Of a stretch of 50,262 nt of DNA, positions 1-50,262 are shown in pieces. Numbering within the stretch: position 1 is the first letter of the stretch; each line of letters begins with the position of its first letter. Source of the DNA: Lachnospiraceae bacterium (GTDB taxonomy: Bacteria; Bacillota; Clostridia; Lachnospirales; Lachnospiraceae); the NCBI GenBank assembly GCA_017624835.1, contig JAGAMG010000029.1, forward strand, positions 1-50,262, in the 5' to 3' direction. The notes under the pieces were generated by a model. That model did not search any database. It was not told the DNA's origin and worked only from the letters and a program-made list of their open reading frames with translations. Made by a program: the position numbers and the translations under genes.

Positions 1-518
1 GCACACATTTTGCCCTTTTTCAATACACGAAAAGATTCCTCAGCGACCTTTTTCATTTCAGTTAAAAATTCTTCTAAGCCAAGCAAAGAAATATCCCCTA
101 CTATTCCTTTACTATACTTGATGATATTGGCATAAGGCGGATGCGTACAAATAAAATCAATACGACTATCTTTAATAAAATGCAAATCTGTAGCATTGCC
201 ATTTCGAGTAAATATTTTTGAATTTGTTTCACATTGGAATTGTAAATTTGTTTCAGAGATTGAAACGGATTGCGGATTGATGTCAACACCTACCGCATTA
301 CGATTGAGTAGTTTCGCTTCGACTAAAGTTGTTCCACTACCCATAAATTGATCTAAGACCCATTCACCGGGATTAGAATAGCGTAGTATCAGATTTCTTG
401 GTACATATGGCGACCAATTCCCTCGATACTTTCCTGAATGCGTTGCCCAACTGCCTCTGTCCGGAAATGACCAGACCGTCGTTGGTTCAAGCCTGAAATT
501 ATTTGGTTGTAAACTTAT
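1..518 (-). CDS. DNA methyltransferase of a type II R-M system (partial, 3' end outside window)
   Basis: The reading frame runs off the left edge, leaving at least 172 codons. It encodes an S-adenosylmethionine-dependent DNA base methylase. Visible blocks in order are WSFPDRGSWATHSGKYRGNW near the N-terminus, motif I VLDQFMGSGTTLVEA, the acidic VGVDINP strand, and the catalytic motif IV DFICTHPPYANI, a variant of the [DNS]PP[YFW] signature of N6-adenine/N4-cytosine enzymes. Motif I precedes motif IV. The frame has no ATG, GTG or TTG start: the upstream gene's stop and the SD GGAGG are followed by an ATG in another frame that stops after eight codons, while an in-frame ATA (518-516) sits 7-8 nt after the SD. 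An ATA start or a frameshift is therefore likely. It is transcribed away from the controller and endonuclease genes and is the presumed protective partner. The target sequence cannot be read from this fragment. Confidence 0.85.
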   Translation of the reverse strand, partial: MSLQPNNFRLEPTTVWSFPDRGSWATHSGKYRGNWSPYVPRNLILRYSNPGEWVLDQFMGSGTTLVEAKLLNRNAVGVDINPQSVSISETNLQFQCETNSKIFTRNGNATDLHFIKDSRIDFICTHPPYANIIKYSKGIVGDISLLGLEEFLTEMKKVAEESFRVLKKGKMC

Positions 519-536
519 AAGACATTCCTCCTCTTC

Positions 537-785
537 TTATTTCCATTGATTGAAGTACTCTGAAACACCCACAATACCTTTGGCTGTGATTGCTCTCGTA
601 ACATCATTTTCAAATCTAATTTTATTTTCATCAGAAAGTTTATTAAAGTCCTGTTGTATCTCTTGTACTTTATGTGCTAACCCTATCACAAACTTATCAT
701 ATTCAATGTTTTCTTCTTGAATTGATTTCATTATAGTTGCTCCCTTCATTGATGATACCAATAAGTCTACATCAATTTTCCCCAA
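537..785 (-). CDS. Small uncharacterised protein upstream of the methyltransferase
   Basis: This 82-residue soluble, mostly helical, charged protein (ends SEYFNQWK) has no family I recognise. I place the start at TTG 785, because AGAGG lies 7 nt before it. A longer GTG start at 809 has no ribosome site and would overlap the palindromic operator at 805-819. Its stop is only about 18 nt from the apparent methyltransferase start, so the two are probably one transcript. The position between the controller-gene operators and the methylase suggests a role in the R-M operon, for example an accessory modification subunit or small regulator, but nothing in the sequence proves it. Confidence 0.6.
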   Translation of the reverse strand: MGKIDVDLLVSSMKGATIMKSIQEENIEYDKFVIGLAHKVQEIQQDFNKLSDENKIRFENDVTRAITAKGIVGVSEYFNQWK

Positions 786-804
786 AAATCCACCTCTTTT
801 TTCT

Positions 805-819
805 TTCACTATAAGTGAA
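805..819. promoter_or_regulatory. Palindromic operator TTCAC-N5-GTGAA, copy 1
   Basis: This perfect 5-bp inverted repeat with a 5-bp TATAA spacer lies just upstream of the SD of the minus-strand small gene. The same arms recur at 850-864, 45 bp away centre to centre, in front of the plus-strand controller gene. Controller proteins of R-M systems typically bind such paired repeats, so this is the likely site of the 877-1119 protein. Function is inferred. Confidence 0.65.
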
Positions 820-849
820 TTTATATAAACTCTTTACCATGAGATAATA

Positions 850-864
850 TTCACAAATAGTGAA
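850..864. promoter_or_regulatory. Palindromic operator TTCAC-N5-GTGAA, copy 2
   Basis: Same arms as the 805-819 site with an AAATA spacer. It sits directly before the AAAGAGGTG ribosome site of the controller gene and just after a -10-like GATAAT (843-848), so a bound protein would block transcription start. The 30 bp between the two sites is AT-rich and could hold both divergent promoters. Confidence 0.65.
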
Positions 865-876
865 AGAGGTGTTTGT

Positions 877-1119
877 ATGCATTTCAATAATGACACTGAC
901 CTATATCGTGTTATAGGTTCTAATATAAAACATTACAGAGAACAAGCCAAATTAACACAAGTACAACTCGCCGAGCAAGCTCAAATCAGCATCAGTTATC
1001 TTTCTAAAATTGAAGCTGCCGGATGCAATAAAAGCTTGTCTATATCTGTTTTAAATCAAATTGCTAATGTACTTAATGTTGAGATTAGCGAATTTTTTAA
1101 GGAGGTATCTGAATCATGA
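877..1119 (+). CDS. XRE-family controller-type transcription regulator of the R-M system
   Basis: This 80-residue protein is almost entirely one lambda-repressor-like helix-turn-helix domain (about residues 12-72: IGSNIKHYREQAKLTQVQLA, then ISISYLSKIE, then LNQIANVLNVEISEFF). The size and the position immediately before the endonuclease are typical of R-M controller (C) proteins, which bind palindromes in the shared intergenic region and delay endonuclease expression until methylation is established. A good ribosome site, AAAGAGGTG, precedes ATG 877. The 3' end overlaps the endonuclease start by ATGA, implying translational coupling. Autoregulation through the paired TTCAC-N5-GTGAA sites is an inference from their placement. 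Confidence 0.85.
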   Translation: MHFNNDTDLYRVIGSNIKHYREQAKLTQVQLAEQAQISISYLSKIEAAGCNKSLSISVLNQIANVLNVEISEFFKEVSES

Positions 1120-1775
1120 AACTTATCGAAGCACAGTCAAGAATAGAAAAAATTGCCTATATTCCCTTCAAAGAATACTTATCCCCTGAACAAGTTCAAG
1201 ATGCCATGATAAAAATCAACAAAGGGAAAACTGGACAACTTTTAGAACTGACCATCGGACTAAATCTTTCCAACACCACTCTAGATTTTGAAGATGGCGA
1301 ATTAAAAACCAACAAGTGCGACCGAACCGGAAAACCTCTAGAAACGATGTTTATCACACAAACAGCATCCATCATAGATGAATTATTATCAAGACGAAGA
1401 TTTCAAGACACAAAGTTATACAAGAAATTTCAACGATTATTATATGTGCCAATCAGCAAGGATGGCGGTCCCGCGGACTGGATGTATTTAGCTCCAATCC
1501 AAGTAGACTTATCACTACCAAAATACTATGAACTAGCTCAACAGCTAGAAGCAGACTATTACAACATTTGCGAACAGTTAAATCAACAATTATCAGAATC
1601 CAATAGAGCAACTTTACATACTGCCAGTGGTGAATTTATTCAAATTCGTACTAAGGATTCAAAACCATATCACCCTATCTATTCCAATATTTACGAACGA
1701 GAAATATCTGACAAGAACAGAGCATTTTACTTTAAAAAGGAGTTCATGAAATATATTGTATCTCTTGAAGATTAA
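1116..1775 (+). CDS. MutH/Sau3AI-family type II restriction endonuclease
   Basis: This 219-residue protein aligns by eye along the length of MutH. It has GKTGQLLELTIGLN (MutH Glu helix), the catalytic PD-(D/E)xK core with Asp in TLDFEDG and ELKT, then DRTGKPLETMF, ASGEFIQIRTK, and the C-terminal RAFYFKKEFMKY block. MutH nicks and Sau3AI-type enzymes cut at GATC, so a GATC-related site is likely but not shown. The single-domain length matches MutH rather than the two-domain Sau3AI. No MutS/MutL neighbour is present, and the controller gene plus divergent methylase argue for restriction, not mismatch repair. The SD AAGGAGG lies 10 nt before ATG 1116, inside the controller gene. Confidence 0.85.
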   Translation: MKLIEAQSRIEKIAYIPFKEYLSPEQVQDAMIKINKGKTGQLLELTIGLNLSNTTLDFEDGELKTNKCDRTGKPLETMFITQTASIIDELLSRRRFQDTKLYKKFQRLLYVPISKDGGPADWMYLAPIQVDLSLPKYYELAQQLEADYYNICEQLNQQLSESNRATLHTASGEFIQIRTKDSKPYHPIYSNIYEREISDKNRAFYFKKEFMKYIVSLED

Positions 1776-1776
1776 T

Positions 1777-1800
1777 AAGGTGGAGCCGAGGCTCCACCTT
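1777..1800 (+). terminator. Stem-loop after the endonuclease gene
   Basis: AAGGTGGAGCC pairs perfectly with GGCTCCACCTT across a 2-nt loop, one base after the endonuclease stop. There is no long U-tract (GTCATTT follows), so it is a stable 3' hairpin and probable but not classic terminator. Confidence 0.6.
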
Positions 1801-1946
1801 GTCATTTACTACAATTCAACATTATGTCATGTCAAAAGTATTAACTCCACCCACATTATATAATACCGCCAAAAATTCTCTTTGTACTTTAGTCAGTTTC
1901 TTAAATTACCGAACGCGCCAATAAATATGACAACAAAGTCAATATT

Positions 1947-2354
1947 ATGATTACCTTCTGTGGTATATTTTTCGCTTTCGTAGTAACCTTATTAGACAAA
2001 TTAACAGAATTACCTTTTCCCGAAACCACCAAACAGGGAATCGTTTTTGTAATCTGTATCATAATCTTTGTAATAATCAGTATATGTTACATATTATCTA
2101 TGATTTTACTTGTCATCGGATTGCGCCCAATCAAGTTACATCGTTTTAACCCCAAATTATTAATTGATTACAGTTTGTGGAATAAACCGTTTTGCCAAGC
2201 AAATATGCTTGCCGTAAAACAATATACAGAATTTGTTTTAGCAAACAACGATGCTCTTGAAAAATCTTATAAAAAAATACATACGGTAACAATTCTTATG
2301 AGCATTGTTGTATTCTTTAGTTTTTTAGAATACATACTTTTAATTTTTGCATAG
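1947..2354 (+). CDS. Three-helix membrane protein, Pycsar/DUF5706-effector-like, probably N-terminally incomplete
   Basis: The 135-residue product has membrane segments at about 1-17, 29-58 and 114-135 with a cytoplasmic stretch between. The layout of two helices, an Arg-Pro turn (GLRPIK), a soluble linker and a last helix after KSYKKIH resembles the DUF5706 effectors of Pycsar defence. That match is by topology only. The same frame continues upstream of the ATG as ITERANKYDNKVNI, matching the conserved lead-in of such helices, but hits a stop at 1902-1904 with no start or ribosome site. The annotated ATG also lacks an SD. The gene is therefore either 5'-truncated or uses an unusual start. 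No nucleotide cyclase is visible nearby. It lies between an R-M cluster and guaA in AT-rich DNA. Confidence 0.5.
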   Translation: MITFCGIFFAFVVTLLDKLTELPFPETTKQGIVFVICIIIFVIISICYILSMILLVIGLRPIKLHRFNPKLLIDYSLWNKPFCQANMLAVKQYTEFVLANNDALEKSYKKIHTVTILMSIVVFFSFLEYILLIFA

Positions 2355-2369
2355 AAAGGAGGCACTATT

Positions 2370-2537
2370 ATGGATAATATTCAAGACTTTTTAAACACTA
2401 TTGCCAGTGGGCAAGATACAAAACCAAGTGATGTTGTAGTTCCTACTTCAGCTCCTAATGACAATTCACAATATTTATCTCATGGTCAAAATACCTGGAA
2501 CTATGAATATCGTGGAGACAATTCCACGGACAAATAA
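2370..2537 (+). CDS. Small acidic hypothetical protein (55 aa)
   Basis: The start ATG 2370 is preceded by a near-perfect ribosome site, AGAAAGGAGG (2353-2362), and lies 15 nt after the stop of the membrane protein, so the two are very probably co-expressed. The product begins MDNIQDFLNTIASGQ and ends YRGDNSTDK. It is polar, with no transmembrane segment or cysteines and a Ser/Thr/Asn-rich middle. I recognise no family. The strong SD is the main evidence that it is real. Confidence 0.55.
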   Translation: MDNIQDFLNTIASGQDTKPSDVVVPTSAPNDNSQYLSHGQNTWNYEYRGDNSTDK

Positions 2538-2563
2538 TCAATTTTATATACTCTTTTTCAAAC

Positions 2564-2619
2564 GTCTTAATCGAGTCAAGAAACATCGCAAATTCGAATA
2601 TTCTTCGCTCGATTAAGAC
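2564..2619. other. Long stem-loop in the intergenic region
   Basis: GTCTTAATCGAG (2564-2575) pairs perfectly with CTCGATTAAGAC (2608-2619). Inside, after a symmetric 2-nt internal loop, AAGAA (2578-2582) pairs with TTCTT (2601-2605), leaving an 18-nt AT-rich loop. It may end the plus-strand small-gene transcript, separating it from the opposing membrane gene, but there is no U-tract on either side. The rest of 2538-2741 shows no gene. Confidence 0.45.
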
Positions 2620-2741
2620 TATAGCTATATAATATTCTTCCACAAGATATTCTTTAGAATATCAATTAATAGATAACTACAAATAATAAATCAAAGAGAG
2701 TTCCATTTTCATCCTTAAATGTCCGCTCCGACAATTGGATT

Positions 2742-3236
2742 TTATCCCGCAAATGTTATACCTTGTGATTCTAACCATTCTTTTATTTTCTTTATAAGTT
2801 CATAAAGTATGTATGCTATAACTGGAGCCAGCAAAAAGGCTTTTCCCATACACACATATATTCTATATGTGTAAAAAATCAACAAAAACCAACAACCTGC
2901 ATACAAACCAAAATCCGAATATGCATATATTATTTTATACCTACCCAAAATAGATATATGTTTTAAAAAAGTTCCCGATATTCCCACAACGATTAGAATA
3001 ATTCCAATAAAGAAAATAAATTCTTGATATGTATCCATCCAATTTGCAATCCTTTGACTATATTCTCCAATTATTGGTGGTTCTTTTATTTTTTCCTCTG
3101 TCATACCATAAAATAAATCTTTTGCCGAAAAAATAGCTAGAATATGGAATTCTATTATCCATACAATTTGCAAAATTACAAACAGATTCATTTTCTCCAA
3201 TACACTTTTAGTATAATCTTTCAAAAAATCACTCAT
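2742..3236 (-). CDS. Four-helix integral membrane protein of unknown function
   Basis: This 164-residue protein has four clear hydrophobic segments (about residues 17-36, 73-91, 105-126 and 132-149), a charged loop after the first, and a basic C-terminal tail (KKIKEWLESQGITFAG). I recognise no family. A good ribosome site (GGAGGATGAT before ATG 3236) supports expression. It points away from guaA and converges on the stem-loop at 2564-2619. Its AT-rich composition resembles the neighbouring R-M cluster and contrasts with guaA, which fits an acquired segment. Confidence 0.65.
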   Translation of the reverse strand: MSDFLKDYTKSVLEKMNLFVILQIVWIIEFHILAIFSAKDLFYGMTEEKIKEPPIIGEYSQRIANWMDTYQEFIFFIGIILIVVGISGTFLKHISILGRYKIIYAYSDFGLYAGCWFLLIFYTYRIYVCMGKAFLLAPVIAYILYELIKKIKEWLESQGITFAG

Positions 3237-3311
3237 ATCATCCTCCGTATATTTTTAAATTTCTATTCTATGTTAGTTTTATTGTCATTTGATTGTCACA
3301 CCCCAAAACAA

Positions 3312-3349
3312 GAGCCAAGAAACGCCGAAAATTCGGTATTTCTTGGCTC
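3312..3349 (-). terminator. Rho-independent terminator of guaA
   Basis: An 11-bp stem, GAGCCAAGAAA with TTTCTTGGCTC, holds an inner CCGAA/TTCGG helix. Read on the minus strand it is followed by TTGTTTTGGGG. It lies 8 bp after the guaA stop. Confidence 0.85.
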
Positions 3350-3356
3350 ATTTGTA

Positions 3357-4898
3357 TTATTCAAACTCTATCGTCGCCGGGGGTTTCCCTGTGCAATCAT
3401 ACAGCACTCTGTTAACCCCCTTAACCTCATTTACTATCCTGCTGGTTACCTTGCCAATCACTTCCCAAGGCAGCTCAGCAGCCTCCGCTGTCATAAAGTC
3501 AGAGGTAGTAACTGCTCGCAAAGCCACCGCATAGTCATAGGTTCTCTCGTCACCCATACAGCCTACGCTTCTCATATTGGTCAATGCGGCAAAATACTGT
3601 CCCAAGCCTTTGTCAACACCGGCTTTGGCGATTTCCTCCCGGTAAATGTAGTCTGCATCCTGAACGATACGGACTTTTTCGGCAGTTACTTCACCTACAA
3701 TGCGGACGCCCAGTCCCGGACCGGGGAAGGGCTGGCGGTATACCAGGTATTCCGGAATGCCAAGCTCTAATCCGGCTTTTCTTACTTCATCCTTAAAGAG
3801 GAGGCGTAAGGGTTCAATTATTTCCTTGAAATCTACGCAATCCGGTAAACCACCCACGTTATGGTGGGATTTGATGACTGCGGATTTACCCAAGCCACTT
3901 TCGATAACATCGGGATAAATGGTTCCCTGTACCAGATAGTCTACAGCACCGATTTTCCGGGCTTCTTCTTCAAATACACGGATAAATTCTTCGCCAATGA
4001 TTTTGCGTTTTTCTTCCGGCTCGGTAACTCCTGAAAGCTTGGAATAAAACCGCTCCTGAGCATTAACACGGACAAAATTCAAATCGTAAGAGCCGTTAGG
4101 ACCAAATACAGCCTCCACCTCATCACCTTCGTTTTTACGCAAAAGACCATGGTCGACAAATACGCAGGTCAGCTGTTTGCCTACGGCTTTTGCCAAAAGC
4201 ACTGCTGCCACGGAGGAATCCACACCACCGGACAATGCGCACAGTACCTTGCCATTCCCCACCTTTTCGCGGATAGCCTTGATACTGCTCTCCACAAAGG
4301 AATCCATCTTCCAATCTCCCTTGCAGCCGCAAACATTCAGCACAAAATTACTGAGCATCTTCATACCCTCCTGAGTATGCATTACCTCAGGATGAAATTG
4401 CACTGCATAGAGCTTGCGCTTGGGACATTCCATTGCTGCCACAGGACATACGGGAGTGTGTGCTGTAATGGTAAACTCAGCTGGGGCTTTTTCAATATAA
4501 TCTGTGTGACTCATCCAGCAAATGGTCTTATCAGTCACGCCATTAAAGAGAGCTGCGCCGGTGTCCACAGTTACTTCAGTCTTGCCGTATTCGCTGACAG
4601 GTGCCGTTGCAACGCTGCCTCCCAGCATATGCGCCATCAACTGGGAACCATAGCAAATACCCATAATAGGCACACCCAACTCAAATACTTCTTTGTCACA
4701 CAGGGGAGAATCCTCTCCGTACACACTGTTAGGCCCTCCGGTAAATATAATTCCCTTGGGATTTAACGCCTTCAGTGCTTCCATGCTCATATTATAGGGA
4801 TGTACTTCACAATAAACACTGCATTCTCTGACTCTTCTTGCAATCAATTGATTATACTGACCACCAAAATCCAGAACTACAATCATTTCTCTTTCCAT
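3357..4898 (-). CDS. guaA: GMP synthase (glutamine-hydrolysing)
   Basis: GuaA converts XMP to GMP using ATP and glutamine, the last step of guanine nucleotide synthesis, in the cytosol. The N-terminal class I amidotransferase has nucleophile Cys82 (GICYGSQLM) with His169 and Glu171 (AVQFHPEV). The ATP-pyrophosphatase loop LSGGVDSS is at about 222-229, and the C-terminal dimerisation domain ends [11 protein letters not shown] choose ATG 4898 (MEREMIVV, 513 aa, a normal family length) because GAGG at 4910-4913 lies 11 nt upstream; a longer frame adds about ten residues with no ribosome site. It is monocistronic, with its own consensus promoter and terminator. The 3' end of guaA is a known integration site for mobile islands, which is relevant to the AT-rich DNA beyond it. 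Confidence 0.98.
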
Positions 4899-4920
4899 AA
4901 ATATTGCAACCTCAATTCTG

Positions 4921-4938
4921 CCGCACACTTCTGTGCGG
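4921..4938 (-). other. Hairpin in the guaA leader
   Basis: CCGCACA and TGTGCGG pair around a 4-nt loop, 7 nt upstream of the guaA SD. A second weaker repeat (ATGTTCT...AGAACAT) lies further 5' in the roughly 100-nt leader. No U-tract follows, so this is not a terminator. It could modulate translation, but that is speculation. Confidence 0.4.
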
Positions 4939-5005
4939 TCTTATTCCTCTGCTACTCTGTATCAAATGTTCTACTGTTTTGAGAACATCTATTTTACATT
5001 TTTCC

Positions 5006-5034
5006 ATTATAATTACATGCTTTTCCGCTGTCAA
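5006..5034 (-). promoter_or_regulatory. Sigma-A promoter of guaA
   Basis: A perfect -35 TTGACA (5034-5029), a 17-bp spacer and a perfect -10 TATAAT (5011-5006) read toward guaA. The predicted start, near 4999, gives a leader of about 100 nt. No purine-riboswitch core is visible in it. Confidence 0.9.
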
Positions 5035-5062
5035 AAGAAATTTGTCGAAAGATTGTATTTTT

Positions 5063-5953
5063 TTATTTAGTGCCAATATCCTCCAATTTTCCAAAGCTAT
5101 AACCCATCTCTTCCCATTTGGTTAAAAGTTCATCCATGATTTCTCCATTGGTTTTGGAAGTACTGTGTAGCAAAACAATTGCTCCGGGATGGATTCTTTT
5201 ACACAATTTATCCAATGCTTCTTCATGACTGGGCTGTTTATCCACATTCCAATCCACGTAGGCAAGGCTCCAGAAAAAGGTGGAATAACCAAGTTCCTTT
5301 GCCATTTGCAGATTGTTAGTACTGTATTTTCCCTGGGGCGGACGGTAATACATGGATAGCTCTGTTCCTGTTACCTCTTGAAAAAGTGTCTTTACGTCGT
5401 CCATCTCCTTTTGGAAGGAAGTTTGGTCTGAAATTTTAGACATGTCAGGATGATGATATGTATGGTTTCCCACGGTATGACCGTCCTCTATCATGCGCTT
5501 CACCAATTCCGGGGCAGATTCCAGATAATGTCCTACCACAAAAAAAGTAGCCGGCGCATTATGCTTTTTTAAGGCATCCAGAATGGGCTCCGTATTGCCA
5601 TTCTCATATCCGCAATCAAAGGTCAGGTAAATAACCTTTTCTTTGGTATTGCCTACAAAATAAGCATTGTACTGCGCCAGCTCTGCTGCTGAAGCATTTC
5701 CTGTTGGCTGGGTGCCATCTGCCCCGAAACCAAGTCCCCAATTTTCGGAAGCAAGCATAAGCTCTTCCATGGTGGGACTCTCCATTGTGGTAGCACCTCC
5801 GAAAACCGCCCTGTTCTCGGATTCCGTTTCTGCAAAGGTTTCCATTGCCGTTTCTCCAATAGCCCGCCCCAGGAAGAAAAGGGCGAATAAGAAAAGGATG
5901 GCCGGAATCCAGGTTTTGGCGTGGGTTTGTATGAAGTCTTGTAAGTTTTTCAT
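5063..5953 (-). CDS. pdaA: PdaA-like polysaccharide deacetylase (CE4), membrane-anchored
   Basis: The product resembles the N-acetylmuramic acid deacetylases that prepare muramic-delta-lactam in spore cortex peptidoglycan. A basic N-terminus and one membrane segment (about 15-29) export it. The NodB domain (about 105-290) shows LTFDCGYENG with Asp113, metal His164 and His168 in GNHTYHHP, YRPPQGKYS, and a late HPGAIVLLHS block. The second Asp of the usual TFDD is Cys114; a non-Asp residue there is typical of PdaA-type enzymes. ATG 5953 (296 aa) is chosen because AAGGAG lies 11 nt upstream; the longer frame runs back into a large hairpin element. It stands alone, downstream of that element. A general wall deacetylase role cannot be excluded. 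Confidence 0.85.
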   Translation of the reverse strand: MKNLQDFIQTHAKTWIPAILFLFALFFLGRAIGETAMETFAETESENRAVFGGATTMESPTMEELMLASENWGLGFGADGTQPTGNASAAELAQYNAYFVGNTKEKVIYLTFDCGYENGNTEPILDALKKHNAPATFFVVGHYLESAPELVKRMIEDGHTVGNHTYHHPDMSKISDQTSFQKEMDDVKTLFQEVTGTELSMYYRPPQGKYSTNNLQMAKELGYSTFFWSLAYVDWNVDKQPSHEEALDKLCKRIHPGAIVLLHSTSKTNGEIMDELLTKWEEMGYSFGKLEDIGTK

Positions 5954-6003
5954 GTATTGTATGGCTCCTTGTTTTAGAAGGGGGGAAGGGGAAAGGTTGT
6001 GGA

Positions 6004-6157
6004 GGGTCAGGGGCATGGTATGTTCCACACGCGGCACGCTCTCGCTCCGCGAAAAACGTAGCGGTACTAAGCTCGTAGTCGAAATAAATTTCGCCTACAA
6101 GCTAAGGACCGACGTTTTTCAAGGGCCGCTTTGCGGAACATACCATGCCCCTGACCC
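6004..6157. repeat. 154-bp long inverted-repeat (hairpin) element
   Basis: Perfect 23-bp outer arms (6004-6026 and 6135-6157, starting GGGTCAGGGGCATGG) enclose further nested pairing: GCGGC/GCCGC, GAAAAACGT (6051-6059) with ACGTTTTTC (6112-6120), and a 16-bp arm AGCTCGTAGTCGAAAT with 14 of 16 positions paired, closing on a tiny TAA loop. The whole element can fold into one rod. It lies in the 317-bp gap between the GH27 gene and pdaA, ending about 34 nt before the pdaA SD. The rest of that gap (6158-6270) is AT-rich with no gene seen. It looks like a palindromic intergenic element; a cis-acting leader is the alternative. Confidence 0.75.
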
Positions 6158-6270
6158 AGCCAAGTGTATTCACCCTTACTCCCCTCTACATTAATCTTCC
6201 ATACAATATATGAAAAAATTCTTTATCTCATACATTGGTGGTGAGTATTGCACTGTACAATAATTCCTAA

Positions 6271-7779
6271 TTATAAAATCCCCTCTGTCTTTAACAGGTA
6301 TACCTTTTCATATCCCAGATACTCCAGGCTTTGTTTTGCCTGAGAGCTGCGTTTGCCGGTGGCGCAGTAGAGGACGAGGGGTTGGGATTTGTCCTTGAAG
6401 TAGTTGCCGGCGATTGCGTGCATGTCCATGTAAGGGACGTTCATTGCATCGGAAAGATGACTTTGGGCGTATTCTTGTTCTGTCCGTACATCTACCAAAA
6501 GTGCTCCTTCCTCTACTAACTGTTCCATGTGTGGCATATCTATCCATTCAATAGGTTTCCAGTGGTATTCGCCTTTGTCGTCTTTGTTGGGGATTTCGCG
6601 CCCCGTCTCGCTCTTTATCCTGTAAACAAGGGTTCCGTGGGGTTCTGCTTCCACAGAAATTGTTTTTTTACATTCACAGTCCGTATGTTCCCACAAATCT
6701 CTTATCTCTAAGATTTCTCCCAAGAGTCCTGCTTCCTCCAAGGAAAGCTCCATGCTTAACCGACACCCGCTACGGTTCAGGAATGCTACTGCCTTTTCCG
6801 TTCCCCCTTCTCCTAATTCCTTAAGCCAGATTTCTCCAAGCAATTCTCCATTTTCATTTCGGAATTCCTTGATAACGTATGCCTGTTTGCAGGCAGAATC
6901 CTGATTCAGGGCAATCAGTTCTTCATTTTTCAAAATCGCAAGGGTTTCCTCCTTGATTTTGGTTAAGTCACAGCCAATCATCAGGGGAGTTGACATCATA
7001 CACCACATGGCAAAATGGCTTTTTTCCTCTTCATGAGTCAGTCCGTTTCCTATCTGCATCATATCTAAATCGTTGACATGTCCCGGAGAACAGTATCTTG
7101 CCAAAGGCTTAATCATATCCAACTGGTGCACCACAGAGGAAAAAATAGGGCAAATATCCGCTCCGGTTCGCCATGAATCAGCCACCTTGGCAGCCCAGGA
7201 GCCGGGAAACTGCCAGCGACAAATATTGTACACAATCTCCCGACCGGTATCTAAGCGAATCCGGTCAATAATTTTTCCAATCTTGGTATACTGCTCCTCG
7301 TCATTTAAGCCCAGACGGACGCCACCGCACCAATCCACCTTGATAAAATCAAAGCCATTCTCCACCAGATACATGCGCAAATCCTGCTCCTCGTGTCCGA
7401 ATAATCCCACATTTTTTCCATTATTTCCCTCATGGTCGTAATAGTGACCACAGGTATTATCTCCCGCTTCCGAATAGATTCCTGCTTTTAAGCCCAGTTC
7501 ATGGGCATAATCTGCCACAGGCTTAATACCATTGGGAAATCTTTCTTTATGAAAGTGTAAAACTCCCTGCTCGTCACGACCACCGAAAAATCCATCATCC
7601 ATATTCAAATAAGTATAACCGCATTCTGCCAGCCCGGTATCCACCAAAGCTCTTGCCTGCTCCTTCAACCGTTCCTCGGAAATATCCGTGTGGAAGCAAT
7701 TCCATGAAGCCCATCCCATAATAGGGGTTTTGCGGATAAGTCCCTTTGATGATAATTCTTGCTTCAATTCCTGATTCAT
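6271..7779 (-). CDS. GH27 alpha-galactosidase-type glycosidase fused to a C-terminal rhodanese domain (copy 1)
   Basis: This 502-residue cytosolic enzyme has no signal peptide. The GH27 barrel starts at TPIMGWASWNCF (18-29). It has nucleophile Asp149 in FIKVDWCGG, acid/base Asp208 in DSWRTGADI, and PGHVNDLDMMQIGN (232-245). A beta-sandwich follows to about 390. Residues about 405-502 are a single rhodanese domain: EGALLVDVRTEQEYAQSHL, then the active loop Cys472-Ala-Thr-Gly-Lys-Arg477 in LYCATGKRSSQAKQ, which matches catalytically competent CxxGxR loops. GH27 members act on alpha-galactosides, N-acetylgalactosaminides or beta-L-arabinopyranosides; the substrate here is not shown. The start is ATG 7779 with GGAGG 8 nt upstream. 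It is last in the operon after GH78. A paralogue with the same fusion is at 16551-18056. Confidence 0.9.
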   Translation of the reverse strand: MNQELKQELSSKGLIRKTPIMGWASWNCFHTDISEERLKEQARALVDTGLAECGYTYLNMDDGFFGGRDEQGVLHFHKERFPNGIKPVADYAHELGLKAGIYSEAGDNTCGHYYDHEGNNGKNVGLFGHEEQDLRMYLVENGFDFIKVDWCGGVRLGLNDEEQYTKIGKIIDRIRLDTGREIVYNICRWQFPGSWAAKVADSWRTGADICPIFSSVVHQLDMIKPLARYCSPGHVNDLDMMQIGNGLTHEEEKSHFAMWCMMSTPLMIGCDLTKIKEETLAILKNEELIALNQDSACKQAYVIKEFRNENGELLGEIWLKELGEGGTEKAVAFLNRSGCRLSMELSLEEAGLLGEILEIRDLWEHTDCECKKTISVEAEPHGTLVYRIKSETGREIPNKDDKGEYHWKPIEWIDMPHMEQLVEEGALLVDVRTEQEYAQSHLSDAMNVPYMDMHAIAGNYFKDKSQPLVLYCATGKRSSQAKQSLEYLGYEKVYLLKTEGIL

Positions 7780-7810
7780 TACTACATCCTCCATTAAGAT
7801 ATATTTTATC

Positions 7811-7830
7811 AAATGACATCATTGTCATTT
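7811..7830. other. Perfect hairpin between the GH78 and GH27 genes
   Basis: AAATGACA and TGTCATTT pair across TCAT, beginning at the GH78 stop codon. It could be an RNA-processing or stability stem between the cistrons, or an operator. No U-tract follows. Confidence 0.45.
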
Positions 7831-10625
7831 TATATGATAGCAGCTATTTTTTTACCTAGCATCTCTATAAATGCTTCCTCATAACTCAAATTCCTCAAAG
7901 TTTCCCTCAAAGGATAATCTCCTGTATATGACATTAAATTATCCACCTGCGGAAGTTCTCTGCGAAGTAGCGCTTTTACCTCTGCATCCGCCATCAGTTT
8001 TCGCAGCTTATCATTGATACTCATGGACTCCGCAATGGGTTTCTTTGTTTTATAAGTAATCCCATAGCTTCCAGCTGAAACAATACAATGGTTCTCTTCC
8101 ACATGGGCAAACAGAGGATTCTGTTTCTCCACCGCGCACACAGCATTCACGTCACATAAGGGCAACTCCACCTTAGCACTACAACCGCTTGGCACTACAA
8201 TTTTCAAGGAAATATGGTGTAAATCCAATGCTTCCCAAGATATCTTATAGGTTCCTGCCGGAGAAGGATATTCTGCATCTACCTTCTTAATCTTCCAATT
8301 TACATGGGGTGCAATCCTTACCCGTCTAAAGCCAGGCTCCTCTTCCGAACATCGTAAACCTACTACATCCTTCCAAATCCATCCCACTATTGCCCCATAG
8401 GCATAATGGTTTAAACTGTTCATACCAGTGGAAGAAATATGTCCTGTTTCATCCAGCGAATTCCAACGCTCCCAAATCGTAGTAGCCCCTAAGTTTACTT
8501 CATAAAGCCACCCCGGATATTCCTCATTCAAAAGAATCTGAAAAGCTTCCTTTTCCATGCCGGCTTTAATTAGACCTTCACATAAAAGCGGCGTGCCCAC
8601 AAATCCTGTAGATAATTTGTTTTCATTATTCTCAAGCAAAGTTTTTAAAGTATTCTTTGCCCTTTCCCTATCATGTAGCTGCTCCTGTAAAGTCAAAAGG
8701 GCTGCCGTCTGGGTATGAATACAACAACGTCCGTTAGGAGAAAAATATTCCTCCACAATACCTTGTAAAATCTGCTCTGCAAGAGCTTCATACCTTTCTG
8801 CCTCTTGGTTTTTTCCTAAAATGCGAGCAGTTTTTGCAGTAATCAATGCACTTTTCCGGTAAAAAACATCTGCTATAAATCCCTCATCTGTACCACCTCT
8901 GGTTTGTGCAGAACCCCTATAAGGAGAATCCAAAGCCAGCCAATCTCCGTAATGGAATACTTCACGCCAACCATGATTGTTACCATCCACTCCGGCAATA
9001 TAAGCAAGCCATGCTGTCATACTTTCATAATGTTCCTCCAAAATGGTCTTGTCCCCATAATATAAATACAAATTCCATGGAATAATACAGGTAACATCTC
9101 CCCAAACGGAACTTCCCTTCTTACAAAGAAAAGCGGGAATCACATCCGGTACCATACCATTAAATTTTTTCTGCTCCTGAGCACAATCATACAAATATTT
9201 TTGATAAAAGGTATAGGTATCCGCCAAATAACAGGCCGTTTCACTAAACACCTGAGTATCTCCCGTCCAGCCCATGCGTTCATCCCTCTGGGGACAATCC
9301 GTAGGGTTTCCCACGAAATTACTCTTCATGCCCCATAGGGTATTGGAAATAAGCTGATTTACCTTTTCGTGTCCTGTGATAACCTTTCCCTTCATTGCCA
9401 CACCTGAATAAATAGCAAAAGCTTTAAAATCCTCCGGCTTAAAATCCGTGATTCCCTCTATCTTCACATAACGGTAGCCATAAAAAGTAAATATAGGACG
9501 TAACACATGTTCTTTACCATCCGATGTGTAAACATATTCTGCCTTGGCAGTTCTCAAATTATCCCGATAGAAATTGCTGTCCTGTAATACCTCGCCAAAC
9601 TGCAAATGCACTTTCGTTCCTACAGGCTCCTTTACCCGGAGAGTAAACATACCTGCCATATTCTGACCTACATCCAGCACCAGCTCCCCCTTAGGAGTAT
9701 GTAATACCTTTACAGGAAATCTCTCCTGCTCCAAAACAGGAATGCTTAAGCGATCCTGCACTAGGGGTGACGTATCAATACAAATCTGTGCCTGCTCCAA
9801 GGATAACGGAATTAATGTATCGTCTCTTTGCTCCCCATCATATATGCCTGAGAAAATCAGATTGCTTCTGGACACCATCCAACTTTCATCAGTACCTACC
9901 ACCTGCTCGCTGCCATCCGTATACCAAATATGGATTTCTGCAAGCAGCTTCCAGGAATCTCCATAAATAGCCGCCTTGCTACTTTCAAAATCAAATCTTC
10001 CCTTATACCAGCCATCTCCCAATATAACAGAAACCTGATTCTCTTCCAGGAGCTGTCTTGTAATATCATAGGTCTGTGCCTGAAGCCATCTGTCATAGGC
10101 ATTACAGCCCGGGGTAAGATATTCGTTGCCAACTTTCTTTTCATTAAGATAAGCCTCATATAAACCCAGACCACAAATATAAAGTCGTGCTCTTTCCACT
10201 TGTTTTCCCTTTACAAGGGAAAATGTTTTTCCAAAAACAGGCAGTCTGGGCTCATCCCCTTCACAGGTAATCCATTTTGCCTGCCAAGATTCATCCCGTT
10301 TTCCTGTCTCAAAGGTTTGAAAAGCACTTTCCAGCCTTTCCCCTGTTTGCGCTCTCACCTGCACCTGCCAGATATAAATGCATCGTGGCTGTAGTTCTAT
10401 ATTTACTACCTCCCCTAAGGAATCTAAAACATCCCATCCTGTATCGGCTATTAAATAGGGATACCTCCCGGAAAATCCTCCACTTGCTGTGATTTGTCCC
10501 CGATAAATAATAATTCTGGCTTCTTTTACTTCCACGCCCTCCACAATCCAGGAAAATACAGGCTTAGAAATCCAATAGCCCAAAGGGTTTTCTAAATGAT
10601 TTACTTTGCAGTTTGTGATTTTCAT
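7830..10625 (-). CDS. GH78 alpha-L-rhamnosidase
   Basis: This 931-residue glycosidase has no signal peptide, so it should release terminal alpha-L-rhamnose from imported oligosaccharides in the cytosol. The N-terminal beta-sandwiches begin MKITNCKVNHLENPLGYW. The concanavalin-like domain has LDVGQNMAGMF near 320. The (alpha/alpha)6 catalytic barrel carries CPQRDERMGWTGDTQ, with the conserved Asp448, Glu449 and Asp456, and the late IWERWNSLDETGH block. A C-terminal beta-sandwich follows. The last 70 or so residues (after KKPIAESM) form an extra helical extension (LRKLMADAEVKALLRREL) like those I associate with some other Firmicutes glycosidases. The start has AAAGGG upstream. It sits 12 nt from the AraC regulator's stop and upstream of a GH27 gene. 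Confidence 0.92.
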   Translation of the reverse strand: MKITNCKVNHLENPLGYWISKPVFSWIVEGVEVKEARIIIYRGQITASGGFSGRYPYLIADTGWDVLDSLGEVVNIELQPRCIYIWQVQVRAQTGERLESAFQTFETGKRDESWQAKWITCEGDEPRLPVFGKTFSLVKGKQVERARLYICGLGLYEAYLNEKKVGNEYLTPGCNAYDRWLQAQTYDITRQLLEENQVSVILGDGWYKGRFDFESSKAAIYGDSWKLLAEIHIWYTDGSEQVVGTDESWMVSRSNLIFSGIYDGEQRDDTLIPLSLEQAQICIDTSPLVQDRLSIPVLEQERFPVKVLHTPKGELVLDVGQNMAGMFTLRVKEPVGTKVHLQFGEVLQDSNFYRDNLRTAKAEYVYTSDGKEHVLRPIFTFYGYRYVKIEGITDFKPEDFKAFAIYSGVAMKGKVITGHEKVNQLISNTLWGMKSNFVGNPTDCPQRDERMGWTGDTQVFSETACYLADTYTFYQKYLYDCAQEQKKFNGMVPDVIPAFLCKKGSSVWGDVTCIIPWNLYLYYGDKTILEEHYESMTAWLAYIAGVDGNNHGWREVFHYGDWLALDSPYRGSAQTRGGTDEGFIADVFYRKSALITAKTARILGKNQEAERYEALAEQILQGIVEEYFSPNGRCCIHTQTAALLTLQEQLHDRERAKNTLKTLLENNENKLSTGFVGTPLLCEGLIKAGMEKEAFQILLNEEYPGWLYEVNLGATTIWERWNSLDETGHISSTGMNSLNHYAYGAIVGWIWKDVVGLRCSEEEPGFRRVRIAPHVNWKIKKVDAEYPSPAGTYKISWEALDLHHISLKIVVPSGCSAKVELPLCDVNAVCAVEKQNPLFAHVEENHCIVSAGSYGITYKTKKPIAESMSINDKLRKLMADAEVKALLRRELPQVDNLMSYTGDYPLRETLRNLSYEEAFIEMLGKKIAAII

Positions 10626-10637
10626 ACTTTATACCCT

Positions 10638-12911
10638 TTACTCCTTCTCGCCATCTCCACTTCCAATCACTACATTATAATCTCTGAATCTGGACGGCGT
10701 CACACCATAGTATTTTTTGAATGCAGTGGTAAAATATGTACTATTATTATAACCTACGGCTTCTGCAATTTGCGCAATATCTTTATCCGGCTCTGATAAT
10801 AGCAAGTTCTTTGCCTTTTCCATTCTTACCTTCAAAATATACTCCAAAGTTTTACATCCGGTAAATTCTGTAAACTGCTTGCCAAAATAAGCTGCACTAA
10901 TATTTAATTTATCTGCCAGCATATTTACATTTAAATTACAATCATCATAATTATTTCTAATATAATCCACTGCCTCTTCAATCATATTTGCAGTAGAATG
11001 ATTACTTACTTTACTAATTTCAATAGCTGCTTCGTCATATAACGATTCCAGCCACAACATAATTTCTTCTCTTCCGGTTAAGGCTGCAATACGTTCCTTT
11101 AAATCTATTTCAGATTTTCTTCTATTTTCTACATTCTTGCTTATTTTTCCGGTCTTTTGTATCGCTTCTGCAATATCCTCCAATCTACTTATAAATTTTC
11201 TATAAGGCATTTTCTCACATTTTTCCAGAATTGCTTCCAATGCCTGCATATATTCTTTCTTTTCCCTCCGCTTCAAACTATCAATCATTTGCATCAAAAG
11301 ACTTTCTGTGTCTGTCTCTTCTTCATTCTCCAAAATTATTGTTTCCTGACATCCCAGCAAGTGCCTGGTTTTTAAAGAATCATTCATCCTTCCAAACCAT
11401 GAAACACATTGTTCTCCACCATCTGTCATTCGGGGTGTCAAGAGACTGAAAAGTTTTACATTTGATAATTTACACACCGTTTCTTCAGCTTCTTTAGTTG
11501 CTTCCAGCATTACGGAATTTACCAATTTCTCATTTGCCGTTGATACCACAAACAACATTCTTCGCAATCCAACCTCAAAATAAGTGCATTTCCCATACTC
11601 AGCCAACACAGATGTATAAATATTACTCACCATATTTCTCAGCATATCATATTCCTGCATACTGAAATTTCTGGACAAATCCCGATTCTCAACCAATACA
11701 AGAATCATATAATATGGGGAATCCGCAGAAATAATTTTTTTATTCTGCAGCAATAGCTGTGTTTCCGTTTTCTGGTTTCCCAACAGTAAATTTTTTACGA
11801 TAAAATCTTTTTCTTTCTTTTCATTTAATACTTCAATATGGGAAGATACTCCATGATAAAAATGCTCTAAAAATAACACATCATCCGCTTCCGGTTCCAA
11901 CTTCTGGGCTATCTGGGATTGTTTTAAACGGATCATTATTTGGGTAAACGGATCAAATATTTTTCTTGATACCAAAAGCATTAACATTACAATTACTACT
12001 GCTGCCCCGATAATTACAGCAAAAATAATATAAAATATATAATTAATATTTACAATCTGAGTTACATAATCTGATTGTGCAACAATATGAAATCCTCTTT
12101 CTTCGGTGGGAAATGCTATATACTCCCATAATTTTCCATTCTCTCTCATTTCAAATTGTTCTTCATTTGCCAATACCTGTTGCACCCATTCTTTCCCTGA
12201 CCAATCCTCTCCCAAATACTCCAAATTACTGTTTCCCACCACGATTCCTTCATCGTTGATGATATAAATCCTAAATTGTTCCTCCTGCGCATCTGCAAAT
12301 AATGTCTTATTCAAACCAACCAAATCAATATTCATTACTACCATACCATTAAAATCTGCACTTCCTATAGAAGCCTCTGCCATTGGAATTGATAATAAGG
12401 AAATCATTTCTTTCTCTGATTTTCTATTCTTTACTTTCCATACAATGGGATGATTTCTACCGTTTTCTTCCAGCATTTTGCTTACGAGAATTTTTTCCAG
12501 ATTCTCAGGAGTTGCAACCCCGGTTCCTATATCTAATGCCATATTTCTTTGACTATTAATAAAGCAAACAGATTGCAAATAGGAAGTACTGCTTAATATA
12601 CTCCGAGTTTTATTCAAAAAAGCCATGTGATTTGTAAAATCATTATTCTCTCCCAAGCGCAAGCTCACTCCATCCGGTGATGCATACCACTCCATAAGCA
12701 GATCCTTCGCATTATCAATACTACTACTGAATACCACATCTGTATTCCCCATGGTTGTCTTTGTCAAATCATAGTATCCTCTAACCATTTCTGCCCGAAA
12801 CCATATGGTCAATATCACTGCCACAAGCACCAAAACCAGCAAAGATATGGAAAACATCCCAAATAAAGTTTTAGAATACAACGTTCTTGTCCTTTTTTTA
12901 AACCAACTCAT
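10638..12911 (-). CDS. Membrane-spanning AraC-family regulator (YtdP-like)
   Basis: This is a one-component transmembrane sensor, 757 aa from ATG 12911. TM1 is at about 17-38. An extracytoplasmic sensor domain of about 250 residues follows, with the DIGTGVATPEN and IYIINDEGIVVGN stretches typical of Cache-like ligand pockets. TM2 is at about 288-311. A long cytoplasmic linker leads to the AraC double helix-turn-helix at about 640-745 (NMLADKLNISAAYFGKQF, then YFTTAFKKYYGVTPSRFRD). It lies between the transporter genes and GH78, the usual place for regulators of LplABC/YtcQP-type sugar loci, and probably activates them when the extracellular sugar, possibly with the binding protein, is sensed. 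The ribosome site is weak (GGGG 10 nt upstream), so the exact start is less certain. Confidence 0.88.
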   Translation of the reverse strand: MSWFKKRTRTLYSKTLFGMFSISLLVLVLVAVILTIWFRAEMVRGYYDLTKTTMGNTDVVFSSSIDNAKDLLMEWYASPDGVSLRLGENNDFTNHMAFLNKTRSILSSTSYLQSVCFINSQRNMALDIGTGVATPENLEKILVSKMLEENGRNHPIVWKVKNRKSEKEMISLLSIPMAEASIGSADFNGMVVMNIDLVGLNKTLFADAQEEQFRIYIINDEGIVVGNSNLEYLGEDWSGKEWVQQVLANEEQFEMRENGKLWEYIAFPTEERGFHIVAQSDYVTQIVNINYIFYIIFAVIIGAAVVIVMLMLLVSRKIFDPFTQIMIRLKQSQIAQKLEPEADDVLFLEHFYHGVSSHIEVLNEKKEKDFIVKNLLLGNQKTETQLLLQNKKIISADSPYYMILVLVENRDLSRNFSMQEYDMLRNMVSNIYTSVLAEYGKCTYFEVGLRRMLFVVSTANEKLVNSVMLEATKEAEETVCKLSNVKLFSLLTPRMTDGGEQCVSWFGRMNDSLKTRHLLGCQETIILENEEETDTESLLMQMIDSLKRREKKEYMQALEAILEKCEKMPYRKFISRLEDIAEAIQKTGKISKNVENRRKSEIDLKERIAALTGREEIMLWLESLYDEAAIEISKVSNHSTANMIEEAVDYIRNNYDDCNLNVNMLADKLNISAAYFGKQFTEFTGCKTLEYILKVRMEKAKNLLLSEPDKDIAQIAEAVGYNNSTYFTTAFKKYYGVTPSRFRDYNVVIGSGDGEKE

Positions 12912-12932
12912 GATAATAACCCCATAACAATT

Positions 12933-12970
12933 GCCAAAAGACGTCCACACATATGCGGACGCCCAATGGC
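12933..12970 (-). terminator. Weak stem-loop after the substrate-binding protein gene
   Basis: GCCATTGGGCGTCC imperfectly pairs with GGACGTCTTTTGGC (minus strand), 12 nt after the solute-binding-protein stop. The T-run is inside the stem. It may reduce read-through from the abundant binding protein into the regulator, a common arrangement, but it is not a classic terminator. Confidence 0.4.
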
Positions 12971-12981
12971 TCTATTAATCT

Positions 12982-14511
12982 CTATTTATTCTGCTGTGCG
13001 TAAAATTCTGAAAACTGTTTCTGATATTCTGCGATATATTTTTCCAGACCGGCAGCCTTCATTTCTGCAATCACACTGTCAATATTTTCTTCATAATCCA
13101 AAAAACCAAGCATCATAGGATGCAGTTTCTCGTCGTAAATAGAAGTCAGCATCGCTACCTCTGTGGATACAGGCTCTGTATTAAAGGAAAAACCGGTAAG
13201 CTTAGAAAATACGGAATCATTATCCCAATTTTCATACTTTTCTATGGTTTCCTGGGAAAGTGATACATCATATACATTATAAGGAATCGCTTCCATAAAC
13301 CAACTGTCAATAAATGTGTCCGAAACTAATTTCTTAATACTTCCATCTTCATTTATTTCATAATCCTTACCTTCTACTCCATATACACAGAAATTAAAAT
13401 GCTCTTGATCCTTGTACATCCAATTAAACAAATCAAGCCAACGCGCAACATTTTCTTGATCTGCTGCTGAAATAGCAATACCCCAATCATAATCTTTATT
13501 CTTAATCTTTAACTGCTTACCAATACCCACCATTGTTTCATAAGCATCCGGATTTGCTGTTTTTAGTGAATTAGAAATCAATGAACCGGGCATACCATTT
13601 CTGGCAAGACAGTTTGCAGCACTCCAATCAGCTTCACTTTGGGATGGATTGGTAATAAGGTCTTTATTTATGTAACCCAATTCTACCCAACGGCTAGTAA
13701 TTTCACATAAATTCTTAAATTCCTCAGACTCAAAATAGCTGTAAACAGTGTCTCCCTCTTCCGCTTCATTTACATATACAAAATCATTACCCTCATTCAA
13801 AGATCTGGTTCCTTCTCCACAATATGACCACAACGCATAAGGAAGAAAATCAAGATTCATTACAGTTCTCTGATTTGGATATTTCTCCTTATGTTCTGCA
13901 AACACTTTTTCAAGTTCTTCTAAGGTATCAACCTCCTCCGGTGTATACCCCAACTCATCCAGAATGTCACCTCTTACGTCAAAATACTGCATAGAACCTG
14001 CATATGGTTTGTTTCCAAAGGGAATTGCATACAGCTTACCATTGTACTTTGCACACTCGAATCCGTTATTTTCTCCTCTTGTAGCAATCAAGTCCGGAAG
14101 ATGCTCTTCTAATAAGGATTCATCAATTTCTGCCAGATATCCCTTGGTATGCCAATCATAATTTGATACAATATACCATACTGCAAATTTCTCTCCAGAC
14201 GCCAGCATTGTAGACACATTCGTATCAGACCCCCACGGTAAATATTCCACAGACAAGTCAATATTCAAGTCTTCAAGTACAGCATCATGAAACTCGTTTT
14301 TAAAAAATTCTTCTCTACGGGATGACATGTCTCCATACATAATTAATCTCAGTTCAACCTGATCCTGTTCGGTAGTCTTGCCACTTTCAGCAGTTTTCTC
14401 CTGCACATCAGATGCAACTGCCCCACTGTCCTCTTTCTGCGCACCACAGCCTGCCAACACAGATGTAGCCATTACAAGACTCAGTGCTAGGGTTAAAAAT
14501 TTCTTTTTCAT
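12982..14511 (-). CDS. ABC transporter sugar-binding lipoprotein (family 1 solute-binding protein)
   Basis: This is the extracellular ligand receptor of the adjacent two-permease importer. The 509-residue precursor has a lipoprotein signal, MKKKFLTLALSLVMATSVLA, followed by lipobox Cys22 (LAGC), then an acidic linker and a large two-lobe domain typical of the LplA/YtcQ group (about 500 aa, longer than maltose-binding proteins). Start ATG 14511 is fixed by AGAGAGG a few bases upstream and by the signal peptide; a longer frame would bury the signal. Neighbouring rhamnosidase and GH27 enzymes suggest rhamnose- and galactose- or arabinose-containing oligosaccharides, for example from plant or bacterial polysaccharides, as ligands (inference). 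Confidence 0.92.
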   Translation of the reverse strand: MKKKFLTLALSLVMATSVLAGCGAQKEDSGAVASDVQEKTAESGKTTEQDQVELRLIMYGDMSSRREEFFKNEFHDAVLEDLNIDLSVEYLPWGSDTNVSTMLASGEKFAVWYIVSNYDWHTKGYLAEIDESLLEEHLPDLIATRGENNGFECAKYNGKLYAIPFGNKPYAGSMQYFDVRGDILDELGYTPEEVDTLEELEKVFAEHKEKYPNQRTVMNLDFLPYALWSYCGEGTRSLNEGNDFVYVNEAEEGDTVYSYFESEEFKNLCEITSRWVELGYINKDLITNPSQSEADWSAANCLARNGMPGSLISNSLKTANPDAYETMVGIGKQLKIKNKDYDWGIAISAADQENVARWLDLFNWMYKDQEHFNFCVYGVEGKDYEINEDGSIKKLVSDTFIDSWFMEAIPYNVYDVSLSQETIEKYENWDNDSVFSKLTGFSFNTEPVSTEVAMLTSIYDEKLHPMMLGFLDYEENIDSVIAEMKAAGLEKYIAEYQKQFSEFYAQQNK

Positions 14512-14590
14512 TTTTTCCTCTCTTTCCGTGGCTTTTTCAACCACTTTCATTTTACTATATCCAACTGACTTACATCAATAGGAATCCACT

Positions 14591-15472
14591 TTATCCCTTT
14601 ACAGCTCCCACAGTAATTCCCTTTACAAAATATTTTTGTGCCAGGGGATAAAACAATAATACCGGTAATACCGTAAACACAGTCATTGCCATTCTCGCTG
14701 TATTAGAAGGCAATACAATATGTTCTTTTGCCGATTGTAATGTTGAATTTGTAAGCAAAGCAGAAATATTTGCCATCATATTGTATAAAAGCTTCTGTAA
14801 TGTGTATAAATCTGTTTTTGTAATTAAATATAATGACAGATAGAAATCATTCCAAAACTGCAATGCCATAAATAAGATGACACTGACCAATCCCACCTTT
14901 GCCAATGGCAGAGATATGGAAAAGAATATTTTTGCATCAGATGCTCCATCTATTTTTGCAGCCTCGATCAGTTCCTCGGGAATAGACTTAAAGTTACTTT
15001 TTAACACAAACATATAAAAGACATTCATGCCATAAGGAAATACCAATGCCCAAATATTATTTTGTAAGCCATAATATTTAGTGCATAGTATATACCATGG
15101 AAGCAAACCTCCACTAAATATCATGGTAAACCAGGCGAAAAAGGATAATGCATTTGCAAATCGGAAATTTTCTTTTTTCTGTGCAACTGCATATGCAAAT
15201 AATGCCATAACTGATACAGAAAAAAAGGTTCCCAGAATAACACTCATGAATGACATTCCATATGCACGAAGCAACATAGCTCCCTTGTTTTCCAAGATAA
15301 ATTTATAAGTTTCCAAAGTAGCATCTCTGGGTAACAATGAAAATCCTTCATTAATAATTGCTGTTTCATCCGAAATAGATGCTACAAAAGCAATCCAAAG
15401 TGGCAAAAAACAACTAAATGCCATGATTCCCACAATTACATAACAAATTATACTTTCTTTTTGTTTTCTCAT
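14591..15472 (-). CDS. Carbohydrate ABC transporter permease (LplC/YtcP type)
   Basis: This 293-residue inner-membrane permease has six predicted helices, the first at about 10-31. The EAA loop EELIEAAKIDGASDAKIFF is the docking site for the ATPase, and the end PLAQKYFVKGITVGAVKG is typical of the MalG-like family. ATG 15472 is preferred: the SD AGAGGAG lies 9-10 nt upstream, whereas the in-frame TTG nine bases earlier overlaps the SD. It pairs with the upstream permease 19 nt away. The locus encodes no ATPase, so a shared MsmX/UgpC-type ATPase elsewhere must energise it. Confidence 0.92.
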   Translation of the reverse strand: MRKQKESIICYVIVGIMAFSCFLPLWIAFVASISDETAIINEGFSLLPRDATLETYKFILENKGAMLLRAYGMSFMSVILGTFFSVSVMALFAYAVAQKKENFRFANALSFFAWFTMIFSGGLLPWYILCTKYYGLQNNIWALVFPYGMNVFYMFVLKSNFKSIPEELIEAAKIDGASDAKIFFSISLPLAKVGLVSVILFMALQFWNDFYLSLYLITKTDLYTLQKLLYNMMANISALLTNSTLQSAKEHIVLPSNTARMAMTVFTVLPVLLFYPLAQKYFVKGITVGAVKG

Positions 15473-15491
15473 AATTCCCAAGCTCCTCTTA

Positions 15492-16412
15492 TTAAAATAG
15501 TGAATAATCCGGGTCTATTTTCTTTGCCAGCAAATTAGAACCTAATACCAATACAAAACCAAAAATAGATTGATACAATGTAATTGCTGATGCCGATTCA
15601 AACTGTCCATTCACAATCGCAGAACGATATACAAAAGTCGCAATGGTATCCGTGGTTTCCAACAAAAATGGATTAAGGCTTGTCATGCCCATTATCTGGT
15701 CAACACCACCTGCCAAGATTCCTCCTATATTCAGCAAGAACATAATTACTATAGTAGGTTTCAGCAATGGTAATGTTATCTGCCATATCCTCTGCCATCT
15801 TCCTGCGCCGTCTATTTCAGCCGCCTCGTAAAGACTTTGGTCAAATCCTGTCAATGCACAAAAATAAATAATGGAACCATAACCTGCATTCTTCCATATA
15901 GTCGTTATTATCATAATTGGCCACCAATAATCCGGATTGGAATACCATTCCAAAGGTGTCCCTCCAAGAGCAGTAATTACCGAATTAACCATTCCTGCCT
16001 TTTCATCAAAAAGAGCAAGTGCTACCATACCAACTACAATCCATGAAATAAAATAGGGAAATAACATGACAGATTGTGTTACTTTTCGATATTTGCTAAG
16101 ATTAATTTCATTTAACATAATGGCCAGACCTACGTTAACAATTACTCCCACCCCAATACTAAACCCATTGATTACCAGCGTATTTCTGGTAGCTCTGAGT
16201 GCATTATCCAAATTCAAAAAGAAAAACTTAAAATTCTGAAGTCCTACAAACTCACTTCCAAATAGCCCTCCCTGATAGGTATAACGTTCAAATACCACAT
16301 AGAGCCCTGCCATGGGTAAATAAGAAAATAGAATTAAGCACAAAATTCCGGGAATAGAAATTAAATAAAAAAACCACTTTTTTCTTATCTCTTCTAATAA
16401 ACTCATTTTCAC
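15492..16412 (-). CDS. Carbohydrate ABC transporter permease (LplB type)
   Basis: This 306-residue permease has six membrane segments, the first ending LILFSYLPMAGLYVVFERY. The EAA motif YEAAEIDGAGRWQRIWQITLP faces the cytosol, and the C-terminus is PDYSLF. The family is the MalF/LplB side of two-permease sugar importers. I keep the GTG start at 16412 because AAGGAGG sits 8 nt before it; the ATG two codons later would be spaced 14 nt. It is the first gene of the transporter unit: a promoter-like sequence and a strong terminator of the preceding GH27 gene lie just upstream. Confidence 0.92.
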   Translation of the reverse strand: MKMSLLEEIRKKWFFYLISIPGILCLILFSYLPMAGLYVVFERYTYQGGLFGSEFVGLQNFKFFFLNLDNALRATRNTLVINGFSIGVGVIVNVGLAIMLNEINLSKYRKVTQSVMLFPYFISWIVVGMVALALFDEKAGMVNSVITALGGTPLEWYSNPDYWWPIMIITTIWKNAGYGSIIYFCALTGFDQSLYEAAEIDGAGRWQRIWQITLPLLKPTIVIMFLLNIGGILAGGVDQIMGMTSLNPFLLETTDTIATFVYRSAIVNGQFESASAITLYQSIFGFVLVLGSNLLAKKIDPDYSLF

Positions 16413-16442
16413 TTCGCTTACCTCCTTGATTTGCTTGCCCCA

Positions 16443-16471
16443 AGATTAACACCCAATTTTGTGCTTCTCAA
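16443..16471 (-). promoter_or_regulatory. Predicted promoter of the transporter unit
   Basis: TTGAGA (16471-16466), a 17-bp spacer and TAATCT (16448-16443) lie between the GH27 terminator and the first permease. Moderate match to sigma-A, well placed. Confidence 0.5.
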
Positions 16472-16473
16472 CC

Positions 16474-16524
16474 AAAAAAAATTGAAAAACCTTAAATTTT
16501 TTTGCTATTTTTAAGGTTTTCCAA
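16474..16524 (-). terminator. Terminator of the upstream GH27-rhodanese gene
   Basis: On the minus strand an AT-rich stem, TTGGAAAACCTTAAA with TTTAAGGTTTTTCAA, is followed directly by a run of eight T. It separates this GH27 gene from the transporter genes. The convergent reading also has a T-run, but no plus-strand gene precedes it. Confidence 0.85.
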
Positions 16525-16550
16525 TTTTTTAAGTATTATTTTTTTAATTT

Positions 16551-18056
16551 TTATACTTCGTCATTACCAATCACTTCAACCTTCCAATCATACACATTCT
16601 TATATCCCAGATAGGTAAGACTCTGTTTAGCTTGTCCACATCTTTTTCCTGTTTTACAATATACAATAATCGTTTGCTCCTTATCCGGAAGATAAACCCT
16701 TGCATTCACATGAATCCCCGTATAGGAAAGATTGATTGCCTGTGGTAAATGCGCCTCTTCATATTCTTGCGGCTCCCTTACATCTATTAATAAAGCTCCT
16801 TCCTTTAATAATCCCCTAACTTCTTCGTCTGTCAAGGTATTTTTCTCCTGTATATTCTTCAGCCAATTATTTTCCACCTCATAGAGGTTTCGTTCTATGC
16901 CACAAGCACTTGCTTCCACTACATAAATGACCACTCCATGCGGTGGAACAGTCACTTGAAATTCTTGAGCCAATTTTATCTCTTGATGACTCCACACATC
17001 CCGAACCGAAATAATATCCCCCGCTAATCCCAATTCCTCTATAGAAGCTCTAATCACTAAAGTTTCTTCACCTCTATTCAGAAATGCCACTGCTTTTTTC
17101 CTGGAATGTTGCATTCCTAAATTTTTTAACCAAATCTCTCCTATTAATTCTTCCTTTCCGTTAAACACTTGTTTCGTCAAAAAAGCCTGCTGACATGCCT
17201 CATCTTGATTAATGGAAATCATTTCCTTGTTTTTTAATATTTCCAATGCCTTTTCCGATATGGTTGTCAAATTGCACCCAATGATTAATGGTGAAGACAT
17301 CATACACCACATAGAGAAATGTGTCTTTTCCTCCTCTTCACTTAATCCATTTCCTATCTGCATCATATCCAAATCATTTACATGCCCCGGACCACAGTAA
17401 TACGCCAAGGATTTAACATTATCAATTTGATGTAAAATTGAAGAAAATTGTGGCTGAATGTCTCCTCCGGTTCTCCAAGAATCTGCTACCTCAGCCACCC
17501 ACTCTCCCGGAAATTGCCACCTACACACATTGTAGACAATTATTCTCCCTGTTTCTTCCCTTATTTGGTCAATAATATTTCCAATTTTTGTATACTGTTC
17601 TCTTTCATCTAATCCTAAGCGCAGACCTCCACACCAATCCACCTTTATATAATCAAATTCAAACTCCTCAAGATACATCCGTATATCTTGTTCTTCATAT
17701 CCATATAGTCCGACGTTTTTCCCGTTTGCTCCCTCCTTCTCCAAAAAGCCGCAAGTATTATCCCCACCCTCTGCATAAATTCCCGCTTTCAAACCAAGAG
17801 AATGGACATAATCAGCAAGCACTTTTATCCCATTGGGAAACCTTTCCCTATGGATTAATATACGACCATTATCCCCGCGTCCCCCAAAAAAGCCGTCGTC
17901 TATGTTAAAATAATTATAGCCGCATTCTGCAAGCCCTGTTGTAACTAATGCAGCCGCTTGTTCTTTCAATATTTTTTCATTAATATTCGTACCAAAACAA
18001 TTCCATGATGCCCAGCCCATAATTGGTGTTTTTTTTCTCAAATAATTATTTTTCAT
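16551..18056 (-). CDS. GH27 alpha-galactosidase-type glycosidase fused to a C-terminal rhodanese domain (copy 2)
   Basis: This 501-residue paralogue of the 6271-7779 enzyme has the same layout. The barrel begins TPIMGWASWNCFGT; nucleophile Asp140 is in YIKVDWCGG and acid/base Asp199 in DSWRTGGDI. PGHVNDLDMMQIGN and a beta-sandwich follow. The rhodanese domain is at about 405-495: EGALLIDVREPQEYEEAHLP, then Cys467-Lys-Thr-Gly-Lys-Arg472 in VYCKTGKRCGQAKQSLTYLG. No signal peptide. The GH27 parts are close paralogues, while the rhodanese halves and linkers differ more yet keep both active sites. ATG 18056 has GAGAGG 8-9 nt upstream. It has its own terminator and sits upstream of the transporter. 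The coding DNA is more AT-rich than copy 1, so the pair is not a recent tandem duplication. Confidence 0.9.
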   Translation of the reverse strand: MKNNYLRKKTPIMGWASWNCFGTNINEKILKEQAAALVTTGLAECGYNYFNIDDGFFGGRGDNGRILIHRERFPNGIKVLADYVHSLGLKAGIYAEGGDNTCGFLEKEGANGKNVGLYGYEEQDIRMYLEEFEFDYIKVDWCGGLRLGLDEREQYTKIGNIIDQIREETGRIIVYNVCRWQFPGEWVAEVADSWRTGGDIQPQFSSILHQIDNVKSLAYYCGPGHVNDLDMMQIGNGLSEEEEKTHFSMWCMMSSPLIIGCNLTTISEKALEILKNKEMISINQDEACQQAFLTKQVFNGKEELIGEIWLKNLGMQHSRKKAVAFLNRGEETLVIRASIEELGLAGDIISVRDVWSHQEIKLAQEFQVTVPPHGVVIYVVEASACGIERNLYEVENNWLKNIQEKNTLTDEEVRGLLKEGALLIDVREPQEYEEAHLPQAINLSYTGIHVNARVYLPDKEQTIIVYCKTGKRCGQAKQSLTYLGYKNVYDWKVEVIGNDEV

Positions 18057-18165
18057 TTATATAGCCTCTCTTTAAAATGTTTTTCTTTCACTTTAAAGGA
18101 GAATATTTCAATTAGCAATTTCACTTTTTAGTATTTTCTTCAAAAATTAGATATTATAAATATTT

Positions 18166-19896
18166 TTACACATTCGTAAGCACCTCAAAGGTTTCCTCCA
18201 AATTCAGCCTCCCATACCCCCACTCTCTATTGGGGTAGGTCAGCCCCTGACTCCGCTCTGCTCCCCGAATCAGATAGCTTTTAATCTGTCGTCCTTCTGC
18301 AAACTCGTCATTGTTTTCTACCACCGCCCACTGCATAAACTGTGCCACTGCTCCGGCTGTAATGGCTGCTGCCAGACTGCTGCCGGTACTTCGCCCACGA
18401 ATAGTGGACACATTGACACCGGGGGCTGACAAATCCGGTCGCACATTTCCATCTCTCGAAAAACCTCTGCCGGACTCAATATAGAAGCTGTTATTTTCTG
18501 CATTATAGGTTGACACACTGATAACCTCACTTGCCATGGCCGGTTCCGTCAGAGTAGTGTAGGGTGTGGGATTCAAAAAATATACCTGTGTATTCAAAAA
18601 ATCCGTAATAGGCAACCACATATTAAACTGTCCATTATAAATCTGACCCACCGCACTGACCCGGAAGGTCCATATGCCGGGTGTAGGTTCCTGTACCCGA
18701 AACAGTAACAACTCATTTCCCGAAGATGCCTCCACCAAAGTAGTATCCACCGTTACGCGACTTCTTTCATAAACAAAATCATAGGTTATGCTTTGTTGTA
18801 AATTTAACCGAATAGGAGCTATGGTCTCTCCACCCGGAGAACGAATACTAACTGTAATAATATCCGGTAATTCTCCCCAAATTTCCAACCAGAAGCCAAT
18901 GGAGCCCTCTCCTACCCGGATTTCTACATCCCTCTCAGAATCTCCCTCCTGCAATCGTCCATAATAATGATGGGATGCATTTCCTTCATTTCCTCCCCCC
19001 ACAACTACAGCCCTGCTTCTTTTAATGGCAATAGCATTTAAATATCTGGACAGGGCAGAGCTGCCTGCATGATCCCCCATATTAGTTCCCACCCCAAGAC
19101 AGATAACCACCGGCCGAAGAAACAATCTTGCAAAGGAATCCGCATACCTTACTCCCAGCATAATGTCATTTTCCTGATACGCAGGTACCCCCTCCGGCAC
19201 CAGATAAAATCTGCGGAGATAATCCTTGCATTCCTTTAATTTTACTACCACAATATCTGCATTGGGTGCTGCCCCCAAAAAAGCATTTCCGATACGCACA
19301 TTGCTGCCTGCTGCCACTGCTGCCATGGCACTTCCATGACCATTTTCATCCCGACTTGGCACAATGGTATAGGGATTCTCCGCCCTAAGTGCCCGATTAA
19401 TATCCTCCCTAAGGTACTCACTGCCAAAGGGAAACCCTTCCGGCGGTGTTCCCTCCTGAATGGTCTGATCCCAGATAGCCAGAATACGACTATTCCCGTT
19501 TTCATCCAAAAATGCCGGATTTCTATAATCAATTCCTGTGTCAATCATACAGACTACCACACCGCTTCCGGTAAGGCTTAAGGGCGGTCTTTGTACCTGA
19601 GTAATGCCGCTGGCAATCAGATTATTAGGGTCAAACTGCATACTACTTTGCAATACATTTCCCTGCTGTACCTCATCCCCAACCGGCTGCATCAGTCCGT
19701 AAAGCTTAGGTACTATCTGGTAATCCCAGAAATCCATTTCCCGGTTACTTCCTCCCCTTGCATTCATATAAACAATACTATACCCCTCTCCGGCATCTAC
19801 ATAACAAAAGGGCTCCTGTAACTCAATTCTCTCTATGGGAAAATCCGTAATAATATCATAAACCTCATTGGAAAGTATCATTTCCTTGCAATCCAT
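18166..19896 (-). CDS. Subtilisin-family serine protease (S8, Csp-like)
   Basis: This 576-residue protease has an intact triad: Asp119 (VVCMIDTGID), His187 (DENGHGSAMA) and Ser507 (TGSSLAAAITAG, where GSS replaces the usual GTS). The catalytic fold is split by a beta-rich insert (about 310-440) as in clostridial Csp proteases, which process germination cortex hydrolases in spores. No signal peptide or transmembrane segment is seen; the first 95 residues may be a short prodomain. ATG 19896 has AAGGAG just upstream. It follows the terminator of the metal ATPase operon and precedes the sugar locus, so the neighbours do not tell its role. Spore-related function is a family-based inference. Confidence 0.88.
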   Translation of the reverse strand: MDCKEMILSNEVYDIITDFPIERIELQEPFCYVDAGEGYSIVYMNARGGSNREMDFWDYQIVPKLYGLMQPVGDEVQQGNVLQSSMQFDPNNLIASGITQVQRPPLSLTGSGVVVCMIDTGIDYRNPAFLDENGNSRILAIWDQTIQEGTPPEGFPFGSEYLREDINRALRAENPYTIVPSRDENGHGSAMAAVAAGSNVRIGNAFLGAAPNADIVVVKLKECKDYLRRFYLVPEGVPAYQENDIMLGVRYADSFARLFLRPVVICLGVGTNMGDHAGSSALSRYLNAIAIKRSRAVVVGGGNEGNASHHYYGRLQEGDSERDVEIRVGEGSIGFWLEIWGELPDIITVSIRSPGGETIAPIRLNLQQSITYDFVYERSRVTVDTTLVEASSGNELLLFRVQEPTPGIWTFRVSAVGQIYNGQFNMWLPITDFLNTQVYFLNPTPYTTLTEPAMASEVISVSTYNAENNSFYIESGRGFSRDGNVRPDLSAPGVNVSTIRGRSTGSSLAAAITAGAVAQFMQWAVVENNDEFAEGRQIKSYLIRGAERSQGLTYPNREWGYGRLNLEETFEVLTNV

Positions 19897-19906
19897 AAAT
19901 CTCCTT

Positions 19907-19945
19907 AAAAAGGCATACCCTTCATCATTATGAATAAAGTATGCC
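19907..19945 (-). terminator. Terminator of the metal ATPase operon
   Basis: GGCATAC and GTATGCC flank a nested TTCAT/ATGAA stem, and on the minus strand TTTTT follows. It lies 37 nt past the ATPase stop and right before the protease SD. Confidence 0.9.
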
Positions 19946-19982
19946 TATCAATCCCTTTATGTTCCTAAATGATACTATTATA

Positions 19983-21950
19983 TTACTTATCCACCTTCAA
20001 GCACCGGATAGCATTCAACACTGCCAATACCATTACACCTACATCTGCAAAGATCGCCACCCACATATTGGCAATACCAAGAGCCCCCAATATCAGGCAC
20101 AGCCCTTTTACTCCCAAGGCAAATACGATATTTTGGTAAACAATACGCAGGCATTTTCGAGAAATACGCATTGCCAACGCAATTTTTTCCGGGTTATCAT
20201 CCATTAATACGATATCCGCTGCCTCGATTGCCGCATCGGAGCCCAGCGCGCCCATGGCAATCCCAATATCCGCTCTGGAAAGTACCGGGGCATCGTTAAT
20301 ACCATCGCCCACAAAGGCAAGCATTTCTTTTTTACTTTTCTGCGCTAAAAGCTGCTCTACACGCTCCACCTTGTCAGCAGGAAGAAGTTCACTGTGAACC
20401 TCGTCCACTCCTAAGCTTTCTGCTACATGCTCTGCCACCTGCTTACTGTCTCCGGTAAGCATTACCGTCTTTTTCACCCCTGCAACTTTCAGAGCAGCCA
20501 CTGCCTGAGCTGCAGTTTCTTTTTCCACATCTGCAATCAGGATATAGCCTGCATAAACACCATCCACAGCCACATGAACCACCGTTCCGATGCCTGTATC
20601 TTCTGCATAGTTCAAGCCCAGCTTCTGCATCAGCTTGGCATTTCCTGCTGCCACCAATACTCCGTCTACCTTAGCTTTTACACCATGACCGCTGATTTCT
20701 TCGATATCAGTGACCCTTGTATTATCAATATCTTTTCCATAAGCCTCACGAAGACTCTTACTGATAGGGTGATTGGAAAAGCTTTCTGCGTGAGCCGCAT
20801 ATCGTAATAACTGTTGCATGGTCTTTTCTAATAACAACTCAGAATTTGCCGGCTCAGCCACAGCCTCTTCTGTCGCATCCTCAGTTGTAACCTTCTCTTT
20901 CTCAACCTTGCAAGTTTCCTTAAACTCCTCGCTTGCCTCGATTCTCACCACCTGAAATACACCCTTAGTTAAGGTTCCTGTCTTATCAAACACCACATAT
21001 TTCGTCTGAGCCAGTGCCTCCAGATAATTAGAGCCCTTTACCAGAATACCACATGCGGAAGCACCGCCAATTCCTCCAAAGAAGCTTAGGGGGATGGAAA
21101 TTACTAATGCACAAGGACAGCTGATTACCAGAAAGGTCAAAGCGCGAATTACCCATGTACTCCAATTAGCCGGATTCCCTAAAAGCAGATTGATAACCGG
21201 TGGCAAAATTGCCAATGCCAACGCACTATAACAAACTGCCGGGGTATAATATCTGGCAAATTTAGTAATAAAATTTTCACAGCAAGACTTCTTCATACTG
21301 GAATTTTCCACCAGTTCCAAAATCTTTGACACCGTGGACTCTTCGAATTCTTTGGTAGTGCGAATTTTCAGCAGACCATTGATATTAATGCAACCACTGA
21401 TAATATCATCCCCACAGCCAACCTCTCTGGGAACACTTTCTCCGGTCAATGCACTGGTATTCAAGGTAGAGCTTCCTTCCGCTACCACACCATCAATGGG
21501 CACCTTTTCTCCGGGACGCACCACAATAATACTACCGATTTCCACATCATCCGGGTCTACCTGCTCCAAATCTCCATCTGCATCCTCCACATTGGCATAA
21601 TCGGGACGTATATCCATCAGCGCGGTAATATTCCTGCGACTCTTACCCACAGCCACTGCTTGAAAGAGCTCACCAATCTGATAAAACAGCATAACCGCCA
21701 CACCCTCGGAATACTCTCCCAAAATCATGGCACCTACCGTAGCTACCGCCATCAGGAAGTTCTCATCGAAAACCTCCCCATGTATAATGCCAAGCACTGC
21801 CTTCCGCAAAATATCATAACCAATCACCAGGTAGGGAATCAAAAACAAAATTGCTTTCCAATACCCTGACACCGGAATCAAATTTACAGCAACCAGCAAA
21901 ATAGCAGCTACAATTATCCGATACAGTACCTTCTTCTGTTTCTTCGTCAT
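19983..21950 (-). CDS. Heavy-metal P1B-type ATPase (CadA/ZntA-like), lacking its own HMA domain
   Basis: This 655-residue efflux pump uses ATP to move soft metal ions across the membrane. It shows the TGES actuator loop (169-172), the CPC metal site Cys278-Pro-Cys280 in ISCPCALV, phosphorylation Asp322 in DKTGT, SNHPI in the nucleotide-binding domain and GDGINDAP. CPC with the C-terminal NAIRCLKVDK fits Zn/Cd/Co/Pb pumps better than Cu pumps. No N-terminal HMA domain is present; the sequence starts directly at the first helices, and a separate HMA protein is encoded 25 nt upstream. An acidic insertion (about 338-372, EKEKVTTEDATEEAVAEPA) follows the DKTGT segment, and a Cys pair (SCCENF, 223-224) lies before the CPC helix. 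Both may hold metal. Confidence 0.93.
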   Translation of the reverse strand: MTKKQKKVLYRIIVAAILLVAVNLIPVSGYWKAILFLIPYLVIGYDILRKAVLGIIHGEVFDENFLMAVATVGAMILGEYSEGVAVMLFYQIGELFQAVAVGKSRRNITALMDIRPDYANVEDADGDLEQVDPDDVEIGSIIVVRPGEKVPIDGVVAEGSSTLNTSALTGESVPREVGCGDDIISGCININGLLKIRTTKEFEESTVSKILELVENSSMKKSCCENFITKFARYYTPAVCYSALALAILPPVINLLLGNPANWSTWVIRALTFLVISCPCALVISIPLSFFGGIGGASACGILVKGSNYLEALAQTKYVVFDKTGTLTKGVFQVVRIEASEEFKETCKVEKEKVTTEDATEEAVAEPANSELLLEKTMQQLLRYAAHAESFSNHPISKSLREAYGKDIDNTRVTDIEEISGHGVKAKVDGVLVAAGNAKLMQKLGLNYAEDTGIGTVVHVAVDGVYAGYILIADVEKETAAQAVAALKVAGVKKTVMLTGDSKQVAEHVAESLGVDEVHSELLPADKVERVEQLLAQKSKKEMLAFVGDGINDAPVLSRADIGIAMGALGSDAAIEAADIVLMDDNPEKIALAMRISRKCLRIVYQNIVFALGVKGLCLILGALGIANMWVAIFADVGVMVLAVLNAIRCLKVDK

Positions 21951-21975
21951 TTACATCAACTCCTATCACAGTACC

Positions 21976-22194
21976 CTATAGGAAAATCTCGCAATCAGAC
22001 TCCACCTTCTTGCAAGCCTTAAGTACCGCCTGCATCACAGCATTTTCGTCAGCACCTTCTTTAAACTCTACCTTCATTTTCTGTGTCATAAAGCTTACAG
22101 TTGCATCAGCCACACCCTCTACCTTCTTTGTAGCCTCTTCCATTTTTAATGCACAGTTTGCACAGTCAACTTCAATCTTGTAGGTTTTCTTCAT
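21976..22194 (-). CDS. Stand-alone HMA-domain metallochaperone
   Basis: The 72-residue protein is one heavy-metal-associated ferredoxin-like domain (MKKTYKIEVDCANCALKMEE) with the metal pair Cys11 and Cys14 in DCANCALK, and ends KKVESDCEIFL with another Cys. In related pumps this domain is fused to the ATPase N-terminus; here it is a separate cistron 25 nt upstream of a pump that lacks it, so it probably delivers metal or senses it for that pump. The SD AGGAGG is well placed before ATG 22194. It is first gene of the operon. Confidence 0.9.
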   Translation of the reverse strand: MKKTYKIEVDCANCALKMEEATKKVEGVADATVSFMTQKMKVEFKEGADENAVMQAVLKACKKVESDCEIFL

Positions 22195-22279
22195 AGTAAT
22201 TTCCTCCTGAATTTTGCAAGCAATTTACCACCTTATCATCGTATTCATTGCCTTGCTTTATTTTACTATTTTTGTTTCC

Positions 22280-22300
22280 AGATGCAAATGATTCGCATCT
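22280..22300. promoter_or_regulatory. 21-bp palindrome of Fur-family (7-1-7) type in the metal-operon leader
   Basis: The arms AGATGCAAAT and ATTCGCATCT around a central G match at 9 of 10 positions. The core TGCAAAT-G-ATTCGCA follows the AAT-N-ATT pattern of Fur/Zur/PerR boxes. It lies about 37 bp downstream of the predicted transcription start. The regulator is not in the window. Confidence 0.5.
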
Positions 22301-22316
22301 CGTTTTTTAGTTCATT

Positions 22317-22338
22317 CATATGAACCATCGTTCATATG
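22317..22338. promoter_or_regulatory. ArsR/SmtB-type operator overlapping the metal-operon start site
   Basis: CATATGAAC and GTTCATATG form a perfect 9-bp inverted repeat with a 4-bp CATC spacer, directly downstream of the -10. The architecture resembles operators of ArsR/SmtB metal repressors, which release DNA on metal binding. No ArsR gene is in the window, so the regulator acts in trans. Confidence 0.6.
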
Positions 22339-22340
22339 TT

Positions 22341-22369
22341 TATAATAGCACAACTTCTGTTTTTGTCAA
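22341..22369 (-). promoter_or_regulatory. Sigma-A promoter of the HMA/P-type ATPase operon
   Basis: A perfect -35 TTGACA (22369-22364), a 17-bp spacer and the -10 ATTATA (22346-22341) read toward the HMA gene. The leader of about 140 nt contains both palindromes. Nothing else is apparent between the leader and the clpX terminator. Confidence 0.8.
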
Positions 22370-22431
22370 TAGGGATATCTCATTATCTTAATTTTTTTCT
22401 AACATACACCAACCTAATAATGCTTCTATAT

Positions 22432-22466
22432 AAAAAGGAGACTATCTCTACCCTGAGACAATCTCC
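22432..22466 (-). terminator. Rho-independent terminator of clpX
   Basis: On the minus strand GGAGATTGTCTC and GAGATAGTCTCC form a 12-bp stem (two G-U pairs) followed by TTTTTAT, 33 nt after the clpX stop. Confidence 0.9.
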
Positions 22467-22498
22467 CTCTTCCGTTTTCATTTTTATAATTTTTTCTA

Positions 22499-24118
22499 TT
22501 AGTCTTCTGCTTCTTCCACCGCTATCTGCTTCAAATTCTCCACAGGCTCAAGCACCTGATTACTACGGATATCAATAATGGGACCACCGGTACCTTCAAT
22601 ATATTCTCTGGTAATGGTTACCCGACCAATATTGTCATCCTTGGGAATCTCGTACATGATATCCAACATGAATTCCTCAATAATGGAACGCAGTGCACGG
22701 GCTCCGGTGTCACGCTCCATGGCTTTTTCCGCAATTGCCTCCAAAGCATCATCGGTAAACTCCAGCTTTACCTCGTCCAATTCAAGCAGCTTCTGATACT
22801 GCTTCAAAATCGCATTCTTGGGCTCCTTTAAAATCTTTACCATCATTTCCTTGGTAAGTCCCTGTAAGGTATAAATAATGGGCAAACGACCGATAAACTC
22901 GGGAATCATACCAAACTTGCGGATATCCTCCACCGTTACCTTGGACAGAATATTTTTATCCTTGTCATATTTATCCTTTAAATCAGAATTAAAACCAATG
23001 GATGCAGACTTATTCAGACGCTCCTTGATAATCCCATCCAAATCCGGGAATGCTCCGCCACAGATAAAGAGAATATTTCTGGTATTTACAGTGGCAAGGG
23101 GAACCATGGCATTCTTGCTGTTGGCACCTACAGGTACTTCAACCTCTGCACCCTCTAATAGCTTAAGCATACCCTGCTGTACACTTTCCCCGCTGACATC
23201 ACGGCTGGTGGTATTCTTTTTCTTGGCAATCTTATCGATTTCATCAATAAAGACGATACCACGCTCTGCCTTTTCCACATCATTATCCGCAGCCGCCAGA
23301 AGCTTGGAAACCACGCTCTCAATGTCATCGCCGATATAACCGGCCTCCGTCAAAGAAGTGGCATCTGCAATGGCAAGGGGCACATCCAGTAATCTTGCCA
23401 AGGTCTTTACCAAATAAGTCTTACCGCTACCGGTAGGTCCAATCATCAGCATATTGGACTTCTCAATTTCAATCTCATCCATGGTGCCTGTAGCCACACG
23501 CTTATAGTGATTGTACACCGCCACGGAAATTACCTTCTTGGCATGCTCCTGCCCTACCACATACTCGTCCAGACTTGCCTTAATCTTGTGAGGCGCAGGA
23601 ATATCCTTGATATTCAGCACGGGCTGGGCATTTTCCTTCTTCTTTTTCTTTTTTAACTTCTGCTTATTGGGAATACCGCCCTCCCCCTGCAAATCCGCAA
23701 GGTTCACAAAGCTAATCTTGGGGAAACCGTTCTTGCCGTTAAACTGATCGAAATCCCCCTGCATACCGGGGTAATTCAACATCCCCTGATAATCAAACTG
23801 GCTGACCGTATCCATGGTCTTGTGCATACAATCATTGCAGACACTGATATTATTGGGTAGCTTGAACATCTTCCCAGTCTTGCTTTCCGGACGACGACAG
23901 ATAAAACATACATCCTCGTACTGATTATTCTCGTTATCTTCAGACTCAGAGCTTTCGGTTTTGGTGGACTCGTTATCCATAGCAAGTACTTTCTCCTCTT
24001 CTACAGCTTCCAGCTCGTCCATTACTCCCCTATTGCTTAGCTTGTCATCCTCTTTACTCTGATTCATTTTACTGTTATTTATTTCATCATCATCTACTTC
24101 TTTATAGTTATCTGACAT
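22499..24118 (-). CDS. clpX: ClpX-type AAA+ unfoldase with extended N-terminus
   Basis: ClpX unfolds substrates and feeds them to ClpP. At 539 aa this is about 120 longer than usual. Residues 1-68 are an acidic, low-complexity extension. The zinc-binding domain has Cys71, Cys74, Cys94 and Cys97 (CFICRRP...CNDC). Residues 105-165 are a second insertion ending in a lysine run. The AAA+ module has Walker A GPTGSGKT (227-234), pore loop GYIG (260-263, usually GYVG), Walker B IVFIDEID and sensor 2 GARALRS. The ClpP-docking tripeptide IGF (374-376) is kept, so it should still bind ClpP. No clpP or lon adjoins it, unlike many genomes, so it may be a second ClpX paralogue. GAGGAGG lies before ATG 24118. 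Confidence 0.92.
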   Translation of the reverse strand: MSDNYKEVDDDEINNSKMNQSKEDDKLSNRGVMDELEAVEEEKVLAMDNESTKTESSESEDNENNQYEDVCFICRRPESKTGKMFKLPNNISVCNDCMHKTMDTVSQFDYQGMLNYPGMQGDFDQFNGKNGFPKISFVNLADLQGEGGIPNKQKLKKKKKKENAQPVLNIKDIPAPHKIKASLDEYVVGQEHAKKVISVAVYNHYKRVATGTMDEIEIEKSNMLMIGPTGSGKTYLVKTLARLLDVPLAIADATSLTEAGYIGDDIESVVSKLLAAADNDVEKAERGIVFIDEIDKIAKKKNTTSRDVSGESVQQGMLKLLEGAEVEVPVGANSKNAMVPLATVNTRNILFICGGAFPDLDGIIKERLNKSASIGFNSDLKDKYDKDKNILSKVTVEDIRKFGMIPEFIGRLPIIYTLQGLTKEMMVKILKEPKNAILKQYQKLLELDEVKLEFTDDALEAIAEKAMERDTGARALRSIIEEFMLDIMYEIPKDDNIGRVTITREYIEGTGGPIIDIRSNQVLEPVENLKQIAVEEAED

Positions 24119-24160
24119 AATATCCTCCTCATAAATTTATCCTGCTACACAAGATTTCTC

Positions 24161-24276
24161 CGGCTTATGACTTGTCCGGCTTATGACTTGTCCGGCTCAA
24201 GATTTCTCCTGCTTAAGACTTCTTCGGCTTAAGACTTCTTCGGCTTAAGACTTCTTCGGCTTAAGACTTCTTCGGC
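24161..24276. repeat. Tandem array of a 16-bp unit upstream of clpX
   Basis: Seven full units and a partial one start at 24161, 24177, 24193, 24209, 24225, 24241, 24257 and 24273. Consensus CGGCTTAAGACTTCTT; the three copies from 24225 are identical, and those nearer clpX diverge. It lies about 43 bp before the clpX start. The period is not a multiple of three and no reading frame is evident. It could affect clpX expression through copy number or structure. Confidence 0.9.
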
Positions 24277-24382
24277 CTCCGGATTACTTCCAACCAAAGG
24301 TCATTTTATTGCACTAACGCTATTATATCTAATCATGCAAACATACACAAGTTAACTTTTTATAAAACCCGTTGATGTTTTC

Positions 24383-24753
24383 CCAACTTTTCCTTAATTT
24401 TCTCTCAACGGTTGGGGTATTTTCTTGCATCTATACCAACTTTCTGCTTGATTTCCTCTTATGATTGGGCTTGTCCCTCGCATCTATACCAATTTTCCAC
24501 CTGATTTCCTCTTATGATTGGGCTTGTCCCTCGCATTTATACCAATTTTCCATCTGATTTCCTCTCACGATTGGGATAACCTTTTGCATTTATACCAATT
24601 TCCCACCTGATTTCTTCTTACGATTGGGTATGTCTCTCTCATCTATACCAATTTCCCACTTGCTTTCCCCTTACAGTTGGGATAGTCTCTCTCATTTATA
24701 CCAATTTCCACCTAATTTCCTCTTACAATTGGGGTATTCCCTCTCATCTGCTC
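24383..24753. repeat. Seven tandem copies of a 53-bp unit with a conserved stem
   Basis: Units begin at 24383, 24436, 24489, 24542, 24595, 24648 and 24701, a spacing of exactly 53 bp each time. Every unit starts CCAA(T/C) and carries (A/G)TTGG about 30 bp later, so each can fold into a hairpin, followed by a CAT(C/T)TATA-like linker. Unit 1 has CCAAC with GTTGG, while units 3, 4, 5 and 7 have CCAAT with ATTGG, which is a compensatory change. The period is not a multiple of three, so the array is non-coding. A partial CCCAAC follows at about 24760. The DNA between this array and the 16-bp array (24277-24382) shows nothing else; the whole gap is 24119-24909. Confidence 0.92.
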
Positions 24754-24821
24754 CCATATATCCCAACTGCCGGAATAAATATCAAAAAACATACGAATTC
24801 CTCATTAATTCTAAATAACTA

Positions 24822-24869
24822 CAACGAAGAACCGCAGGTCAAATATCCTAAACCTGCGGCTCTTCGTTG
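24822..24869 (-). terminator. Terminator of htrA
   Basis: An 18-bp stem (CAACGAAGAGCCGCAGGT on the minus strand, complete if one G-U pair is allowed) with a 12-nt loop, then TAGTTATTT. It lies 41 nt after the htrA stop and upstream of the 53-bp array. Confidence 0.85.
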
Positions 24870-24909
24870 ATTATTACATTATTTATATGAGAAAAATAAA
24901 AGGATGAGC

Positions 24910-26313
24910 TTATCTTGCTTCTTTAGGTCTTACCCCCAAAGTAATCTCTAAATCATACTGTACATACTGACCATTTTCCTGTCTCATTACGGTAATCTTG
25001 GCGGAATCACCTGCTGCATAATACTGCAAAATATTCTGTAAGCCTTCATAGGAAGTAATCTTCTCGCCATCAAACTTGGTAATGATATCACCTGCCATGA
25101 TGCCAGCCTTCTGTGCTGCGGAATCCTCCTCTACAGAAAGTACATAAATACCCTGAGGCCAATTGTACATTGCAGAAATCTGCGCAGTTACTTCCTGTAA
25201 GGAAATGCCAATATATCCGCTTTCTCCTTCTGCCACCTTGTTTCTGGTCTGACGCTCCATCAAATCTGCAATAATGGGATTTGCAGAGGTAATGGGAATG
25301 GCATAACCCATACCTTCAATTGCGGAACCACCAATCTTACTGGTGTTAATACCAATCACTTCACCATTTACATTTAATAATGCACCACCGGAGTTTCCGG
25401 GATTGATTGCTGCATTGGTCTGAATAAAATTGCCTGTAGAACCATCATCCATGGTAATTTCACGATTTAAGGCACTTACAATACCGTCTGTTACGGACTG
25501 TCCGTAGCCCAACGCATTACCGATTGCAATAACCGGCTCGCCCAGCTTCAAATCATCACTGTTACCAAGAGTAGCTACTGTGATCGCATCCATAGTTTCT
25601 TCGTTAATATTTTCCAAAGGAACTGCAATTACCGCCAAATCCATATCGGAATCCAAGCCCTTGATGTGAGCTTCCGCAACACTACCATCAATAAAGGTAA
25701 TTTCCAGCTTTTCCGCTCCTTCCACTACATGGTTGTTTGAAACAATTAAAAGCTCTGAATCCGTTTCGGAAACGATGATTCCTGAACCGCTGGATGCTTC
25801 CTGCTCGGAATAGGTCTGTCCCCAAAAATTACTGGTTACCGTATAGCTGTTTACGATGGAAACCATTGCCGGCATTACCTGTTCTGCCACATCCACCACA
25901 TTGGACTGTACCACAGTCACATTATTGGTACTGTTAAGCTGCATGCCCTCTGTTCCTACCGTGCCGGAGGTTTCCACTGCATCCTCACGGGGCTTCTCCT
26001 CTACAACATCGGCTCCACCTTTTTGTTCCAACAGCCCGGTTCCCTGCTGTACCGCATAAAATCCGATTCCGGCAAACATTCCAAAGAATAATCCAAGGCT
26101 GATACTGAGCAGTACCTTCTTGAAAAAGCCTCCAACATTGCTTTTTGCTTTAGGTGCTTCCTTCCTCATAGATGTCCCATCGTTATTTGTGATATTCCGA
26201 TAGGTAGCGTCACTGTAGACACCACTGTTACTTCCTCCGGTGGCAGTACCGGTATTCGTATTATAGGTACTGTAACCGGAATAATTTGTATTTTCATTTT
26301 GATTCTCGTACAT
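24910..26313 (-). CDS. htrA: HtrA/DegP-like membrane-anchored serine protease with PDZ domain
   Basis: This 467-residue surface protease is involved in quality control of exported proteins. An Asn/Thr/Gly-rich cytoplasmic N-terminus (1-60) leads to one membrane anchor (about 66-88) and an acidic linker. The trypsin-like domain has the triad His195 (SNNHVVEGA), Asp225 (DMDLAVIAV) and Ser308 (NPGNSGGALL). A PDZ domain follows at about 365-455 (GIMAGDIITKFDGEKI). All catalytic residues are intact. It starts at ATG 26313, monocistronic with its own promoter and terminator. A palindrome upstream of the weak -35 suggests stress-responsive activation. Confidence 0.95.
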   Translation of the reverse strand: MYENQNENTNYSGYSTYNTNTGTATGGSNSGVYSDATYRNITNNDGTSMRKEAPKAKSNVGGFFKKVLLSISLGLFFGMFAGIGFYAVQQGTGLLEQKGGADVVEEKPREDAVETSGTVGTEGMQLNSTNNVTVVQSNVVDVAEQVMPAMVSIVNSYTVTSNFWGQTYSEQEASSGSGIIVSETDSELLIVSNNHVVEGAEKLEITFIDGSVAEAHIKGLDSDMDLAVIAVPLENINEETMDAITVATLGNSDDLKLGEPVIAIGNALGYGQSVTDGIVSALNREITMDDGSTGNFIQTNAAINPGNSGGALLNVNGEVIGINTSKIGGSAIEGMGYAIPITSANPIIADLMERQTRNKVAEGESGYIGISLQEVTAQISAMYNWPQGIYVLSVEEDSAAQKAGIMAGDIITKFDGEKITSYEGLQNILQYYAAGDSAKITVMRQENGQYVQYDLEITLGVRPKEAR

Positions 26314-26364
26314 ATGTTACCTCACTTCCAAAAAACTCTTCCTGTTTTCCGATTTCATGGTCTT

Positions 26365-26409
26365 AGTATAACGGGTATTTGTGTCCGAATTGTGATAACT
26401 TCATGAAGT
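26365..26409 (-). promoter_or_regulatory. htrA promoter with upstream palindrome
   Basis: The -10 TATACT (26370-26365) is good, but the 17-bp-spaced -35 position (ACAATT) is poor. A perfect 12-bp palindrome, ACTTCATGAAGT (26398-26409), lies at about -40 to -51, a typical activator position. A response regulator of CssR type is one possibility; this is inference. Confidence 0.5.
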
Positions 26410-26438
26410 GAATGTGAAGAAATCTCAAAAATAATATA

Positions 26439-26475
26439 ATTGCATGCCTCGGGTCACGGACTCAAAGCATGCAAT
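26439..26475 (-). terminator. Terminator of glmS
   Basis: ATTGCATGC and GCATGCAAT form a perfect 9-bp stem around a 19-nt loop, then TATATTATTTTTG on the minus strand, 9 nt after the glmS stop. Confidence 0.85.
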
Positions 26476-26483
26476 ATACTTTC

Positions 26484-28310
26484 TTACTCAACTGTTACAG
26501 ACTTCGCAAGATTTCTGGGCTTATCCACATCACAGCCCTTTGCCACAGCTACATAATATGCAAATAGCTGTAAAGGAATAATGGCAAGGGAATTGGTAAA
26601 ATATGGATTGGTTTCGGGAATATAAACTGCATAATCCGCCGCCTTTTCAATTTCCTTTTTACCTTCATTGGTTACCGCCATTACAAAGGCACCTCTTGCC
26701 TTTACCTCTACGATATTGCTCACTGTTTTTTGGAACAATGCAGGCTGGGTAGCCAGTGCAACCACCAAAGTACCATCCTCAATTAAGGAAATAGTTCCAT
26801 GCTTTAATTCTCCCGCCGCATAGCTTTCGGAATGAATATAAGAAATCTCCTTCAGCTTTAATGAGCCCTCAAGGGAAATGGCATAATCCACACCTCTTCC
26901 GATAAAAAAGATGGCTCTGGCCGCCACATAACGGTTTGCAAACTGCTGGATTTTTTGCTTGTGTCCCAAAAGCAGTTCAATCTGATGGGGCAGACGGCGT
27001 AAATCCTCCAGCATACCGGTAAACTGTTCCTCTTCTAACTTTCCACGTACCTTTGCCAGCTTCATTGCCAGCATATATAACGCTACCAGCTGGGCACTGT
27101 ATGCCTTGGTCGTAGCTACTGCAATCTCGGGACCTGCCCAGGTATACATCACACTGTCCGCTTCTCTTGCAATGGAGCTTCCCACCACATTAACAATGCC
27201 TAATACCTTAAAGCCCTTTGCCTTGGCATCCCGTAACGCCGCCAGGGAGTCCGCAGTTTCACCGGACTGACTGATAACGATTACCATGCTGTCTTCTTCC
27301 ATGATGGGGTCACGATAGCGGAATTCACTTGCCACATCCACCTCTACAGGGATTCTAGCAAGACCTTCAATCACATACTTTGCCGTCACACCGGCATGGT
27401 ATGCAGAACCACAGGCAACAATATGAATCTTACGGATTGCCCTAAGCTCCTCGTCGGTCATATTTAATTCTTCTATTACAATGTCATTATTTTTGATACG
27501 GGGAGAAATGGTATCCGTGATGGTCTTGGGCTGTTCATACATTTCCTTTAACATGAAATGCTCATAGCCGGCCTTCTCCGCTGCATCCGCATCCCACTCA
27601 ATGGTAACCGATTCCTTGGTTAATTCTTCCTCATCCACAGAAAAGAATCGCAAGCCATCTCTTTCCAGCTCTACAATCTCTTCATTGTCGATATAATACA
27701 CATTTCTGGTATATTTTAAGATAGCAGGTACGTCGGAAGCAATAAAGCAACCATCATCATTCTGTCCTACAATCAGCGGACTGTCTTTTCTGGCTGCAAA
27801 TAATGTATCAGGATATTCTGCAAACATAATTCCCAAGGCATAGGAGCCTTCCACACGATGCAACACCTTGCTGATAGCCTCCAAAGGATTTCCTCTGTAA
27901 TAATAATCCAGCAAATGTGCCAATACCTCCGTATCCGTCTCGGATACAAATTCATAGCCCCTTCTTATCATCCTGTTTTTCAAGGCAATATAATTCTCAA
28001 TAATGCCGTTGTGAACCACTACAATGGTTCCTGCATTATTGGAATGAGGATGAGAATTCAAATCGCTGGGAGCACCATGGGTTGCCCATCTGGTGTGGCC
28101 GATACCCATGGTTCCTTTCAGAGTTTCTCCTCCATGAGTCAGATTTTCCAAAACCTTCAATCTTCCCGCTGCCTTAGCGGTGTTAATCTTTTCCCCGTCA
28201 AAAATAGCCATGCCGGCGGAGTCATAACCTCTGTACTCAAGCTTGCTGAGTCCGTCTAAAATAATGGGAGCTGCCTGTTTCTTTCCAATATAACCTACAA
28301 TACCACACAT
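26484..28310 (-). CDS. glmS: Glutamine-fructose-6-phosphate aminotransferase (isomerising)
   Basis: GlmS makes glucosamine-6-phosphate, the entry point to UDP-GlcNAc and wall polymers. The 608-residue protein starts MCGIVGYIG, with the N-terminal nucleophile Cys2 of the class II glutamine amidotransferase and GIGHTRWATHG. Two SIS domains follow (SQSGETADSLAALRDAK near 355 and GRGVDYAISLEGSLKLKE near 480). The end DKPRNLAKSVTVE is invariant. Upstream spacing is only 71 nt to a glycosyltransferase gene, leaving no room for a glmS ribozyme. It is probably transcribed with that glycosyltransferase from the promoter at 29353-29381. Confidence 0.97.
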   Translation of the reverse strand: MCGIVGYIGKKQAAPIILDGLSKLEYRGYDSAGMAIFDGEKINTAKAAGRLKVLENLTHGGETLKGTMGIGHTRWATHGAPSDLNSHPHSNNAGTIVVVHNGIIENYIALKNRMIRRGYEFVSETDTEVLAHLLDYYYRGNPLEAISKVLHRVEGSYALGIMFAEYPDTLFAARKDSPLIVGQNDDGCFIASDVPAILKYTRNVYYIDNEEIVELERDGLRFFSVDEEELTKESVTIEWDADAAEKAGYEHFMLKEMYEQPKTITDTISPRIKNNDIVIEELNMTDEELRAIRKIHIVACGSAYHAGVTAKYVIEGLARIPVEVDVASEFRYRDPIMEEDSMVIVISQSGETADSLAALRDAKAKGFKVLGIVNVVGSSIAREADSVMYTWAGPEIAVATTKAYSAQLVALYMLAMKLAKVRGKLEEEQFTGMLEDLRRLPHQIELLLGHKQKIQQFANRYVAARAIFFIGRGVDYAISLEGSLKLKEISYIHSESYAAGELKHGTISLIEDGTLVVALATQPALFQKTVSNIVEVKARGAFVMAVTNEGKKEIEKAADYAVYIPETNPYFTNSLAIIPLQLFAYYVAVAKGCDVDKPRNLAKSVTVE

Positions 28311-28381
28311 ATCTGCTTATCCTACCTTTCTTCATACCATTATGATGTTCAAGTTCATTCTGTAATTTAGGGTACTGCCTT

Positions 28382-29314
28382 CTAATTCCTGTTCCAATAC
28401 TCCTTATTAGCTGTAAGAGCAAGAATCAAGCGCTTGGGAAGCTTTTTATAATTCTTCCCCAAAAGATATCCTGTGTATTTACAAAAGCACTGCATATAAA
28501 AATAAGGTATTTTTCCTACCCGGTGCTTTTCTTTTAAGTAACGGGTTACATCCTTAACCATTCTCTTTCCTTCTGATTCGGAAGGAACTGCTTCAAAAAT
28601 CTCCGGATGCTGTGCCTGAGAAACTCCCAAATCAAAATTACGATGCAACTGCTGCATATGGGTATAATTATGGGAATGAATCACCATTGCCTCTGCAACA
28701 TACGCAATCTTATATTCAGCATTTATAGCGTCTGCAGCATATATCATATCCTCATTAAAAATGGTACGCTTAATGAAGCCACCCAGGTAATCATAAATAT
28801 CCCTACGATAGGCGGCGCAGACATTGGAACAAAAATATGTTTTGATACCAAGCTGTGGCAAATCCTCCCATGACTTTATTCGGGACTTTGTGGGATAATT
28901 AAATTTTCTGGTATAGCGTTCTATAAAATTGCAATCCGACTTGGGAATCTGTCTGGCATAGGAAACTGCCACCTCCCAATCCTCCTCAAAGGGAGCAATC
29001 AGATTTTCCAACAAATACTCATTTTCCGGAATGGCATCCTGAGTCATCATCACAAATATTTCTGCCTGAGACTTTTGAACTCCAATACGCCTTGTCAGTC
29101 CATGGTCAAATTCCTGTTTGGATAAATGAGAAATCTCCACATTTTTATATTTTTCAAAAAAACGCGTCCCATATATCAAATTAGTAAAATATTTTTCCTC
29201 TGTATTCATCAGAATAATCTTTCCGATGGGAACCGTCTGACTTTGCAAACGATCCAGCAATGTAAAAAGCTCTTTACCGGGCCTATACAGTGGAATGATT
29301 ACATCAATTTCCAT
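28382..29314 (-). CDS. GT2 glycosyltransferase, rhamnosyltransferase-like
   Basis: This 310-residue cytosolic or membrane-associated GT-A enzyme starts MEIDVIIPLYRPGKELFTLL. It has MMTQDAIPENEYLL as the nucleotide-sugar/metal region, FCSNVCAAYRRDIYDYLGGF as the acceptor part and IFNEDMIYAADAI as the likely catalytic-base motif. This set matches rhamnan and O-antigen rhamnosyltransferases of the RfbF/RgpB kind, fitting the RfbA/RfbC genes to the right. ATG 29314 is preferred over 29320 because AAAGGA lies 7 nt before it but only 1 nt before the earlier ATG. It has its own promoter and is followed by glmS. The acceptor is unknown. Confidence 0.85.
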   Translation of the reverse strand: MEIDVIIPLYRPGKELFTLLDRLQSQTVPIGKIILMNTEEKYFTNLIYGTRFFEKYKNVEISHLSKQEFDHGLTRRIGVQKSQAEIFVMMTQDAIPENEYLLENLIAPFEEDWEVAVSYARQIPKSDCNFIERYTRKFNYPTKSRIKSWEDLPQLGIKTYFCSNVCAAYRRDIYDYLGGFIKRTIFNEDMIYAADAINAEYKIAYVAEAMVIHSHNYTHMQQLHRNFDLGVSQAQHPEIFEAVPSESEGKRMVKDVTRYLKEKHRVGKIPYFYMQCFCKYTGYLLGKNYKKLPKRLILALTANKEYWNRN

Positions 29315-29352
29315 AAGCATATCCTTTCATATACTGCCGAAACACCCTTGTT

Positions 29353-29381
29353 ATTATAATGCAAAACAGCGTTATATACAA
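29353..29381 (-). promoter_or_regulatory. Promoter of the GT2-glmS unit
   Basis: TTGTAT (29381-29376), a 17-bp spacer and a perfect TATAAT (29358-29353) lie just after the lcp terminator, about 40 bp before the GT2 start. Confidence 0.65.
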
Positions 29382-29388
29382 GAAAAAA

Positions 29389-29439
29389 TGTGCACCAACC
29401 GGCGCACAAGAATACAAGGGAGCACTTCTGCTCCCTTGT
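29389..29439 (-). terminator. Double-hairpin terminator of the lcp gene
   Basis: An 11-bp stem, ACAAGGGAGCA with TGCTCCCTTGT (29414-29439, 4-nt loop), is followed on the minus strand by a second short stem (TGTGC/GCACA, 29389-29408) and ATTTTTTC. It closes the transcript of lcp and the genes upstream. Confidence 0.85.
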
Positions 29440-29453
29440 CCTTAATCATCCGG

Positions 29454-30587
29454 TTAATTTATTTTATTAATATATGGTGCGGTATCGGACTCAATCTGTT
29501 CGTTAAACTCAAGAACGCTGTCTGTAACGGTATATGCCTCATCCTCGAACAGGAACTGATGCAGCCAAATTACATTCTCTTCCAGATTTACAGGAATAAC
29601 ACAGCTTCCCTTTGCTCCAATATTTGCAACAGTACGCTGACTTTCCTCAGGGAAACCACCCTCATCCACAATCTGGTAATTTGCTACATTCTTAAGCAAT
29701 TCCAAAATGTCCTCTTCATCCAAGCTGGTGTAAATATCATCAATTGCTTCATTAAATACCTTGGAAAGAGTTTCAAAATCAGCCTTCTTTGCCTGCTCCT
29801 CCAATGCCTTAATAACCTCACGCTGACGTGCGGCACGCTTAAAGTCATCACCGGCAGTATAACGAATACGGCAATAAGCTGTAGCCTGCAAACCATCCAA
29901 AAGCTGTAAGCCGGGCTTGGTTACTGCTACATAATCACATTTCAATACTTCTGCAATACCAATCTGATAGTTATTGATGTGCTTTAACTCTTCCTCGTCT
30001 ACCTCAATATAAACACCACCAAGACCATCAATTACTTCACTTAAGCCCTTATAACCTACGGTTACAAAGTTGGTAATATCCATATCCAGATTCATGTTCA
30101 GCATCTTAACAGCCTGCTCAGCACCACCCACTGCATATGCCTTGTTACATTTGTTATACTCATCGGTACCAAGGTTCAGATAAGTATCACGATATACGCT
30201 GACAAGTTTGATATCTCCGGTATCCATGTTAATGCTTGCAATCATGGTACTATCGCTTCGGCTTCCCTTATAAAGCTGACTATCCTTTGTTGCATCCACA
30301 CCAAAGAGGGCAATATTCATATACCCCTTCATAGTACCGCCTTCTTCTTTTTTCTCAATAATCTCCTGAGGAATTGCTAACTGTTCTTCCTTCAGTTCTA
30401 CTCGCTTAGGACCTTCATTGCTTGTGTGGGTCATTACCAGATATAAAACTGCTATCATTACTAAAATTACAACTATCTCAATTGCAAAAATAACAATTCT
30501 TCTCTTTTTTCTGGCCTCACGCTGTCTTGCAGCTGCTCTTCTCTCTCCAGCCTCTGATGTACCCCTCTGATTTGACTCTGTTGCCAT
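29454..30587 (-). CDS. LytR-CpsA-Psr (LCP) family cell-wall polymer ligase
   Basis: LCP enzymes transfer lipid-linked glycopolymers to peptidoglycan at the outer membrane face. The 377-residue protein has a basic N-terminus, one membrane anchor (about 31-52) and an extracellular LCP domain: MNIALFGVDA, KGSRSDSTMIASIN with the phosphate-binding Arg, LVSVYRDTYL, and TAGDDFKRAARQREVIKAL with the second conserved Arg set. A C-terminal tail of about 60 residues follows. ATG 30587 is chosen because AAGGAG lies 9 nt upstream; an earlier in-frame ATG has no SD. It sits 26 nt after the initiating transferase, so it likely attaches the polymer made by this locus. Confidence 0.93.
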   Translation of the reverse strand: MATESNQRGTSEAGERRAAARQREARKKRRIVIFAIEIVVILVMIAVLYLVMTHTSNEGPKRVELKEEQLAIPQEIIEKKEEGGTMKGYMNIALFGVDATKDSQLYKGSRSDSTMIASINMDTGDIKLVSVYRDTYLNLGTDEYNKCNKAYAVGGAEQAVKMLNMNLDMDITNFVTVGYKGLSEVIDGLGGVYIEVDEEELKHINNYQIGIAEVLKCDYVAVTKPGLQLLDGLQATAYCRIRYTAGDDFKRAARQREVIKALEEQAKKADFETLSKVFNEAIDDIYTSLDEEDILELLKNVANYQIVDEGGFPEESQRTVANIGAKGSCVIPVNLEENVIWLHQFLFEDEAYTVTDSVLEFNEQIESDTAPYINKIN

Positions 30588-30613
30588 TGTTGCTTTCTCC
30601 TTACCCTGCATAT

Positions 30614-32020
30614 TTAATATGCGTTTTTGTTAATAAACCCTGTTAAAAAGGTCATTAAAATTATTTTAATATCAAATCCCATGGACCAATTCTCAATATA
30701 GTAAATATCGTATTCGATACGCTTCCTGATAGAAGTATCACCTCTAAGTCCATTTACCTGTGCCCATCCTGTAAGCCCCGGTCTGACCTGATGCTTTACC
30801 ATATATCTGGGAATCTCTTCCTGAAACTTCTTTACAAAAAGAGGTCGCTCAGGACGGGGACCCACGAGACTCATATCACCCTTTAATATGTTGAACAATT
30901 GAGGAAGCTCATCAATACTTGTTTTACGAAGTACCTTACCCACCCGGGTTACCCTGGGGTCATTCCTAACTGTCCATGCTTTCTTTTCCTCCTTGGGAGG
31001 CTGCATTGCCATGCTGCGGAATTTATACATATAAAATGTTTTATTATGAAGCCCTACCCTTTCCTGTTTAAAGATAATGGGACCGGGACTGCTAAACTTT
31101 ACCAATAATGCCACCACCAATAAAATCGGTGAAGTAATTACAATACCAAATAACGCTCCTGCAATATCTACAATTCGCTTTATAATCATATTTCCGGTAT
31201 TGCTGAGAGGGACATATCGGATATTAATCACCGGAAGCCCCATCAAATCCTCTGTATAAGGCTTTGTAGGAATCAAACTGTTATAATCCGGAATAAACTT
31301 GGTATGCACACCGGATTTTTCACAGGTATGCACAATTCCCTCCAAATAATCATAATCCTTCAGGGAAAGAGTTATGGCGATTTCATCAAAACGATTATTT
31401 TCCAGAATCACTTCCAGATTTTCCAGTGTTCCTAAGACCTTCACACCTTTATAGGCGGTTCCTGCCGGAATACTGTCATCCAAAATACCGTATACTACAT
31501 ATCCCCATTGGGAATTATCCCTGATACGATTAATGTATTCCTCTGCCGCACGAGAGTAACCAACCAACAAAATATGCTTTAAGTTGTACCCCTTTTTCCG
31601 CATGGTATTTAAACCCTTGCGCAAAAAAATTCTAAGTGCCGAAGTGGAACCGATATTCAGCACATAAAATATGACCATTACGGAACGGGAGAAGTTAATC
31701 TCCTTAATTACCAGATAAAATACAATAATCAGTGCGCAGATTCCTATTGTATTTGCCTGTAAAATGCCGTATATTTCAAATTTCCGGCGAACAGTCCGCT
31801 TGGGCGAATACATATTGCACCGATGATACAAAATCATATAAGTGGGTACCAAAAAAGGAAGTACCTTCACATATTCAATCACAGGCAGAACGCCAATACC
31901 CGGACCATTTTCCAATATATAAAATTTGATAAAATAGGCTAGCACAAAGGAGGCACCAACAAGAATACCATCCAAAAGAACCAACAGCCTGTTAAATACC
32001 TTTTGATTGTCTTTTATCAT
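30614..32020 (-). CDS. Undecaprenyl-phosphate sugar-phosphate transferase (WcaJ/CpsE family), initiating enzyme
   Basis: This enzyme transfers a hexose-1-phosphate from a UDP-sugar to undecaprenyl phosphate, starting polysaccharide assembly at the inner membrane face. The 468-residue protein has four or five N-terminal helices (about 10-135), a Rossmann-like domain (HILLVGYSRAAEEYINR), a re-entrant helix at about 285-310 (GIVITSPILLVVALLV), and the bacterial sugar-transferase core FKQERVGLHNKTFYMYKFRSM, TSIDELPQLFNILKGDMSLV, GPRPERP and RPGLTGWAQVNG. Glucose or galactose is the usual donor; which is used here cannot be told. AGGTGG precedes ATG 32020. It is transcribed toward the lcp gene. 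Confidence 0.95.
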   Translation of the reverse strand: MIKDNQKVFNRLLVLLDGILVGASFVLAYFIKFYILENGPGIGVLPVIEYVKVLPFLVPTYMILYHRCNMYSPKRTVRRKFEIYGILQANTIGICALIIVFYLVIKEINFSRSVMVIFYVLNIGSTSALRIFLRKGLNTMRKKGYNLKHILLVGYSRAAEEYINRIRDNSQWGYVVYGILDDSIPAGTAYKGVKVLGTLENLEVILENNRFDEIAITLSLKDYDYLEGIVHTCEKSGVHTKFIPDYNSLIPTKPYTEDLMGLPVINIRYVPLSNTGNMIIKRIVDIAGALFGIVITSPILLVVALLVKFSSPGPIIFKQERVGLHNKTFYMYKFRSMAMQPPKEEKKAWTVRNDPRVTRVGKVLRKTSIDELPQLFNILKGDMSLVGPRPERPLFVKKFQEEIPRYMVKHQVRPGLTGWAQVNGLRGDTSIRKRIEYDIYYIENWSMGFDIKIILMTFLTGFINKNAY

Positions 32021-32119
32021 AGCGCCACCTGCAAATCCACAGTAAAAACCTAAAGTTTCTGTAGATATATTACAATAGTATTACCCAATTCTCAACTTAA
32101 GAATTTATGAAGCAAATTC

Positions 32120-33097
32120 TTAAGATTTCATAAGAATTCGAAAAGTATTTACATATAATTGCCCCTGGATTCGGATATAATTTCCCAAATTCTTCACTTG
32201 AAAACGCACCTTATGACTGCGCCCTGCGGAGCTAAAACAACGCTTGAAACCCTGCCACAAACCTCTCAGATAGATTCTGCCCATCCCTTTTTTACAGAAG
32301 AATAAAAATTTCACGGTAAATCCTAACACCAAAAAGGGAAGATTAAAAAGCAATTGCAAAAGGGGCATATTTTTGCCGATTACATAGATATTATTGGCAG
32401 AAGCAAGCAAAGTCTTACGCTCATTATACCGGGAACCGGTGGATGCGCTTCCAAAATGTAGCACCTTTGCTTTGGGCTCATAGGTATTACGATACCCAAA
32501 AATCCGGGCACGATAACCGATATCCAAATCCTCCAGATAGGCAAAATGCTCCTCATCAAAAAGCCCGATTTCTTCCAAAATGGATTTTCTGTAAATAGCA
32601 GCGCCGCCACAGGCGGAAAAAATCTCTGCAGGATTATTATATGCTTCTGCCGGTTTTCCATTCCCTCTGGCATAAGCCCAGCCAAGCACGCAATATCTGT
32701 CCCCGGCATCATCAATTAATTCCGGCTTGTCCCACATAAGCATTTTGGCACTGACGGAAAAGATACGTTCATCCTGCTGTATGGCTTCATACAGACTTTT
32801 CACAAAGCCCGATTCTACCTTTGTATCATTGTTCAATAAAATAACGTATGTTGTTTTTAAGTTTTCTATTCCTATATTTACAGCATGACAAAATCCGGTA
32901 TTTTCTTCCAGATATATTTTCTCAACCTTAGGCCATTTCTCCTTAAGCTCCTCCACGCTGCCGTCTTTTGAGCCATTATCCACCACCAACACAGTAAAAT
33001 CAGGAGAACCCGGCTCCTGATTTTGTAATGCCTGTAAACATCCCGGCAAATATTTCATACCATTGTAATTTGGAATAACAACCGTTATTTCTGTCAT
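32120..33097 (-). CDS. GT2 glycosyltransferase (WbbL-like rhamnosyltransferase)
   Basis: This 325-residue GT-A enzyme has TVVIPNYNGMKYLPGCL, VLVVDNGSKDGS, NTGFCHAVNIGIE, DxD motif LLNNDTKVE, CGGAAIYRKSILEEIGLFDE and EDLDIGYRARIFGY. That set is typical of dTDP-rhamnose transferases of the WbbL/RfbF kind. A C-terminal hydrophobic stretch (about 245-267) may associate it with the membrane. GAGG lies before ATG 33097. It is separated by 10 nt from the upstream GT2 and by 99 nt from the initiating transferase downstream, with no clear signal in that gap. Confidence 0.88.
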   Translation of the reverse strand: MTEITVVIPNYNGMKYLPGCLQALQNQEPGSPDFTVLVVDNGSKDGSVEELKEKWPKVEKIYLEENTGFCHAVNIGIENLKTTYVILLNNDTKVESGFVKSLYEAIQQDERIFSVSAKMLMWDKPELIDDAGDRYCVLGWAYARGNGKPAEAYNNPAEIFSACGGAAIYRKSILEEIGLFDEEHFAYLEDLDIGYRARIFGYRNTYEPKAKVLHFGSASTGSRYNERKTLLASANNIYVIGKNMPLLQLLFNLPFLVLGFTVKFLFFCKKGMGRIYLRGLWQGFKRCFSSAGRSHKVRFQVKNLGNYIRIQGQLYVNTFRILMKS

Positions 33098-33107
33098 TCT
33101 TTTTTCC

Positions 33108-34520
33108 TCATGTCTTCCATGTAATTTCCATCTGTGGTTGATACAAAATACTCAAACCTGCCTTCTGCAGCGCCTCACAGAATTTAATACTTACCGCTTT
33201 ATAATCCGTATCCCTTGGCAAAATAGATGCATCAAAAATCAAGTCCTGATTTCCATCCGCATATATTTCCTTATAGGGTACTCCTATTATCTGCTCAAAC
33301 AGCTCCCTGCATTCCCCTCGTACCTGAATACAGCGGATATCCACTGCCTCCGCCTGCTGGGTAAGCACCGCACGATGCATATAACCGCTGTAGGCGGCAG
33401 GAATATTTTCATAATATACTCTGACACGCTTGTCACATATATCCATTCTTCCGCCAATCAGTTTTTTGGTACCAAGGATACCATTTTTCCTAAGAACCCT
33501 TCCACCTACAGCCCCCAAATCACTGCGCACCTTTAATGCTCCATCGGGATACCTCAGGGTATAAAAGCCCAAATGCTTTAAGGCTTCTGCCTTTGCTCCA
33601 TAGCCCATTTCATCCGCATAATCCTGTAATGCCATTAATCCGGCATCATAGGCATACTGCTTGCTCTGAGGATTTTCCGCAGTGGATCCGGTATGACAGC
33701 GCCAATGATACAGCACCTTGGAAATATGAACGATATTTTCCTGCTGTTTGCCCAGTTTCTGCGCCCCGCGAAGCACCAAATCATAATCCTGTGCACCATC
33801 GTACCTAGAACGGAAGCCCAACTCCTTTATCAGCTCACTCTTCATCACCAAAAAATGGCAGATATAATTATTACTTAATAATAAATCTAAATTAAATTTT
33901 TCTTTATGATGCGGTTCATAATATTTTGTCCTGTCACCATTACATTTATCTTCATCAGAGTAGAGCATTTGCAGCTCCCTACCCTGTTTCTTTCCCTCTT
34001 CTATACACAATGCCATCTCATACAGGGCATTTTCTGTCAATACATCATCATGATCCAGCAATCCGATATAGTCTCCTGTTGCATACAGCAGGGCTTGATT
34101 CGTATTAGCTGCAATACCGGCATTTTCTGCTAATTTTATATAGCGAACCTTATCCGTAACGCCGGTTATTTTATCACAAAGTATTGCATCTATATTTCTC
34201 TTTACACTGTCATCCTCTGTGGCATCTGCCAAAATTAATTCCCAATGGGGATAGGTCTGCTCTGCCACCGATTGAATCATTTCATATAAATATACTTCAT
34301 TGGTTCGGTAAGTGGGTACCACAATACTGAAACGGATTTGTTTGTCCTTTGACCATTCCCGCTGTTTCCTTTTTTCTTCCTCGGAAATCGGAGCATACGT
34401 ATAAGAAGTGGCATTACGCTCCTCCAGCCGCTCCCTCATCGCATAACAAGTATTTTTGATACCATTACGTTTCAGATAATATATGGTTTTTTTCAGATTT
34501 GCCACACTTATTTTTCCCAT
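33108..34520 (-). CDS. GT2 glycosyltransferase
   Basis: This 470-residue enzyme (from ATG 34520, GGAAGGA upstream) starts MGKISVANLKKTIYYLKRNG. The single GT-A domain lies at about 60-290: FSIVVPTYRTNEVYL, NAGIAANTNQALLYATGDYI and the metal site LLDHDDVL. YDGAQDYDLVLRGAQ and WRCHTGSTAENP are typical acceptor-side motifs. A C-terminal domain of about 170 residues of unknown role repeats the half-domain pattern GAVGGRV seen in the tandem enzymes but lacks the DxD, so it looks like a vestigial second GT2 module. An open extension back to 34640 runs through the pgm terminator and is not coding. Confidence 0.88.
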   Translation of the reverse strand: MGKISVANLKKTIYYLKRNGIKNTCYAMRERLEERNATSYTYAPISEEEKRKQREWSKDKQIRFSIVVPTYRTNEVYLYEMIQSVAEQTYPHWELILADATEDDSVKRNIDAILCDKITGVTDKVRYIKLAENAGIAANTNQALLYATGDYIGLLDHDDVLTENALYEMALCIEEGKKQGRELQMLYSDEDKCNGDRTKYYEPHHKEKFNLDLLLSNNYICHFLVMKSELIKELGFRSRYDGAQDYDLVLRGAQKLGKQQENIVHISKVLYHWRCHTGSTAENPQSKQYAYDAGLMALQDYADEMGYGAKAEALKHLGFYTLRYPDGALKVRSDLGAVGGRVLRKNGILGTKKLIGGRMDICDKRVRVYYENIPAAYSGYMHRAVLTQQAEAVDIRCIQVRGECRELFEQIIGVPYKEIYADGNQDLIFDASILPRDTDYKAVSIKFCEALQKAGLSILYQPQMEITWKT

Positions 34521-34583
34521 AGAATTCCTTCCATTAATCCCGGCACGGCTGTTGGAAATGCACGTAGCCGGACGAACAGCAAA

Positions 34584-34614
34584 CAGCAGACCGTCCCATA
34601 GGAGTCGGTCTGCT
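34584..34614 (-). terminator. Stem-loop terminator after phosphoglucomutase
   Basis: CAGCAGACCG and CGGTCTGCTG form a 10-bp stem around a 12-nt loop, 27 nt after the pgm stop. The following TTTGCTGTT is only mildly T-rich, so read-through into the GT2 genes is possible. Confidence 0.65.
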
Positions 34615-34640
34615 GCTCCTTTTATTACTTTACAATTCAA

Positions 34641-36362
34641 TTATAAAACTGCCTTTAAATCCTCGGTCAGCTTATCTACTCTTGCCTGTGCATCCTCAAG
34701 GCTGTTACCCTTCACACCCATGTAGAATTTAATCTTAGGCTCGGTACCGGATGGACGTGCGCAGCACCATGCATTATCAGGAAGCTCAAAATACAAAACA
34801 TTGGACTTAGGCAAGCCTGTGGTAGTCTTCTCACCGGTTGCCATATCGATTACCACATCATTCTGATAATCACGGAACTTAAGTACCTCTAAATCACCAA
34901 ATGCCTTTGGAGGATTCTCACGAAGCTTGTTCATGATTTCCGCAATCTGCTTGGAGCCATCGATACCCTTTAAGGTAATGGTATACTGAGTCTCTTTGAA
35001 GTAACCGTACTTCTCATACATATCCAGCATCATATCCCAGAGAGTCTTGCCCTGCTTCTTACAGAATGCAGCTACCTCACAGAGACACATAACTGCTACG
35101 ATAGCATCCTTATCCCTTGCATGGGTTCCTGCCAGACAGCCGTAGCTTTCTTCCAGACCGAATACATAATTGTTGCTGCCGGTCTGCTCAAAAAGCTTAA
35201 GCTGCTCACCGATAAACTTAAAGCCGGTCAGTACTTCAATTAACTTAACACCATAGGACTCTGTAATAGGGAAGGTCATATTGGTGGTAACAATGGTGGT
35301 TACCATTGCAGGATTTTCAGGCATGGTCTTTGCCGCTGCTCTCTCTCTGAGAATATATTCTGCAATCAGCATACCGGACATATTACCGGTAAATGCCACA
35401 TATTCTCCGGTCTTGGTATCCTTTGCATAAACACCCAGACGGTCTGCATCGGGGTCAGTTGCCAATACGATATCCGCATCCTTTTCCTTTGCCAGCTTCA
35501 ATGCATAGGTAAATGCCTTGGGATCCTCCGGATTAGGATAATCCAAAGTAGTAAAATTAGGATCGGGATTCTCCTGCTCGGGCACTACATAAACATGCTT
35601 AAAGCCCAGCTCGGACAACACACGTCTTGCAGGAATGTTTCCGGTTCCGCAAAGAGGGGTGTATACAATCTTAATATCATCCGCCATCTCCGCAATTACC
35701 TCAGGATGAATAATCTGCTTCTTCAGCTCTACCATATAAGCATCATCAATTTCCTTGCCGATTACATTGTAGAGTCCTGCTGCCATGGCAGCATCCTTAT
35801 CCATAGTCTTTACCGTATGGTAATCCTTGATGCTCTGTACCTCTGTAATAATCTCTTTATCCTTGGGTGCGGTAACCTGTGCACCGTCCTCCCAGTAAAC
35901 CTTATATCCGTTATATTCAGGAGGATTATGACTTGCTGTTACCACAATACCTGCTGTAGCGCCCAATGTACGAAGAGCAAAGGAAAGCTCCGGGGTAGGT
36001 CTTAAAGAATCAAAAACATATGCCTTGATTCCGTTGGCAGCCAGACACAATGCTGCTTCATCCGCAAATTCCGGAGACATATTACGGGAATCATAAGCAA
36101 TGGCAACACCCTTATCCTGTGTTCCCTGCTTTAAAATATAATTTGCCAGCCCCTGTGTTGCTTTACGCACAGTATACACATTCATACGATTGGTTCCGGC
36201 ACCGATTACACCTCTTAAACCACCGGTACCAAACTCAAGTTCCTTGTAGAAGCGCTCCTCGATTTCTTTTTCATCATCCTGAATGGCTAACAGCTCATTC
36301 TTGGTATCCTGATCGAAGTAATCATCCTCAAGCCAGAATTTAAATTCATCCATAAAGCCCAT
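34641..36362 (-). CDS. pgm: Alpha-phosphoglucomutase/phosphomannomutase
   Basis: This enzyme interconverts glucose-6- and glucose-1-phosphate, the precursor consumed by RfbA. The 573-residue protein has GTGGLRGVIGAGTNRMN, phospho-Ser loop TASHNPPEYNGYK, metal loop ATDPDADRLG, GLEESYGCLAGTHARDKDA (substrate specificity) and the phosphate-binding ARPSGTEPKIKFY. Length and order match Firmicutes PgcA-type enzymes. AGGAGG lies before ATG 36362. It has a promoter about 200 bp upstream, so the transcript carries the structured element at 36389-36536. Its location within the polysaccharide cluster ties it to dTDP-rhamnose and UDP-glucose supply. Confidence 0.95.
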   Translation of the reverse strand: MGFMDEFKFWLEDDYFDQDTKNELLAIQDDEKEIEERFYKELEFGTGGLRGVIGAGTNRMNVYTVRKATQGLANYILKQGTQDKGVAIAYDSRNMSPEFADEAALCLAANGIKAYVFDSLRPTPELSFALRTLGATAGIVVTASHNPPEYNGYKVYWEDGAQVTAPKDKEIITEVQSIKDYHTVKTMDKDAAMAAGLYNVIGKEIDDAYMVELKKQIIHPEVIAEMADDIKIVYTPLCGTGNIPARRVLSELGFKHVYVVPEQENPDPNFTTLDYPNPEDPKAFTYALKLAKEKDADIVLATDPDADRLGVYAKDTKTGEYVAFTGNMSGMLIAEYILRERAAAKTMPENPAMVTTIVTTNMTFPITESYGVKLIEVLTGFKFIGEQLKLFEQTGSNNYVFGLEESYGCLAGTHARDKDAIVAVMCLCEVAAFCKKQGKTLWDMMLDMYEKYGYFKETQYTITLKGIDGSKQIAEIMNKLRENPPKAFGDLEVLKFRDYQNDVVIDMATGEKTTTGLPKSNVLYFELPDNAWCCARPSGTEPKIKFYMGVKGNSLEDAQARVDKLTEDLKAVL

Positions 36363-36388
36363 CTCTTCGTCCTCCTGATATTTTTGTA

Positions 36389-36536
36389 ACTATTCAGAGC
36401 CATGCGAGTTTATGATAAATAGACCGTGCATGCCTGCATGCAAAGGACTATTTTCGTAAATTCATATGGCGAGAAGCCATACATTCGCAAAAGGAAAGCA
36501 CCGCAGGTGCGATTTTGCGAATTGGCTCTGAATAGT
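36389..36536. other. 148-bp multi-arm structured element in the pgm leader
   Basis: Outer arms ACTATTCAGAGCCA (36389-36402) and TGGCTCTGAATAGT (36523-36536) enclose three hairpins: TGCATGC-CT-GCATGCA (36427-36442), ATGGC-GAGAA-GCCAT (about 36466-36480), and ATTCGCAAAA...TTTTGCGAAT (36483-36522) with inner GCACC/GGTGC. The fold is a closed multibranch junction. It sits inside the predicted pgm transcript and ends about 13 nt before the pgm SD. It is unlike the rod at 6004-6157 in sequence. It may be a cis-regulatory RNA or a palindromic intergenic repeat. Confidence 0.7.
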
Positions 36537-36563
36537 CACTCTAATTTTTCATGATTCCTAATA

Positions 36564-36592
36564 AGTATACCACATATTTCCCCTTGTGAAAA
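36564..36592 (-). promoter_or_regulatory. Predicted promoter of pgm
   Basis: The -35 TTTTCA (36592-36587), a 17-bp spacer and the -10 TATACT (36569-36564) lie upstream of the structured element. This is about 22 bp from the divergent plus-strand promoter, so the two may compete. Confidence 0.55.
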
Positions 36593-36613
36593 GAATAGGA
36601 TTGTAATATTCCC

Positions 36614-36642
36614 TTGATAAAATTTTTTTCCCTGCTTATAAT
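36614..36642 (+). promoter_or_regulatory. Promoter of the plus-strand membrane glycosyltransferase gene
   Basis: TTGATA (36614-36619), a 17-bp spacer and a perfect TATAAT (36637-36642), about 30 bp before ATG 36672; the ribosome site is GGAGG. Confidence 0.85.
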
Positions 36643-36671
36643 GCTAATAGAACATTTTTCGGAGGATTCCT

Positions 36672-38972
36672 ATGTTAAATAAATTCAAAAAGAATTTCCA
36701 ATTAAAGCATTTAATCATAGCATGTCAGCTTTTGATTCTTTTTATTGCACTTTTACTTTATATTATGAATCGAGGCAAGGCTTATACTCATAGCTTTTCC
36801 TGGGACGAGCTTCGTTTGGGAGATAATGTAGTGGTAGGTGAAACTCTTTCTGCCACCGAGCCCACCTCGGATGACAGTACCTTTGCCCGTACCCATGATT
36901 TGTCCCTGGATAAGGGAACCTATCGTATTTTGGTGGATTACAGTACGGATTCCGAGGGCGGAGAGCTTCGCATTTCCGGTAATGATATTGCCAGCATTGA
37001 TTGGAACTGTACCCCCTTAGATTTATCTCCGGATAAGGAAACCGGCTATATCACCTTGGAGCTTACCCGCCCTTCCGACCAGGTAGTCATTAAGGTAAGC
37101 TATTCCGGCGAGGATACTTTTACCTTGAAAAGCCTTTCCATTTATGAAACCAGTGCCCTCTATAAAAAGAATCTTTTTTACGCACTGCTTCTTTGCGGAC
37201 TTCTTAGCTTCGGCTATTATTTTCACGGCTGTGATATTCCCAAACGCCGCAGGATTCTGGCACTTTTAGGTATTTGGGCAATATCCTGTTATCCTCTTTT
37301 AAAGGATTATCTGATTGCAGGGGACGATATTCCCTTTCATCTGCTTCGCATAGAAGGAATTGCCGCCGGCTTATCTCAGGGAAGCTTTCCGGTCAAAATC
37401 CATCCCGTATGGGCTCAGGATTACGGTTATGCAGTAGGAGTATTTTATGGGGACTTCGCCCTTTACCTTCCCGCGGTACTGAGACTCCTTGGTTTTTCCA
37501 TTCAGACCTCTTTTAATATTTTTGTGGCATTTACCCAGCTTGCCACTGTTTTGGTGGCATATTACCCCTTTAAGCGTATGTTTAAAGGCTCCAATATCGG
37601 GCTTTTGGGCAGCCTCATTTACAGCCTATCCCAATACCGTCTGATGGATGTATATACCCGCAATTCCGTAGGTGAATTTCTGGCAATGCTGTTTTTCCCC
37701 GTGGTTTTCTGTGGTTTTTATCTGATTTTCATGGAAAGTGATAAAACCAATTGGTGGAAGCATGCCATTCTCACCGCATTCGGACTTACGGGACTGGTTC
37801 AAACCCATATCCTCAGCTGCGAAATGACACTTTTCTTTATTGCCATCAGCTGTGTGATTTTACTTCCTCTGGTTATCAAACCTTATAAATTCAAAGCATT
37901 GGCATTGGGGGCAGTTTTGACAGTATTTATGAATCTGGGCTTTTTAATCCCTTTCCTGAATTATTTTAATGAGGATATCATGATTCACTCCTCCGAATGG
38001 GTGGGCAGCACTGATGGTGCCATTCAGGATACCGGATTGTTCCTGTTACAGCTCTTTTCTCTTTTCCAAAAGAGTACCGGCGGTACTTGGCCAACCTCGG
38101 AAGGGCTTCAGACAGAAGCTTCCTTTGGTATGGGAATTATATATCTCATCGGAATCGGACTTTTGGTATATCTTCTGCTATGCTGTGGTAAGGAATGTGC
38201 AAAGCACCCCAATTTCCGCCCTGCCTGCTTCTCACTGGTATTAGGAGGACTGGCACTTTGGATGAGTACCTGTTATTTCCCCTGGGATAATTTAGCCAAG
38301 TCAAATCCTATTTTGAATAAGCTCATTGTCAGTGTGGAATTCCCTTGGCGTATGCTGGCTCCTGCCACTGTATTTTTGACTTTTGTATGCTGCTTTGCCT
38401 TTTCCCAGTTGTCCCTTGCTGCCAAGGAATATACCTCTCTGGTGCTCTGTAGCTGCATTGTACTGCTGTTTATCAATACCGGCTGGTATTTTTATGATTT
38501 ATGCTATAGCAAGGAGCCCTATCGTATCTACGACACCTACGAGCTGGACACCATGGCAATGTACTCCTGTGACTATCTTCCGGCAGGAACGGATCCCGGA
38601 TTGATAAAGGAAGGCCAGGTCTTCCAAGAGAATGTTTTTATTGAGAATTACCATAAAGAGGGTACAAAAATCCTCTGCCGTATTACAGCAGAGGATCAAT
38701 GCGGATGGGTTGACTTCCCATTAAATTATTATCAGGATTATCACTGTATCTCAGTAAGCAGCGGTTACGAATTGGAGGTAAGTGCGGGCACCAACAATAT
38801 GGTAAGAATCACCCTGCCCGGTGGTTTCAGCGATACCATTCAGGTATCCTTCCGGGAACCTCTTCACTGGAGAATGAGTGAAATCATATCCCTGCTTACC
38901 ATTTTGGGCTGCATAGCAGTTATTTCCCCGATATCTTTAAGGAAAAATCACTGCGGTCCAAAGAAAAATTAG
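36672..38972 (+). CDS. Polytopic membrane protein, GT-C glycosyltransferase-like
   Basis: This 766-residue protein has TM1 at about 15-33, then an extracellular beta-rich domain (about 40-160, with a carbohydrate-binding-like pattern). About ten further helices span 165-600; their first loop holds the acidic motif AGDDIPFHLLRIEGI, as expected for the catalytic Asp pair of GT-C enzymes that use lipid-phosphate sugars. A second external domain (about 610-735) and a final helix follow. I infer that it adds a side-chain sugar to the polymer outside the membrane. It is the only plus-strand gene in the polysaccharide region and has its own promoter. Its last 53 bp overlap the end of the convergent GT2 gene. 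A YfhO-like function is the alternative. Confidence 0.75.
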   Translation: MLNKFKKNFQLKHLIIACQLLILFIALLLYIMNRGKAYTHSFSWDELRLGDNVVVGETLSATEPTSDDSTFARTHDLSLDKGTYRILVDYSTDSEGGELRISGNDIASIDWNCTPLDLSPDKETGYITLELTRPSDQVVIKVSYSGEDTFTLKSLSIYETSALYKKNLFYALLLCGLLSFGYYFHGCDIPKRRRILALLGIWAISCYPLLKDYLIAGDDIPFHLLRIEGIAAGLSQGSFPVKIHPVWAQDYGYAVGVFYGDFALYLPAVLRLLGFSIQTSFNIFVAFTQLATVLVAYYPFKRMFKGSNIGLLGSLIYSLSQYRLMDVYTRNSVGEFLAMLFFPVVFCGFYLIFMESDKTNWWKHAILTAFGLTGLVQTHILSCEMTLFFIAISCVILLPLVIKPYKFKALALGAVLTVFMNLGFLIPFLNYFNEDIMIHSSEWVGSTDGAIQDTGLFLLQLFSLFQKSTGGTWPTSEGLQTEASFGMGIIYLIGIGLLVYLLLCCGKECAKHPNFRPACFSLVLGGLALWMSTCYFPWDNLAKSNPILNKLIVSVEFPWRMLAPATVFLTFVCCFAFSQLSLAAKEYTSLVLCSCIVLLFINTGWYFYDLCYSKEPYRIYDTYELDTMAMYSCDYLPAGTDPGLIKEGQVFQENVFIENYHKEGTKILCRITAEDQCGWVDFPLNYYQDYHCISVSSGYELEVSAGTNNMVRITLPGGFSDTIQVSFREPLHWRMSEIISLLTILGCIAVISPISLRKNHCGPKKN

Positions 38973-40992
38973 GATTGTAATAGGGGTCTCCCTTTTCCAG
39001 GGCGGCCTTCCATTTTTTACGGAACTTTTCAGATTCTCTATTATACCGCTCCGCTTTCTCACCGGCATCATCAAGCCCACGGGAGATGGACTCATAATGA
39101 TACAGCTCTGCAAAAGGAGTAAACACATTTAAGAGTTCCTTCTCCCGCAGCTTCAAACACAAATCCACATCATTCAGAGAAATGGCAAAGCCCTCATCCA
39201 GACCTCCCACCTCATCAAACAAACTCTTCTTTACCAACAGGCAGGCTCCGGTTACTGCCGTTACATTCTGGGTATAGCACAAGCGTCCCATATAGCCAAG
39301 ATTTTGGCGATGCTGCTTATAATGGGTATGTCCTGCGGTACGATGAGCTCCCAGACCAATTACCACACCTGCATGCTGAATGGTCTTGTCCGGGTAAAAG
39401 AGCTTGGCTCCTACTGCACCCACATCTTCTCTCTGGGCATACATAAGAAGCTCTTCCATCCAGTTTACGGTAATCACTTCCGTATCGTTATTTAACAGTA
39501 AAATATATTCTCCCTGAGCATAGGCAGCACCCAAGTTATTTACTGCTGAATAATTAAATTCTCCCTTATAGGTTACGATAGCAACCTGTCCATTGGCAAC
39601 CTTTCCGCCCAGAATATTACTATTTTTACTACGCACCACTCCGGCATCATTCTTACAAACAGTAAATTTCTTAATTCCCTCTTGATAGGAGTAACCAAGC
39701 AATTGGTCATAATATTCGATAATTTCCGGTGTGGTACTGTTATTTTCCACAATAATCACTTCAAAATTATCATAGGTGGATTTCTCAAATATGGAGGTAA
39801 TACAACGCCGTAAATCCTCCTTATGATCCTTATTGGCAATCACAATGGATATCTTGGGATTACCGATAATTTGATAACGAATGCGGAAAATGGTTTCAAA
39901 CGCGCGGGTACTGATAATCTGAAAATGGTCATAGCCATGCTTTCTCAGATGCTCACCCACCGCTCCCTTGGCAGCCTCAATGGCATAGGGCTTTGCGTCA
40001 ATACCGGATGCCACACTGCCTGCATGACTGCGCCAATAATACATCAGTCTGGGCACATGAACAATCTTTTTGGCATTATCTGTAAGACGTAAAATCATGT
40101 CATGATCCTGACTACCGTCAAACTTGGTACGGAACAGCTCATTACCATCCAGAAGTTCTCTGGAAAATACACTGAAATGACAGATATAATTGTTGGCTCT
40201 CAGATTATCCGGTGCAAAATCCGGCTTAAAATGCATGGTCAGCATCTTATTGATGTTATTCCCCTTGAAGGTGGTTTCATCACAATACAGATAGTCCGCT
40301 CCCTGCTCATTAATTGCCTTTACATATTCGTAAAGCACGGAGGGATGCAGCACATCATCCTGATCAAAAAGACCAATATACTCACCGGTGGCAAGCTTTA
40401 AGCACTCATTGGTATTGCCTGCAATACCGCCGTTTTTTGGAAGGCGCTTATAAACAATTCTGCCATCAGCTTTTGCAGCATATTCTCTACAGATTTCTTC
40501 AATATAGCTATGCTCCGCGTCAGAGCCGTCTGCCAAACAAAGCTCCCAATTTTCATAGGTCTGATTCATCACGGATTCCAGCATTTCAATCTGAAATTCC
40601 CGCTGGTTATTCCACAGCGGCACCAGAATACTGATTTTTACCATTCGGGGGAAGACAGTTTCACGCTCCAACTCTCTCTGAGCTTCATCGGGAAAGCTTT
40701 CCGTACCAAACTGCTTCATTGCCTCCCGCTCTCTTTTTTTGTAAGCCAGCTTATGAAGCACACCCTTAATGCCACCACAATTTGCCAATCTGTCCTTTTG
40801 GCGAATCAGCCAATGCATCACATTTCTTAAGGGTTTGCTAAGCTTCCACAGCGGATTATTCTTAATACGATTTAACTTCCAGGTCAGCTCTTCATTTTTG
40901 GATTCCAGCTCTGCAACCCTGGCTGCCAGATCCGCACATTTTAAATGCTCCTGCTGATAAGCTTCCTTATAATCCAACTCCTGCATACTCAT
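38920..40992 (-). CDS. Two-domain GT2 glycosyltransferase
   Basis: This 690-residue bifunctional-looking enzyme has an N-terminal coiled coil (about 20-48: ARVAELESKNEELTWKLNRI) and basic stretch. GT-A domain 1 is at about 115-330: ISILVPLWNNQREFQ, NGGIAGNTNECLKLATGEYI and FDQDDVL. GT-A domain 2 is at about 390-650: PKISIVIANKDHKEDL, LLNNDTEV, VTGACLLVKKSLFDEVGGLDE and LNDVDLCLKL. Both domains keep their metal-binding Asp motifs, so it may add two sugars in sequence, as in repeat-unit polymerising GTs. AAAGG lies before ATG 40992. It follows another multi-domain GT2 by 13 nt. The 3' end overlaps the convergent GT-C gene. Confidence 0.9.
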   Translation of the reverse strand: MSMQELDYKEAYQQEHLKCADLAARVAELESKNEELTWKLNRIKNNPLWKLSKPLRNVMHWLIRQKDRLANCGGIKGVLHKLAYKKREREAMKQFGTESFPDEAQRELERETVFPRMVKISILVPLWNNQREFQIEMLESVMNQTYENWELCLADGSDAEHSYIEEICREYAAKADGRIVYKRLPKNGGIAGNTNECLKLATGEYIGLFDQDDVLHPSVLYEYVKAINEQGADYLYCDETTFKGNNINKMLTMHFKPDFAPDNLRANNYICHFSVFSRELLDGNELFRTKFDGSQDHDMILRLTDNAKKIVHVPRLMYYWRSHAGSVASGIDAKPYAIEAAKGAVGEHLRKHGYDHFQIISTRAFETIFRIRYQIIGNPKISIVIANKDHKEDLRRCITSIFEKSTYDNFEVIIVENNSTTPEIIEYYDQLLGYSYQEGIKKFTVCKNDAGVVRSKNSNILGGKVANGQVAIVTYKGEFNYSAVNNLGAAYAQGEYILLLNNDTEVITVNWMEELLMYAQREDVGAVGAKLFYPDKTIQHAGVVIGLGAHRTAGHTHYKQHRQNLGYMGRLCYTQNVTAVTGACLLVKKSLFDEVGGLDEGFAISLNDVDLCLKLREKELLNVFTPFAELYHYESISRGLDDAGEKAERYNRESEKFRKKWKAALEKGDPYYNPNFSLDRSDFSLKISGK

Positions 40993-41005
40993 TACCTATG
41001 CCTTT

Positions 41006-42973
41006 CTAGTTTTTTACAGTAAATACCCTGTTTGCCCAATTAATCAGCTGCAGACCTGTTACTCTGTTACGGGCAGTGATTCCCACACTGTAATCCCCAG
41101 ATTCCAAACAATTTTCTGCGCTTAACCAAAAACCACACAGACCTACATTTACCTGATCCGGCATATTTCTAACCAAATCCGGGCGATACTGCCCCTCTAT
41201 GGGAATTCCGTATATACTGTTTTCATCATCCTGTTTCTTCAATAACAGCATCTTATCATAGCAGGAATTATCATCCCCCAGTACCACACCGTACCCCTGC
41301 AAAATTCCCTCTCTACAGGTTTCCAGTCGTACCAGCAGACAATTATCCTGACGACAGCCGCTTAATTTTTCTGCTCCCAAAGGCTTACACTCTCTGGCAG
41401 ATACCTTCTGCTTCTCATTTCCGGCGGTTTCAAAGGCGGGTCTGATACCGGTATCCAAGCCTTCTTTTCCAAGTCCTTCATGATAGTAAGGATCCCAACC
41501 TACAAGCTTGGGATGAGCCGTATACAAAATATCTCTTTCTGCCTGCATACGCTCCCACTTTTCAAGGGACTCATCATTTCCCCTGCTTAAGGATTCATGA
41601 TGATAGGCAAAGCTATCATTGTCACACACATTACTATAGCCCTGCTCATAAAGTTTAAAGCACAAATCCACATCATTAAAGGCTATCCTCAGTCGCTCTT
41701 CAAAGCCTCCCACTTCCTCAAACTTGCTCTTTTCTACCATCAGGCAAGCCGCCGTTACCGCCAATACATTGCGCAGTCCTCTGTTACTATTATAATAATA
41801 GCTCTCCTTATCATCCATAAACTGCAGCTTATGTACCGGTCCCATAGGCAGATTGGTAATGCCGGCATGTTGTATTTTGGTAGAATCCGGATACAGCAAT
41901 TTTATTCCCACTGCTCCGGTATATTCCCTTGCTGCCAATGCCGCAAGCTTTTCCAGACATCCCTTCTGATTTAATTCCACATCATCATTTAAAAATAACA
42001 ATAGCCTTCCGTGGGCTTTTTGGGCTCCTAAATTACACATTTTCGGAAAATGAAACTCCATGGGCTCGTAAATATACTTTATTACATTTGAGCTCTTTTT
42101 TTGAGCACTGAACTCGTTAAAGCTCTGTACCATAGCCTCAATGCGCTGCTTATTGGTATCATCGCTTCCGTTATCCACTATAATAATCTCAAAGCTTAAA
42201 GCCCCTGCTGCCTTAGGAATCGCCTGCAGACAATCTCTTAAAATTTTGGAATTATCCTTGGAGGGTATAATAATGGACATCTTGCATTCCTGCTCCTTGG
42301 CATACTCTTCCGTTTCCTTAACGGTTGTCCACTGCATATACTTTTTGAGAACCTCTTCCCTGTCTCCATGAAAAAGAATCTTTGATAAATGTCCTACGGA
42401 CACACACCCCTTCTTTTTGCTTTCCACAGCTTCCAGACACTTTCTAATCCAGTTCACAAAGCTCTCATGATTTTCTTCCCGCACCTGCCAGATACAGCAT
42501 TCCTTCTGACTCTGACGCTTTTGAGATAAGCTGGCTGCAGGTACCGGATACTTTTCCACCATTTCCCTGCGAATGGCTACCACGCTACCAAAATAGTACC
42601 AGCTATCAAACACATCCGGGGACCAATCCGGTTTAAACCAAGGGGCATTACGCTTAGAAACCTCCATACCGGAAAGCTCCTTTGCCCAGACATCCTCATC
42701 CCCGTACAAAATCTGTACCTCAGGATGCGTGGCAAAATATTCTGCAATTTGCTCCGTTGCCCGTTCTGCCAGTCTTCCTCCCGGCATCACAAACACATCC
42801 GCTATCACACCCTTGCCTTCACCTGTCAAAGAGGCATCTGGTTGTTTTCCTTCTGATTCCTCCCGCTGTCCTATCCACTGTTCATAGGTAACAGTACGCC
42901 TTGCAAGCAGCTTCTCATATCGTTTATTCTCTTTTTTGATTAATTCCTGCTTTACCCGCTTACGAATATCCAA
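41006..42973 (-). CDS. GT2 glycosyltransferase with degenerate N-terminal GT module
   Basis: This 655-residue protein has a TTG start at 42973, supported by AAGGAG 7-8 nt upstream. Residues about 50-210 look like the second half of a GT-A domain (VQILYGDEDVWA, WFKPDWSPDVF) whose opening strand and nucleotide-binding part are missing, so it is probably non-catalytic. The complete GT2 domain at about 230-490 has MSIIIPSKDNSKILRDCL, FLNDDVEL, VTAACLMVEKSKFEEVGGF, FNDVDLCFKLYEQ and YHHESLSRG. The last 130 residues are a beta-rich domain unlike GT2 (QGYGVVLGDDNSCYDK, GDYSVGITARNRVTG), with similarity in style to Wzt C-terminal sandwiches. It is flanked by the methyltransferase-kinase gene (11 nt) and another GT2. 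Confidence 0.85.
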   Translation of the reverse strand: MDIRKRVKQELIKKENKRYEKLLARRTVTYEQWIGQREESEGKQPDASLTGEGKGVIADVFVMPGGRLAERATEQIAEYFATHPEVQILYGDEDVWAKELSGMEVSKRNAPWFKPDWSPDVFDSWYYFGSVVAIRREMVEKYPVPAASLSQKRQSQKECCIWQVREENHESFVNWIRKCLEAVESKKKGCVSVGHLSKILFHGDREEVLKKYMQWTTVKETEEYAKEQECKMSIIIPSKDNSKILRDCLQAIPKAAGALSFEIIIVDNGSDDTNKQRIEAMVQSFNEFSAQKKSSNVIKYIYEPMEFHFPKMCNLGAQKAHGRLLLFLNDDVELNQKGCLEKLAALAAREYTGAVGIKLLYPDSTKIQHAGITNLPMGPVHKLQFMDDKESYYYNSNRGLRNVLAVTAACLMVEKSKFEEVGGFEERLRIAFNDVDLCFKLYEQGYSNVCDNDSFAYHHESLSRGNDESLEKWERMQAERDILYTAHPKLVGWDPYYHEGLGKEGLDTGIRPAFETAGNEKQKVSARECKPLGAEKLSGCRQDNCLLVRLETCREGILQGYGVVLGDDNSCYDKMLLLKKQDDENSIYGIPIEGQYRPDLVRNMPDQVNVGLCGFWLSAENCLESGDYSVGITARNRVTGLQLINWANRVFTVKN

Positions 42974-42984
42974 AGTTCTTCTCC

Positions 42985-45072
42985 TTAAATCAGCTTCTTT
43001 ACTGCTCCGGCCATATCCCGAGCCATCTTTAAAGGAAGTCGTACAATTTCCATCCTCACAAACAACTCATTCTCAGCCCTGCGTTCCAGTTCTCCTACAG
43101 AAATATTAATATTGGGATCCGTTGTAGGGAACACAATACTGGGCTGATAGCTGCCTTCATTTTTATCCGCCGGCTTAGCAATCCTACCATTGGTTATCAA
43201 CATCTTCCTGCGCTCCAAGGGCACAGCCTCTCCATTAAAGAGCATTTCCTGAATAGTTACCATACAGGAATCCATTGCCGGGTCAATACGCAACATCTTT
43301 ACGTCCCCGCTTACGGAAAGTGTAAGCTCAATCTGATTTTCTCCCAGATAAGCCTCTCTTACAAAGTAAGACTCTTCCTCGTTATATCCATTTCCTTTAT
43401 CTTCATAAACCTGTACACGGTTTACCTTTTCCGAATCCTGATACCTGTCTATCCACTTTTGGGGCACCATACAGCGATAACCGATTAAATCACGCATTTG
43501 AGCCATGGAGTATTTGTTTCCGGTAACAAATTTCTGAAACTTCATTTCCTGTTCCCGGAAATTTTCCGCATCGGACTCATCAATTGCCAATGCTTCCATA
43601 ATTCTGTCCACATCCAGTCTGTTGCGTTTTTCATCCTCCAGCAGATAACAATAGATTGCCCGAAATGCCAATTCACTGGTATCCACAGACCTGTCAAAGG
43701 TCCATTCGTAGTCAATCAGTGTCCATTTATCCTTATTAACTATAATATTGGCAAATATTAAATCCACATCTGCCACGGGCATATCGCTGTTATAGCCAAT
43801 TCTTTCCACATATTCCATAAACAGCTTATGGAAACCATCCTTATCCTCCCGTTCCAGACAGTTATCCATCAACTCAGAAAGAGGTGTGCCGCTTACAAAT
43901 TCAAATTCTGCGTAAGCCTGACCCTCCTGCTCCACCAACGTACATTGATTAATATCCAGCTTACTGCCCTGATATCTTTCCACTAATTTCCTATAAGCAG
44001 CTTCCATACCCTTTATATGCTGCTCCGCTTCCTTGGTCAAAGGATATTTACGCACATAGGGCTTTCCGCTTTCATCACGTCCAATCTCTGTACGGATTGC
44101 ATACTCCTTAACCCGGTCGTTGGAATACTTGGCATACTTTACTCCAAAATCTCCACCGATTACCGCCACATAGGAATTGGCAAACAAAGGAAAAAGCCCC
44201 TCCTCCACCAATCCGTCAAAGGCACTGCTTTCATCAAAAAGCAGCATTCTATCCCTGTCAAAATTTCTTAGGTTATTGGATAATTCTCCTTTTCCGGGCA
44301 GATAGGCATCACTGTACAGCATGGTCATAAATTTATAATCCGGATAGGGATAATAAAAATGCCACTCCTGCGCTCCACAGCTACGGAAAATACGTTCCAA
44401 CCCTCTTCGTCCAAAGGTGCGCACTCCGCCACCATCAGGATAATTTTCAATACTGCTGAAGTAGGTTCCCAGATGGTCTTCCTTACAGCCTGCAAAATAC
44501 TTTAAGCCGTATTTATTTTCTATGGCAATCACAATTCTGCCATCCTTTTTCAGATGGCGCATTAATATTTTCAAAAAATCCTCAAAGGGAGTATCTCCTC
44601 CGATATAGCTCTGTCCATATTCAAACACACCAATAAGACAGATGAAATCATAATCATCCGCCAAATCCGGTTCAATATCCTTAAAATTTCCCACATGGAT
44701 ATTTACATTTTCACAATCGCTGTGACGATGGGCATTAATCAGGCTTCTTTTCCTGGACAGCTCCACACAGGTTACACTGCCCGCCTTTCTGGACAGAGCT
44801 CCCGTAATGGCACCACAGCCACTGCCCACCTCCAATACCTTGGCATCCTTCCCCATGGGAATCCACTCAACAATATTTTCCCGTAAAGGAGATAAATGAT
44901 ACAGCATCGGCCAGCTCTTCTTATCCTGAATTGCCTGTTCGTATTCAATAGGTGAAAGCTTCTTTACAATCTCCAGAAGCTCGTCCTCCACCGCACCATC
45001 ACAATAAAAATCCTCTCCGGGATACTTGCTGTAATCCAATGTAATCTTTCCGATATGTTCTATTTTTTCCAA
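42985..45072 (-). CDS. SAM methyltransferase fused to a kinase-like domain; WbdD-like chain-terminator candidate
   Basis: This 695-residue cytosolic protein starts at TTG 45072 with GAGG 8 nt upstream; an ATG nearer the SD is out of frame and stops after five codons. The class I methyltransferase is at about 50-250 (VLEVGSGCGAITGALS at 79-94). A protein-kinase-like fold follows at about 305-470: possible beta3 Lys342 (YVRKYPLTKEAEQHI), hinge-like FEFVSGTPLSELMDN, catalytic-loop-like VDLIFANIIV with Asp437 and Asn442, and metal Asp454 in LIDYEW. A beta-rich tail of about 200 residues ends in a hydrophobic helix-like stretch. E. coli WbdD joins the same two activities to cap polymannose with phosphate and methyl groups. 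It is 38 nt after wzt, which carries a glycan-binding tail. The kinase call is by motif only. Confidence 0.8.
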   Translation of the reverse strand: MEKIEHIGKITLDYSKYPGEDFYCDGAVEDELLEIVKKLSPIEYEQAIQDKKSWPMLYHLSPLRENIVEWIPMGKDAKVLEVGSGCGAITGALSRKAGSVTCVELSRKRSLINAHRHSDCENVNIHVGNFKDIEPDLADDYDFICLIGVFEYGQSYIGGDTPFEDFLKILMRHLKKDGRIVIAIENKYGLKYFAGCKEDHLGTYFSSIENYPDGGGVRTFGRRGLERIFRSCGAQEWHFYYPYPDYKFMTMLYSDAYLPGKGELSNNLRNFDRDRMLLFDESSAFDGLVEEGLFPLFANSYVAVIGGDFGVKYAKYSNDRVKEYAIRTEIGRDESGKPYVRKYPLTKEAEQHIKGMEAAYRKLVERYQGSKLDINQCTLVEQEGQAYAEFEFVSGTPLSELMDNCLEREDKDGFHKLFMEYVERIGYNSDMPVADVDLIFANIIVNKDKWTLIDYEWTFDRSVDTSELAFRAIYCYLLEDEKRNRLDVDRIMEALAIDESDAENFREQEMKFQKFVTGNKYSMAQMRDLIGYRCMVPQKWIDRYQDSEKVNRVQVYEDKGNGYNEEESYFVREAYLGENQIELTLSVSGDVKMLRIDPAMDSCMVTIQEMLFNGEAVPLERRKMLITNGRIAKPADKNEGSYQPSIVFPTTDPNINISVGELERRAENELFVRMEIVRLPLKMARDMAGAVKKLI

Positions 45073-45110
45073 TCCATCGTCCTCTTAAATCTGTATTTTG
45101 CAACTTGTAA

Positions 45111-46409
45111 TTATTCTGCATCCCGTACCTTTACCACAGAATCCATATCATAATAACCCACAGTATTCTTATCAGATACTACGGTAATATTCAGGGCATC
45201 ATACAATCTGTGATAAACCTCAAAGGTATCTCCATTATAGCCGGTTACACCGAAGGACAACAAATACTCCCCCCCCTGTAGGCTCATTTTCTGGGTAAAG
45301 GTAACCTCCTTGGTCTGCCCCTTAACCACATTACTCAAAAAAGCCTTCTCAAACATGGAATTGGTACCGGTTATCTCCGTTCCCTGTACATTTTTTACAG
45401 AAAAAGCAAAAATGGGAGCCGGAATATCATCATGCATCTGCACCTTCAAATGAATCGTAAATTCACTGCCCTTAATCACCGCTGTAGTTTGCACCCCTTC
45501 GGCATCCGTCATATAATACTCTACAATTTCCGCCTGCTTGGTGCCATACTCCAGCAGATTAGGATTCAGACCCACACAAGGACCTTTCCCCCCTGCTGCA
45601 CTGCCGGCAGCCGCCTGCAATTCCTTATCATTTAACAAATCCTGATTATCCGCCTTTTCCGGTACTGCATATTGACCCACCAGCACCTGCTTGTAGGCAT
45701 CTATCATTTCCTTGGCACTGCCTTCTCCTAAAAGGGTACCCTGATTTAACAAAAATACTCTGTCACAATATTTACTGATACTGCTCAAATCATGGCTTAC
45801 AAAGAGAATGGTTTTCCCCATCTTTTTAAATTCTTCAAATTTGTGATAGCATTTTGCCTGGAAAAAAACATCTCCCACGGACAAGGCCTCATCCACAATG
45901 AGAATTTCCGGCTCAATATTGATTGCCACCGCAAAAGCCAATCTTACAAACATGCCGCTGGAATAGGTTTTAACAGGCTGGTATACATAATCACCGATAT
46001 CTGCAAATTCCAAAATATCCGGCAGCTTTTCATCAATCTCCTTTTCGGAAAAGCCCATCATGGTACCGTTTAAATACACATTTTCGATACCGTTATATTC
46101 CATGTTAAAGCCTGCTCCCAGCTCAAGCAGAGCTGAAATTCGCCCGTTTACCTTCACTTCTCCCGCCGTAGGATTTAAAACCCCGGTAATAATTTTCAGT
46201 ATGGTGGATTTGCCGGAGCCGTTGGTTCCGATGATTCCCACTGTTTCTCCCTGATAAATATTTAAGTTTACACCCTTTAAGGCATAATGAAGTTTGTGTT
46301 TCTTTTTCCCTAAGCCAAAGGCCTCCTTCATGCGATCCGAGGGCTTGTCATATAATTTATATATTTTTTGAACGTCCTTTACTTCAATGGCAAGCTTTTT
46401 ATCTTCCAT
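45111..46409 (-). CDS. wzt: Polysaccharide ABC exporter ATPase with C-terminal carbohydrate-binding domain
   Basis: This 432-residue protein powers export of the finished undecaprenyl-linked glycan through Wzm. The nucleotide-binding domain is at about 5-245: Walker A GTNGSGKST (61-69), ALLELGAGFNMEYNG (typical of O-antigen/teichoic exporters), signature YSSGMFVRLAFA, Walker B ILIVDEAL and switch SHDLSS. A linker follows. Residues about 280-425 form a Wzt-C-type beta-sandwich (YGTKQAEIVEYYMTD, TGTNSMFEKAF, EYLLSFGVTGYN). In O9a-type systems that domain recognises the modified non-reducing end, allowing export only of capped chains. The neighbouring methyltransferase-kinase makes that reading attractive. 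Confidence 0.92.
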   Translation of the reverse strand: MEDKKLAIEVKDVQKIYKLYDKPSDRMKEAFGLGKKKHKLHYALKGVNLNIYQGETVGIIGTNGSGKSTILKIITGVLNPTAGEVKVNGRISALLELGAGFNMEYNGIENVYLNGTMMGFSEKEIDEKLPDILEFADIGDYVYQPVKTYSSGMFVRLAFAVAINIEPEILIVDEALSVGDVFFQAKCYHKFEEFKKMGKTILFVSHDLSSISKYCDRVFLLNQGTLLGEGSAKEMIDAYKQVLVGQYAVPEKADNQDLLNDKELQAAAGSAAGGKGPCVGLNPNLLEYGTKQAEIVEYYMTDAEGVQTTAVIKGSEFTIHLKVQMHDDIPAPIFAFSVKNVQGTEITGTNSMFEKAFLSNVVKGQTKEVTFTQKMSLQGGEYLLSFGVTGYNGDTFEVYHRLYDALNITVVSDKNTVGYYDMDSVVKVRDAE

Positions 46410-46442
46410 TTTTTATGTCCACGCCTTTCCCTGATTTCAAAC

Positions 46443-47444
46443 CTACAAAACATCTGCAAAATGTACTTTTAATCGCTTGAACACCAGTGCTCCGATTCCA
46501 AACAGCACTACTGTCACAATCCAGAAGTACATTGTAGAAAAGAAATCCTGAAAAAACCATTCTTTTTCATAAACTGCACTTCGATAACCATTTACGATAT
46601 AAACCAAGGGATTCAACTTCAACAGAGTTATTACTGTAGAGTTTTCCATATCCCCTATATTCCACAAAATAGGAGTTGCCCACATGCCAATCTGCAAACC
46701 GATACTGATAATCTGGGATAAATCCTTAAAAAATACCACCACTGCACAGGTTGTATAGCACAAAGCAAGCACAAAAATAAACAGACAGGCGCTGTAATAG
46801 AATAGCTGTAAGGTATATACACTGGGATAATATCCGTAAATTGCTGCCAACACCAAAAGCACACATACAAAAAATGCATGAATAAAGGTTGCTGCTATAA
46901 TTTTGATAATGGGCAGAATACTGATTTTAAATACCACCTTTTTTACCAGGTAATTGTACTCTAAAAGCGCATTGGTTCCATGGTTTAAGGCTTCACTAAA
47001 ATAAAACCAGGGCACCAGACCTGCCGTCAAAAATAACACATGGGGGATGACCTCTCCACTGGCCAGCTTGGGACCATCCATATGAAAAATCACCCCAAAT
47101 ACAATATAATACATTACTACAGTTACCACCGGCTGCGCCATTGCCCAGACTGCACCCAGATAGGAGCCTGCATATCGCTTTTTAAAATCATTTTTTGCAA
47201 GCTTCCAAATAAGATGTCTGTTCTGATACAATTCCACCGGCAGCACCGTAAATTTATCATACCATTTCACAAAAATCAGACAGGATGCCACAATCACACC
47301 ACAGGAAATAATCTTTTTAGCCAATTCCTCCTGAGGGTCGGCTCCCGGATTGTGATGCACCACAATAATGACTGCCATAATTATCGCCACCGCTATAAAT
47401 AAGGCAATCCCCGTCTTTTTGCTTATTTTAATGCTACGTTTCAC
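46443..47444 (-). CDS. wzm: Polysaccharide ABC exporter permease (ABC-2 type)
   Basis: This 333-residue membrane protein has two extra N-terminal helices (about 12-28 and 43-60) before the usual Wzm/TagG body (about 80-330), which has NDFKKRYAGSYLGAVWAMAQP, six helices, GLVPWFYFSEALNHGTNALLEY, MWATPILW and LNPLVYIVNGYRSAVYEK. Typical Wzm proteins are about 260 aa, so the first 70 residues are additional. The start is GTG 47444, 2 nt after the rfbC stop, with the SD inside rfbC (GGAAGAACGG), so translation is probably coupled. It forms the channel used by Wzt (33 nt downstream). Confidence 0.92.
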   Translation of the reverse strand: MKRSIKISKKTGIALFIAVAIIMAVIIVVHHNPGADPQEELAKKIISCGVIVASCLIFVKWYDKFTVLPVELYQNRHLIWKLAKNDFKKRYAGSYLGAVWAMAQPVVTVVMYYIVFGVIFHMDGPKLASGEVIPHVLFLTAGLVPWFYFSEALNHGTNALLEYNYLVKKVVFKISILPIIKIIAATFIHAFFVCVLLVLAAIYGYYPSVYTLQLFYYSACLFIFVLALCYTTCAVVVFFKDLSQIISIGLQIGMWATPILWNIGDMENSTVITLLKLNPLVYIVNGYRSAVYEKEWFFQDFFSTMYFWIVTVVLFGIGALVFKRLKVHFADVL

Positions 47445-47446
47445 GA

Positions 47447-48013
47447 TTAACCGTTCTTCCTCTCATTGATATATTCCTTCAAACCACCCCGGTTTGCATC
47501 CTTTTCGGATAAAATCACTTCTACTCCTTCGGGGATGGGCCATTCCACACCAATCTCCGGGTCATTATAGGCAATACCGCCTTCATCCTCGGGATGATAG
47601 AAATCCGAACATTTATAGCAAAATTCTGCATAATCGGAGAGCACCAAAAAACCATGGGCAAAGTTCTTGGGCACAAAGAACTGCTTTTTATTTTCTTCGG
47701 AAAGAACTACACCATACCACTGTCCAAAGGTCTTGGAGCCTTCCCGCAGGTCAACCGCAACATCAAACACTTCCCCCTTAATAACTCTCACCAGCTTGTC
47801 CTGAGGAAACTGCTTCTGGAAATGTAAGCCCCGAAGCACACCCTTTTTGGAAGCGGACTGATTATCCTGTACAAAAACCTCCGGAATTCCCGCTTCCTTA
47901 AAATCATTATAATTATAGGTCTCCACAAAGTATCCTCTGGCATCACCAAATACCTGAGGGGTAATAATCTTTAATCCTTCTATTTCGCATGTTTCTACTG
48001 TAATCTTTCCCAT
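47447..48013 (-). CDS. rfbC: dTDP-4-dehydrorhamnose 3,5-epimerase
   Basis: RfbC performs the third step of dTDP-L-rhamnose synthesis. This 188-residue cupin has the catalytic His64 in GVLRGLHFQ, substrate contacts FGDARGYFVETY, VQDNQSASKKG, KLVRVIKGEVFDVAVDLR and VPKNFAHGFLVL, then AYNDPEIGVEWP. Length is normal. The SD CAGGAG precedes ATG 48013. It lies two genes after rfbA; RfbB and RfbD are not in the window and must lie elsewhere, perhaps just beyond the right edge. Confidence 0.97.
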   Translation of the reverse strand: MGKITVETCEIEGLKIITPQVFGDARGYFVETYNYNDFKEAGIPEVFVQDNQSASKKGVLRGLHFQKQFPQDKLVRVIKGEVFDVAVDLREGSKTFGQWYGVVLSEENKKQFFVPKNFAHGFLVLSDYAEFCYKCSDFYHPEDEGGIAYNDPEIGVEWPIPEGVEVILSEKDANRGGLKEYINERKNG

Positions 48014-48046
48014 TGTTTTCTCCTGCCATTACTAATATTTTAACCC

Positions 48047-49345
48047 TTACTCATAGGCAATATTTAAGTCAACATTACCGTTAATACCATCCACCTGACC
48101 TTTAGAGGTATACTGCCACATCTTATAATATCCCTGATACAACGGAGTACTGCGATATTCTGCCAGCCAAATGTAATAATCATTCAGACGCTGTGTTTTC
48201 AATGCGTTATTGTACCAGTTTCGGCTTGCATAGACACCTGCCTTATAACCTGCATTCTCAATGGTGCGGCAAAATGCCTCACAGACTAATGTTCTGGTTT
48301 CTGCATTCAGACCATCCGCACGACCATTGCCGCCGGCGCCCTCGGTATCAATAAAGATGGGATAATCCAGCTTGTATTCCTTAATCATATTTAAAACTGC
48401 GGAGGCTTCCTCCACCGCTTCCACCTCATTTACTGCCTGGGTAAAGAAATAAACACCCACCTTTAATCCGGAGGCTGTAGCGCCCTTTATATTGGCTCTG
48501 AAATAAGGATCCTCTACCAAAGCACCAGTGGAAGAACCACGGTAACCGGCTCTGATAATAGCAAATTCAATACCTGCATTCTTTACCTTATCCCAATCAA
48601 TTTCCTTATTCCATTTGGATACGTCAATACCTGCTTTGGTAGTGCCGCCGGGCTTTTGAAGCTGTTGGATTTCTGTATTATCCGCATCATCCAAGGCTCC
48701 CTGCTCTCCGGTATCCTCCACCTTAGGGTCTACCTCATCCTCGGTTTTAATTAAGAGGGAGATATCACTGATAGGCACATATTCCACCTTCTGTTTTACC
48801 TGCACCTTTGTCTCCGTCTCCGGAACCTGATAGCCGCTAATAGGTAAAAGCTTAATATTATATTCCCCGGAATCCAAATCACCTATGTAAATAATTCCAT
48901 CCTGATCTAAATCCTTATATTCTCCCAGACCTGCCAGGGATACATAAAAGCTTTCTCCTGCTACCAGTGCACCTTCCGCATCCACTATCTGTACACGCAA
49001 ATCCTTTTCTACAGAAGTAATCATCAAAGAAAGCTGCTTTTTCAAACTTTTGGCAGCCTCCAGAACCTTATTTTCTACCGGATCAAAAAAAGTATTATCC
49101 TGTAAAAATGCCTTTAAATCATTTCCTATCTGCCCGTTCTGTACCACCTGCTCATACCGGGACACCTCTGTAGTAGTATTTGATGCTACCTGCTGCCCCG
49201 CGGTCTGACCGGTTGTAGTCTGTGTATAACTGCTATATGTTTTTCTTCTGTCCTTTTCCTGATTGGTATACACTACCAACAAGGATACCAGCAATATTAC
49301 GCCCAAAGAGGCCGCTATTGCCATTCGCCGTAACCTAGAGTCCAT
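48047..49345 (-). CDS. Membrane-anchored GH25 muramidase
   Basis: This 432-residue peptidoglycan hydrolase has one membrane segment (about 8-26) and a Thr/Gln-rich linker. A beta-sandwich SpaA-like domain (about 105-195: [31 protein letters not shown]) and an acidic linker follow. The C-terminal GH25 barrel (about 235-432) shows [20 protein letters not shown], catalytic Asp/Glu in [22 protein letters not shown] and [13 protein letters not shown]. The start at ATG 49345 is chosen for GAGG 6-7 nt upstream; an earlier ATG at 49357 overlaps the SD. It overlaps the end of rfbA by 11 bp, so it is co-translated. Such an enzyme may open the wall where polymer is exported, or process polymer-loaded peptidoglycan; this role is inference. 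Confidence 0.88.
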
Positions 49346-50204
49346 TTGCCACCTCAATCAAATACTTCCCATAGTTGGTCTTAAGTAAGGGTTCTGCCAG
49401 CTTAATTAGCTGCTCCTTATCGATAAAACCTCTCTTGAAAGCAATCTCCTCAATACAGGAGATATACAGTCCCTGTCTCTTCTGGAAGGCTGCCACAAAG
49501 TCCGCTGCATCCAAAAGGGCATCGTGATTGCCCGTATCCAGCCATGCAAAGCCGCGTCCCAGGGTTTCCACCCGAAGGGTTCCTCTCTGCAAATATTCAT
49601 TGTTGATACTGGTAATTTCGATTTCTCCACGGGCGGAAGGCTTTACATTCTTAGCGATTTCCACTACATCATTGTCGTAGAAGTAAAGTCCCGGTACCGC
49701 ATAATTACTCTTGGGATGCTCCGGCTTTTCTTCAATGGAAAGTGCCTTGCCGTTTTCGTCAAATTCCACTACACCGTACTCTCTGGGGTCACGAACGTAG
49801 TAGCCGAAAATGGTAGCTCCGCTTTCTCTGGATGCCACCTCTCTAAGCACTCTGGAGAAACTCTGTCCATAGAAAATATTGTCTCCCAGTACTAAAGCCA
49901 CTCTGTCATCCCCAATAAAGTCCGCTCCGATAATAAAGGCATCTGCCAATCCCCTTGGCTGCTCCTGCACTGCATAGGACAGCTCCATGCCAAGCTGATG
50001 ACCATCACCCAAAAGTTCCTGAAATACCGGCAAATCTCTGGGGGTGGAGATAATCAGTATCTCCCGGATTCCAGCCAGCATCAAAGTGGATAAGGGATAA
50101 TAAATCATGGGCTTATCATAGACCGGCATAATCTGCTTGGAAATTGCCTTGGTTAAGGGATATAATCTGGTGCCGCTTCCTCCGGCTAATATAATACCTT
50201 TCAT
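49335..50204 (-). CDS. rfbA: Glucose-1-phosphate thymidylyltransferase
   Basis: RfbA converts glucose-1-phosphate and dTTP to dTDP-glucose, the first step to dTDP-rhamnose. The 289-residue protein begins [20 protein letters not shown] (nucleotidyltransferase signature) and has [34 protein letters not shown], metal Asp in [40 protein letters not shown] and [18 protein letters not shown]. Length is typical. GAGG lies before ATG 50204. It is first of a long minus-strand run (rfbA, GH25, rfbC, wzm, wzt, methyltransferase-kinase, two GT2). Only 58 bp upstream is in the window, so the promoter cannot be judged. Confidence 0.97.
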
Positions 50205-50262
50205 ATTTCGTACCTCTTTTTTCTATCTTTTTTCGCTACTTTTAAACGCACCGAATGGGAAC

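Follow-up and report, generated by a model that had tools for sequence, protein, structure and literature searches.

Why would a family GH27 glycosidase carry a rhodanese domain, and why would two such fusions lie within one locus? This question was raised by a stretch of 50,262 nucleotides from a Lachnospiraceae genome (contig JAGAMG010000029.1; hereafter, the window), in which the initial annotation had described two GH27 genes, each joined to a rhodanese domain and with both active sites intact, bracketing a transporter/rhamnosidase locus. Open reading frames, Pfam matches, and motifs agreed with this description (Table 1). The fusions opened and closed a minus-strand run of seven genes, in the order GH27-rhodanese, two ABC permeases, DUF3502 binding protein, AraC-type regulator, GH78, and GH27-rhodanese, with gaps of about 10–140 bases, and thus enclosed the transporter and rhamnosidase genes.

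Table 1. Positions of the two fusions, their domains, and the surrounding genes in the window.
Feature	Position	Strand	Basis or remark
Stretch between polysaccharide deacetylase and S8 peptidase genes	6038..18165	.	Match coordinates
GH27-rhodanese fusion, copy 1	6271..7779	-	502 aa from ATG 7779; ORF reaches TTG 7812
Copy 1 rhodanese domain, loop C-A-T-G-K-R-S	6289..6525	-	Pfam PF00581, E 2.2e-16
Copy 1 Melibiase_C beta-sandwich	6616..6834	-	Pfam PF17801, E 6.5e-13
Copy 1 Melibiase_2 (GH27) catalytic domain	6898..7728	-	Pfam PF16499, E 7.5e-41
GH78 alpha-L-rhamnosidase	7830..10625	-	Pfam; related GH78 adjoins fusion directly in L046, L047, L049
AraC-type regulator, 770 aa	10638..12950	-	Pfam
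Putative ABC importer substrate-binding protein, DUF3502	12982..14550	-	Pfam
ABC importer permease	14591..15481	-	Pfam
ABC importer permease	15492..16412	-	Pfam
GH27-rhodanese fusion, copy 2, 501 aa	16551..18056	-	ORF and Pfam
Copy 2 rhodanese domain, loop C467-K-T-G-K-R-C	16590..16826	-	Pfam PF00581, E 3.3e-17
Copy 2 Melibiase_C beta-sandwich	16920..17138	-	Pfam PF17801, E 3.5e-12
Copy 2 Melibiase_2 (GH27) catalytic domain, Asp140 and Asp199	17202..18029	-	Pfam PF16499, E 3.6e-46

Both copies exhibited the same domain order (GH27, Melibiase_C, and rhodanese), and all Pfam matches exceeded the curated cut-offs (for copies 1 and 2, respectively, Melibiase_2 scored 140.7 and 158.2 bits against 23, and PF00581 scored 60.6 and 63.2 bits against 22.2). 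Copy 1 probably starts at ATG 7779, which is preceded by GGAGG, rather than at TTG 7812; with this start, the rhodanese Cys falls at residue 472 of copy 1 and residue 467 of copy 2, in full agreement with the earlier numbering. Alignment of copy 1 with rice alpha-galactosidase (1uas), followed by alignment of the two copies, located Asp140 and Asp199 (copy 2 numbering) in both, and these are presumably the nucleophile and acid/base, respectively, roles that we transferred from the rice enzyme. The copies shared 58% identity overall, and the rhodanese halves, already described as divergent, were more diverged than the GH27 halves (protein p-distance of 0.506 versus 0.372). Rhodanese matches in the source genome (84.8% complete) were limited to these two copies, neither of which displayed a signal peptide by inspection. 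An AlphaFold2 model of copy 2 (pLDDT 88.5; pTM 0.88) hinted at a defined packing of the domains, which would allow crosstalk.

Next, we focused on the recurrence of this architecture. A single scan of genome contigs recovered 39 further loci encoding the short form found in the window and nine encoding a secreted form, in which the rhodanese and NPCBM domains were both found in all nine GH27 proteins; a rhodanese search additionally recovered secreted giants combining GH3 with rhodanese. The window copies are not of the secreted GH27 form, as they contain neither its interdomain stretch of ~300 aa nor its C-terminal NPCBM domain, and the glycosidase and rhodanese are separated by about 300 residues in the secreted GH27 form and by about 1000 in the GH3 form. 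Among intact short-form fusions (the two window copies and 37 loci), Melibiase_2 and rhodanese were present in 39 of 39 and Melibiase_C in 38. When GH27 matches of at least 60% identity were collected from 391 genomes of the class, 12 of 13 ran on through the rhodanese, and the remaining one (G765) stopped 114 bases short of the contig end. Across 398 phylum-wide genomes, the only glycosidase matches seen with profile A3 were the window's own two genes, a statement that applies up to an A3 E-value of 1e-19, at which weaker GH3-type matches may be hidden, and that covers all but two of the matching frames (569 aa and 579 aa). An 849-aa frame from this search (G991) was an oxidoreductase-rhodanese-TusA-DsrE protein. 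An assembly artefact, considered in the initial annotation, or a chance fusion was ruled out by the identical architecture across many independent assemblies. On sequence grounds, one clade of GH27 proteins in gut Clostridia carries the fusion as a stable feature.

The GH27 half resembled known GH27 alpha-galactosidases (rice 1uas; PF16499 and PF17801) in its catalytic barrel, C-terminal beta-sandwich, and nucleophile and acid/base Asp residues. It matched rice 1uas with a phmmer E-value of 9.9e-71, and the Asp-Asp pair common to both is part of what we take to be the galactose pocket. The best stretches aligned with GH27 chains ended at or before residue 405, ahead of the rhodanese, which the fusions add after the sandwich. 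The half is most likely an exo-glycosidase of the alpha-galactosidase type. Nine conserved columns separated 40 fused short forms from 12 unfused proteins, and eight of these were shared with the unfused proteins L073 and L076, column 305 being the sole exception. With every discriminating column except 305 also present in these unfused proteins, the GH27 half resembles an ordinary clade of its family, and the columns appear to track clade membership more closely than possession of the rhodanese. Both L073 and L076, in which GH27 was intact and whose loci yielded no rhodanese, were placed inside a 43-row fused clade (clade support, 100; support for their placement, 94 and 88, unstarred), suggesting that the rhodanese module is dispensable.

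Retention of the active-site motifs was uniform. Asp140 and Asp199 of the GH27 half and Asp425, Arg427, Cys467, Gly470, and Arg472 of the rhodanese half were invariant in all 39 aligned short-form fusions. Median dN/dS values of 0.133 for GH27 and 0.138 for rhodanese (44 non-independent pairs) indicated similar purifying selection on both halves, the distances of which were correlated (r = 0.906; 780 non-independent pairs from 40 proteins). The invariant Asp, Arg, and Cys residues and the two medians near 0.13 supported the selection for the combination proposed in the initial annotation. Routine mutation of the rhodanese Cys in homologues, which that annotation had named as grounds for rejecting its proposal, was sought and not found: the loop Cys and Arg were retained in 66 of 66 rhodaneses (52 linked to GH27 and 14 of the GH3 type), comprising 42/42 short, 9/9 secreted, and 1/1 divergent GH27 proteins and 14/14 GH3-type proteins. 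The six-residue loop C-x-x-G-x-R was present in both window copies (CATGKR in copy 1 and CKTGKR in copy 2), and all nine secreted GH27 proteins contained CSAAKR instead, which may alter the chemistry of that form. A C-x4-R spacing is characteristic of sulfurtransferases and C-x5-R of phosphatases; the loops here showed C-x4-R rather than C-x5-R, which ruled out a phosphatase or arsenate-reductase identity. The rhodanese is probably an active sulfurtransferase. The 52 GH27-linked rhodaneses formed one tree group (support, 96/90); short and secreted GH27 enzymes would carry the same rhodanese lineage, and secreted GH3 enzymes another.

Comparison with characterized rhodaneses placed the module near the PspE/GlpE type, which it resembles in its single domain and C-x-x-G-x-R-type loop, and 6mxv, 1yt8, and PspE (2jtq) are among the solved structures related to profile A3. 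Unlike PspE/GlpE proteins, the window rhodaneses are attached to a glycosidase, and, at 40.6 and 46.6 bits against an NCBIfam PspE cut-off of 102, they fall outside the PspE/GlpE equivalogs. The family NF045521 (rhoda_near_glyco) also contains a rhodanese domain, and its name and description line suggest a link to glyco genes; the window copies scored 47.1 and 46.8 bits against its cut-off of 145 and are thus not members. Rhodanese likewise serves as an extra module in the beta-lactamase-rhodanese 3tp9, the NADH oxidase 6pfz, and the oxidoreductase-rhodanese-TusA-DsrE protein L190, the partners in such fusions presumably belonging to sulfur or redox metabolism, whereas that in the window is a glycosidase. 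Such modules are familiar on sulfur and redox enzymes; a full-text literature search using narrow terms returned no description of a glycosidase-attached rhodanese. A conserved pairing in two glycosidase families with an intact site would point to an unrecognized link between sulfur chemistry and plant-fiber breakdown in anaerobic guts.

In search of a conserved operon that might hint at the sulfur acceptor, we clustered 681 ORFs drawn from the window together with 56 loci. The widest non-GH27 cluster comprised 19 proteins from 14 sources, its two scanned members being ABC-transporter ATPases; the next, identified as MatE in L038, L066, and L067, spanned eight loci, and all others spanned at most six. 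Apart from generic ABC ATPases, no neighbor family was common to many of these loci. A scan of 108 near neighbors in short-form loci (up to two genes per side, at least 150 aa; L060, L061, L062, and L072, which yielded no proteins, and L071, L074, and L089 fell outside it) identified MatE proteins (7), AraC-type HTH proteins (7), and GH78 barrels (4). No sulfur-metabolism family was among the 25 commonest of 149 neighbor families in short-form loci, and no donor, acceptor, or partner gene for the rhodanese was found among neighbors of the surveyed loci. In L048 alone, a neighbor encoded a homocysteine-methyltransferase/B12 protein resembling methionine synthase.

Given that neighboring genes are not conserved and that domain spacing varies widely between forms, we tentatively favor, with slightly less than even confidence, an independent and probably active sulfurtransferase module that is tethered to the glycosidase and takes no part in glycoside cleavage. 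The observed architecture, intact motifs, purifying selection, and recurrence support this reading. Counting against it are the unfused L073 and L076, the altered CSAAKR loop of the secreted GH27 form, the domain packing hinted at by the pTM, and the failure to find a donor, acceptor, or partner gene. Each gene would encode a GH27 exo-glycosidase, a short variable linker, and a single-domain PspE-related rhodanese, so that glycoside hydrolysis and sulfur transfer would proceed side by side rather than within one active site. The gene run suggests that the substrates would be imported oligosaccharides containing rhamnose and galactose, which GH78 would trim together with the GH27 halves. The six-residue C-x-x-G-x-R loop suggests that the tethered rhodanese would take up sulfane sulfur on its Cys, with thiosulfate or a persulfide as a possible donor, and hand it on to a small acceptor or protein thiols. 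We infer the activity, cell location, donor, and acceptor from the protein sequences.

The invariant Cys would also be expected of a redox or persulfide switch, in which gut sulfide or polysulfide persulfidates or oxidizes this residue and domain packing tunes the glycosidase up or down, and the high two-domain pTM of the model hints that the domains of the short form meet at a defined interface. Such a switch is rather unlikely, given the distance in sequence between rhodanese and catalytic domain in the secreted GH27 and GH3 forms and the existence of unfused L073 and L076; moreover, the alignment revealed no Cys column highly conserved in fused short forms and missing from these two. A docking or retention module, with the rhodanese fold binding a partner or the cell surface and the motif being structural, would fit the rhodanese match reaching the C-terminus or one residue before it in 14 of 14 GH3-type proteins, as well as the SLH-rhodanese protein (L164) and propeller-like-rhodanese proteins (L159–L161) present in the same class. 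However, we regard it as unlikely, because docking alone does not account for the invariant nucleophilic Cys and Arg, the window copies showed no signal peptide by inspection, and no partner gene recurs.

The thio-, sulfate-, or glucosinolate-type substrate suggested in the initial annotation, whose sulfur by-product the rhodanese would process, draws on the presence of both domains and is highly improbable: rhodanese transfers sulfane sulfur and is not known to cleave thioglycosides, the GH27 active-site residues are the usual ones, sulfur genes were not recurrent among the 25 neighbor families shown, and the rhodanese lies far off in the secreted forms. Conversion of released or ambient HCN to thiocyanate by the rhodanese of plant-glycoside glycosidases in herbivore guts is improbable as well. 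No cyanogenic glycoside is known to us as a GH27 substrate, HCN diffuses freely, making fusion unnecessary, and the single GH3 member compared with NCBIfam models, L147, scored best against Xyl3A beta-xylosidase, although far below the cut-off. Record titles named "Lapin" (read here as rabbit) in 15 and ruminants in 6 of 39 short-form loci, and ruminants in 7 of 9 secreted GH27 loci, in line with cyanide detoxification; 18 of the 39 named neither, and sampling may account for the proportion of herbivores. According to PMC10425440, rumen cyanide-detoxifying microbes remain unknown, a gap that we counted in favor of this explanation. It is similarly doubtful that short GH27, secreted GH27-NPCBM, and secreted GH3 proteins constitute a general, undescribed glycosidase-rhodanese class of gut Clostridia in which a tethered sulfurtransferase renders harmless the cyanide or reactive sulfur species encountered as plant glycans are degraded; if so, its members would be candidates for the as yet unidentified microbes that detoxify cyanide in herbivore guts.

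Regarding the flanks of the gene run, homologues of the polysaccharide deacetylase and S8 peptidase were located on the same strand and within 500 bases of each other in 6 of 20 congeners, as judged from match coordinates.

The seven-gene run of the window has GH27–rhodanese fusion genes as its last and first members, and between them lie genes for two ABC permeases, a DUF3502 protein, an AraC-type regulator, and a GH78 rhamnosidase. The initial annotation had described both fusions as having intact active sites, and alignment bore this out, with the catalytic Asp pair and the rhodanese Cys and Arg present in each copy; the rhodanese Cys was also numbered correctly (Cys472 in copy 1 and Cys467 in copy 2). 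No signal peptide was visible on inspection of either copy, so that both proteins are probably cytosolic.

Coordinates of the fusion genes and of two further genes of the window
Feature	Position	Strand	Domains or observation
GH27–rhodanese copy 1	6271–7812, probable start ATG 7779	minus	GH27 catalytic domain, Melibiase_C, rhodanese
GH27–rhodanese copy 2	16551–18056	minus	GH27 catalytic domain, Melibiase_C, rhodanese
GH78 protein	7830–10625		last Pfam match ends at residue 825 of 931, with about 100 residues beyond it
ClpX-like protein	22499–24118		539 aa vs. a 418-position model; match starts at residue 65

By the counts from a locus scan and a class sample, one GH27 clade carries the GH27–rhodanese fusion as a stable trait. 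One scan of genome contigs returned 80 loci, 39 of which encoded the short GH27–rhodanese form (L035–L070, L072, L074, and L089). Identical GH27 and rhodanese stretches were found in L038 and L089. A secreted form of about 1030–1085 aa was encoded in nine loci (L079 and L081–L088), and all nine proteins contained Melibiase_2, Melibiase_C, rhodanese, and NPCBM. Two loci were interrupted by a contig end (L071 and L075), and the remaining 30, including L078, which also runs off its contig, matched in the GH27 part only. In A2, a set of 39 short-form fusions (two from the window and 37 from the loci), Melibiase_2 and rhodanese were matched in all members and Melibiase_C in 38. The fusion genes of L052 and L056 each carried one in-frame stop, either a sequencing error or a real lesion.

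Among 391 genomes sampled evenly from the class, with at most three candidates scored per genome, 47 GH27 matches were listed at 1e-40. Twelve genes, which came from 11 genomes and included the window's two, were at least 60% identical and extended through the rhodanese; one had an in-frame TGA (genome G587). Another match was fused and 40% identical (L130, from G496), one of 73% identity stopped beside a contig end (G765), one was interrupted by a contig end (G469:C246), and the other 32 ended at query residue 409 or earlier. Two loci, L073 and L076, fell inside the fused clade in the GH27 tree, where inner branches were not starred, yet contained no rhodanese, which suggests loss of this domain.

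The comparisons show two predicted active sites kept intact in one chain by selection. Over 44 close pairs, which were not independent and were picked by dS limits on both halves, the GH27 half had a median dN/dS of 0.133 (0.066 to 0.331 in single pairs) and the rhodanese half a median of 0.138 (0.033 to 0.694). Distances of the two halves were correlated (0.906; 780 pairs, 40 proteins), as expected of any fusion inherited as a unit. The loop Cys and Arg were retained in all 66 rhodaneses compared, although decayed domains could be missed among the GH3-type proteins and L130, because these were found via a rhodanese profile. The 66 comprised 42 short GH27 forms (39 of A2, L122, and segments of L052 and L056), nine secreted GH27 forms, L130, and 14 GH3-type proteins. 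The 39 short-form loci were found via GH27 peptide patterns, their rhodanese being recognized by profile or motif. In all nine secreted GH27 forms, the loop Gly was replaced by Ala.

The simplest reading of the seven-gene run is that it was likely acquired as an operon or island. Twenty other genomes of the genus were sampled, and none had a GH27 match continuing into the rhodanese; two of them (G778 and G793) had a separate small frame matching the rhodanese part. The family sample (397 genomes, including the window's own) contained 43 genomes with a match at 1e-20; among the matches listed, none apart from the window's two genes passed query residue 400, and the best other was 48% identical over residues 4–387. 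The flanking genes, for a polysaccharide deacetylase and an S8 peptidase, are 12.1 kb apart in the window (6038–18165). Their homologues were on the same strand and <500 bases apart in six of the 20 congeners (G778, G782, G783, G785, G786, and G793). In five others they shared a contig at a distance of 1.4 to 15.7 kb, in G781 they were close but on opposite strands, and in eight they were on separate contigs. The two copies were not sisters in the GH27 tree, a placement without starred support, and their GC contents were 45.6% and 38.4%; this difference suggests separate histories.

Searching the 391 class genomes with A3, a profile from 48 glycosidase-linked rhodaneses, revealed frames near 2000 aa, fourteen of which were opened (L145–L158). 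Eleven (L145–L150, L152, L153, L155, L156, and L158) had signal-like N-termini and both GH3 domains, an Fn3-like domain, and a rhodanese above the cut-off. The other three frames were partial: the GH3_C match of L151 was below the cut-off, and L154 and L157 showed only CBM6 and rhodanese. The rhodanese match reached the C-terminus or one residue short of it in all fourteen. In L166, a GH3_C ORF (52–1410) was followed by a separate ORF (1480–4254) with Fn3-like and Big_2 domains and a rhodanese (loop CYGGTR), and next by a secreted-looking protein of 1064 aa (4404–7598) resembling pectate lyases by eye.

A tree of rhodaneses with 93 rows and 94 columns indicates two lineages on glycosidases, its deep branches being uncertain because of the few columns and the choice of non-glycosidase rows mostly by A3 similarity. 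The 42 short GH27 rhodaneses formed one group (98/88) and the nine secreted ones another (97/88), and both groups together with L130 formed a single one (96/90); a constraint joining short and secreted forms without L130 was not rejected (p-AU 0.309). The 14 GH3-type rhodaneses formed a separate group (100/97). The rhodaneses in which three secreted-looking proteins end (L159–L161) grouped with the GH3-type ones (95/80), and L159 and L160 showed a weak propeller match below the cut-off. L164 (1804–2604) encoded an SLH domain followed by a rhodanese, which is possibly wall-bound.

No description of a glycosidase–rhodanese fusion was found in the titles or abstract openings listed by narrow full-text searches, preprints lying outside their coverage. 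An excerpt of PMC10425440 states that the rumen microbes responsible for cyanide detoxification are still unidentified and does not mention such fusions. From the six-residue loop and the solved relatives of A3, which include 6mxv, 1yt8, and PspE (2jtq), we infer that the rhodanese half would be a working sulfurtransferase. Three observations suggest that it is also a module independent of the glycosidase: no neighbour family common to many loci was found, the domain gap varied (about 30 residues in the short form and about 300 and 1000 in secreted forms), and unfused members occur. An AlphaFold2 model of copy 2 (pLDDT 88.5) gave a pTM of 0.88, a hint that its GH27 and rhodanese domains may pack in a defined way, under which a regulatory role would be possible. 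A general sulfur role for the fused rhodanese is possible, since some fused genomes had no other rhodanese match: this was the case in three of the 11 tested (G728, G575, and G496), and in the window's genome (84.8% complete) the two fused domains were the only rhodaneses found. The other eight had additional matches, and in G746 one additional rhodanese was located in a GH3-type frame, with the GH3_C part in a separate ORF.
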